A DNA stretch of 35,706 nucleotides from a virus, in the IMG/VR virus record IMGVR_UViG_3300034190_000179, positions 1 to 35,706 of that record; one strand, given 5' to 3'. Made by a program: the position numbers and the translations under genes. Position 1 is the first letter of the stretch; each line of letters starts with the position of its first letter. Shown here piece after piece: positions 1 through 35,706 of the stretch. The notes below the pieces were generated by a model. That model worked only from the letters and a program-made list of their open reading frames with translations. It ran no database searches and was not told where the DNA came from.

Positions 1-473
1 AAAATTGCTATCCATTCACCTGCGGCAAAATTTGTTCCGCTTGCAACTGTAAATGAACTAGATAATTCATTATGATTTGCTGATAATGTGGTTGTTGGCA
101 TACCATCTGAACCTTCCATTATGACAGAAGCCCCATCTTGATTCTCTTGCCAAATACCATGAGTTTCACCAGATGTTCCAGTTATCTGTATGTGTGCGCC
201 ATCTTGACACCAAAGCAATCCATTAGTGTTGATATATAGCCTACCATCCATTCTTAATATTGGCGGTGTTTCGGCTGTAGATGATAACTTCAACACTCCA
301 TAAATATTAGAGTCACCAAATCCATTGGTAGGAGCTGTGGTTGAGCTATCTACTGTAACTGTATGACCATTAGTAATTGTGAAGGTATCCCCATCCGCAC
401 TTGGTGGTCCACTTCCACCCCATGTGCTTGATGCACTGAAATTACCTGTTTGACTACTGGTGTATGCCGCCAT
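1..473 (-). CDS. Tail/appendage protein with G8-like N-terminus (3' end cut by window)
   Basis: Open frame read leftward from an ATG at 473 and still open at base 1, giving at least 157 residues. It begins MAAYTSSQTGNFSASSTWGG and continues with a W..GG..P..GD.fTI..GhtVTVD pattern, the usual signature of G8-like beta-helix domains in extracellular and phage tail proteins. The rest is Gly/Ser/Thr/Asn-rich beta-type sequence with few charged residues. It follows the tail-fibre gene and starts inside the end of the 55-residue gene (20-nt overlap), so it is probably a co-translated virion appendage or receptor-binding protein. The G8 assignment rests on pattern recognition only. The C-terminal part, which could hold an enzymatic or trimerising domain, lies outside the window. 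Confidence 0.7.
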   Translation of the reverse strand, partial: MAAYTSSQTGNFSASSTWGGSGPPSADGDTFTITNGHTVTVDSSTTAPTNGFGDSNIYGVLKLSSTAETPPILRMDGRLYINTNGLLWCQDGAHIQITGTSGETHGIWQENQDGASVIMEGSDGMPTTTLSANHNELSSSFTVASGTNFAAGEWIAI

Positions 474-621
474 CTATAGTCTCCGCTTGATTCCAAGGAA
501 CTGTCACGACAACAACAAGTTTTCCATCAACCCTTTTTACTTTGATGTATTCACCGCCATCAAAATCTGAATCAACATTTGTTACCGTGTCATCTTCTTC
601 TATGTTAAATTTGACTCTCAT
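454..621 (-). CDS. Small conserved virion-region protein, 55 aa
   Basis: ATG at 621, TAG at 454-456. The product starts MRVKFNIEEDDTVTNVDSDF and is acidic at its N-terminus, with a short beta-rich, Val-rich stretch (KLVVVVTVPW) near the end. It overlaps the end of the tail-fibre gene by 17 nt and the start of the next tail gene by 20 nt, the usual sign of a real, translationally coupled phage gene. I do not recognise a named family. Its place between two tail-fibre-type genes suggests a small tail component or assembly factor. Confidence 0.6.
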   Translation of the reverse strand: MRVKFNIEEDDTVTNVDSDFDGGEYIKVKRVDGKLVVVVTVPWNQAETIDGGIHQ

Positions 622-3106
622 ATTCCACCACTAACTTATCTACATCTTTACGTTCTGCAAAAACTACAAAGTAATAATCGCCTTCGACACCATCTACTAA
701 TATAGTTAAGTCTTCAATGTCTCTTACAAACAACTGTTGAAACTTACCTTTCGGAGTAAGTTGTACTGTAATTGATTTATCATCTACTAAACCAATCCAA
801 TGATCAGGTAATTCAATGTAATCTAAATCTGTTTGTCCTCTGTAATATACACCATTCTCTGCACCCTCTAATGAACCATAACGTAATCTATAACCTTCTT
901 TAGTTGGATGCTCTATATCAAATGATTTAGTTGTTGCTGAAAAACTACCATTAACTGTTAATGTATCTGATGGACTTGTTGTTCCTATGCCAACATTTCC
1001 ATCTGCCCTAAAATATGCAATTAAAGTATCATAAGTATCGTCAGTAATATAATTGCCACCACCAGAAATAATTGACACACTATCGTTTGTATCATTTTCT
1101 TGCAGAGCTATAACTAAATGTCCAGAATCTCTTACTTGATATAACGCACCGAAATCTGAACCGGGAAGCAAACCATCAATGTCTGTGTTAGATGATGTCC
1201 AACCAGTAAACTTATGTTCAACTGAACCACTTCCAAAGTCTACAGTTAAATCACCTTCAATATTCGCACCACTGCTAGTGGTTTCTATTCGTTTTGTGTT
1301 ATCATGGTAGAGTTCTACTGCGCCATTAGAAATAAATTTAGCTAAGTCCTCTCCAGCAGCAGCGTTCCTTAGAAATATTGTGCTTCCATTAACTGTAAGA
1401 TAAAGAGAACCTGAACCGTCATCTCTTATTAATGAATTACTCCCATCGTGATATATCTCTAAATCACTGCCAGTACCAAAGATTGCTTTTTCGTTATCAG
1501 GGAATGTCAGGTCGCCTGTTAAAGTCTGATTACCAGCATTTAAAAGAACAGTGCCTGTGCTATCGGGTAATGTAATGGTGCGGTCTGCTGTGGGGTCGGT
1601 GACGGTTAGGGTCGTTTCAAAATCATTGTTGGTTGTGCCTTCAAAGAATATGGTAGATGAACCAGCCGTAAACGAAATAGGTTTTAACATAATGTTTGAA
1701 CCAAAACCAGCAGAATAATACTTCGTCAATGTACCATTTAACATAGACCTTATAATAAATTCACCATCTTCTGTTCCGTCTGTTTGGTCATTTATAGCCG
1801 ATTCTACTTCAGCATAAACTATCTTTTCACCAGCACTGTTCTCACCAGTAAATGTAATGTGTCCAAGAACATCACTATCCGCTGGACTAGCACTGTTTCG
1901 GTATAGGTCTAGTGTTGGTTCTTCATTTGCACTAGTGTCAAAAGAAGTTATTTGAACACCAGTGTTCGTAGTTTCAAATTTTTTACTGTTGTCGTAGTAT
2001 AATTCTACAGAGCCGTTTGCATTAAATACACCACTGTTTTCACCTGACGTTGGTTGTAGCGTTATAGAACCAAAACCATTATCTCTAATATAAGTATGAC
2101 CTGTGGTATTATCTATGTAAGAATTAGACCCATCGTGATATATCTGTAAATCTTGGTCTGCACCTAATCGTATCCTTTCGCTATCGCCTACATCAACACC
2201 ATCGGCTACCAATGTACCTGTGACTGTCGCACCAGTGCTGGTGGTTTCTAGTTTTTTATTTCCAGAATAAAATAGCTCGACTGCTCCTGCTGGGATAAAG
2301 TTAGCATATGTTGAAGTTCCAGAAACATTAGTAATGCTAGTTGTGCCAGTGCTTCCAAGTCTTAAAGCATCTTGGGAAACAAATTGACCCCCAGTTCCAG
2401 TAGTTATTAAACGAATATCATAATCATCTGAAGTAGGGCTTTTCAAGTCTATGTAAGCCCCAGATGTACCGCCTATTTCTATATTTCCATAGCCACTGGT
2501 ATTATCAATAGCTATCCCACTGGTTGCTGATAAAGTTCCAGTAACAGTTACTCCAGTGCTACCTGTGTTTAATTTTTTGCTGTTGTCATAGTAAAGTTCT
2601 ACATCGCCATTTTGGTCAAATCTTGCTAATTGCTCTGTGTCTGCTGAGTTTCTAAAACTATGAATAGCACTTCTGTAAATTATTGCATTAGTGCTTTCTT
2701 GTAGGTATCCATTTGTTCCATTGTGGTATATCTGAAAATCTGAATCTGCACCAAAAATAAGTTTTTCACTATCACCTAAATCAATATTATTTGACGCATC
2801 TAAGTACACCGCTTTCTCTGCAGGTTGTGTTACAAAAATAAATCTAGTACCTGATGTCCAATTAACTGCAGCATCAGAATTACTAGATTGTAAAATTGTT
2901 GTACGTGCAAGTGTAGTACCAGTAGCTGTATACGTACCTATTCCTACCTCAAAGTCAACCCCATCAGTACAACAGTAGTAGGTAGTATTACCATCCCCAA
3001 TACTAGAAAACGACTCAAACCCTGTCTCAGCACCTGCTAAAGTATAAGTGCCAGTACCAGTAGTCGTAGTCGTTTCTTTAATTCTATCCGCAAGCACAAG
3101 AGCCAT
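605..3106 (-). CDS. Modular tail fibre / adhesin protein, 833 aa
   Basis: Large Ser/Thr/Gly/Asn-rich protein made of repeated modules. Three units resemble 'GDSE+L.GAD.D.QIYH.G.N.YI' and four resemble 'ELYYDNSKK.ET.STG..VTGTL', alternating through residues about 105-625. The N-terminal ~100 residues (start MALVLADRIKETTTTTGTGT) look like the virion-attachment part common in marine phage fibres. The last ~106 residues begin SFDIEHPTKEGYRLRYGSLE, a C-terminal domain I recognise from fibres of marine phages, and end in a compact beta-rich tail. The start has an AGGGG ribosome site 8 nt upstream, directly after the TAG of the preceding gene. The modular repeats favour recombination, so host-range change by module shuffling is a reasonable inference. 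The receptor is unknown. Confidence 0.85.
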   Translation of the reverse strand: MALVLADRIKETTTTTGTGTYTLAGAETGFESFSSIGDGNTTYYCCTDGVDFEVGIGTYTATGTTLARTTILQSSNSDAAVNWTSGTRFIFVTQPAEKAVYLDASNNIDLGDSEKLIFGADSDFQIYHNGTNGYLQESTNAIIYRSAIHSFRNSADTEQLARFDQNGDVELYYDNSKKLNTGSTGVTVTGTLSATSGIAIDNTSGYGNIEIGGTSGAYIDLKSPTSDDYDIRLITTGTGGQFVSQDALRLGSTGTTSITNVSGTSTYANFIPAGAVELFYSGNKKLETTSTGATVTGTLVADGVDVGDSERIRLGADQDLQIYHDGSNSYIDNTTGHTYIRDNGFGSITLQPTSGENSGVFNANGSVELYYDNSKKFETTNTGVQITSFDTSANEEPTLDLYRNSASPADSDVLGHITFTGENSAGEKIVYAEVESAINDQTDGTEDGEFIIRSMLNGTLTKYYSAGFGSNIMLKPISFTAGSSTIFFEGTTNNDFETTLTVTDPTADRTITLPDSTGTVLLNAGNQTLTGDLTFPDNEKAIFGTGSDLEIYHDGSNSLIRDDGSGSLYLTVNGSTIFLRNAAAGEDLAKFISNGAVELYHDNTKRIETTSSGANIEGDLTVDFGSGSVEHKFTGWTSSNTDIDGLLPGSDFGALYQVRDSGHLVIALQENDTNDSVSIISGGGNYITDDTYDTLIAYFRADGNVGIGTTSPSDTLTVNGSFSATTKSFDIEHPTKEGYRLRYGSLEGAENGVYYRGQTDLDYIELPDHWIGLVDDKSITVQLTPKGKFQQLFVRDIEDLTILVDGVEGDYYFVVFAERKDVDKLVVEYESQI

Positions 3107-3114
3107 AATAGCCC

Positions 3115-3561
3115 CTATGCAATACGAATTATAGCATTTGTTGAATCAGGTGAAGAACCACCCGGGAATACAATAGTAAAGTCACCGTTAGTAGAAGTTT
3201 TTGTTCCACCAAAATCTATTACAGCAATTGCTTTATTTGATGCAGATGAATTATAAAGTATACAACCGTCTGCTGAAACAGTAGCTGTAGAAAATACTTC
3301 ATCAGCAAAATCAACAATAGCTGTTGAACCTGACAAGGATATAACAGGACTATCTAAACCCTGTCCACCAGCAGAGTATCCAGTACCTGATGCCTCATCA
3401 GTATTACCTGTTACATCTGAATAGTTAGTTGTAGAAGCATTGTATGTTCCTGAAGGTGACGCTTTGATTAAAGCTACTTTAATAGTGTGTGTATCTAAAT
3501 CATGGATACCACCTAGTAACTCTTGTTTGAAACTATTACACATTGCAGTAGTAATACTCAT
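3115..3561 (-). CDS. Small virion structural protein, 148 aa
   Basis: Begins MSITTAMCNSFKQELLGGIH after a good GGAGA ribosome site. The product is Ser/Thr/Gly-rich with alternating hydrophobics and no charged core, typical of small beta-sandwich virion proteins. I recognise the 'MCNSFKQELLGGIHDLDTHTIK.ALIK' opening as a conserved marine-phage structural protein of unknown role, perhaps a head-decoration, neck or tail-tip component. It lies just downstream of an intrinsic terminator-like hairpin and just upstream of the tail fibre, so it probably belongs to the tail rather than the capsid transcript. No catalytic motif is visible. Confidence 0.75.
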   Translation of the reverse strand: MSITTAMCNSFKQELLGGIHDLDTHTIKVALIKASPSGTYNASTTNYSDVTGNTDEASGTGYSAGGQGLDSPVISLSGSTAIVDFADEVFSTATVSADGCILYNSSASNKAIAVIDFGGTKTSTNGDFTIVFPGGSSPDSTNAIIRIA

Positions 3562-3580
3562 TTATTTCTCCATAATAAAA

Positions 3581-3613
3581 AGTAAATAAAGGGGCAAGTC
3601 ACCCTGCCCCCTT
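3581..3613 (-). terminator. Rho-independent terminator between capsid and tail genes
   Basis: On the minus strand a GGGGCA/TGCCCC stem (six perfect G:C-rich pairs, extendable by A:T pairs across one bulged base, loop of 8 nt) is followed by the T-rich stretch TTTATTTACTTTTTATT. It sits in the 60-nt gap after the 160-aa structural gene and before the 148-aa gene. This would limit read-through from the strong capsid promoter into the tail-fibre genes. Confidence 0.7.
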
Positions 3614-3620
3614 ATGTTAA

Positions 3621-4103
3621 TTAAGCAAGTGTGTCACGGTCTACTTCATCAGCAGACATGTCACCTTGGTCACTGACATCCATCAGAATTGCGTACACAC
3701 GGATTTTACCAGCAGTAAATGATGCACCACTACCAGCAAGTAACACGTCAATAGTGTCAGATGAGGTAGATGCAGTCAAACCTGTGATAGCAATTTGTGG
3801 AGCATATGCACCATCTGAAGCACCATCAATATCAAAAGTTGCAACAAACTCATCAACGTCACCACCTGTAAAACCAAGTGATGCAGTTGCATCTGTGCCA
3901 GTGTTCTGAGTTGCAGAATTTACAACTTGCAGACCAGCAGCAAGAATAAGAGTGTTTGCTGGAACTGTAATAGCTTGAATAGTATCTCCATTAGGATTAA
4001 TGCTATTTGCAGTTAAATCAATTACATTATCAATGTAATATGCATTACGTCCACGCTGGGAGTTACCAGAAGCGGCTTTAAGAACAGCAGTAATATTAGC
4101 CAT
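3621..4103 (-). CDS. Probable head decoration / small structural protein, 160 aa
   Basis: Begins MANITAVLKAASGNSQRGRN, with a GGGGG-containing ribosome site in front of the ATG. The product is acidic, Ala/Thr/Asp-rich and beta-type, with no membrane segment or catalytic motif. It lies 13 nt downstream of the major capsid gene and immediately before a terminator, so it is made from the same abundant transcript. That position and size fit a capsid decoration protein. The family assignment is inference from context and the sequence alone does not prove it. Confidence 0.75.
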   Translation of the reverse strand: MANITAVLKAASGNSQRGRNAYYIDNVIDLTANSINPNGDTIQAITVPANTLILAAGLQVVNSATQNTGTDATASLGFTGGDVDEFVATFDIDGASDGAYAPQIAITGLTASTSSDTIDVLLAGSGASFTAGKIRVYAILMDVSDQGDMSADEVDRDTLA

Positions 4104-4116
4104 TTTTTAATCCCCC

Positions 4117-5214
4117 TTACGCTAGGTTGTATGCGGCAGTTACGATTGCTTCAGGACGAAGAATCTTTCTACCGTATAAGTGCATACCACGAACAATGTC
4201 AGCAAAGCTGTCAGGGTCACGGTAAGTTTCAGTCTTGTTAATCTGCTCTGCAGTAGCAATAGCAGAAGAATGACCAGCCACAATTATACCCATGTTACTA
4301 GCATTTGAACCACCAGTTGTAGAAGGACCTGTGCCTAATGATGGTAAATTGTTAGATTGATAGATTTTAAAACCGTGAAGGTTATTTAAAACAAGACCAT
4401 TCTGAAGTCCAGAACCACCAAAATCTGAATTTAGAAGACGTGAATCTTCGTCTTTCAAGATTTCAATAAATACTGGGTCAAGAACATGCCAACGTCCTTG
4501 TGTGTCCACGTTTTGTTGGTCAAGTAAACGTGCCATACGTGCAATAACTTGCAGTGGAAACGCATTACCTGTTGTACCACTCTTAGCCGCAGTTGCTCCA
4601 CCAGCACGAGGCTCAAGACCAATTGACTGATTTGCAGTACCTGCAGTGCCATCGGCTTGTGTGAAGTCAGATGCGTCCAAAGACATGGAAGCTAAAAGTT
4701 CTGCACCAACTAAGTTTGCACCATCAGATGCAGTAGTGACAGACTTTGAACCATTAACAGTTGTGTTAACAGTGTTGGCTGTACCGTGAATTGCAGACTG
4801 TGTGAAACCTGACAAGTAACCAAGAACTTCTTGGTCAAACTGGTCAGCCAAACGGTATGCCGCACGGTCTGATGCTAGTTGTTGAAAGTTCACATGTGAA
4901 TGTGCTTCTTCAATGTCATCAACCTTAAATGCAAAGTAATTAGCTTTATCAATTGTAAGGCTGAAATCTTCATCATCAAGGTCTTGCGGAGTGACAGTTG
5001 TGCCACGTGCATAAGCCTTAACTGAAATTTCGGGTTCTTTGATAATCTTAACGGAATCACCCATGTTAGCAATCTCACCGAAGTAATCGGAGTTTGTGAT
5101 TGCTTCAGCAACGGCAGACTTGCGGAAAGCAAGTTGTACCTGTTTGCTGTAAATAACTGGGCTAAAGTTACCGTTAGGAAGATTACCATACCCGGCTGCG
5201 GTTGTAAATGCCAT
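4117..5214 (-). CDS. Major capsid protein, 365 aa
   Basis: Starts MAFTTAAGYGNLPNGNFSPV after an AGGAGA ribosome site 7 nt upstream. Sequence features match marine podovirus coat proteins of the HK97 fold: an N-terminal 'SPVIYSKQVQLAFRKSAVAEAI' helix, a 'GDSVKI.KEP' strand, 'TLTIDKANYFAFKVDDIEEA' spine-type segment, 'LADQFDQEVLGYL', and a C-terminal 'GR.ILRPEAIVTAAY' ending. Length is normal for the family. It follows the scaffold gene and has its own promoter and a ~200-nt leader with a stem-loop, as expected for the most abundant virion protein. Self-assembles into the icosahedral shell around scaffold and portal (family knowledge). Confidence 0.93.
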   Translation of the reverse strand: MAFTTAAGYGNLPNGNFSPVIYSKQVQLAFRKSAVAEAITNSDYFGEIANMGDSVKIIKEPEISVKAYARGTTVTPQDLDDEDFSLTIDKANYFAFKVDDIEEAHSHVNFQQLASDRAAYRLADQFDQEVLGYLSGFTQSAIHGTANTVNTTVNGSKSVTTASDGANLVGAELLASMSLDASDFTQADGTAGTANQSIGLEPRAGGATAAKSGTTGNAFPLQVIARMARLLDQQNVDTQGRWHVLDPVFIEILKDEDSRLLNSDFGGSGLQNGLVLNNLHGFKIYQSNNLPSLGTGPSTTGGSNASNMGIIVAGHSSAIATAEQINKTETYRDPDSFADIVRGMHLYGRKILRPEAIVTAAYNLA

Positions 5215-5377
5215 GATATGTTCTCCTAAGTTATTAGCATTGTTACAGATACAAACTCACAAGACTTATTAGAGGCTGATTTCAATGGGTGTGTATTCAG
5301 TTAAGGTGGCCGCCTAAACTTTCAACAGGCCAAATTCATCAGGTAATCCGAAGACGTTGTTCGTTTGCTGATTGATT

Positions 5378-5406
5378 GTGTAGACAGATAGCTACTCCAT
5401 CTACAC
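5378..5406 (-). other. Stem-loop at the 5' end of the capsid mRNA leader
   Basis: GTGTAGA (5378-5384) pairs perfectly with TCTACAC (5400-5406) across a 15-nt loop. It begins a few bases downstream of the capsid promoter's predicted start point. A 5' hairpin in this place could protect the abundant capsid mRNA from decay; that role is inference. The remaining leader down to the capsid ATG contains no usable open frame. Confidence 0.5.
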
Positions 5407-5418
5407 GTGTTGACTATA

Positions 5419-5446
5419 GTTATACTTATAAATATATATTTGTCAA
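5419..5446 (-). promoter_or_regulatory. Sigma70-like promoter for the major capsid gene
   Basis: On the minus strand a perfect -35 TTGACA (5441-5446), a 16-bp AT spacer and a -10 TATAAC (5419-5424). It lies in the 239-bp gap between the scaffold and capsid genes, pointing at the capsid gene. The whole promoter is flanked by a perfect 7-bp inverted repeat, TGTTGAC (5408-5414) and GTCAACA (5442-5448). As a result a second, weaker TTGACT...TATATA pair also reads in the opposite direction. Confidence 0.7.
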
Positions 5447-5453
5447 CAGTTTT

Positions 5454-6314
5454 TTATCTGGCTGAACCAGATATATCATAGATAAACTTTCCAGAACGGA
5501 TAGCTTCCATAATTTCGTCAGACTGTTTTTCATACTCTTGAGGTGACATCTTTTGAACATCAGATTCTTTTAGATATGAAGAAGCCTCATTCCCCTGTGG
5601 CTTAGACCTCGTATTTTTCGTATTAACAGCTTCAATAGCACCTTTGCCATTTTTGCTTGGTTTTGCCTTGCTGATATTTCTATCTGATTTATATAAGTCA
5701 ATTGCTCGTGCGGCAGATTTTGCATCGTTGTCATTCTCGTATAGTGCCTCCTGCACCCATTTAGGTTGTTCTTCTGCCCACTCGTGAAAGTCATCACTGT
5801 CTCTGATATCCCCAAAGTCAGGATGTATTCTCATCAATTCTGCTTCTGCTTTCTCCTTCGTAGCCGAAAGTTGCATCTCATCAATTGCTTTTAGTCTTTG
5901 TTCTAAATCACTAGACTGTTCTCTAGCTTTCTTTATAGCAATTGTTTCTACTATTGCAGCTACATCAGGATATTCTGCTGCCCACTTCTCCATGTCTTCA
6001 TCAGATTTGGGCAACTTCATCTCTTTTTTAGTAGCTTCAGATAACTGGCGTTTTAAATTTTCCAGTTCTTCTTTAAATTCTTCAGCTTGTTTTTGCTGAT
6101 GCCTACGTAAGTCAGAGTATCTTTTCTTAAAAGTTTTTTCTTCTGCACTAGTAGGTTCATCTTCAGGTGATTCTGCTTCACCCTTCTGTTCTTTAATCAT
6201 CTGTTCTAATTCTTCTTCGTCACGCTTTATACGTTCCTCTTGTGAGTAAGGTTTAGATACAAATGCTGTTTTCTTTTGAGGCTTCATTTCTTCAGCCATG
6301 ATTGTGTCAGACAT
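5454..6314 (-). CDS. Capsid scaffolding protein, 286 aa
   Basis: Highly charged, Glu/Lys/Asp-rich protein with predicted coiled coil over about residues 25-105 and a second helical stretch about 125-160, no hydrophobic core and a basic tail. This is the composition of internal scaffolds that are expelled or degraded before DNA packaging. It starts MSDTIMAEEMKPQKKTAFVS after AGGAGA, spaced 7 nt from the ATG. Its position directly upstream of the major capsid gene and downstream of portal-region genes is the standard one. An 'FKKRYSDLRRHQQK' segment is shared, as I recall, with scaffolds of other marine phages. No protease domain is visible. Confidence 0.82.
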   Translation of the reverse strand: MSDTIMAEEMKPQKKTAFVSKPYSQEERIKRDEEELEQMIKEQKGEAESPEDEPTSAEEKTFKKRYSDLRRHQQKQAEEFKEELENLKRQLSEATKKEMKLPKSDEDMEKWAAEYPDVAAIVETIAIKKAREQSSDLEQRLKAIDEMQLSATKEKAEAELMRIHPDFGDIRDSDDFHEWAEEQPKWVQEALYENDNDAKSAARAIDLYKSDRNISKAKPSKNGKGAIEAVNTKNTRSKPQGNEASSYLKESDVQKMSPQEYEKQSDEIMEAIRSGKFIYDISGSAR

Positions 6315-6380
6315 ATACTGTCTCCTATGCTGGGGCTAACCGTAGCCACGTTGGGGTGGGGAGTTAGGTAGCCAGTTAAT

Positions 6381-6408
6381 GTGGATTAATTTTTAGAGGC
6401 TAATCCAC
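6381..6408 (-). terminator. Perfect 8-bp inverted repeat at the end of the 1,493-aa gene (possible weak terminator)
   Basis: GTGGATTA (6381-6388) and TAATCCAC (6401-6408) pair around a 12-nt loop and span the stop codon of the large gene. No T-tract follows in the direction of transcription, so termination would be weak or Rho-assisted. A role in mRNA 3'-end stability is equally possible. Confidence 0.35.
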
Positions 6409-9400
6409 CTGACCTCATCTGTTTAGGTTGTTTAACTTCTTTTTCCATTAAACCACCTTTTGCTCTACCGCCTGAATAGCGTGTTCTTGTTCCTGCTTCA
6501 ATTTCCTTTTTTTCTCTAGCAACTCTTTCAGAAACACCAGAAGATTTACCTGTTTTTTTAACTACTTTTTTCTTTTCATCTTTTTTATCTTTTTTTCTTT
6601 GTGCGGCCTCTTGTTGCGCTCTAAGTTGTGCAGCTCTTTGTTCTCTAAGTGCTTGGGCTTCATCTGCTTTTCTTTTTGCTTCTGCTTGCCTTTGTGCTTC
6701 TTCTTGTTGCGCTCTTTGCTCTGCTGCCCTCTGCTCTCTTATTTCTGCTGGAGTTGGTCCATCATCTTTATCATCGTCATCATCCTCATCACCACTAAAT
6801 AAATTAGTTAGTTGGTCTACAAGTGTAGGTACTTCTTCTGGTTTAGGTTTACTTGGTGCTATATTTTTATCTGCTAATATTTCATAATAATTACTTTGAT
6901 TAACTTGACCTAACCTTGCTTCTTGTAATGTAGGTAAGTCTGATACATTAACATCTTCAATAGGTACATACTCGCCTTTAACATATACAATGTCTTTATT
7001 ATCTATCATTTTAGATAGCATATCGCCACTCTGAGAGAATAGTTCCTTACCAGTTATACCTTCTGAATAACCTACACCGCCCGGCTTTACTGTGCGATAA
7101 CTACCTGTTTCATCATCCCTTACATATCTATTAACATTAGATGAAGAAATCATATTTGCACCTGCTGTTGTAGTAGCAACTTCGCCACCAGACCTTACAG
7201 GTTTACCAGTTGAATCAATAACTAAGTTAGGTTTTAAGTCATTCAGTACTTTAATATTATCATCACGTTGTTTTTTCTCTTTTTGTTCTTGTTGAACATC
7301 AGCAGATTTTTGAAGCATAGCATCTACTTCTTTTTGTATTGCTCTATTCTGTTCAACTTTTTGTAAAGTATTTTCTTGATTGTATTGAGCAACTAATGCA
7401 TCAAACTCTGCTTGAGTTGTAGAATTTACTTCTGCATTAATTTGAGGTTTAATATTTTTTAGGTTTTCAAGTTGTGCATAATAATTAGTAAGTCGCTCTC
7501 TATTTATTTCACCTGCTTCTTCTGGTGTGTATCCTGTATAAGATATAGTTACAGGATAATTAGATGCATTATTATTTTTTATAGTTCTTACAGCTAGATT
7601 GTTTACCAGAGGTTCTGAAGCTAGTGTACCGTCATCCTTTACTCTAAAATATCCATCTATTGTTTCGGCTATTTTATACTGTCCTGTATCATATATTTTA
7701 ATACTTTCTGGTGTTTCTAACATAGGTTTTTTTATAACTTCTGCAAAAGGTTTTAAATCTTGTGGAATAGGCAGTACAGAATCAGTACTTGCCAATGTAT
7801 TCATTATATCAGCTTCACCTGCTCTAGTTTGTGTATCAAATCTTTGGGTATCTGGAACATCTTCAAACCCTAATTGTTGCATTTCATTTGCTACACCCGG
7901 TGTTTGAACCATTCCCGGTACAGCTTCTGCCATACCTGATGCTTGTTCCTCTTCAACAGTTACAAAAGTTTTTAATTCAGGTTGACCTACATTATCTGTT
8001 ACAACATCTAATTGCTCTAAGAAATTATCATATCTTTCTTTCTGAGCATCCGATAAATTTTTATAGGCATTACTATCTTTAGTTCCTATGTAGCCACCAC
8101 GCCAACCTGCTTTATTACCTGCTGACATAATATTAGCCATAGCTTTAGGGTCAGTATATGCTTTATCTTGATAAGCTATACCAGATTTAGGGTCTACTGG
8201 AACACCATATCTATTATAAAACAAACCTGTCTTAGGGTCTACATCACCAGCTTTATATCCTATATCACCAGTAATTGCTGTACCTAATGCATATTCAGCT
8301 TGCATTCTAGCACGTTTTTGTTCTGGTGTCAATTCCTGTTGTGGTTCTTCAATTGCACCAGTTTCTTTTGCTTTATCAAATATATTTTTAACCAAACCAA
8401 AACCGGGTATCATTGCTCCTATACCTATTTCAGCCAAGCCTGAATAAAAGTCTGTTATATTACCTTTTTTTAAACCATACTCATCATACATAGCACTCTT
8501 ATCTACAGCACCCTGTGAAGTATATTCTGCCCCCGGAACTGTAGCTTTTTGTTCTATAGTCTGTCGTGGTTCTGATTGTGGAGCAGGAGTTGTGGTAGTT
8601 ACTGGAGCAGTAGGTGCAGTTGGAGTAGTAGGTGCTTCAGTAGTTATTTCTTCTTGTTGTGTAGTTGGTTGTGTATACTGTGGTGCATTAGGAACTAACT
8701 GTTGGAAAGTTGGAACAGGTGTTTGTGCAGATATAGTAGTAAATTGTTTTTGTTGTGGTGGTGTATACGTTGGTGGTACAAATCCACCTACTTGCATTTC
8801 TACTGGGTCATCGTCTATGTCAAGGTCATACATATCAAAAGGTAAATCATCTGGCATGACAGCTTCTTCACTATTGCCCATTTGCCCCATAGCTTCCATA
8901 GCTGCCAACCCCATCTTGGCTTCTTGGCGCATACGCATAAGTTTTTCAAGACCAATGTATCGCACTACGTCAGCAGGAAATACAAACTCGCCTTCACTCA
9001 ATTGTGCAGGTATGTCATCTCGTACTTCTTCTTGTGTTGAACCGGGTGGAACATCATTGCCGGACACAGGGTCTATTGTATTACCTTCGTCCATAAGACC
9101 ACCATCTTCAAACATACTCATTTGTTCTTTCATAGGTACTGCTCCACCTTCTGCAAATGTAATTACTTTATCATATACTGGATGTTCTACACCACGCACA
9201 CTAATAGTTCCAATGGGTTTTCCAAGTTCTATTTGACCCTGTACCGTAGGACGTAATTTTGGTTCTGTTTTTTGTTCGGGATAATTTTTAAGATTAACAC
9301 CTTTAGAAAAATCTGTTTCAAGAGTATAATAATGTTTACCTTTAGTATTAACCGAAATGAGTGTATTAATATTATCCGTATCAATATCACTTGTTTTCCA

Positions 9401-10867
9401 TTTCCAACCTGCTTTGCTTTTAAACAAGTTAGTTTTAATTTGTGTGTTACCTTTTCCTTTTGTTCCTACTTCTTCTACATTTTTATTTGTCACATTGAAA
9501 GAAGGTTTGCCATCAGGATTAATTTTTATATTAGCATTAGGAACATTTTTACCTGTTAAATCTTCGCCTGTAATGGGATTTAAATATTTTCCACCTTTAG
9601 GTCTTTCACCTTCTGGAAACATTCTTTCAGGTTTTGGAAATACAGGCACAGTATCTTCTGCTTTTTTTAAAGCACGTAATCCTTTACCTGCTGCATCACC
9701 CACTACAGGAATTAAACCCAAAGCACCTGCCGCAGTTTCTATAGCAGCACCAGTATAATCTTTTTCATCCATAGCATCTGATACACGTTTAACTGCCATA
9801 GCTTCCCCAACTCCGGGAATAAACTCTGCCGCACCTTTTGCTATATCAACTTTTGATTCATCTAACTTTTTTAATACATCACTAGCAGTTTTTCTTGTAG
9901 GCTGTTCTACAGTACCACTAGGTTCTCGTGTCATAAATCCTTGTTCCATCTGTTTAGATAAAGATAAACCACCTTCATTTAATCCTAATCTTGTTCCCCT
10001 ACCACCAGTTATAGTGCTAGTAATTCCTTGAAAAATGTCACCTACACCAGAAAGCACATTTCTTTTTTTAGTAAATACTTTTTCACCCGGTTTAATTAAA
10101 TCTGCATTTTCAATCTGAGGATTTTGTTTTAATAATTCACTTACAGACAAACCTGTTCTATCTGCTATCTTAGAAAGAGTATCCCCTCTATTAACAATAG
10201 TATATCGGCTACCTTTTCCTTCTTCATCTTCATATATAAAAGTTGGTTGTTCATTTCTTGTTGGGGCTACTGGTTCAAAACTTTTTTGGGTTTGTTCTGC
10301 AACGTCTAGAGGTAAAACAGTTTTTGATTTAATACCTATTTCATCAAGATGTGATAACTGCTGTTGTTGTTCTAGTGCATTAAATACTTTAGGTTTTATA
10401 TATTCTTTTCTAAATAAAATAGCAGCTTGTTCAGGTGTAACTTTTTCCATAGTAGCTGCTAAATTTCGTGCATTATCTACACCAAAAAATGAACCATCAT
10501 TATATTTTTTATCCAAATTACCTGTACTATCTAATAATGCAAATTTAACTTGTGCTTCAGGAGAATTAGGATTTAAATTATTTTCTTTTGTCCATTCATA
10601 AAAACCATTTTTTGATTTACCATCAAATTGAAATAATCCAAAACCTTTACCAAGGACAGAAGAAGATAAAAATTCATCATCAGATTGTGTAAGTCTTAAA
10701 TTCTTTGCATAATCTGATGCATCCTCATCTAGAACTTGTCTAGCTGTTGGGTCAAAACTACTCTCTTCACCAGCAGTGGCATACAAAGCAGCTGTATAAT
10801 TATCAGGATTTAGACCTAGTGATATTGCTTCTTTTCTAATAATATCAATAAGTTTGGTTTTATCCAT
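6386..10867 (-). CDS. Giant virion protein with tail-lysozyme and LysM domains, 1,493 aa
   Basis: Residues ~1-130 resemble phage tail lysozyme/transglycosylase domains: 'AGEESSFDPTARQ' (candidate catalytic Glu34/35) and 'GFGLFQFDG' (75-83). Residues ~221-266 form a clear LysM peptidoglycan-binding motif (YTIVNRGDTLSKIADRTGLS). Around 345-400 two hydrophobic Gly/Ala stretches (FIPGVGEAMA, LGLIPVVGDAAG) recall pre-toxin or membrane-active segments. The middle has a marine-phage 'AQLSEGEFVFPADVVRYIGL' block, then Thr/Pro-rich linkers. The last ~100 residues are an Arg/Glu/Ala/Lys coiled stretch ending MRSGGLASKN. It starts 8 nt inside the preceding small gene and lies between portal and scaffold, so I infer an ejected internal or tail protein that opens the cell wall at infection. 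Domain limits are approximate. Confidence 0.85.
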   Translation of the reverse strand: MDKTKLIDIIRKEAISLGLNPDNYTAALYATAGEESSFDPTARQVLDEDASDYAKNLRLTQSDDEFLSSSVLGKGFGLFQFDGKSKNGFYEWTKENNLNPNSPEAQVKFALLDSTGNLDKKYNDGSFFGVDNARNLAATMEKVTPEQAAILFRKEYIKPKVFNALEQQQQLSHLDEIGIKSKTVLPLDVAEQTQKSFEPVAPTRNEQPTFIYEDEEGKGSRYTIVNRGDTLSKIADRTGLSVSELLKQNPQIENADLIKPGEKVFTKKRNVLSGVGDIFQGITSTITGGRGTRLGLNEGGLSLSKQMEQGFMTREPSGTVEQPTRKTASDVLKKLDESKVDIAKGAAEFIPGVGEAMAVKRVSDAMDEKDYTGAAIETAAGALGLIPVVGDAAGKGLRALKKAEDTVPVFPKPERMFPEGERPKGGKYLNPITGEDLTGKNVPNANIKINPDGKPSFNVTNKNVEEVGTKGKGNTQIKTNLFKSKAGWKWKTSDIDTDNINTLISVNTKGKHYYTLETDFSKGVNLKNYPEQKTEPKLRPTVQGQIELGKPIGTISVRGVEHPVYDKVITFAEGGAVPMKEQMSMFEDGGLMDEGNTIDPVSGNDVPPGSTQEEVRDDIPAQLSEGEFVFPADVVRYIGLEKLMRMRQEAKMGLAAMEAMGQMGNSEEAVMPDDLPFDMYDLDIDDDPVEMQVGGFVPPTYTPPQQKQFTTISAQTPVPTFQQLVPNAPQYTQPTTQQEEITTEAPTTPTAPTAPVTTTTPAPQSEPRQTIEQKATVPGAEYTSQGAVDKSAMYDEYGLKKGNITDFYSGLAEIGIGAMIPGFGLVKNIFDKAKETGAIEEPQQELTPEQKRARMQAEYALGTAITGDIGYKAGDVDPKTGLFYNRYGVPVDPKSGIAYQDKAYTDPKAMANIMSAGNKAGWRGGYIGTKDSNAYKNLSDAQKERYDNFLEQLDVVTDNVGQPELKTFVTVEEEQASGMAEAVPGMVQTPGVANEMQQLGFEDVPDTQRFDTQTRAGEADIMNTLASTDSVLPIPQDLKPFAEVIKKPMLETPESIKIYDTGQYKIAETIDGYFRVKDDGTLASEPLVNNLAVRTIKNNNASNYPVTISYTGYTPEEAGEINRERLTNYYAQLENLKNIKPQINAEVNSTTQAEFDALVAQYNQENTLQKVEQNRAIQKEVDAMLQKSADVQQEQKEKKQRDDNIKVLNDLKPNLVIDSTGKPVRSGGEVATTTAGANMISSSNVNRYVRDDETGSYRTVKPGGVGYSEGITGKELFSQSGDMLSKMIDNKDIVYVKGEYVPIEDVNVSDLPTLQEARLGQVNQSNYYEILADKNIAPSKPKPEEVPTLVDQLTNLFSGDEDDDDDKDDGPTPAEIREQRAAEQRAQQEEAQRQAEAKRKADEAQALREQRAAQLRAQQEAAQRKKDKKDEKKKVVKKTGKSSGVSERVAREKKEIEAGTRTRYSGGRAKGGLMEKEVKQPKQMRSGGLASKN

Positions 10868-11069
10868 TTACTTCATCTCTTAACATTTTAAGTTTACGTA
10901 AAGTTGCTATAGCACCCTGCTGTCTATGCATAGTTACAGCATCATCAGACTGCTCAAGTACTCTATGATGTTGCTCTATTACTAAATCAATATAATTATT
11001 GAACGCTTGCCACTGGTTGCTGTTGTTCACTAGGGGCTTGAGGTTGCTCAACACCTGCTTCTTGTCCAT
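10860..11069 (-). CDS. Small helical phage protein, 69 aa (between portal and internal protein)
   Basis: ATG at 11069 reads MDKKQVLSNLKPLVNNSNQW. An in-frame GTG at 11090 would add seven residues. The rest is helical with 'YIDLVIEQHHRVLEQ' and a closing 'LRKLKMLRDEVNG'. It overlaps the end of the portal frame by about 74 nt and the start of the 1,493-aa gene by 8 nt. I recognise the size, position and 'LR.LK.LRDEVN' ending from short genes that follow portal genes in marine podoviruses. The function is unknown; head-completion or portal-associated roles are possible. Confidence 0.65.
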   Translation of the reverse strand: MDKKQVLSNLKPLVNNSNQWQAFNNYIDLVIEQHHRVLEQSDDAVTMHRQQGAIATLRKLKMLRDEVNG

Positions 11070-13128
11070 TTGCACTAAATCCTTGTTCACCCGGAACTGG
11101 TACTTGACCTGTTCCTATGTTTGCACCACCTGCACCAGTTGGGTCTTCTGGATTAACTCCTGCTGGTACGCCTTGTTCTGGGGGTTGTTCCTGTTGAAAA
11201 CTCTTCATTAGTTCTGCCTGAAGAGCTGCCTCATCCATATTATTAGTAACTTTGTCAGGGTCTAGTTCAAGAGACTTGGCAATCTCACGGATAATAAATT
11301 GAAACTTAGCAAACGGTGCAAGTGCTGGATTACTTGCTACCTGTAAGAACTGCATCAGTCTCTGACTGCGTACTTCATTAGCCATTAGACTTTCAGTACC
11401 ACGTGCTTTAACTTCTAAGTCACCACGTATAGCAGGGTCAAAATCAAATTGCATGTTAAAGCGGAATAGACCCTCTCCTAGCGGTCTTAGAATATAATCG
11501 TCTACATTCTTAATAACATTCTTTGTACCCCCTGCAGCAGCGTTCATAAGCATACTAATACCACTTGCAGTTCTACCTACACCCGATACACCTGTTTGTC
11601 CATGTGCAAATGATGGGAAGCCTGTGCTTTCATCAGAGAGTACACGAGCCTTGTCAAACAGCATCATGTTCTCACTAGATACATTCGGGAACTTCGTACC
11701 AAATATAGCCTGACCGGGTGCGCCACCTTGTCTGCGGAAAACCTTGCCCGGATATAGTGACAAGTCTTGACCCGGCACTAGGTTTGTTTCATCTACCTCT
11801 ACAATCAAATTACCAGACAATACAGCATTGTCAACAGCCATACGCATAAAGCCATTCATTAATGTCTGTGTATCGTCCATGTTTTCAGCAATACCTACAC
11901 CAAAGAATGAATATGGATTTAATTCATATGGTGCAGCCATGTAAGGAATGTTTGCAGGTTTAAATGGATTAAGCACCATTCTTAGTACTTTTCCATTGCA
12001 TATCCACACGTTAGCTTGTAGTTCATCAAAATCTTTTAGTTCAGTTGGTATTTCTGTTCCATACTCTTCTAATAGTTCTGTATCAATCATACCCCAGTAT
12101 TCAAGAACTTCAAAACGCTCTACATCATGTTCTGGTGCATAATCTGATAAATCATCTTCCCAATATTTTTTATCATAATTTTCACCAAGTTTAATGGCTT
12201 CATCAATTACGTTGTCTCTGAAGTACGGTCTTTTTTTGAGATGCCGAAGTTGCGACCTTGACATCTTGTGTCGTTCAATAACATACTGCGCTTCATCCAT
12301 ATTATTGGAATCAGGGTCAGGATAGAAATTCCACACAGAAACATGATTGATTTGTGGTATTGTTTTAAACATCGGGTCATAATTACCATCCTCATCCCAA
12401 TTTGGGTACTCTTTATTTACAGCAAATGGACCTTTTAATACGCCTGTACCAAATAGTGCCATCTCAAACGAACTACTACGCATGTGTTTATTAGCACCCG
12501 ATTCCTGCAACTGGTCATGTATTTTCTTTTCCATTTGCTTTGCAGCAATCATTGCAGGACTAAACGTAATTGATGTAGGAGATTTACCAACACCTTCACG
12601 TAAGTTTTCTACATCTGCTAATTTATTTTCTAAAGGTCCTAATTTGTTTAATAAACTTGATTCTGTTGCACCCGGTTCTAAATCTACACCATCGCCTTTA
12701 AAACCATAAGGACTATTATAATTAGAATCTATTAACTCTTTAGGTAATTGAGGGTCAAAGTTAACATCTGCTACAACACCATCTGGTAATTCTGTAGGGT
12801 CAATCGTAATTGGAAATTTATTGTTTGCAAACAGTACATCAACAATTTGACCATAAGCTGCTAATGTTTTAGTTTTAGTTACTTTTACAAATACTCTTGA
12901 CTTTTCAGTCTCATTAAACTGTACATCAGGTCCGTATAAACCACGATAATTTCTATATGCTTGTAACCAGCGTTGCTCATCTTGATAACGATAATCTTCA
13001 GACTTTTTAAATCTACCCTCAACGTAATTAACTATTGAATTAATATCTACATCAGTTTCTGTGCTGTTATCAGAATCTTCAAGAGATATACCTTCTTCTT
13101 CAAGCATTACATTTTCTTCTTCATTCAT
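10996..13128 (-). CDS. Portal protein, 710 aa
   Basis: The first ATG with a good AGGA ribosome site (7-nt spacing) is at 13128, giving MNEEENVMLEEEG; an upstream TTG at 13149 is less likely. Typical portal features follow: 'RFKKSEDYRYQDEQRWLQAY' near the start, a long helical middle, 'GVGRTASGISMLMNAAAGGT' and 'ILRPLGEGLFRFNMQFD' toward the C-terminus, and a disordered Gln/Pro/Gly-rich tail. The length of ~700 residues is that of large podovirus portals. The dodecameric portal forms the DNA channel at one vertex and docks the terminase (family knowledge). It directly follows the large terminase gene, which is the canonical order. Confidence 0.92.
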   Translation of the reverse strand: MNEEENVMLEEEGISLEDSDNSTETDVDINSIVNYVEGRFKKSEDYRYQDEQRWLQAYRNYRGLYGPDVQFNETEKSRVFVKVTKTKTLAAYGQIVDVLFANNKFPITIDPTELPDGVVADVNFDPQLPKELIDSNYNSPYGFKGDGVDLEPGATESSLLNKLGPLENKLADVENLREGVGKSPTSITFSPAMIAAKQMEKKIHDQLQESGANKHMRSSSFEMALFGTGVLKGPFAVNKEYPNWDEDGNYDPMFKTIPQINHVSVWNFYPDPDSNNMDEAQYVIERHKMSRSQLRHLKKRPYFRDNVIDEAIKLGENYDKKYWEDDLSDYAPEHDVERFEVLEYWGMIDTELLEEYGTEIPTELKDFDELQANVWICNGKVLRMVLNPFKPANIPYMAAPYELNPYSFFGVGIAENMDDTQTLMNGFMRMAVDNAVLSGNLIVEVDETNLVPGQDLSLYPGKVFRRQGGAPGQAIFGTKFPNVSSENMMLFDKARVLSDESTGFPSFAHGQTGVSGVGRTASGISMLMNAAAGGTKNVIKNVDDYILRPLGEGLFRFNMQFDFDPAIRGDLEVKARGTESLMANEVRSQRLMQFLQVASNPALAPFAKFQFIIREIAKSLELDPDKVTNNMDEAALQAELMKSFQQEQPPEQGVPAGVNPEDPTGAGGANIGTGQVPVPGEQGFSANGQEAGVEQPQAPSEQQQPVASVQ

Positions 13129-13138
13129 ACTCTTGTCC

Positions 13139-14698
13139 TTAATATCCAAAGGTTGAATCTGCTACTTGCATACCACCACCCGGTTTTCCATGTGGGTCAT
13201 AATCAAATATACTAAAACGTGGTCGTGACATTATACCATATCTCATCGCATCGTACAAGTGGTCTTCCGCAGTCGTGTCAATATCTTCTGGATTTTTCTT
13301 GTCAATTGGCAAGGCAGGTAACTGTGCGATAATGTTTGTACAACTACTAAAGAAAACAAGTCTAGGCTCTTCCGTATATTCATCTACTTGTAGTCGTCTG
13401 TGTATTTCGTTTTTACCAGCAACACGACTACCTCTACTTATATCTGATGGTCGCCATCTGCAACCCTTTTGTATCATTTGCTCTGCAAGGCTAGGACCAG
13501 TATCACCACGCTTATGCCAAAGAGAACTGTCAAGAACACCATACTTAATATTGCCATCCCCAGCCTCTAAGTCTAGTATCATATCTGCTAAGTCAGTTGC
13601 GAGTACTTTAGAGGTATATAGTTCTCTGTAAACAATTAGTTGCTCACTTGGACTAACAGCAAACCAAACCACGCCACTATATGAACCATAACCATAATCA
13701 CATGCTCTAAACTTAACCCAGTTGTTAGGTATATCAAAAGGCTCAACAACATGGATATCACGATTAAATTCAGTAAATGCTGCACCCTCTTTAATATCCC
13801 AGTCACCTTCCAAGAGTTGTCGTCTTTGTTGCTCTGGTAGTGACAGAAGCATTGCTTCGTAGTCACCTGATTCGGATAGGTAAGGATTGTCAGTAAGTCT
13901 CGCTGGGATAAATCTCCTTTTAAACAAAGACTTTCCTGCCTTTGAGTGTCCAGCAGGATATCGCAACACTTCGTTAGTTTCAATGTCTGTTGCATCAAAT
14001 GCTTTGTCATATGGTGCAGGGTCAATAAACATTTTCTTCACCCAGTGATGTCCTCTTCCCCCGGGGTTAGTTGTAGCCCTCATATAGATAGGCAAGTCAG
14101 GGGCAGTGGACCTCAGACGAGAACGCATGTAATTCCATGCATAAGGTGACTGCCACTGTGTTAACTCGTCAAAGCCTATCCAGCTAAACGCTAGACCCTG
14201 ATAGCGAAGAACGTCATCATCTCTATCAAGATAAGACATCCACAGTCTCGCACCAGAAGGGGCAGTCCACTGCATCTTACGTTCTGACCATTTTATACCC
14301 GGCCATATTTTTGGGTACAACTCTTGTGACTTAAATATAAGTTCACGAAGTTCCTCTGTTGTATGTCGTAACAGCAATCCACTAAATGCTGGATGCCCCA
14401 TATAACGTAGTGGGTCTGCTAACATGGCGTAGGACTTACCACCACCTGCTGAACCACCATATAGTACTTCACGTTCCCCTGCAGCTAGAAAGTCTGTCTG
14501 TGGTCCGGGGTTTGGTTTAAATAAGACATTAGCGTGTTCCTCTTCTTGAAACTCATCTAAGTCAATGTCTTTAATTTCAACCGTTGGCTTTTGCGCCTGT
14601 TCTTTCTTCTTCAAGGGCTTTCGCTTTGGCGATTGCCTTTTCCGCATATTCTGCCCACTTGCGGATGCTTGCAACTTGGTTCTTACGCTGTCGCTCAT
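13139..14698 (-). CDS. terL: Terminase large subunit, 519 aa
   Basis: ATPase motor plus nuclease that packages DNA into the prohead. Walker A GGSAGGGKS is at residues 81-89, Walker B with Asp177-Glu178 in FSWIGFDEL, and coupling motif TTNPGG at 209-214. The RNase H-like nuclease domain from ~330 has candidate metal-binding Asp334 (RACDYGYG), Asp390 (GVLDSS) and Asp483 (LYDAMRYG). The N-terminal ~40 residues are basic and read in a region shared with the preceding 133-aa gene (122-nt overlap). The true start could therefore be slightly downstream (for example Met18). It ends 11 nt before the portal ATG. Confidence 0.95.
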   Translation of the reverse strand: MSDSVRTKLQASASGQNMRKRQSPKRKPLKKKEQAQKPTVEIKDIDLDEFQEEEHANVLFKPNPGPQTDFLAAGEREVLYGGSAGGGKSYAMLADPLRYMGHPAFSGLLLRHTTEELRELIFKSQELYPKIWPGIKWSERKMQWTAPSGARLWMSYLDRDDDVLRYQGLAFSWIGFDELTQWQSPYAWNYMRSRLRSTAPDLPIYMRATTNPGGRGHHWVKKMFIDPAPYDKAFDATDIETNEVLRYPAGHSKAGKSLFKRRFIPARLTDNPYLSESGDYEAMLLSLPEQQRRQLLEGDWDIKEGAAFTEFNRDIHVVEPFDIPNNWVKFRACDYGYGSYSGVVWFAVSPSEQLIVYRELYTSKVLATDLADMILDLEAGDGNIKYGVLDSSLWHKRGDTGPSLAEQMIQKGCRWRPSDISRGSRVAGKNEIHRRLQVDEYTEEPRLVFFSSCTNIIAQLPALPIDKKNPEDIDTTAEDHLYDAMRYGIMSRPRFSIFDYDPHGKPGGGMQVADSTFGY

Positions 14699-14978
14699 TC
14701 TGTAACCGTTTCCTTAATCCTACGTGAGATATGTATCTGCCAGAGTTTGTACTTAACCAATTAGCTACCTCACGATAGCTGTATTGATTTACGTGTTGTC
14801 TAGCCTTTTCTAATAAATCTAATTCAGTTGGTATGGGGTCAAGAATGTCAGGGTCTTCTTCATTTAACTTATATCCGAATGGTACAGTACGTGCAATGCG
14901 TGGTATCTGTACCCACTCGTTCTCTTCTTTTATATCTGTCGGTTGTGGAAGTTTCCACTTGCCTATACTACGTGTCAT
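14577..14978 (-). CDS. HTH DNA-binding protein next to terminase, 133 aa
   Basis: Begins MTRSIGKWKLPQPTDIKEEN. Residues ~66-95 (YSYREVANWLSTNSGRYISH) form a helix-turn-helix of the resolvase/Hin type, followed by a long Lys/Arg/Glu/Ala helix to the end. I recognise this as a protein found immediately upstream of the large terminase in many marine phages. A role in recognising the packaging site together with, or instead of, a classical small terminase is plausible. It overlaps terL by 122 nt and the preceding gene by 11 nt, so all are co-translated. DNA binding is inferred from the motif; the target is unknown. Confidence 0.75.
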   Translation of the reverse strand: MTRSIGKWKLPQPTDIKEENEWVQIPRIARTVPFGYKLNEEDPDILDPIPTELDLLEKARQHVNQYSYREVANWLSTNSGRYISHVGLRKRLQNERQRKNQVASIRKWAEYAEKAIAKAKALEEERTGAKANG

Positions 14979-15222
14979 TTTTCTTTTTACGATTGTCTAC
15001 AACTTTTACAGGATTTACATACTTTTTAGTTGCTAATCCTCCACTACTATAAAAATAATCACGCACATAAGAACGCAAAGTATCAATACCACCGGGACCA
15101 GTAGATTGCCCTTTAATAAAAGAAAGTTCATCTTTTCCAAAGCGTGTTAAAATTTTAGGTCCAAACTCTTTTAAAATTGCAGCTTTAGTCATCTTAGATA
15201 CGGGGTCTTTTTCATTTGCCAT
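14968..15222 (-). CDS. Small basic phage protein with SGGLA motif, 84 aa
   Basis: Starts on the A of the preceding stop (TAATG overlap) as MANEKDPVSKMTKAAILKEF. The N-terminal half is helical. The C-terminal part carries SSGGLATKKYVNPVKVVDNR and a run of lysines, a tail shared in my recollection by several unrelated marine-phage proteins. It sits between the small terminase-like gene and the HTH gene. No enzyme motif is visible. A small virion or packaging accessory is possible; the function is unknown. Confidence 0.7.
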   Translation of the reverse strand: MANEKDPVSKMTKAAILKEFGPKILTRFGKDELSFIKGQSTGPGGIDTLRSYVRDYFYSSGGLATKKYVNPVKVVDNRKKKNDT

Positions 15223-15596
15223 TATTCATCGTCCTCACTTGTTGCTTTAGGTGGCATGAGCATAACACCGCCACTAGATTCCACTTGCATTTTTTCTGTC
15301 TTCACCAAACCTGAACGGTCTAGTAATTCTTTTGCTGCTGCCATCTTATCACGTATACCTAATTCTGTTGGGTCATACAGCGCACCTGTCATAGCCATTG
15401 CTGCCTTTGGTGCATTACGTGCCATGTACATAGATGTAGCTTCTAGTATCTCATCCTTCAGTCCTTTTACAATATCTGTAGTAGGTGTGTTGGGAGCATA
15501 CCCAGCAATCTTCTTTGCTTGTACGACATCACCACCAGCTTCTTCAAAGAGAACTGCAAGAAACTTTTTTTGTCTGTCATTTAATTGTCGTGTCAC
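15222..15596 (-). CDS. Small terminase-like protein, 124 aa
   Basis: I place the start at the GTG (15594-15596) that overlaps the lysozyme stop as GTGA, because GGAG lies 8 nt upstream and the family homology begins right after it (TRQLNDRQKKFLAVLFEEAG). An in-frame start at 15662 would add 22 unrelated residues inside the lysozyme gene. Residues ~5-45 match the helix-turn-helix of phage small terminases (RQ..F....G....A...AGY), followed by an oligomerisation-type helical part and a flexible acidic tail ending EDDE. The small subunit recognises the packaging site and regulates the large subunit (family knowledge). Confidence 0.75.
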   Translation of the reverse strand: MTRQLNDRQKKFLAVLFEEAGGDVVQAKKIAGYAPNTPTTDIVKGLKDEILEATSMYMARNAPKAAMAMTGALYDPTELGIRDKMAAAKELLDRSGLVKTEKMQVESSGGVMLMPPKATSEDDE

Positions 15597-16081
15597 TTCA
15601 TTTCTCCTGTTGCCATAGCATGGGCTAAACGTGTGGCACGTCCTTTTACTTGTCTTGCCCATCTGCTATCAAGCATTTCTTTTGCGGCAGTCTTGAAGTC
15701 ATTGTCATGTATAGCTGCCCACATGTTCTTGAACTTCTTTAATCTTGGTACACCCATGTTAAATGCCATGTCCATTACTACAAGTTGACGTACACTGTCT
15801 AAGCTATCCACGCAAGGATGCGCTCGGCATAGTTCTTCTTCGACAATCTGTACGTCATTCGTTGCTAAATAAACCGCATCTTCTTTTGTAATGCCATGCT
15901 CGTATACAACATCCATATTTGGAATATCCATATGGTCAAGTTCTGCTTTACTAATGCCACGGTCTTTTAGGTTTCTTCCGATGCCGATTGTATCAATGCC
16001 TAGCGTATCTTGGTACACTGTCAGCACAAGACCTTCTCCATCAATCAGCTTCTTTATAAAGATTTCTCTATCGTACTTCAT
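15593..16081 (-). CDS. T4-type lysozyme (endolysin, GH24), 162 aa
   Basis: Hydrolyses peptidoglycan to lyse the host. The catalytic triad lines up with T4 lysozyme Glu11/Asp20/Thr26: Glu16 in DGEGL, Asp25 in YQDTLG and Thr31 in DTIGIGRNL. Length (162 versus 164 in T4) and the C-terminal 'MAFNMGVPRLKKFKNMW....F..AA.EMLDSRWARQVKGRA' block match the family. There is no signal peptide, so release needs a holin. Two holin-like genes lie immediately upstream; the nearest overlaps by ATGA. Downstream it overlaps the small terminase gene. Confidence 0.95.
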   Translation of the reverse strand: MKYDREIFIKKLIDGEGLVLTVYQDTLGIDTIGIGRNLKDRGISKAELDHMDIPNMDVVYEHGITKEDAVYLATNDVQIVEEELCRAHPCVDSLDSVRQLVVMDMAFNMGVPRLKKFKNMWAAIHDNDFKTAAKEMLDSRWARQVKGRATRLAHAMATGEMK

Positions 16082-16275
16082 TTCTTTTCACTACCTAACC
16101 AAACTGCAAATGCACCTGTCATTGCACCACTAACTACAGATATCATTGCACTCTGTTGTGTGCTAATATCATCTAATGAAATGCCCCACTCAATCACTCG
16201 TATATACATTATTGTCATTACAAGCATCATTAATCGTGGTAGAATCTTGTACTCTAATATCGTCTTTGCAGCCAT
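16078..16275 (-). CDS. Small two-helix membrane protein, putative holin, 65 aa
   Basis: Begins MAAKTILEYKILPRLMMLVM. Two hydrophobic helices are visible, residues ~11-30 and ~40-61, with a short loop (GISLDDISTQ) and a charged SEKK end, the layout of a small class II-like holin. It stops in an ATGA overlap with the lysozyme start. I recognise 'TTQQSAMISVVSGAMTGAFAVW'-type sequence from marine phages in the same position. The holin role is inferred from topology and position; the neighbouring three-helix protein is an alternative or partner. Confidence 0.75.
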   Translation of the reverse strand: MAAKTILEYKILPRLMMLVMTIMYIRVIEWGISLDDISTQQSAMISVVSGAMTGAFAVWLGSEKK

Positions 16276-16277
16276 TG

Positions 16278-16661
16278 TTATTTCTTTCCGAAGAATTTCG
16301 TTGCGCTACGTACTCCAAAAGAAGCAGCCACAATAATGCCAAGACTATACTGATACCACTGAGGCATTGCTTCCAACTGGGCAAAACCATTTGCTACTAC
16401 CTCTTCCATTCCCGGTATGAATGCTAAGATTAATGGAATACTAAATAAAATGGTAAGCCACTCGTCTTTCCACGAAGACTGACTACCTTTAGCCATCTCC
16501 AAATCCCAATCAATTTCACCTGTAGCTTTCTTCTGCATTACTACAGCTTCAGCTTGTGCCTTGGCTACCTTAGTAGCTGACTGTGCTTTCTTCTCTTCTA
16601 CCTTACCTTGTAACCATGTACCAGCTAAATCTGCTACAGGTCCTATCAGCATATTAAGCAC
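16278..16661 (-). CDS. Holin-like membrane protein of the gene-transfer-agent 3TM type, 127 aa
   Basis: The best start is the GTG at 16661 (GAGG, 7-nt spacing), giving VLNMLIGPVADLAGTW; a longer frame reaches 16688. After an Ala/Lys/Glu coiled region comes 'SWKDEWLTILFSIPLILAFI', then 'AMPQWYQYSLGIIVAASFGV', two clear membrane helices, with the N-terminal hydrophobic stretch a possible third. The 'DEW....P..Y.......A.FG.R' pattern recalls the GTA_holin_3TM family. It lies 2 nt upstream of the 65-aa membrane gene and close to the lysozyme, so the three form a lysis cassette. Confidence 0.75.
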   Translation of the reverse strand: MLNMLIGPVADLAGTWLQGKVEEKKAQSATKVAKAQAEAVVMQKKATGEIDWDLEMAKGSQSSWKDEWLTILFSIPLILAFIPGMEEVVANGFAQLEAMPQWYQYSLGIIVAASFGVRSATKFFGKK

Positions 16662-16899
16662 GTCTAAACCTCGCTGTTTTCTTTGCAATTGACTTTGGTT
16701 GCCTCACAAACTGTTTTCCCTGCTTTGTTCCTTGGCGTTTCGCTCGTGATGTTGCCGCATACTCCGCAGATGTAAGGCTCTTTATCGCTGAAGTAGGAAG
16801 GTATCTTTCTCCAGTTTCTGCTGATGGTTTTCCAGATTTGGTTCTCCACTTTTGTTTTGTCCATGACTTTAAACTCTTTTGTGATTTTGCTAGTGACAT
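16654..16899 (-). CDS. Small basic conserved phage protein, 81 aa
   Basis: Starts on the last base of the preceding gene as MSLAKSQKSLKSWTKQKWRT. Very Lys/Arg-rich with 'TGERYLPTSAIKSLTSAEYA' in the middle and a basic tail ending ARFRRA. I recognise this family as widespread in marine phages, with no known function. The charge and length suggest binding to nucleic acid or an internal head component. An alternative frame in the same DNA (16664-16864) encodes a Cys-x2-Cys stretch, but the present frame is the conserved one. Confidence 0.72.
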   Translation of the reverse strand: MSLAKSQKSLKSWTKQKWRTKSGKPSAETGERYLPTSAIKSLTSAEYAATSRAKRQGTKQGKQFVRQPKSIAKKTARFRRA

Positions 16900-17357
16900 T
16901 ATAAACCTTTCAAGAAAAGAGCAAACCAGACTACTAAAGCTAAACCACCTAATCCTACAATAATAAGTATAGTAAGTAATATACCTTCTATTATCTGCTT
17001 TTTTCTTTTACGTGCTTGTGCCTCTTCTTCTCTTCTTTGCTTTCTCATCTTGGCTTGGAATGCTACCCAATCATCCCACAAATGATGTCTACCATATAAC
17101 ATCATCAGTTCTTTAAGTTCATGCTCTTGTTCTCTTATCTTTTCAAGTGCCATAAACTCGTCTAAATCATTTGCACCTTTACCTTTGAAAGCTGACCAGA
17201 AAGAATTTTTCTTTTTACTACCTTGCTTCTCTAACTTTTCTTTAATTCCAATGTATTCACCAATACTGTGTGCAGCACTAGCTAAATCTTTTCCGTTCAT
17301 TACGGTTTGTTTTATAACACCAAATGCAGCATTGGCTGCGGCTAGTTCTGCTAACAT
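16899..17357 (-). CDS. Membrane-anchored virion-associated protein, 152 aa
   Basis: Begins MLAELAAANAAFGVIKQTVM after GGGGAGA. Helical, with 'NDLDEFMALEKIREQEHELK' and 'MLYGRHHLWDDWVAFQAKMR', then an Arg/Lys/Glu helix and one hydrophobic membrane segment over residues ~125-150. The opening and 'LMMLYGR..LWDDW..FQ' are familiar from marine and cyanophage genomes, where the protein is annotated only as conserved or virion-associated. A tail or injection role is possible. It precedes the lysis cassette, so a membrane role at lysis cannot be excluded. Confidence 0.72.
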   Translation of the reverse strand: MLAELAAANAAFGVIKQTVMNGKDLASAAHSIGEYIGIKEKLEKQGSKKKNSFWSAFKGKGANDLDEFMALEKIREQEHELKELMMLYGRHHLWDDWVAFQAKMRKQRREEEAQARKRKKQIIEGILLTILIIVGLGGLALVVWFALFLKGL

Positions 17358-17383
17358 GTGTCTCCCCTTTCACGTGTAGCATT

Positions 17384-17641
17384 TTATTTGTACCCACCGC
17401 CTTTTGCTTTATATTGCTTGGCTAACATCTGGGCCTTTCTTGCTGACCATTGACCAGCACCGCCACCAGCAGTACCAGCTTTTATTTTATTAAATAAGTT
17501 CTTTCTCATTGTGGGCTTAGTATAGTTACCAGCTTCGTTAACTCTTGATTTGCTCTGTGTCGTACCGCCTTGCGAAAGGCTAACCTTTCTAGTCGGTTTC
17601 TTTTTCTTTGCAGTTTGTGAGGTTTTTTTTTGTAGAGACAC
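17384..17641 (-). CDS. DUF5872-like small basic protein, 85 aa (start region may be frameshifted)
   Basis: The body 'NYTKPTMRKNLFNKIKAGTA' and 'GQWSARKAQMLAKQYKAKGG' is a compact motif I know from phage and algal-virus small proteins (DUF5872-like). The function is unknown. The frame opens at a GTG (17639-17641) with GGAG 7 nt upstream. However, an ATG at 17646-17648, also with a suitable GGGAG site, reads MARVSTKK and then runs into a stretch of nine adenines (17623-17631), after which it is out of frame. With eight adenines it would join this protein exactly. So this is either a true GTG start or a homopolymer slip in the gene or the assembly. Confidence 0.72.
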   Translation of the reverse strand: MSLQKKTSQTAKKKKPTRKVSLSQGGTTQSKSRVNEAGNYTKPTMRKNLFNKIKAGTAGGGAGQWSARKAQMLAKQYKAKGGGYK

Positions 17642-17659
17642 GTGCCATCTCCTATCTCC

Positions 17660-18019
17660 CTACCTTGATGGGTCATAAAATTCTTCAGCAGCTACAAGTG
17701 CAGTTAATTGATTTGCACTATCAGCCGCTATTATTATTTTATCTTCTGCGTGTAAAAATAAAGGAGTAGTATTTGTAAATACATTCTCAAAATCTTTACC
17801 TGTTACTGGATGAGATGTAAATAAAGTATGTGTGGTGTTAGTTAACTTTTCATATATTTTTAGTGTATAATCTTCATTAGATGAATTAGTATTACTAATC
17901 ATAAGATTATAAACATGAGATGAAAAGTTTTTTGGAACAACATATACATCTGTATCTGATGTGGTAGTTAGGTCAGTAGTTTGTGTAACAAATTTTGAAC
18001 CATCTTGTGTTCTAGGCAT
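17660..18019 (-). CDS. Small structural-type protein, 119 aa
   Basis: Starts MPRTQDGSKFVTQTTDLTTT on the stop of the 48-aa gene (TAATG). Beta-type, Thr/Asn/Asp-rich with 'NFSSHVYNLMISNTN' and 'LHAEDKIIIAADSANQLTAL', the profile of small beta-sandwich virion proteins. No catalytic residues or membrane segment. I do not recognise a named family. Head-tail connector, stopper or decoration are all possible. It lies in the small-gene run upstream of the lysis genes. Confidence 0.65.
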   Translation of the reverse strand: MPRTQDGSKFVTQTTDLTTTSDTDVYVVPKNFSSHVYNLMISNTNSSNEDYTLKIYEKLTNTTHTLFTSHPVTGKDFENVFTNTTPLFLHAEDKIIIAADSANQLTALVAAEEFYDPSR

Positions 18020-18165
18020 TACTTTATCCTAACCTTATCAATACAGATAACTGACCACTTGTGCAGTTTTACATTCCACCTGCCAAGTAGTCTAGCTATC
18101 TTCAAAAACAGATGACTTAAAAATGTCCAATAAGCATCTACTATAATATTCTTTAAGTCAGACAT
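18019..18165 (-). CDS. Tiny basic protein, 48 aa
   Basis: ATG at 18165 overlaps the stop of the upstream gene as TAATG, and its own TAA overlaps the next ATG at 18019 in the same way. It therefore fills the gap exactly, which is strong support for a gene this short. It reads MSDLKNIIVDAYWTFLSHLF and ends VRIK. Amphipathic, with hydrophobic/aromatic and basic residues interleaved (YWTFLSHLFLKIARLLGRW). That pattern fits a membrane-surface or membrane-active peptide. Function unknown. Confidence 0.6.
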   Translation of the reverse strand: MSDLKNIIVDAYWTFLSHLFLKIARLLGRWNVKLHKWSVICIDKVRIK

Positions 18166-18302
18166 TACTTTTTCTTTGCTACGCCACCACGCATCATTTT
18201 CTTTTTAGCCATCTTAGCCATGCCACCACCACGCATCTTCTTTTGTGCAACACCGCCACGCATCATTTTCTTTTTAGCTACTTTTGTTTTACCCATTGCC
18301 AT
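18165..18302 (-). CDS. Lys/Met/Gly repeat mini-protein, 45 aa
   Basis: The start is set at the ATG at 18302 (MAMGKTKVAKKK), which has AAGGAGAT ideally placed; a longer frame to 18347 lies inside the previous gene. The whole product is an internal repeat of 'KKKMMRGGVA' and 'RGGGMAK' units (three copies), ending AKKK. Extreme charge and no tertiary core suggest nucleic-acid or polyanion binding. The (R)GG(V/M)A unit recurs in neighbouring phage proteins. Function unknown; an internal head or DNA-condensing peptide is one guess. Confidence 0.62.
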   Translation of the reverse strand: MAMGKTKVAKKKMMRGGVAQKKMRGGGMAKMAKKKMMRGGVAKKK

Positions 18303-18819
18303 TACGTAATCTCCTTCTATCAAGAACCAAGGCTTCATATGTTTCATCAGGAAAATGTTTATAGTATCCTGACTTCTCTAAACTCAGTGCAGCATCATCT
18401 AACACTGACAAACGCTGCACAAAAACCATGCAGTATTCTAAATCACTACTAGTTATACCATCTTCTTCTAAAAAGTCAAGCCCTGCATCACTAGCATCAA
18501 ACTCTGGATGAAACACCATCAGGTGTAAATCTATACCTGCTAGGCTTAGTGCTTCATTCATGCCATCACAAAAACCATCTAGGTATTCCATGCTTGGCAT
18601 GTCTTCGTCAGCCCATACAACTATGTCGTAATCATGGCTATCAAATATCTGTATCTCTGCACGTAGACCTTCAAGACCTGTGTTAACACTAAAAATTACC
18701 TGATTATCTGCCCACGCTTTAGCTGCGTATGGACATGGTGGTAATCCGTTTAACTTTACGTTTGGTATTTCAAGAAAGTTGTGTGACCAATTACGTATGT
18801 CTTGTTCTATTGGGTGCAT
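18289..18819 (-). CDS. Conserved phage protein of unknown function, 176 aa
   Basis: Begins MHPIEQDIRNWSHNFLEIPN with 'LPPCPYAAKAWADNQVIFSV' following. The CPYA/AW pattern is loosely like DUF1415-type proteins, but I am not certain. It has a mixed alpha/beta look, acidic, soluble, with several Asp-rich loops ('DSHDYDIVVWADEDMPSMEY') and a C-terminal basic RRRLRNGNG. I recognise the opening from other marine phages, where it stays hypothetical. It is the only full-sized globular protein in the run of tiny genes at this end. Start overlaps the previous stop (TAATG). Confidence 0.7.
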   Translation of the reverse strand: MHPIEQDIRNWSHNFLEIPNVKLNGLPPCPYAAKAWADNQVIFSVNTGLEGLRAEIQIFDSHDYDIVVWADEDMPSMEYLDGFCDGMNEALSLAGIDLHLMVFHPEFDASDAGLDFLEEDGITSSDLEYCMVFVQRLSVLDDAALSLEKSGYYKHFPDETYEALVLDRRRLRNGNG

Positions 18820-19181
18820 TAGTTCCCAGTGATTTTATTAAATGCTTCTGGGCTTTTAGCTTTCAATGCTTTTAGACCGGGGTTCATTGTAACTGAACCA
18901 CCTGCTGCGTACATATGCTTCTTACCATATGCCATACCACCTTCAGCCATTTGTGCTTTAGCAAGTTTTTTGGCATCCTTCTTTTTCATAGTACCTACAC
19001 CAATTGAAACAACCATTACATCTTTGTCTTTATTTTTCTTTTTCATTAATGCACCTTTACTAGCCTGTACAGTTTCTTCAGGATTTGCTACCTTGGCTTT
19101 AGCATTCTTTACTTCTTGTGGTGTGTAATCTTTTGGTGATTCAAGAATTGTTCTAGCTTTTGAAAGAGACATGTTAGCCAT
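18819..19181 (-). CDS. Small basic phage protein with GGMA motif, 120 aa
   Basis: Starts MANMSLSKARTILESPKDYT. The N-terminus is helical; then Lys-rich, 'KKLAKAQMAEGGMAYGKKHM', and a C-terminal 'YAAGGSVTMNPGLKALKAKS' before PEAFNKITGN. The GGMA/GGSV segments belong to the same short Gly-Gly motif group as other small proteins here. It resembles conserved short proteins of marine phages with no assigned function. Both ends overlap neighbours by a single base (TAATG-type), so it is tightly coupled. Confidence 0.68.
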   Translation of the reverse strand: MANMSLSKARTILESPKDYTPQEVKNAKAKVANPEETVQASKGALMKKKNKDKDVMVVSIGVGTMKKKDAKKLAKAQMAEGGMAYGKKHMYAAGGSVTMNPGLKALKAKSPEAFNKITGN

Positions 19182-19483
19182 TAGTATTTTCCTTTTCTTG
19201 ATTTAGGGCTAGACTTTGTAGAACCACCCTTGCCCTTCCACAAAAATCTACATGACCAATATCGTGCTGTCAGTTTATCTGTAGCTGTATCACAGTTATG
19301 TCTAGCACGAAATGATTTACGTGCAGCATCACTATAATTGTGACCATAACCTTTAGCACCAAAGTGTATTAACTTTACTTTGTCACCATCCTTTGCCAAT
19401 ACCATATATTTCTTACCTTCACGATTAGAAGGCTTTGGTTTATTATACCCAGAAAATGTTATGCCACGATATTCTATTGACAT
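19181..19483 (-). CDS. DUF5754-like small basic protein, 100 aa
   Basis: Begins MSIEYRGITFSGYNKPKPSN after a GAGG site. The sequence 'KYMVLAKDGDKVKLIHFGAK' followed by 'SFRARHNCDTATDKLTARYW' matches what I know as a conserved phage/viral small protein (DUF5754-like), including the 'K..K...RHNC' region and a following W-S-C. It is strongly basic with a Lys/Ser/Arg tail ending RKGKY. The function is not established. Two Cys (in RHNC and WSC) might pair or bind metal. Confidence 0.72.
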   Translation of the reverse strand: MSIEYRGITFSGYNKPKPSNREGKKYMVLAKDGDKVKLIHFGAKGYGHNYSDAARKSFRARHNCDTATDKLTARYWSCRFLWKGKGGSTKSSPKSRKGKY

Positions 19484-19674
19484 TAGATACCTCTATCATA
19501 CTCACATTTAAAACTGTACGTATGCCCACCACTAAATATTACATCTACATCATCTACTATTTCAGTAGCACGTGCCTTGCATTCTTCTCTAGTATTATAT
19601 GGTCCATAACTGTCTTCAAGTAATACACAACTACCCACATACATTGAACACGCCATTACCCAAGTAGTAAACAT
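19483..19674 (-). CDS. Small cysteine-containing protein, 63 aa
   Basis: Reads MFTTWVMACSMYVGSCVLLE. A short hydrophobic N-terminus with two Cys is followed by 'DSYGPYNTREECKARATEIV' and ends with 'YSFKCEYDRGI'. The C..C....GPY.T.EEC pattern is familiar from tiny periplasmic-looking proteins in marine phages. The N-terminus may act as a weak signal or anchor, placing disulfides in the periplasm; this is inference. It ends with overlap into the next gene. No strong ribosome site is seen, so the start may be one of the internal Met codons (residue 7 or 11). Confidence 0.6.
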   Translation of the reverse strand: MFTTWVMACSMYVGSCVLLEDSYGPYNTREECKARATEIVDDVDVIFSGGHTYSFKCEYDRGI

Positions 19675-19683
19675 TTTATCACA

Positions 19684-19905
19684 CTATACATCATCAGTAT
19701 CCTTCCAGCCTTCAGCTTTCATAGCTTTCTCTACATGCTCTAGGGTAAACTTACGACCATAGTATGCTTCTACTGCTGCTCTTACATAGAATACATCACT
19801 ATGTGGTATATGTAAATCACGTAATGTGTTATTCTTTATACCATCATAAAATGCTTCAAGCACATTATCTGTATATAGTTTTACAGATTTCTTCTTATTT
19901 GTCAA
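19684..19905 (-). CDS. First gene of the minus-strand operon, 73 aa, TTG start
   Basis: Opens with TTG at 19905 (AGGA 8 nt upstream) reading (M)TNKKKSVKLYTDNVLEAFY. There is no in-frame ATG before the conserved-looking body 'GIKNNTLRDLHIPHSDVFYV' and 'AAVEAYYGRKFTLEHVEKAM'. It is mainly helical and soluble; the last part may be a small DNA-binding-like fold, but no HTH is clear. As the first gene after the promoter and repeat region it is placed like a phage regulatory gene. That is suggestive only. Confidence 0.6.
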   Translation of the reverse strand: MTNKKKSVKLYTDNVLEAFYDGIKNNTLRDLHIPHSDVFYVRAAVEAYYGRKFTLEHVEKAMKAEGWKDTDDV

Positions 19906-19947
19906 GAGTAAATTCCTATTTTGTACATATATCTTTCAGATAGCTAT

Positions 19948-20055
19948 ATTTAATGTTACATTTAATGTCTTTAACAAGATTGTTTCTTTTATTTAATGTT
20001 ATTATTTAATGTATCTTACTTTTTTTAAAGAACATTTAATGTTTTTATTTAATAT
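19948..20055. repeat. Paired ATTTAATGT direct repeats on a 43-bp period
   Basis: Copies start at 19948, 19960, 19991, 20004, 20034 and 20047 (the last is ATTTAATAT). They form three pairs with 3-4 bp between partners, and the pairs begin exactly 43 bp apart (19948, 19991, 20034), about four helical turns. A further degenerate copy, ATTTAATGC, is at 20651. They lie just downstream of the leftward promoter, covering its transcript leader. They could be operator sites for a phage regulator or iterons of an origin. Confidence 0.8.
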
Positions 20056-20059
20056 AGAA

Positions 20060-20089
20060 GTTATACCACAGAATAGGGTATGCTGTCAA
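20060..20089 (-). promoter_or_regulatory. Sigma70-like promoter for the minus-strand (late) operon
   Basis: On the minus strand: -35 TTGACA (20084-20089), 18-bp spacer, -10 TATAAC (20060-20065). Predicted start near 20053, inside the last ATTTAATAT repeat. It shares TTGACA and TATAACT with the capsid promoter. It points at the 73-aa gene and the whole leftward block. Confidence 0.65.
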
Positions 20090-20387
20090 CCCCTAAAATG
20101 CATTAGTTGTTTATTTTGTGTGTCAGAAATATGACCTACCATATATATGGTTTATCAGTTACCCTTGTGGTTAACACTTAATATTCCTAATCTGTGTATT
20201 TCTGTGTATACGTAACGTATGGAGGGGGGGTGGCATCCTGCCCTACCCTTTGATTTTAAAAGAATATTATGTTTTATTCCAGAAAATGAGCAATTAATGT
20301 AATCAATATCTATCTAATGCATTGTTTTTATTATGTTTTATTATTTATAGTCAATTGTTATGTTATCAATTGCCCCTAAAATGTATA

Positions 20388-20427
20388 TTGTAAAAAGTTA
20401 CAAAAATAAAACTGTAAAGAATTACAG
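20388..20427. promoter_or_regulatory. Two tandem TGTAA-N4-TTACA palindromes (operator-like)
   Basis: TTGTAA-AAAG-TTACAA (20388-20403) and CTGTAA-AGAA-TTACAG (20412-20427) each have 6-bp perfect arms and a 4-nt centre. Their starts are 24 bp apart. The repeated geometry is typical of dimeric repressor or activator sites. The binding protein is unknown; no obvious repressor gene is seen in the window. Confidence 0.5.
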
Positions 20428-20447
20428 AAAGTGGGTGCATATAATTT

Positions 20448-20468
20448 GCTATTGATAATCATTATCAA
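20448..20468. promoter_or_regulatory. Fur-box-like palindrome
   Basis: GCTATTGATAATCATTATC (20448-20466) matches the classical Fur consensus GATAATGATAATCATTATC at 17 of 19 bases, including the last 13 without a break. It also forms the perfect palindrome TTGATAAT-C-ATTATCAA (20452-20468). Whether a host Fur-family protein binds it is untested, and many marine alphaproteobacteria use diverged Fur/Mur sites. Confidence 0.45.
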
Positions 20469-20808
20469 AAAATACCCCATCCCCTATCACAAATTTTGCA
20501 CCCTATCCCCTACAAAAAATATCAACACTATATAATGCAGAAAAACAATCCCAACAAATATCAATACAAAATAAAAAAAGATTCTTTTTAATTCAATAAC
20601 TTAACAACAAAATTAAAAAATAATTAAAAAAATACTTTACTTTGTTTTTTATTTAATGCTAAGATTATAACGTAAGACATTTTTAAGAAGACCATAAACG
20701 AGATTATGGTTAATTGACAACTCAACAAACACCTTTGAGAAAATGTTTTATAAAACTGGATGAACGCCAAGGCAACTATTCAGTATAATAAAAACTAAAA
20801 AATAATAC

Positions 20809-20840
20809 TTGACTAAAACAAAATAATAATAGACTATAAT
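20809..20840 (+). promoter_or_regulatory. Candidate rightward promoter ahead of the structured segment
   Basis: A perfect -10 TATAAT (20835-20840) with TTGACT (20809-20814) upstream, but at a long 20-bp spacing, so the -35 match is imperfect. Its transcript would begin near 20847 and run through the structured segment into the GP88 gene. A second candidate closer to that gene is TTGTTT (21152-21157) with TATATT (21174-21179), spacing 16. Confidence 0.35.
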
Positions 20841-20887
20841 AAAGGAAACAAAAACAAATAAAGGAATAAAAAACCAGATACAAAAAT

Positions 20888-21160
20888 TATACTAGGTTAC
20901 TATCACCAGTAATAGGCAAGGACTAGCCATAAACGATAGCGTGTGCATCGGAAGTGCCATGTGAGGGAAAGCCAAAGACACTATAAGTGCGCCTTAATAC
21001 CTGCTATACTGTAACGCTATTGCACCTAGTTAGCCAATAGGTGAGGTCGAAGTGAGATAGTATTCAGTATAGTGGACAGAACGCTTGGACAAGGGTGGAG
21101 TGTATCTAAATGCAGCATAGTTGCGTCTAGAGTATGCCATGCACAAATCCCTTGTTTTTT
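20888..21160 (+). ncRNA. Candidate structured RNA with pseudoknot and terminator-like 3' end
   Basis: This segment is visibly richer in G+C than its surroundings, has no credible open frame, and contains several perfect complementary pairs. They are CGATAGCGT (20934-20942) with ACGCTATTG (21014-21022); TACTATC (20898-20904) with GATAGTA (21056-21062); ACTAGGT (20891-20897) with ACCTAGT (21024-21030), competing with a local hairpin CACCTA/TAGGTG (21023-21043); and CTGCTATACTG (21001-21011) with CAGTATAGTGG (21065-21075), which crosses the first helix as a pseudoknot. The 3' end has ACAAGGG (21089-21095) pairing with CCCTTGT (21149-21155) followed by T5, enclosing a GCATA/TATGC hairpin. I do not recognise a known RNA family. 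It could be a stand-alone RNA or a 5' leader regulator. Confidence 0.5.
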
Positions 21161-21226
21161 ATCTTGTGTTGGGTATATTCTTATGATAGGGTGTATCCTA
21201 TACAGAATAAAACAAAAGGTGAGAAA

Positions 21227-21937
21227 ATGAGCAATTATAATTTACTAGGTGTTGGTAACAATGCCAAAACTATCAAGGGTGATGGTTCAGAATACTTGAC
21301 AGCTATTATGTATCTATCACCAGCGGATAAAGTTGAGGGTGTTAATTTATGCCCTATGGCAGTATTGGCAGGATGTAAAGAGCCTTGTCTTGACGAAGCA
21401 GGACGTGGACAGATGAACGTGGTTCAACGTGGTAGGATGCGTAAAACTGTATTATGGCGAGATTTTCCAGAAGTTTTTCTGGCACAATTACACGAGGATT
21501 TACGCAAGTTTCAGACGTATTGCTTAAAACGTGGTATTACACCTTGTGTAAGACTGAATGGTACTAGTGATATCAGATGGGAAAAACATATTGACATGGA
21601 AAAAGATTATCCAGATATCCAGTTTTATGACTATACAAAAGATGTAAAAAGGGTACGTAAAAAACTACCTAAAAATTACCACTTGACATTATCTTACAGT
21701 AGAGCGACTATCAGATACAGTGCAATGGTATTAGATGAGATGAGAGACAGAAAAACAAATAATATGGCAGTAGTATTCAGACACAAGCACCAGATACCAA
21801 AGAAATTTATGGGGTTTGATGTAGTGGATGGGGATAAAGATGACCTAAGATTTTTAGACCCCAAGGGTGTTGTAGTTGCCTTGTATGCAAAAGGTAAAGC
21901 AAGGTATGACAATACAGGATTTGTAATTGACGCATAA
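21227..21937 (+). CDS. GP88-family phage protein, 236 aa
   Basis: The start is set at the ATG at 21227 (MSNYNLLGVGNNAKTIKGDG), which has AAGGTGAG upstream; an extension to 21134 would run back through the RNA-like leader and lacks a ribosome site. Motifs of the phage 'gene product 88' family are plain: 'LCPMAVLAGCKEPCLDEAGR' (Cys42, Cys50, Cys54), 'CVRLNGTSDIRWE', 'FYDYTKD', 'NYHLTLSYS', 'VVDGDKDDLRFLDPKGVVVA' and a final KGKARYDNTGFV. Family function is not established; the clustered Cys suggest metal or Fe-S binding. It is the first gene of the rightward block, so probably expressed early. Confidence 0.82.
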   Translation: MSNYNLLGVGNNAKTIKGDGSEYLTAIMYLSPADKVEGVNLCPMAVLAGCKEPCLDEAGRGQMNVVQRGRMRKTVLWRDFPEVFLAQLHEDLRKFQTYCLKRGITPCVRLNGTSDIRWEKHIDMEKDYPDIQFYDYTKDVKRVRKKLPKNYHLTLSYSRATIRYSAMVLDEMRDRKTNNMAVVFRHKHQIPKKFMGFDVVDGDKDDLRFLDPKGVVVALYAKGKARYDNTGFVIDA

Positions 21938-21950
21938 AGTTACTAGTCGA

Positions 21951-22052
21951 ATGAGTATAAACATGGTTAAGCCTATATACGACTATAAACAAGACGTAGG
22001 TAGCTTTGATAGTGGCTTCACAAGAAAACTATCACTAACTCAAACAGCATAG
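21951..22052 (+). CDS. Possible 33-aa peptide
   Basis: ATG at 21951 to TAG at 22050-22052, reading MSINMVKPIYDYKQDVGSFD and ending SLTQTA. No ribosome site precedes it. It fills most of the gap between GP88 and the 62-aa gene and contains the first copy of a 14-bp repeat, AAACAAGACGTAGG. It may be a real micro-protein or untranslated spacer. Confidence 0.25.
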   Translation: MSINMVKPIYDYKQDVGSFDSGFTRKLSLTQTA

Positions 22053-22067
22053 AAAAGGAGAAATATT

Positions 22068-22256
22068 ATGCTATTCAAAACTAAAACTGTAAATGTAAAA
22101 GCAATCATTCGCAATCCAATTGGTGTAGATAATCTACAATTTCGTAGAACGACTAGCCGATACAAAAGGAAGGGTACATTCTCAAGCAACAAGGGTTACT
22201 TGCAAGTATCACGTGATGCAGTAACTGGTCAGTTTGTATCTCGTCAAAGTGCGTAG
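22068..22256 (+). CDS. Small basic protein, 62 aa
   Basis: Begins MLFKTKTVNVKAIIRNPIGV after a strong AAGGAG site. Basic and soluble with 'NLQFRRTTSRYKRKGTFSSN' and 'YLQVSRDAVTGQFVSRQSA'. The last part (VSRDA.TGQFVS) resembles a short motif in other phage mini-proteins. The excess of Arg/Lys suggests nucleic-acid or ribosome contact, but no family is recognised. The ArfA-like frame begins inside its last codons. Confidence 0.65.
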   Translation: MLFKTKTVNVKAIIRNPIGVDNLQFRRTTSRYKRKGTFSSNKGYLQVSRDAVTGQFVSRQSA

Positions 22257-22398
22257 GATAAATCCAATAGCTAGGGCAATGTTGCAAACAAGACGTAGGC
22301 AATCTGCCCTAGTTAAACCAAACAAGAAAGGCAAGGGAAGTTATGCAAGGCAGGACGATAAAAAACTTTCAAAAGATACACGTCAAGAAATTGACTAG
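22249..22398 (+). CDS. ArfA-like peptide (alternative ribosome-rescue factor type), 49 aa
   Basis: A GTG at 22249 inside the end of the previous gene opens a frame reading (M)RRINPIARAMLQTRRRQSA, then LVKPNKKGKGSYARQDDKK, to a TAG at 22398. An ATG at 22279 is an alternative start (39 aa). The NKKGKGSY.R core matches the conserved core of E. coli ArfA (KNKKGKGSYMRKGKH), with similar upstream spacing of basic and Ala/Leu residues. ArfA places release factor RF2 on ribosomes stalled without a stop codon (family knowledge). The rest of ArfA is not alignable here, so the call rests on that core. It overlaps the next small frame by 56 nt. Confidence 0.55.
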   Translation: MRRINPIARAMLQTRRRQSALVKPNKKGKGSYARQDDKKLSKDTRQEID

Positions 22399-22480
22399 AG
22401 GTAAGCAACCTGAGTGGAAAAATTTGCGTAAAGCAAATCGTAAAGCTAAACAACAAATACAGGAGAGATTCTATGGATAA
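22343..22480 (+). CDS. Possible 45-aa highly basic protein overlapping the ArfA-like gene
   Basis: ATG at 22343 has AAGGGAAG just upstream. It reads MQGRTIKNFQKIHVKKLTRG and then KQPEWKNLRKANRKAKQQIQ, ending ERFYG with its stop 8 nt inside the next gene. It shares 56 nt with the ArfA-like gene in another frame. Composition (about one third Lys/Arg) suits an RNA- or ribosome-binding peptide. The ribosome site and coupling to the next start support it; the overlap lowers certainty. Confidence 0.45.
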   Translation: MQGRTIKNFQKIHVKKLTRGKQPEWKNLRKANRKAKQQIQERFYG

Positions 22481-22838
22481 CTTTATACATTGGTATTATG
22501 ACCCAGAATGTGAAGTATTTTTTAAAGACTTGCTAAAAGAGATAAACGAGAAATCAGAAGGGTATTATTCTTCACCTACAAATTGGCAGGATAGCTGTTA
22601 CTGGAATGATACTTGTGGTTCTGTTTGTTTTAACTACGATAATGATTCAGAAACGTATGTACAGCTATGGGCATTTCATAATAATGATGAAGCAAAGCGT
22701 GAGGATATGATGAGATATGCTATTGTAGGATATATAAAAGGTGAAGAAATAAAAGAACTATTTTATACTACAGATGACAGGCAAGAAGCTATAAAACAAA
22801 GTTTGGAAAGTGTATCTGCACTATTAACATTAGTATAG
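22473..22838 (+). CDS. Unknown acidic phage protein, 121 aa
   Basis: Begins MDNFIHWYYDPECEVFFKDL after AGGAG, spaced 7 nt. Acidic, aromatic-rich in the first half ('GYYSSPTNWQDSCYWNDTCG'), with four Cys, and helical toward the end. I do not recognise a family. Its position among early small genes just before a DNA methyltransferase fits an early host-takeover or anti-defence protein. That is context only. Confidence 0.7.
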   Translation: MDNFIHWYYDPECEVFFKDLLKEINEKSEGYYSSPTNWQDSCYWNDTCGSVCFNYDNDSETYVQLWAFHNNDEAKREDMMRYAIVGYIKGEEIKELFYTTDDRQEAIKQSLESVSALLTLV

Positions 22839-22850
22839 GAGTGAAAACAC

Positions 22851-23918
22851 ATGAATGTATTAAGTGTATTTGATGGGTGTGCTATGTCATATGTAGCACT
22901 CAAGAGACTAGGCATACCTGTAACCAACTATTATGCTAGTGAGATAGACAAGTATGCTATCAATGTAGCCAAGGCAAATCATCCTGACATTATACACTTG
23001 GGTGATGTACAAGATATATCCTTCAAAGAAGGTGACATTGACCTACTTGTTGGGGGTAGCCCTTGTCAGGGATTTAGCTTTGCAGGGAGACAATTAAATT
23101 TTGATGACCCACGTAGTAAGTTATTCTTTGAGTATGTGCGTATTCTAAAAGAGTGTAAGCCCAAGTATTTCTTGCTTGAGAATGTACGCATGAAGCAAGA
23201 GTATCAGGACGTGATATCTGATGCACTAGGTGTACAACCTATCGCTATCAACAGTAGGCTATTGTCTGCACAGAATAGACAGCGTTTGTATTGGACAAAC
23301 ATACCTGACATACAACAGCCAGAGGACAAAGGTATTGTGCTACAAGATATACTAGAGGATGGATTTGTAGACAGAGACAAGTCACATTGCTTGGATGCCA
23401 ACTACTTCAAGGGTGGCAATCTCAAGACATACTTTGAGAAGCATCGTAGACAGTTAGTGTTCAGCAAGGATGGTTTATGTCATGTCGGAGATGCTGACAT
23501 CAATGGCAATGAGACTATCAAACGTGTTTATCACCCACTAGGTAAAGCACCTACTCTCACCACGATGGGTGGTGGACACAGAGAACCTAAAGTCTTATGT
23601 GGTGCATGGCGAGGCAGATACACAGTCAATGGTGTTAGACAAGACCACAAGCACAAGGTGGCAGGTATGACTACACAACGACTAGAGGTACGCACAGATG
23701 GCAAGACTAATAGTCTGACCACAGTACAGAAGGACAACGTGGCAGTAGACATATCAGAGTTACAATGGCGAAAGCTATCGCCTCTTGAGTGCGAAAGATT
23801 GCAGACACTACCAGACAACTACACGAACCATGTAAGTAACACGCAACGATACAAGATGCTAGGCAATGGCTTTACAGTTGACGTGATAGCACACATATTG
23901 AAAGGAGTTGAAGTATGA
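22851..23918 (+). CDS. C5-cytosine DNA methyltransferase, 355 aa
   Basis: Transfers methyl from S-adenosylmethionine to C5 of cytosine in DNA. All main motifs are in order: I VLSVFDGCAMSYVAL (residues 3-17), IV GGSPCQGFSFAG with nucleophile Cys72, VI FLLENVRM with Glu110, VIII QNRQRLYWTNI (141-151), IX KLSPLECERLQTLPDNYT and X QRYKMLGNGFTVDVIA near the end. The target-recognition region lies about 180-300. No restriction endonuclease is adjacent, so it is an orphan, most likely protecting phage DNA or marking it. It is more G+C-rich (near 50% in places) than neighbours at about 32%, a hint of separate origin. AGGAG ribosome site present. Confidence 0.95.
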   Translation: MNVLSVFDGCAMSYVALKRLGIPVTNYYASEIDKYAINVAKANHPDIIHLGDVQDISFKEGDIDLLVGGSPCQGFSFAGRQLNFDDPRSKLFFEYVRILKECKPKYFLLENVRMKQEYQDVISDALGVQPIAINSRLLSAQNRQRLYWTNIPDIQQPEDKGIVLQDILEDGFVDRDKSHCLDANYFKGGNLKTYFEKHRRQLVFSKDGLCHVGDADINGNETIKRVYHPLGKAPTLTTMGGGHREPKVLCGAWRGRYTVNGVRQDHKHKVAGMTTQRLEVRTDGKTNSLTTVQKDNVAVDISELQWRKLSPLECERLQTLPDNYTNHVSNTQRYKMLGNGFTVDVIAHILKGVEV

Positions 23919-24097
23919 AACAACTTGAATTACCAATAGACCACACACCACATCTTAACTATGTAGCACATCAGTTAGCTAAAGAGTTACAAGAGGTACA
24001 TGGGTACAAAAGTTATGACCACGCATATGAAAGTGCTTGGAATTTATTAGAATTTTTTAGAGAAGAGGAGAATGAAGATGGCACTAATAGTCAGTGA
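23915..24097 (+). CDS. Small unknown protein, 60 aa
   Basis: Starts in an ATGA overlap with the methyltransferase stop, reading MKQLELPIDHTPHLNYVAHQ. Helical, His- and Glu-rich ('AKELQEVHGYKSYDHAYESA'), ending acidic. Translational coupling suggests it is made together with the methyltransferase, though a functional link is unproven. No family recognised. The end overlaps the next gene by 20 nt. Confidence 0.62.
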   Translation: MKQLELPIDHTPHLNYVAHQLAKELQEVHGYKSYDHAYESAWNLLEFFREEENEDGTNSQ

Positions 24098-24428
24098 AGA
24101 ATATAATCACTTACCACAAGATTATATCAGAGAATGTTTAGGTTTGTTACCCCATTGGGTACAAGAATATAATATGCTAGGTGAAACAAATCTTGTAGAA
24201 TTTATGAGTAACAAATACTTTGGACTATCCTTGTACAAATTTAAAGGTACAGTTTTAGAGGATGGTACATATAGAAATGTTGTAGAAGATGAAGATGGTA
24301 CATGGAATGAGGACATGAAAGCTGTTGCGTATATGAATACAGCAGATGGAATAGTATATTTCTATGATACAGGTGGTGTGATAGGTTTACCTACACCTGA
24401 TGGATACTTTGTAACAAGGATGGATTAA
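24078..24428 (+). CDS. Unknown acidic protein, 116 aa
   Basis: The second of two adjacent ATGs (24078) is favoured because AGGAG lies 7 nt before it; the first, at 24072, is too close. It reads MALIVSEEYNHLPQDYIREC and later 'EDGTYRNVVEDEDGTWNEDM' and 'GIVYFYDTGGVIGLPTPDGY'. Acidic, mixed alpha/beta, with no membrane part or catalytic motif that I recognise. Its stop TAA is followed directly by the ATG of the next tiny gene. Confidence 0.68.
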   Translation: MALIVSEEYNHLPQDYIRECLGLLPHWVQEYNMLGETNLVEFMSNKYFGLSLYKFKGTVLEDGTYRNVVEDEDGTWNEDMKAVAYMNTADGIVYFYDTGGVIGLPTPDGYFVTRMD

Positions 24429-24557
24429 ATGAGAACATATAAATATGTATCACACTATGACATAGAAGCATACAAACGTATGGGATGGGTAGTTATAAAG
24501 CAGCTACACGCACATCATGGTACTCATGGTGTATTGATGGAGAAATTAAATGATTAA
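24429..24557 (+). CDS. Tiny protein, 42 aa
   Basis: ATG directly after the previous stop, reading MRTYKYVSHYDIEAYKRMGW and ending VLMEKLND. It has a His-rich stretch (KQLHAHHGTHG). The gene overlaps the next ATG by 8 nt, so it fills the gap neatly. The 'Y.YVS..DI..YK..GW.V' opening resembles short phage and bacterial peptides of unknown role. No other feature is visible. Confidence 0.55.
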   Translation: MRTYKYVSHYDIEAYKRMGWVVIKQLHAHHGTHGVLMEKLND

Positions 24558-24705
24558 AAAGATACTTACATTCTGGATGAACAAGGATGAGATGCAAGAC
24601 CCAAGCATGGATAACGTGTTACGATTTGCTATCATGTTTGTGTTTGCTTGTGGTGCATACGTAGTTGTGATAGAGTTATTGAAGAAAGGAATATGTGAAT
24701 GCTAA
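24550..24705 (+). CDS. Single-pass membrane protein, 51 aa
   Basis: Reads MIKKILTFWMNKDEMQDPSM with one hydrophobic helix (VLRFAIMFVFACGAYVVVIE, residues ~23-42) and ends with Lys-Lys and two Cys. It overlaps both neighbours (8 and 7 nt). The next gene is also a membrane protein, so the pair may act together in the inner membrane during infection. Function unknown. Confidence 0.6.
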   Translation: MIKKILTFWMNKDEMQDPSMDNVLRFAIMFVFACGAYVVVIELLKKGICEC

Positions 24706-24980
24706 AGTTATATAATATGATTATGGATGATGCCAAAAATCCATTGTCCAATGTGCCTGATATCAACACAAGGCACATGGTGATGCAAGTTTTAGCGTGG
24801 ATGTGGTGCATCATATTCAGTATGTCACTAGGCTCTATAGTAGCCTTTGGCATAAGTGCTGTAGCACATACACTATTACTGGCAGGATTGTTTATTACTG
24901 TCGGTGTATTTCAAACAGCCAAGCGTAAGCCACAATATTTCGGTGGACTAGGTAGAGGATATGGGGGTGAGCATGAATGA
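24699..24980 (+). CDS. Two-helix membrane protein conserved in marine phages, 93 aa
   Basis: Begins MLKLYNMIMDDAKNPLSNVP. 'DINTRHMVMQVLAWMWCIIF' leads into a first hydrophobic helix (~27-50) and a second (~55-74: VAHTLLLAGLFITVGVFQTA), then a basic, Gly-rich tail ending GGEHE. I recognise the 'P..HVPD..TRHMVMQVLAWMWC' type from marine-phage genomes, always as a hypothetical membrane protein. It might be involved in superinfection exclusion or lysis timing, but nothing in the sequence decides this. Confidence 0.7.
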   Translation: MLKLYNMIMDDAKNPLSNVPDINTRHMVMQVLAWMWCIIFSMSLGSIVAFGISAVAHTLLLAGLFITVGVFQTAKRKPQYFGGLGRGYGGEHE

Positions 24981-25107
24981 AGAACTATTAGATATTGTAG
25001 ATTCACTTGAGAGATGTTATGATTCATGGCGAGAGCAAGTGACAGGTATATTAGATGAAGAAGATACAGATATTATAAAGGAGAAACACAATGAAAATAA
25101 CCTTTGA
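24973..25107 (+). CDS. Tiny acidic helical protein, 44 aa
   Basis: ATG at 24973 overlaps the preceding stop by 8 nt; GGGGGTGAG provides a ribosome site. It reads MNEELLDIVDSLERCYDSWR and ends acidic (ILDEEDTDIIKE), running 17 nt into the next gene. Helical with heptad-like leucines. Function unknown; support is overlap geometry only. Confidence 0.5.
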   Translation: MNEELLDIVDSLERCYDSWREQVTGILDEEDTDIIKEKHNENNL

Positions 25108-25327
25108 GGATAGAATGAAATTGCTTAAAGCACATAACAATCTAAACAGCATACTTACTATGGTGTGTGAGTGCCATGATATGTATATGTCTGATATAGG
25201 GAAACTAGAACAAGCAGTTGGTGAATTACAAAATATGTTTGGTTTTGAACCACCAACAGATAAAGAAGGTAACAAACAATATTATATGACAGATTGGGTG
25301 CTTAAAGATGATAACAGTAAGAATTGA
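25091..25327 (+). CDS. Small unknown protein, 78 aa
   Basis: AAGGAG site before MKITFEDRMKLLKAHNNLNS. Helical with three Met-rich turns and two Cys in 'TMVCECHDMYMSDIGKLEQA', then 'ELQNMFGFEPPTDKEGNKQY'. Soluble, no family recognised. It may form a coiled-coil dimer over the first 50 residues. It overlaps the following gene by 20 nt. Confidence 0.62.
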   Translation: MKITFEDRMKLLKAHNNLNSILTMVCECHDMYMSDIGKLEQAVGELQNMFGFEPPTDKEGNKQYYMTDWVLKDDNSKN

Positions 25328-25481
25328 AACAGAATCTGAAGAAGAAATGGACAGGAGAATACAAATGTTTTATGATACATATCCCCCGATGGGATACATG
25401 ACTTCAATAGATAAGTCATACTATGATGAACGTAGGGCTGTATATGTAGCAGAGATGTCAAGGTTAAATAGTTGTGATTGA
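25308..25481 (+). CDS. Small acidic protein, 57 aa
   Basis: ATG at 25308 inside the end of the previous gene, reading MITVRIETESEEEMDRRIQM and then 'FYDTYPPMGYMTSIDKSYYD' to a TGA at 25481. Mixed alpha/beta with a Tyr-rich middle. Size and overlap fit the local style of genes. Downstream to 25543 there is only an AT-rich stretch with a hydrophobic 22-codon GTG frame (25474-25542) that I do not call. Confidence 0.5.
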   Translation: MITVRIETESEEEMDRRIQMFYDTYPPMGYMTSIDKSYYDERRAVYVAEMSRLNSCD

Positions 25482-25543
25482 AGCAGAGTTTATTATATTA
25501 TTATATCTTTTTATTTGTTACTTATATAATTTGAGGTGTTAAC

Positions 25544-26413
25544 ATGAGAATAAAAACATTAGCTGATGAGTACATGAAATCTTTAGACTATACATCACTA
25601 AGAGAGAATACACGCAAACACTATGCACAAATGCTAAATAATATTTATTCAACCTTTGGTAATAAGAGTGTCAATAAATTGACTACCAAAGAATGTAAGT
25701 TAGCTTATGACGATTGGTGTGACAGAGGTGTATCACTAGCTAATCATGTACTAGGTGTAGCAAATGTCGTATTAAACTATGGTGTAAGGATGGAACACGT
25801 ACAAACAAATCCTTTTGCAGCAATTAGGCGCAGAACTGTACGTAATAGACGTGTAGTATGGACTACAGACAATGTTAAACAGCTACTTGACTACGCATAC
25901 AGTGATTTTAGGTGGCGTAACATTGGTCTAATTGCACAGATGGCATATGAATGGTGTCAACGTGTGGGTGATATGCGTATGCTGACATGGGATAGTATAG
26001 ACTTTGATAATAAGAGATGTAACATTGAACAATCAAAGCGTAGAGCAGAGGTTTTTCTACCTATAAGTGAGGAACTGTTTGATATGTTGACAGAACAACA
26101 TGATGATTTTGGCTTTCAAGAATTTGTAGTTCCTAGACCTAGACCAATAGCAGGTAAGTATCAACCATATACTATGTTCAAGTTATCTAAGTATGCCAAG
26201 ATATTAATTTCTGAGGCAGGACTACCACAAGAATTAAGATTATCTGACTTACGTAGAACAGGTACGACAGAAATGGTTGAGGCTGGTGTCGGTATAGCAC
26301 AAATCATGTCGGTTACTGGACACGCTAACCCACAGAGTGTGAAACCTTACATAAAAAATACATATGACAGTGCAAATTATGCCTTGACAGCACGTAAAAA
26401 TCGTGATATATGA
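25544..26413 (+). CDS. Tyrosine recombinase / integrase, 289 aa
   Basis: Begins MRIKTLADEYMKSLDYTSLR. SAM-like N-terminal DNA-binding domain to ~100, then the catalytic domain: Arg140 (CQRVGD), Lys165 (QSKRR), Arg237 (SDLRRTG), His260 (TGHANP) and nucleophile Tyr269 (PYIKN, aligned by eye with Cre Tyr324). The first His of the usual HxxR box is Ser234 here, a substitution worth noting. Such enzymes integrate phage DNA or resolve multimers. No excisionase, repressor or att-like tRNA fragment is seen, so integration is not established; dimer resolution is an alternative. Confidence 0.9.
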   Translation: MRIKTLADEYMKSLDYTSLRENTRKHYAQMLNNIYSTFGNKSVNKLTTKECKLAYDDWCDRGVSLANHVLGVANVVLNYGVRMEHVQTNPFAAIRRRTVRNRRVVWTTDNVKQLLDYAYSDFRWRNIGLIAQMAYEWCQRVGDMRMLTWDSIDFDNKRCNIEQSKRRAEVFLPISEELFDMLTEQHDDFGFQEFVVPRPRPIAGKYQPYTMFKLSKYAKILISEAGLPQELRLSDLRRTGTTEMVEAGVGIAQIMSVTGHANPQSVKPYIKNTYDSANYALTARKNRDI

Positions 26414-26448
26414 ATATTAAATGCCGACAAGAAAGGAGATAATATATA

Positions 26449-27189
26449 ATGTTAAAGATATTAAATGATATTAATGTTGGCATTGGTGAAACAGTTCGTA
26501 CTAATTGTCCAGTGTGCAAAGGTTACAATACTTTTACAGTAACCAATGAGATGGGTAAATTAATGTGGAATTGTTATAAAGCAAGTTGCAGTGTTAAAGG
26601 TAATCAAAAGACACGTGTAACCTTAGAACAGTTTGTAAATAAAAAGGATAGTAAAAAAGAATTTGTTATGCCTGATTACATCGTGCCTCACAGAGATAGA
26701 GGACACGTCATTGATTTCCTACATAGGTGGGATATCATGTGCGCTTTGGGTGGTGTACTATATGATGTCAGAGAAGATAGAATTGTCTTTCCTGTAATGT
26801 ATGATGGCATTCCTGTCGATGCTACTGGTAGAGCATTGGCAGCATGGCGACAACCTAAGTGGAAGCGATATGGTTTCTCTCCTTTCCCATATCGTTATGG
26901 CATAGGTGATGTTGCAGTAGTGGTTGAGGACTGTGTTAGTGCTGTAGTGGCAGGTAGTGTTAATGGTTTTGTTGGGGTTGCATTGCTTGGAACAAGTTTG
27001 TTTGAAACTCACAAACAGATACTATCACAGTTCTCGACTGTACTTGTAGCGTTAGACCCTGACGCAATAACAAAAGGTGTTAAGATTAGTAAAGAGATAC
27101 CCAACTCTAAAGTTATTAACATAACTAATGATTTGAAATACAAAGTAAAGGACGATATTGAAATGATGAAAAGATTAGGTGGTGTGTAG
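26449..27189 (+). CDS. DNA primase (zinc finger plus Toprim), 246 aa
   Basis: Makes RNA primers for lagging-strand synthesis. The N-terminal zinc module uses Cys20/Cys23 (NCPVC) and Cys42/Cys47 (NCYKASC). The Toprim domain has Glu160 (VVVEDCVSA) and Asp203/Asp205 (ALDPDA). This is the primase half of a T7 gp4-like enzyme encoded as a separate gene; the helicase starts at the stop codon of this one (TAGTG overlap). Strong AAGGAG site upstream, after the integrase. At 246 residues it is compact for the family. Confidence 0.9.
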   Translation: MLKILNDINVGIGETVRTNCPVCKGYNTFTVTNEMGKLMWNCYKASCSVKGNQKTRVTLEQFVNKKDSKKEFVMPDYIVPHRDRGHVIDFLHRWDIMCALGGVLYDVREDRIVFPVMYDGIPVDATGRALAAWRQPKWKRYGFSPFPYRYGIGDVAVVVEDCVSAVVAGSVNGFVGVALLGTSLFETHKQILSQFSTVLVALDPDAITKGVKISKEIPNSKVINITNDLKYKVKDDIEMMKRLGGV

Positions 27190-28421
27190 TGGAACAGATA
27201 TTATTACGCACCTTAATGATTAAAGATTTCTACGATAATAATCGTGGAGAAAGATGTCCTGATAGTTTATTCAGTACAGATGGTAAGAAGATAAAGAAAA
27301 CTATTGATGAGATGATTACACGATACAGTCGTGACATATCACCTGATGAAGTTGAATCTTATTTTATATCTTCTAACCCATCGCTTACTTCAGCGCAGTT
27401 ACATCAGTATCAAGCTATGTTTCATTCAATTAAGAGTGAACATCCAATGGGTACAGACGTAGCAAACGATGTGCTTTCCAAGCTGTTTCGTAAGCATGTA
27501 GGGGATGAACTAGTTAATGTGGCAGTAGACTTAACAAATGGTGATATCACCACTCTACAGCCCTTAAAAGACATGCTAGATAGGTACAATGAAGACTTCA
27601 CACCTACTACTAATGTAGAATGGGAAGACATATCTTTTGAAACTATAATGAATATGATGGAAGAAGATTCTAAATGGAAGTTTAACTTGCCTACACTAGC
27701 ACAAGTCGTTCCCGGAATAAACTCAGGACAACTAATTGAGGTAGGTGCTAGACCTAATACAGGTAAAACATCCTTCCATGCAAGTATGTTAGCAGGTCCG
27801 GGGGGATTTGTTGAGCAGGGTGCTAAGTGTATGGTTCTTTGTAATGAGGAAGCATACAATCGTGTAGTCAACAGATACTTGACTTGCATATCAAACATGT
27901 CTGAAGCAGAGATTAAACGCAATCCTGTGGAAGCTAAACGCAGATACAAACCAATGATGGAGCAACTATTAGTCAAAGATTCGACAGGAAAGAACATGGA
28001 TTGGGTTGAGGGTGTTTGCAAAACTTATAAGCCAGACATTGTAGTACTTGATATGGGTGATAAGTTTGCCAAGATGTATGGCTACTCACGACAGGATGAA
28101 GCACTCAAAGCTAACGTAATACATGCACGACAAATAGGAAAGGAGTATGGTTGTGCAATATTTTATATGTCTCAGCTATCTGCTGAAGCAGAGGGTAAGA
28201 CAATACTTAATCAGAGTATGATGGAAGGTTCTAAGACAGGTAAAGCTGCAGAAGCAGACTTGATGATACTGGTTGCACGTAATCCTGATGTAGGGGATAA
28301 CACAAACACAAGTCAAGAAGACCCACAGAGACACCTTAACATTGTGAAAAATAAACTAACAGGGTGGCATGGTAGATTAATATGTAACCTAGACCACGAA
28401 AGAGCGAGGTATAAAGTATGA
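27189..28421 (+). CDS. DnaB-like replicative helicase, 410 aa
   Basis: GTG start on the final G of the primase stop. Hexameric RecA-fold helicase that unwinds the fork: Walker A GARPNTGKTS (186-195), Walker B IVVLDMGDK with Asp288, and 'AIFYMSQLSAEAEG' sensor-type segment. The C-terminal 'LNIVKNKLTGWHGRLICNLD' has the basic finger-type end of SF4 helicases. Residues 1-150 are an N-terminal domain without the primase motifs, consistent with a T7 gp4 function split into two genes. It ends in an ATGA overlap with the next gene. Confidence 0.92.
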   Translation: MEQILLRTLMIKDFYDNNRGERCPDSLFSTDGKKIKKTIDEMITRYSRDISPDEVESYFISSNPSLTSAQLHQYQAMFHSIKSEHPMGTDVANDVLSKLFRKHVGDELVNVAVDLTNGDITTLQPLKDMLDRYNEDFTPTTNVEWEDISFETIMNMMEEDSKWKFNLPTLAQVVPGINSGQLIEVGARPNTGKTSFHASMLAGPGGFVEQGAKCMVLCNEEAYNRVVNRYLTCISNMSEAEIKRNPVEAKRRYKPMMEQLLVKDSTGKNMDWVEGVCKTYKPDIVVLDMGDKFAKMYGYSRQDEALKANVIHARQIGKEYGCAIFYMSQLSAEAEGKTILNQSMMEGSKTGKAAEADLMILVARNPDVGDNTNTSQEDPQRHLNIVKNKLTGWHGRLICNLDHERARYKV

Positions 28422-28606
28422 TAACATTATTAGGAGTATTAGTTGTAGCTATGTTTAGTAACGAGAATGCTAAATTTATAGAAACAGTAAATGAAAACAG
28501 AGACAATGGTTACAAGTGGGAGTATGTAGGTAAGCAGGATGTAGTTGACTACTCACTATCTCTACCACTGAATGACAAAATATATTTTAAGCATGTTGAA
28601 AAGTAA
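28418..28606 (+). CDS. Small protein with hydrophobic N-terminus, 62 aa
   Basis: ATGA overlap with the helicase stop. It reads MITLLGVLVVAMFSNENAKF; the first ~14 residues are hydrophobic and could be a signal or anchor. The rest is polar ('ETVNENRDNGYKWEYVGKQD'). The 'G..WEYVGK' segment is seen in small exported phage proteins of unknown function. No family named. It separates helicase from the endonuclease gene. Confidence 0.6.
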   Translation: MITLLGVLVVAMFSNENAKFIETVNENRDNGYKWEYVGKQDVVDYSLSLPLNDKIYFKHVEK

Positions 28607-28610
28607 AATT

Positions 28611-29417
28611 ATGGAAGAATATTACGAATGTAATAACTGTGGTGTTGAGCAACCAGTGGAAAACTTTCAATCAATGTCATCAGGAGAAGTAAAAAGAAAG
28701 TGTAATTCTTGTGCAAATGGACAAAGTGGTGTAATAAGAAAACTAAGATTGGAAAACCCATATCCTTATCCCGGTGATTCTATTGGATTTCCTAACTGGT
28801 TTTATAAAAATAAAAAACATAGGTACATTGATGCACCAAATTATAAGTGTCCTATATGTGAAATAACTATGCAAGAACTTGTTAAAAGAAAACAAAAAAA
28901 ACTAGGGGTTTGGGTGCTAGACCATTGCCATGAAACTGAAACATTTAGAGGCTGGGTATGTCACCTGTGTAACATGAGTATGGGTGGGTTAAAAGATAAC
29001 CCCAATAAGTTATTACGTGCGTTTAAGTATCTTGAAAATCACAAGGTTAAACAAACCAAGTTTGATAGATATACTAAAGAAGATATTAAAGATTTAGAAG
29101 AGCAATTAGTAGAGGAAATAAAATTAAAAAAAGAATGTGATAAAAGGAATGACCATAAGTTACAATATTCAAACAGACACAGGCGAGAGGTGGAAAGAAT
29201 AAAAAAACTAATACATCTAATACAATACTGTGATTTAGTTGAAGATTATAATGATGGTTTAGTTTTAATAGATGAAAAATTTGTTGTCAGTTTATCAGAT
29301 AATAATTGGAGAATAGCAGGTAAGAGCAAGTGGTATAGACACAAAAATAATATAGACCATTTTATTTACAACTATATTTATAAGGATGTAAAACATGAAG
29401 CTAACGCTAGACATTGA
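28611..29417 (+). CDS. Endonuclease VII-like HNH (beta-beta-alpha metal) nuclease, 268 aa
   Basis: Two zinc ribbons frame the fold: an N-terminal CNNC/CNSC pair, and CPIC with CHLC around the active-site region 'WVLDHCHETETFRGWVCHLC', the hallmark of the T4 endonuclease VII family (PF02945 type), which cuts branched DNA. A long Lys/Glu coiled region and a C-terminal 'SLSDNNWRIAGKSKWYRHKN' extension follow. The start is uncertain: ATG 28611 is chosen because it follows the previous stop, but 28593 and 28572 are in frame. It is more AT-rich than the flanking replication genes and inserted between helicase and polymerase, so a homing-type nuclease is also possible. It overlaps the polymerase start by 23 nt. 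Confidence 0.85.
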   Translation: MEEYYECNNCGVEQPVENFQSMSSGEVKRKCNSCANGQSGVIRKLRLENPYPYPGDSIGFPNWFYKNKKHRYIDAPNYKCPICEITMQELVKRKQKKLGVWVLDHCHETETFRGWVCHLCNMSMGGLKDNPNKLLRAFKYLENHKVKQTKFDRYTKEDIKDLEEQLVEEIKLKKECDKRNDHKLQYSNRHRREVERIKKLIHLIQYCDLVEDYNDGLVLIDEKFVVSLSDNNWRIAGKSKWYRHKNNIDHFIYNYIYKDVKHEANARH

Positions 29418-31434
29418 AACAAATACTACAACAAGGGATGGCAAGAATCATCTTGACCCATTTGAACCTGATAACTCACTGGTTGTTGTGGGTATAATGA
29501 CAGACACAGGTGACAAAGTATGCTATACATTTGACCATCCAGAATCTGATGGCACAGACAATCATGCAAATGTCCAAGCATATCTTGATAAAGCTACTGT
29601 ATTGATATGTCACAATGCAGCATATGAACTTGCTTGGTTGTGGGAGTGTGGCTTTAAATATGAAGGACCTGTCTGGGATACAATGTTAGTAGAGTATGTG
29701 TTAAGACGTGGACAAAAGGATGGCAGTCTATCCTTGGGTGCATGTGCTGATAAGTATGACTTAACACGTAAGCTAGGTACATTGAAAGAGTATTATGATA
29801 AGGGTTGTAATACAAATGACATACCTCTTGATGAGTTATCAGAGTATTGTATGACTGATGTTAAAGCTACACAAGAGTTATCGGATTTACAATGGAAGAA
29901 GTTAAACACTGTAACTTATGCATCTCTAATGCCAACAGTTGATTTAACTAATTCTTTATGTAATGTTCTAGCTGATACCTATAGGAATGGTATTAAGGTA
30001 GACTTAGAAATATTAGATGAAGTTAGAAAGGAGTTTGAAAATGAACAGAAAAACCTGAAGCAGGAACTGGATAAAGATATACAACAGTTAATGGGGGATA
30101 CTAAGGTTAATCTAAGTAGTCCTGAACAATTATCTTGGGTTGTGTACTCAAGGAAGCCACGAGATAAAAACTTGTGGGCTAACTCTTACAACGAATACAT
30201 GAAGGACAGAGAGTGGCGTGACTTAATCACAAGGCAGACTGATATAGTTCTGCAGACAGTAGCTGAGAAGTGTAAAGTATGTAATGGTACAGGGTATATA
30301 CGTAAGACTAAGAAGGATGGTACACCCTATGCTAAAGATAATAAATGTATTGACTGTAAATCAGAAGGATTTATTTACAAGAATACAAATAAGATTGCAG
30401 GTCTAAAGTTTACTGCACCATCAGCTAAGTGGGCTAGTGCAAATGGTTTTAGTACAGGTAAGGATAATCTTAAACACTTACAAGCAGAAGCTAAATCAAA
30501 GGGTATGACACAAGCTGAATCATTCTTGTCTAAAGTTATTAGACTTAGTGCTGTTGAATCTTATATATCAACTTATGTAAAAGGTATTCAAACATTTACT
30601 AAACCAGATGGTAAGTTGCATGTAAGTTTATTACAACATAGAACAGCAACAGGTAGACTATCAGGTTCTAATCCTAACATGCAGAACATGCCACGTGGTG
30701 GTACGTTTCCTGTTAAGAAAGTATTTGTATCTCGTTGGGATAATGGAAAGATAATGGAAGCTGACTTTGCACAGTTAGAGTTTCGTGTAGCAGCATTCCT
30801 TTCACAAGATGGAGTAGCAATTGAAGAAGTTAGAACAGGTTTTGATGTCCATAGTTATACTGCCCAAGTTATTAGTGACGCAGGTCAGAAGACTAGTCGC
30901 CAAGAAGCAAAAGCACATACATTCGCACCACTTTATGGAGCAACAGGATATGGACGCACGTCTGCTGAAGCTGCATATTATGAACACTTCACAGACAAGT
31001 ACGAGAAAATCGGGGTATGGCACTCCAGATTGGCTGAAGAGGCTTTGACTAACAGGTGTATTACAATACCATCAGGTAGACAGTATGCTTTTCCTGATGT
31101 ACAACGAAGAACTAATGGTGGAGTAACATACTTTACTAACATAAAGAACTATCCTGTACAGGGATTTGCTACAGCAGACATTGTGCCAGTAGCTATGATA
31201 CATATACACAAGTTATTAAGTAACTTCAAGTCCTGTATTGTAAATACTGTACATGATAGTATAGTAATTGACATACACCCTGATGAAGAGAAAGGAGTAA
31301 TAGAAGTAATTAATCAGACTAATAGAGATTTAACAGATTTAATAAATAGTAAGTGGTCATTAGACTTTAATGTTCCACTATTATTAGAGGCAAAAATAGG
31401 TCCGAATTGGCTTGACACCAAGGATGTTTTGTGA
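29395..31434 (+). CDS. Family A DNA polymerase with DnaJ-type zinc insertion, 679 aa
   Basis: Replicative polymerase. 3'-5' exonuclease: Asp6/Glu8 (LDIETN), HNAAYELAW (73-81), Tyr151/Asp155 (YCMTDVKAT). Polymerase: motif A Asp457 (MEADFAQLEFRV), O-helix RQEAKAHTFAPLYG with Lys506, Phe510 and Tyr514, motif C His620-Asp621 (VHDSIVI). Phe510 corresponds to E. coli Pol I Phe762. Between the domains, residues 293-321 carry CKVCNGTG...CIDC, a DnaJ-like zinc module, near the place where T7 polymerase holds its thioredoxin-binding loop. From memory this module marks the HMO-2011 phage group. No 5'-nuclease domain. Confidence 0.95.
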   Translation: MKLTLDIETNTTTRDGKNHLDPFEPDNSLVVVGIMTDTGDKVCYTFDHPESDGTDNHANVQAYLDKATVLICHNAAYELAWLWECGFKYEGPVWDTMLVEYVLRRGQKDGSLSLGACADKYDLTRKLGTLKEYYDKGCNTNDIPLDELSEYCMTDVKATQELSDLQWKKLNTVTYASLMPTVDLTNSLCNVLADTYRNGIKVDLEILDEVRKEFENEQKNLKQELDKDIQQLMGDTKVNLSSPEQLSWVVYSRKPRDKNLWANSYNEYMKDREWRDLITRQTDIVLQTVAEKCKVCNGTGYIRKTKKDGTPYAKDNKCIDCKSEGFIYKNTNKIAGLKFTAPSAKWASANGFSTGKDNLKHLQAEAKSKGMTQAESFLSKVIRLSAVESYISTYVKGIQTFTKPDGKLHVSLLQHRTATGRLSGSNPNMQNMPRGGTFPVKKVFVSRWDNGKIMEADFAQLEFRVAAFLSQDGVAIEEVRTGFDVHSYTAQVISDAGQKTSRQEAKAHTFAPLYGATGYGRTSAEAAYYEHFTDKYEKIGVWHSRLAEEALTNRCITIPSGRQYAFPDVQRRTNGGVTYFTNIKNYPVQGFATADIVPVAMIHIHKLLSNFKSCIVNTVHDSIVIDIHPDEEKGVIEVINQTNRDLTDLINSKWSLDFNVPLLLEAKIGPNWLDTKDVL

Positions 31435-31473
31435 TATAACTACCACTCTTTTACAGTATAGGAGATAAAATTT

Positions 31474-32325
31474 ATGAGTGAATTAGCAGTAATAAATACA
31501 AATGATTATGCAGCAATGGCTAAGATGATGGGCATTGCATATGATACTAATAAAGAAAAGTCTACTCTTGCTAGACTTAAAGTAAACAAAGCACCTATCA
31601 TGGGTGAGACAGAAGTTAATGGTAAGATTGCCAAGGTAGAAATACTTCCCGGTGGTTCTTTTGAAATAGCAAATGGAAAAACTGTGTATGCAGAGAGTGT
31701 TATTGTGCGCCCATTCATACAGCGTTTCATGTATCAGAAGTATGATAGTGATGCTAAAAACTATGTTAAAACTTTGATGTCAGATACTTTTAATGTAGAC
31801 TTAAAAGATAATATGGGTGGATTTAATTGTGGTAAACCATCAGGATATATAGAAGACTTCAATGCATTGCCTAAAGCTACCAAAGATTTGATAACTTCTA
31901 TACAAAGATGTCGTGTTATATTTGGTGAGTTGTCTATGCCTGATGCAATAACAGAAGAAGGTGATACACATCCAATTGAGAACATGCCATTCATATGGGA
32001 TATACATACCAAAGAAGGTTATAAGAACATTGGTTCTATATTCTCTAAGTTAAATACAATGAAGCGTCTACCAATGCAACATACAATTACTGTAACAAAT
32101 GAAAGACGTGAAGTTCCACAAACATACTATGTTCCAGTGGCTGAGTTAGATGTTAATTCTAAGATTGAAATATCAGATGCTGACCAGCAACTATTTACAA
32201 TGTTTATGGAACACATACAATCTCATAATGATTGGGTACTGTCTGAGTATAATAAAAATAACAAACCTGACGATGAAATACTAGATACTGACTTCGTTAG
32301 TGTTACAGATGTTGAGGATGCTTAA
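31474..32325 (+). CDS. Replication-module protein, candidate ssDNA-binding protein, 283 aa
   Basis: Begins MSELAVINTNDYAAMAKMMG after AGGAGAT. The core is beta-type ('GKIAKVEILPGGSFEIANGK', 'ESVIVRPFIQRFMYQKYDSD'), with basic/aromatic patches, and the C-terminus is strongly acidic (DDEILDTDFVSVTDVEDA). Such acidic tails recruit partners in SSB proteins and T7 gp2.5. It lies between polymerase and exonuclease, the usual position of a phage SSB. No OB-fold signature is certain by eye, so the function is inferred from context and tail. Conserved in HMO-2011-like phages as I recall. Confidence 0.72.
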   Translation: MSELAVINTNDYAAMAKMMGIAYDTNKEKSTLARLKVNKAPIMGETEVNGKIAKVEILPGGSFEIANGKTVYAESVIVRPFIQRFMYQKYDSDAKNYVKTLMSDTFNVDLKDNMGGFNCGKPSGYIEDFNALPKATKDLITSIQRCRVIFGELSMPDAITEEGDTHPIENMPFIWDIHTKEGYKNIGSIFSKLNTMKRLPMQHTITVTNERREVPQTYYVPVAELDVNSKIEISDADQQLFTMFMEHIQSHNDWVLSEYNKNNKPDDEILDTDFVSVTDVEDA

Positions 32326-33179
32326 TGAATCATAGAGCAGAGATAGCTTTACATCAGTATCTTGAGAAGGTTGTTAGTGGTAAGGGTGGCATATCAAAAG
32401 ATGTGTCATCCCAAATCTCAAAGGATGTGTATGAAGCAGTAACAAAACAGTTTGGCACAAGTAAACCAAGAGAGTTTAAACTACGTATGTCTAATGTGGG
32501 TAGACCCTACTGCCAACTGTGGTTTGAAAAGAATAAACCTGAGACAGCATTGCCAAAGCCTACAACATTTGTTATGAATATGTTGCTTGGTGATATTGTT
32601 GAAGCAGTCTTTAAAGGTTTATTGAAGGAAGCAGGAGTTAACTATTATGATTCGGATGTTGTTAAGTTACCTGTTGGCACAGGCACTGTTAGTGGAACAT
32701 ATGATATTGTTATTGATGGTGCTGTTGATGACATAAAGTCTGCATCAGATTGGTCATTTAAACATAAGTTTGAATCATATGATACTTTAAAATCTGGTGA
32801 TGCCTTTGGTTACATAGGACAACTAGCAGGTTATGCTAAAGCATCTGGTTTAAATGCAGGTGGTTGGTGGGTAATTAATAAAGCTAATGGTCAATTCAAA
32901 TATGTTAAGGCAGACAACATAGACGTAGAAGAAGAATATAAAAAGATAAAACTTGTGCATGACAAACTAAAAACAAATCAGTTTGAAAGATGCTTTGAAG
33001 CAGAGGTTGAAACATTCAGAGGTAAACCTACTGGCAATAAAGTTTTAGGTACAACGTGTGGGTTCTGTGATTACAGGTATGCATGTTGGCCTACATTGCA
33101 GGAACTACCTGCAGTAAAATCTCAGGCTAAAGAACCTAAGATTATAAAGTATGTAGAACTCTCAGAGGAGTATAAATAA
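32325..33179 (+). CDS. PD-(D/E)XK exonuclease of the Cas4/RecB type with Fe-S cluster, 284 aa
   Basis: Nuclease core: GTYDIVIDGAVDDIKSAS gives Asp127, Asp136 and Lys138, with Gln166 in 'YIGQLAGYA' as the RecB-type motif. Four Cys (63 in RPYCQLW, 245 and 248 in CGFC, 254 in YACW) are placed as in Cas4 and AddB, where they hold a 4Fe-4S cluster. Likely a 5'-3' end-resecting exonuclease for recombination or host-DNA breakdown, the counterpart of T7 gp6. It starts on the stop of the candidate SSB (TAATG). No cas1/cas2 or repeats nearby, so not CRISPR. Confidence 0.88.
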   Translation: MNHRAEIALHQYLEKVVSGKGGISKDVSSQISKDVYEAVTKQFGTSKPREFKLRMSNVGRPYCQLWFEKNKPETALPKPTTFVMNMLLGDIVEAVFKGLLKEAGVNYYDSDVVKLPVGTGTVSGTYDIVIDGAVDDIKSASDWSFKHKFESYDTLKSGDAFGYIGQLAGYAKASGLNAGGWWVINKANGQFKYVKADNIDVEEEYKKIKLVHDKLKTNQFERCFEAEVETFRGKPTGNKVLGTTCGFCDYRYACWPTLQELPAVKSQAKEPKIIKYVELSEEYK

Positions 33180-33400
33180 TGGAAGAGTTAGAACACTTAC
33201 AAGAACAAATACAAACAATGGAAGCTGAGTTAAAAGACTTGCGTAAGGAGTATCACGAAAAGAAACTTGCAGGTTTGCGTTCAGCAATTCAAGCAAGACA
33301 AGAAGCTGACAAATTAATTCAAGAAGAACTTCGCTCTATTGGATATAAGCAATTTAATAATGTTCCTATAAATATGTGGCGACACCTTGCCCAATCATAA
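33179..33400 (+). CDS. Small coiled-coil protein, 73 aa
   Basis: Starts on the stop of the exonuclease gene. It reads MEELEHLQEQIQTMEAELKD and continues as a Glu/Lys/Leu/Gln heptad helix to about residue 52. A short C-terminal part follows (SIGYKQFNNVPINMWRHLAQ). Probably a dimeric accessory factor. Coupling suggests association with exonuclease or endonuclease I, unproven. The start of endonuclease I lies inside its last codons. Confidence 0.68.
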   Translation: MEELEHLQEQIQTMEAELKDLRKEYHEKKLAGLRSAIQARQEADKLIQEELRSIGYKQFNNVPINMWRHLAQS

Positions 33401-33848
33401 ACAGTTTAGAGCAGCTAGGAAGTATGGTTACAGAAGTGGGCTAGAACTTTCCAATTCGGAAAGACTTACTAAACTTAATATTAAATTTGAGTATGAGAGT
33501 ATTAAGATTGAATGGGAAGACCTAGCCTACAGAACCTACACTCCTGATTTTATATTAGACAATGGTATAATTATTGAAACCAAAGGGATGTTTACTACTG
33601 TAGACAGACGTAAGCATCTTGCAATACAGAAGCAACACCCTAAGTTAGATATACGTTTTGTGTTTGAAAACAGCAGACGTAAACTACGCAAGGGTGCTAA
33701 GTCTACTTATGGCGAGTGGTGTGAAAAGTATGGCTTCAGATACTACGACAGGATTATACCAGAGGATTGGCTACAAGAGAAGGGTAAGAATAAACACAGT
33801 AAGTTCATTCCTTTTCCCTACAATAAAATACAGAGGAGAAAAAGATGA
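33387..33848 (+). CDS. T7-type endonuclease I (Holliday-junction resolvase), 153 aa
   Basis: Cuts branched DNA during phage replication and packaging. Catalytic residues line up nearly one-to-one with T7 gp3 (Glu20, Asp55, Glu65, Lys67): here Glu20 (SGLEL), Asp54 (YTPDFIL), Glu64 and Lys66 (IIETKG), followed by 'LDIRFVFENSRRKL'. Length 153 versus 149 in T7. The start is TTG at 33387, because an in-frame stop lies just upstream and no ATG precedes the core; translation is coupled to the 73-aa gene through a 14-nt overlap. Confidence 0.93.
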   Translation: MPNHKQFRAARKYGYRSGLELSNSERLTKLNIKFEYESIKIEWEDLAYRTYTPDFILDNGIIIETKGMFTTVDRRKHLAIQKQHPKLDIRFVFENSRRKLRKGAKSTYGEWCEKYGFRYYDRIIPEDWLQEKGKNKHSKFIPFPYNKIQRRKR

Positions 33849-34219
33849 ATGACAATGAAGATGAATTAATAATAACTAAAAGAGACTTTATGATATTAGT
33901 TACTCCTATTTTTGAAGACGAAAATTGGACAGGTAATGTTAATATAGATGTAGCATATCCTAAGAACCATGACTTGACAAAAGAAACATATCGTGGTATA
34001 GATTTCTTTATAAGAATGATGATAGGTTCTTTGAGTATTATGCAGGATAATGAAACTCTACGTGAAACTATGTATAATTATGTAGCTGAAGATTATCCTG
34101 ATGAGTTTGAAGATTTGATTGAGGCTGTTGAAGATAATAAGAAGAGTGTTAAGATTGAGTATGGACAAGATAATGTAATCAATCTTACATTCAGTAGTGA
34201 TACAGAAGGGAGTGCATAA
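33845..34219 (+). CDS. Unknown acidic phage protein, 124 aa
   Basis: ATGA overlap with the endonuclease I stop; reads MNDNEDELIITKRDFMILVT. Acidic, mixed alpha/beta with 'GNVNIDVAYPKNHDLTKETY' and a helical 'FIRMMIGSLSIMQDNETLRE'. It ends polar and shares one base with the next gene. No family recognised. Its place among replication and nucleotide genes suggests an accessory role. Confidence 0.68.
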   Translation: MNDNEDELIITKRDFMILVTPIFEDENWTGNVNIDVAYPKNHDLTKETYRGIDFFIRMMIGSLSIMQDNETLRETMYNYVAEDYPDEFEDLIEAVEDNKKSVKIEYGQDNVINLTFSSDTEGSA

Positions 34220-34494
34220 TGAGTGACCAGCTAAGACATGAAGAGTATATGAAACAAGCAATGGAACAATCAGATGTTATAAAAAATCCAAAGCATTATG
34301 AGCGTTATGCTATTGAACCTGTAGCGTTTATAATGAATAATGAGTTACCTTTTTGGATGGGTAATGTTATAAAGTACATAATGAGAGCAGGGTATAAGTC
34401 TAACACTGCTGAAATAACAGATTTAAATAAAGCAAAACGATACATTGACATGCGTATTAATCAGCTAGAAGGTCGTGAGCCAAATGCGAGTTAG
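34219..34494 (+). CDS. DUF3310 protein, 91 aa
   Basis: Reads MSDQLRHEEYMKQAMEQSDV, then the DUF3310 signature: 'KNPKHYERYAIEPVAFIMNN' followed by 'FWMGNVIKYIMRAGYKSNTA' and 'ITDLNKAKRYIDMRINQLEG'. These small phage proteins (sometimes annotated as nucleotide-kinase related) have no proven biochemical role. They are often near nucleotide-metabolism genes, as here, beside ribonucleotide reductase. It shares its start with the preceding stop (TAATG). Confidence 0.85.
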   Translation: MSDQLRHEEYMKQAMEQSDVIKNPKHYERYAIEPVAFIMNNELPFWMGNVIKYIMRAGYKSNTAEITDLNKAKRYIDMRINQLEGREPNAS

Positions 34495-34648
34495 GATTAG
34501 TGTTACAGTTGATGTAGACCCAGAAGAATTTCCTATGCCAGCCGATGGTTACATAGCAGAAGAAATAGAAGATTTATTTACTGGCATGATATATGATATG
34601 GAAGGTTTAAAACTAAGATACGTAAACGCTAAGATGGAGAACAAATAA
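34484..34648 (+). CDS. Small acidic protein, 54 aa
   Basis: ATG at 34484 inside the end of DUF3310; reads MRVRISVTVDVDPEEFPMPA and ends 'KLRYVNAKMENK'. Its TAA overlaps the reductase ATG (TAATG). The 'V.ISVTVDVDPEEFP.P.DG' form with a following helix resembles small phage proteins next to RNR genes; the role is unknown. Overlap at both ends is the main support. Confidence 0.6.
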   Translation: MRVRISVTVDVDPEEFPMPADGYIAEEIEDLFTGMIYDMEGLKLRYVNAKMENK

Positions 34649-35706
34649 TGTTAAACAATTACTTACCAACAGACTACCAGAACTTTATAGCGTTATCACG
34701 TTACGCTAGATGGAAAGAAGATGAACAAAGACGTGAGACTTGGAGCGAGACAGTTGCACGTTACTTTGATTACATGACTAAACATCTCAAAGAAACATGT
34801 AACTTCACACTAGAAGATAAGTTACGTGCTGAATTAGAGGAAGCAGTGCTTGAGCAAAGAGTGATGCCAAGCATGAGGGCATTGATGACATCAGGACCTG
34901 CCTTAGATAGATGCCACGTAGGTGGATATAACTGTTCTTACGTACCTGTAGACAGCCCTAGAGCATTTGATGAGACAATGTACATCCTAATGTGTGGCAC
35001 AGGTGTAGGCTTCTCTGTGGAGCGTAGCAATGTAGATAAGTTACCTGTAGTTAATGAAGAGTTTCATACCACAGACACAGTAATCAAGGTAGGTGACAGC
35101 AGACCGGGATGGGCAAAGTCTTTGAAAGAACTCATAGCTATGCTTTACTCAGGTCAAATACCTAAGTTTGATGTGTCAGAGGTACGTCCTGCAGGTGCAA
35201 GGCTAAAGACATTTGGTGGCAGAGCATCAGGACCTCAACCACTGATAGAGTTGTTTGAATTTTGTATTGAGAAGTTCAAGGGTGCATCAGGACGTAGGCT
35301 ATATCCTATTGAATGTCACGACATCATGTGTAAAATTGGTGAGGTTGTAGTTGTAGGGGGAGTTAGACGCAGTGCATTGATTTCATTGTCTAATCTTAAT
35401 GATGACCAGATGGCACATGCTAAGTCAGGTCAGTGGTGGGAGAATGAAGGACAACGTGCATTAGCTAATAACTCTGTTGCTTACAAAGAAAAGCCACAGA
35501 TGGGTACATTCATGCGTGAATGGGTGTCACTATACGAATCAAAGTCAGGTGAGCGTGGTATTTTTAATCGTGCATCAGCAGTTAAACAGGCATCTAAGAA
35601 TGGTAGACGTGATGCTGGTCATGCTTTCGGGTGTAACCCATGCAGTGAGATTATCCTACGTCCATATCAGTTCTGTAATCTATCTGAGGTAGTTGCACGT
35701 GCATCT
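34648..35706 (+). CDS. nrdJ: Class II (adenosylcobalamin-dependent) ribonucleotide reductase, monomeric type, 3' end cut by window
   Basis: At least 353 residues, still open at 35706. Reduces ribonucleotides to deoxyribonucleotides with coenzyme B12 as radical source. Cys96 (GYNCSYVPVD) matches the first redox Cys. NPCSEI (330-335) with Cys332 and Glu334, followed by FCNL with Cys343, reproduces the Cys408/Glu410/Cys419 spacing of the Lactobacillus enzyme (11 residues). No ATP-cone is seen at the N-terminus. Use of B12 means activity needs no oxygen but needs host or environmental cobalamin. More G+C-rich than the small genes before it. Confidence 0.93.
   Translation, partial: MLNNYLPTDYQNFIALSRYARWKEDEQRRETWSETVARYFDYMTKHLKETCNFTLEDKLRAELEEAVLEQRVMPSMRALMTSGPALDRCHVGGYNCSYVPVDSPRAFDETMYILMCGTGVGFSVERSNVDKLPVVNEEFHTTDTVIKVGDSRPGWAKSLKELIAMLYSGQIPKFDVSEVRPAGARLKTFGGRASGPQPLIELFEFCIEKFKGASGRRLYPIECHDIMCKIGEVVVVGGVRRSALISLSNLNDDQMAHAKSGQWWENEGQRALANNSVAYKEKPQMGTFMREWVSLYESKSGERGIFNRASAVKQASKNGRRDAGHAFGCNPCSEIILRPYQFCNLSEVVARAS

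Follow-up and report, generated by a model that had tools for sequence, protein, structure and literature searches.

A conserved pseudoknotted phage RNA that joins exchangeable 5′ domains to a constant 3′ domain ahead of an early rightward operon

The intergenic locus and its structured segment

The window, the whole stretch of DNA analysed here, comes from IMG/VR as a virus record 35,706 bases long. Its structural genes run leftward on the minus strand (605-19905) and its replication genes rightward from GP88 at 21227, and the structured-RNA segment forms the right edge of the 1.3-kb gap that separates these two operons. The phage encodes an integrase. Its DNA polymerase has its closest matches in Puniceispirillum phage HMO-2011, at 64% identity, and Roseobacter phage CRP-345, at 63%, on which basis we regard the phage as HMO-2011-type. 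The features of the locus are collected in Table 1. The hairpin between the RNA and GP88 is retained as GGATATA/TATATCC in L002 and GGGTATA/TATATCC in L074 (L numbers are our handles for the sequences), with changes that preserve standard or G-U pairs.

Table 1 Features of the locus in window coordinates.
Feature	Position	Strand	Remarks
Promoter-like element	20809-20840	+	TTGACT 20809-20814 and GACTAT 20832-20837 at 17 nt (TATAAT 20835-20840 at 20 nt)
Whole type-1 structured RNA, 5′ and 3′ domains	20889-21162	+	14 homologues, covariation
P1	20890-20911	+	UACU.GGU (20890-20897) with ACCAGUA (20905-20911)
P2	20900-20939	+	CUAUC (20900-20904) with GAUAG (20935-20939); crosses P1
P2a	20915-20928	+	GGC/GCC hairpin in the long loop of the pseudoknot; 97.6% paired, GC/CG/AU exchanges
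P6	20979-20989	+	CAC/GUG hairpin ahead of conserved GCGCCU; 85.7% paired; same-branch double changes 2 against 0.20 expected, 7/1000
P7	21001-21075	+	11-bp long-range helix 21001-21011/21065-21075, a pair of the earlier note
Basal helix	21079-21157	+	GAAC (21079-21082) with GUUU (21154-21157); purine run GGAGAG/GGACAG with U-rich tail
Constant 3′ domain	21084-21158	+	three helices, P8, P9 and P10
P8	21091-21095/21149-21153	+	NNGGG/CCCNN
P9	21100-21104/21140-21144	+	GUGUA/UGCAC; swapped whole for CUAUG/CAUAG in six members
P10	21105-21131	+	hairpin of variable length
(Nearly) invariant unpaired letters	21096-21099, 21132-21139, 21145-21147	+	UGGA, GUAUGCCA and AAA, respectively
Terminator-like tail	21155-21160	+	T6, after the P8 stem
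Leader hairpin	21171-21198	+	GGGTATA/TGTATCC, between RNA and GP88
GP88 gene	21227-21937	+	first gene past the RNA in the window phage; PF17338, E 7.7e-47

An earlier note, made from the letters alone, had described the segment as a structured RNA with at least five complementary pairs, raised G+C, no open frame and no resemblance to a nameable RNA family, and on these points it was accurate. The pairs it listed are present when checked letter by letter, and the G+C content of 0.45-0.47 compares with 0.18-0.28 upstream. Within 20888-21130 no ORF reaches 60 aa, and stop codons break all plus-strand frames in every homologue. Rfam 15 gave no match for the RNA at gathering score and none at relaxed thresholds (4227 models); the only gathering-score match in our data was to a tRNA located elsewhere. 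Identity as a tRNA or tmRNA was rejected for want of a cloverleaf or tmRNA model match, as was a T-box-like idea, the GGGUGG box reading GGGCAG in L189.

Two signs that the earlier note had tied to a real RNA, covariation in homologues and a folding energy better than that of shuffled sequence, gave different answers: covariation is present (24 same-branch double changes against 8.1 expected; see below), whereas the folding energy of the whole segment is not distinctive (z = −0.67; 50 of 200 shuffles fold equally well) and proved uninformative as a criterion. Whole-RNA z-scores of the family members lie mostly between −1.6 and −0.3, with one type-2 member at −2.6, and the 3′ domain taken alone (z = −3.4) gives the sole clearly significant energy result. 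As folding energy is ordinary in the single sequence, the segment had to be judged through its homologues.

Homologues and the type-1 fold

The earlier note had suggested the upstream regions of GP88 genes as a source of homologues. Such relatives exist, but they yielded just two near-identical copies, useless for covariation, and the covariation came from a wider family. One member, L074, was reached through relatives of the DNA polymerase and matches the control region and the 3′ 149 nt (85% identity), with a different RNA front. The family was gathered by exact pattern scans of IMG/VR with a front motif, a back motif, a second-front core and a window-front core, duplicate records from one population being counted once. 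Members are of type 1 (the window, L002, L210, L215, L216, L218, L219, L224, L244, L246 and L250-L253), type 2 (L003, L074, L162, L182, L189, L194, L199 and L211-L213, with L225 carrying a variant front) or type 4 (L214, L217 and L220). Type-1 5′ domains are 52-99% identical to that of the window (alignment of 14 sequences). BLAST against named phages returned no RNA homologue, and 16 matches from a genome scan were rejected as chance because the upstream half of the domain was absent.

The carriers come from at least two groups of marine phages: HMO-2011-type phages, and phages that encode a single-subunit RNA polymerase together with a primase/helicase. Both of these enzymes are encoded by L169 (the contig to which L003 belongs), and L224 has a matching primase/helicase and terminase. 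An integrase is present in 14 of the 33 RNA-carrying records, and that of the window has no match in records L003, L189 and L224 of the RNA-polymerase group. The 45-kb record IMGVR_UViG_2802429358_000003 (L189, L204) has a copy of the RNA at each end. The two copies are separated by about 41 kb, as would fit a 41-kb genome whose ends are redundant; the IMG number of the record resembles those given to isolates or single-cell genomes, which would make it suitable for laboratory work. Upstream of the core in L246 (minus strand) and L249, the type-1 RNA appears to be partly duplicated internally, with GGTGGCAAGACCATAATGCATCACAGATGCGCC before GGTGGTACAGACCATAATGCACTAGCAGTGCGCC replacing the usual P1 region.

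Across the 14 type-1 sequences (alignment A3), the fold comprises nine helices with 44 pairs, and 95.3% of 593 cells are paired. Both-sided changes occur in 20 of the 44 pairs, and 0 of 500 shuffles reached either the fraction of paired cells or the covariation score; sliding the partners by 1-3 columns, as a control, lowered pairing to 30-47%. Because shuffles ignore relatedness, changes were also counted per branch of a FastTree tree, where the excess of same-branch double changes given above was reached in 0 of 2000 trials and P7, P9 and P2a each gave 0/1000. G-U pairs, which would be A-C mismatches on the opposite strand, are seen in many members, and the plus strand is therefore the RNA sense. 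The segment is almost certainly a real, conserved structured RNA, and the earlier note was right to treat it as a hitherto undescribed one.

P1 and P2 were misaligned in a few rows of A3, and their letters were registered by hand in 12 members. The inner three pairs of P1 are formed in 36 of 36 cells, with 4 same-branch double changes against 0.94 expected (9/5000), and P2 in 60 of 60, with 7 against 2.2 (1/5000). These two conserved helices cross, and 20890-20939 therefore forms an H-type pseudoknot, whose loop hairpin P2a shows 4 same-branch double changes against 1.06. P7 is paired in all 154 cells of the 14 homologues, with double changes in five pairs and 5 same-branch events against 0.95. 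The basal helix is 98.2% paired, with double changes in one pair and zero same-branch events, so that its support is weak.

A pseudoknot had been claimed in the earlier note as well, formed by 21001-21011/21065-21075 and 20934-20942/21014-21022. The former pairing is P7 and stands. The latter is not conserved, reaching 9 of 9 pairs only in the window, L002 and L210 and 3-7 of 9 in other homologues, and five of its nine 5′ bases (20935-20939) are taken up by P2. The RNA is pseudoknotted, but where P1 crosses P2. A proposed switch between 20891-20897/21024-21030 and a rival hairpin at 21023-21043 is not supported by the comparison: outside close relatives or a single loop class neither pairing is kept, and there they do no better than shuffled loops.

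A constant 3′ domain behind exchangeable 5′ domains

The segment at 20889-21158 is a member of a conserved pseudoknotted phage RNA, read from the plus strand; behind its exchangeable 5′ domain comes a constant 3′ domain whose closing GC-rich stem is followed by a U-rich tail. In 15 sequences of the 3′ domain, 94.1% of cells are paired, and the covariation score is 0.392 against 0.148 in shuffles (0/500). The covariance model built from these sequences, R1, recognises six CUAUG variants outside its training set at E ~1e-13, and the reduced L194 at 2e-6. It finds one 3′ domain per record, except at the redundant ends of one record, and none in the sampled regions of HMO-2011, CRP-1, CRP-207, CRP-345 and HTVC033P.

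The long-range stem that the earlier note placed at the 3′ end is strongly conserved, and the T5 it read after the stem is a T6. Over 22 members, the 8 nt past the stem contain a mean of 4.5 T against 1.67 locally expected. Runs of T5 or longer occur only in the close relatives of the window, the tail of other members being merely U-rich. A simple intrinsic-terminator scan found no terminator; the P8 stem itself is conserved.

The same 3′ domain lies behind three unrelated 5′ domains, those of types 1, 2 and 4. Type 2 also covaries, with 85.5% of cells paired even with one helix string partly mis-set; a candidate type-2 pseudoknot, GCGCU/AGCG, was rejected as not conserved in L074 or L194. Two natural pairs illustrate the exchange. 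From a point 11 nt ahead of the 3′ domain, L210 (type 1) and L199 (type 2) share 99.6% identity over 9226 nt; before the RNA they share 92.8%, and the 5′ domains between these stretches are unrelated. The swap pattern recurs in L216 (type 1) and L217 (type 4), with 97.6% identity downstream. Since the 5′ domains are unrelated between otherwise near-identical contigs, the 5′ domain moves as a cassette. The type-4 5′ domain contains a stretch, CTGGTTCAATGCCAG, that resembles a tRNA T arm (L217 860-1240, minus strand; L214 3690-4060; L220), possibly within a truncated tRNA-like fold; ARAGORN and Rfam found no tRNA in this domain.

Possible roles of the RNA and other noncoding elements

In 19 of 21 members a −35-like TTGAC lies in the 110 nt that precede the RNA, as against 4.2% of shuffles; in 10 of 12 type-1 members it sits at −77 to −82; a generic consensus promoter scan by itself performs at chance level. 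Where measured, the next gene begins 37-76 nt past the 3′ domain, which leaves little room for a separate promoter, so that transcription of the downstream genes probably runs through the RNA. The gene families that follow it number at least seven: GP88 (directly after the RNA in the window, L220, L244 and L251-L253), a KRKGT protein of 58-62 aa, a 200-aa MSVENIL protein, and the small proteins of L074/L199/L210, L194, L162 and L246. Given this variety and the two phage groups that carry it, the RNA is not tied to GP88. The earlier note, which proposed a phage noncoding RNA or a leader of the GP88 operon, was right about position and too narrow in linking the RNA to GP88.

We tentatively lean towards a leader that would control read-through into the early rightward operon, with an exchangeable input and a constant output. 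Host RNA polymerase would start at the conserved TTGAC promoter and the 5′ domain would fold while emerging from the polymerase. The 3′ domain would serve as the output: by forming or binding, this terminator-like structure would set read-through or antitermination into the early genes, and each of the three 5′ domains would feed it an alternative input or specificity. The covariation of the plus-strand fold, the upstream TTGAC, the 37-76-nt gap, the varied next genes and the U-rich tail of most members favour this leader; because the downstream families differ, its target would be the operon and not a single gene, and the boundary between L210 and L199 at the start of the 3′ domain is what would be expected if input and output are separable. 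It fits less well that good T5-T6 runs are limited to close relatives of the window and that the U-rich tail elsewhere may serve to pair with the purine run of the basal helix. The invariant unpaired letters of the 3′ domain would be needless in a plain terminator, 200 nt is large for an antitermination element, and the competing pairs that would have backed a switch are not conserved. Nearly as likely is a trans-acting early noncoding RNA, which would be the first transcript of an infection, would stop at its own terminator-like 3′ domain and would bind a host factor (RNA polymerase, the ribosome, a nuclease or a defence protein); its 5′ domain would provide specificity and its 3′ domain a shared partner or stability. 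Such an RNA would account for the promoter-like and terminator-like ends, the position leading the early region in both phage groups, the independence of the downstream gene, the swap between near-identical phages and the single copy per record, though with the next gene so close the RNA probably belongs to an mRNA as well.

The remaining explanations are less probable. P4 CI RNA and P1 c4 RNA are immunity RNAs in the leader of an early operon, and by analogy the leader could shut off the early operon of a superinfecting relative of a temperate phage, phages with the same cassette type forming an immunity group. The leader position, the exchangeable specificity with cassette swapping as in immunity regions, the frequent integrase (14/33) and the lack of a repressor-like Pfam match among ten early proteins scanned all point this way. 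We nevertheless consider immunity improbable: the RNA also occurs in records of about 41-45 kb without a matching integrase, in the RNA-polymerase-encoding group (L003, L189, L224), and unlike the P4 and P1 RNAs, to which it is as far as known unrelated in sequence and structure, it lacks conserved long complementary segments. Its internal ones are just 6-7 nt, and 20891-20897/21024-21030, the candidate for such a segment, was rejected as not conserved. A ligand-sensing riboswitch or attenuator for GP88 is suggested by an aptamer-like 5′ domain and terminator-like 3′ end directly before that gene in the six members named above, and appears very unlikely in view of the at least seven unrelated families that follow the RNA, the three unrelated 5′ domains and the absence of an Rfam riboswitch match. 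Least credible is that there is no functional RNA at all, only chance complementarity or a DNA element such as an origin, packaging or recombination site. A folding energy equal to that of shuffled sequence and cassette swapping, which could mark a recombination hot spot, would agree with this, but compensatory changes with G-U intermediates in many helices refute it as far as structure is concerned.

The modular exchange pattern suggests selection for changing specificity. It is possible, if on balance doubtful, that the RNA represents a new class, a universal 3′ effector domain joined to 5′ specificity domains that nearly identical marine phages interchange, and put to use in taking over the host, countering its defences or competing with other phages; if so, this two-part RNA would be the RNA counterpart of modular specificity proteins. 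Phage early regions decide host takeover, and few noncoding RNAs are known from them. The well-supported family described here, new to Rfam and common to two marine phage groups, comes with a defined structure and with sequence models, and also with natural pairs of near-identical sequences in which the 5′ domain is the main difference, making its function directly testable.

Among known systems, the putRNA of HK022 (PMC9378689) is an antitermination leader; it measures about 70 nt, folds into two stem-loops and binds the beta-prime zinc domain of RNA polymerase. Like it, the window RNA is a structured RNA downstream of an early phage promoter and independent of the first gene, and by analogy it might likewise act in cis on the elongating polymerase; membership is not claimed, since the window RNA, at about 270 nt, contains a pseudoknot, has 5′ domains that can be swapped and finishes in a U-rich tail. 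With GOLLD, ROOL and other ornate phage or bacterial RNAs (PMC12286853) it shares the nature of a structured noncoding RNA from phages or metagenomics, and differs from GOLLD and ROOL in its smaller size, leader position and lack of an Rfam model match. The text of a genome survey of HMO-2011-type phages (PMC9038755) has no mention of noncoding RNA, and our search of the literature on HMO-2011 and noncoding RNA, like a wider look by title, found no description of the RNA, although other papers may exist.

Several further noncoding elements were observed in these phages. A box, TTACCCTTGTGGTTAACACTTAATATTCCTAATCTGTGTATTTCTGTGTATACGTA, followed by a G/C-rich palindrome-like stretch at 20156-20220 of the window is conserved in HMO-2011, L074, L086, L102 and L141 and is a candidate replication origin or attachment site. 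A second conserved element (window 21945-22010; L072 3244-3310; L117 530-600; L102 2505-2565) has the pattern AGTCGAAtGA..TAAACaTGGTTAAGCC.....ACGACTATAAA..AAGACG, whose ends AGTCG/CGACT could pair; in the window it lies between GP88 and the 62-aa gene. In L086, another HMO-2011-type contig, about 1 kb of G+C-rich, apparently noncoding sequence (1080-2050) heads the early operon; models R1 and R2 gave no match there, and it perhaps holds several further structured RNAs. HMO-2011 itself carries a repeated palindrome, (A)GTCCGACAGCGGAC(T) or its inverse (L153 ~3880 and 4810; L152 ~60, 1260 and 1925), with copies in several intergenic gaps where the group of the window has structured RNAs.
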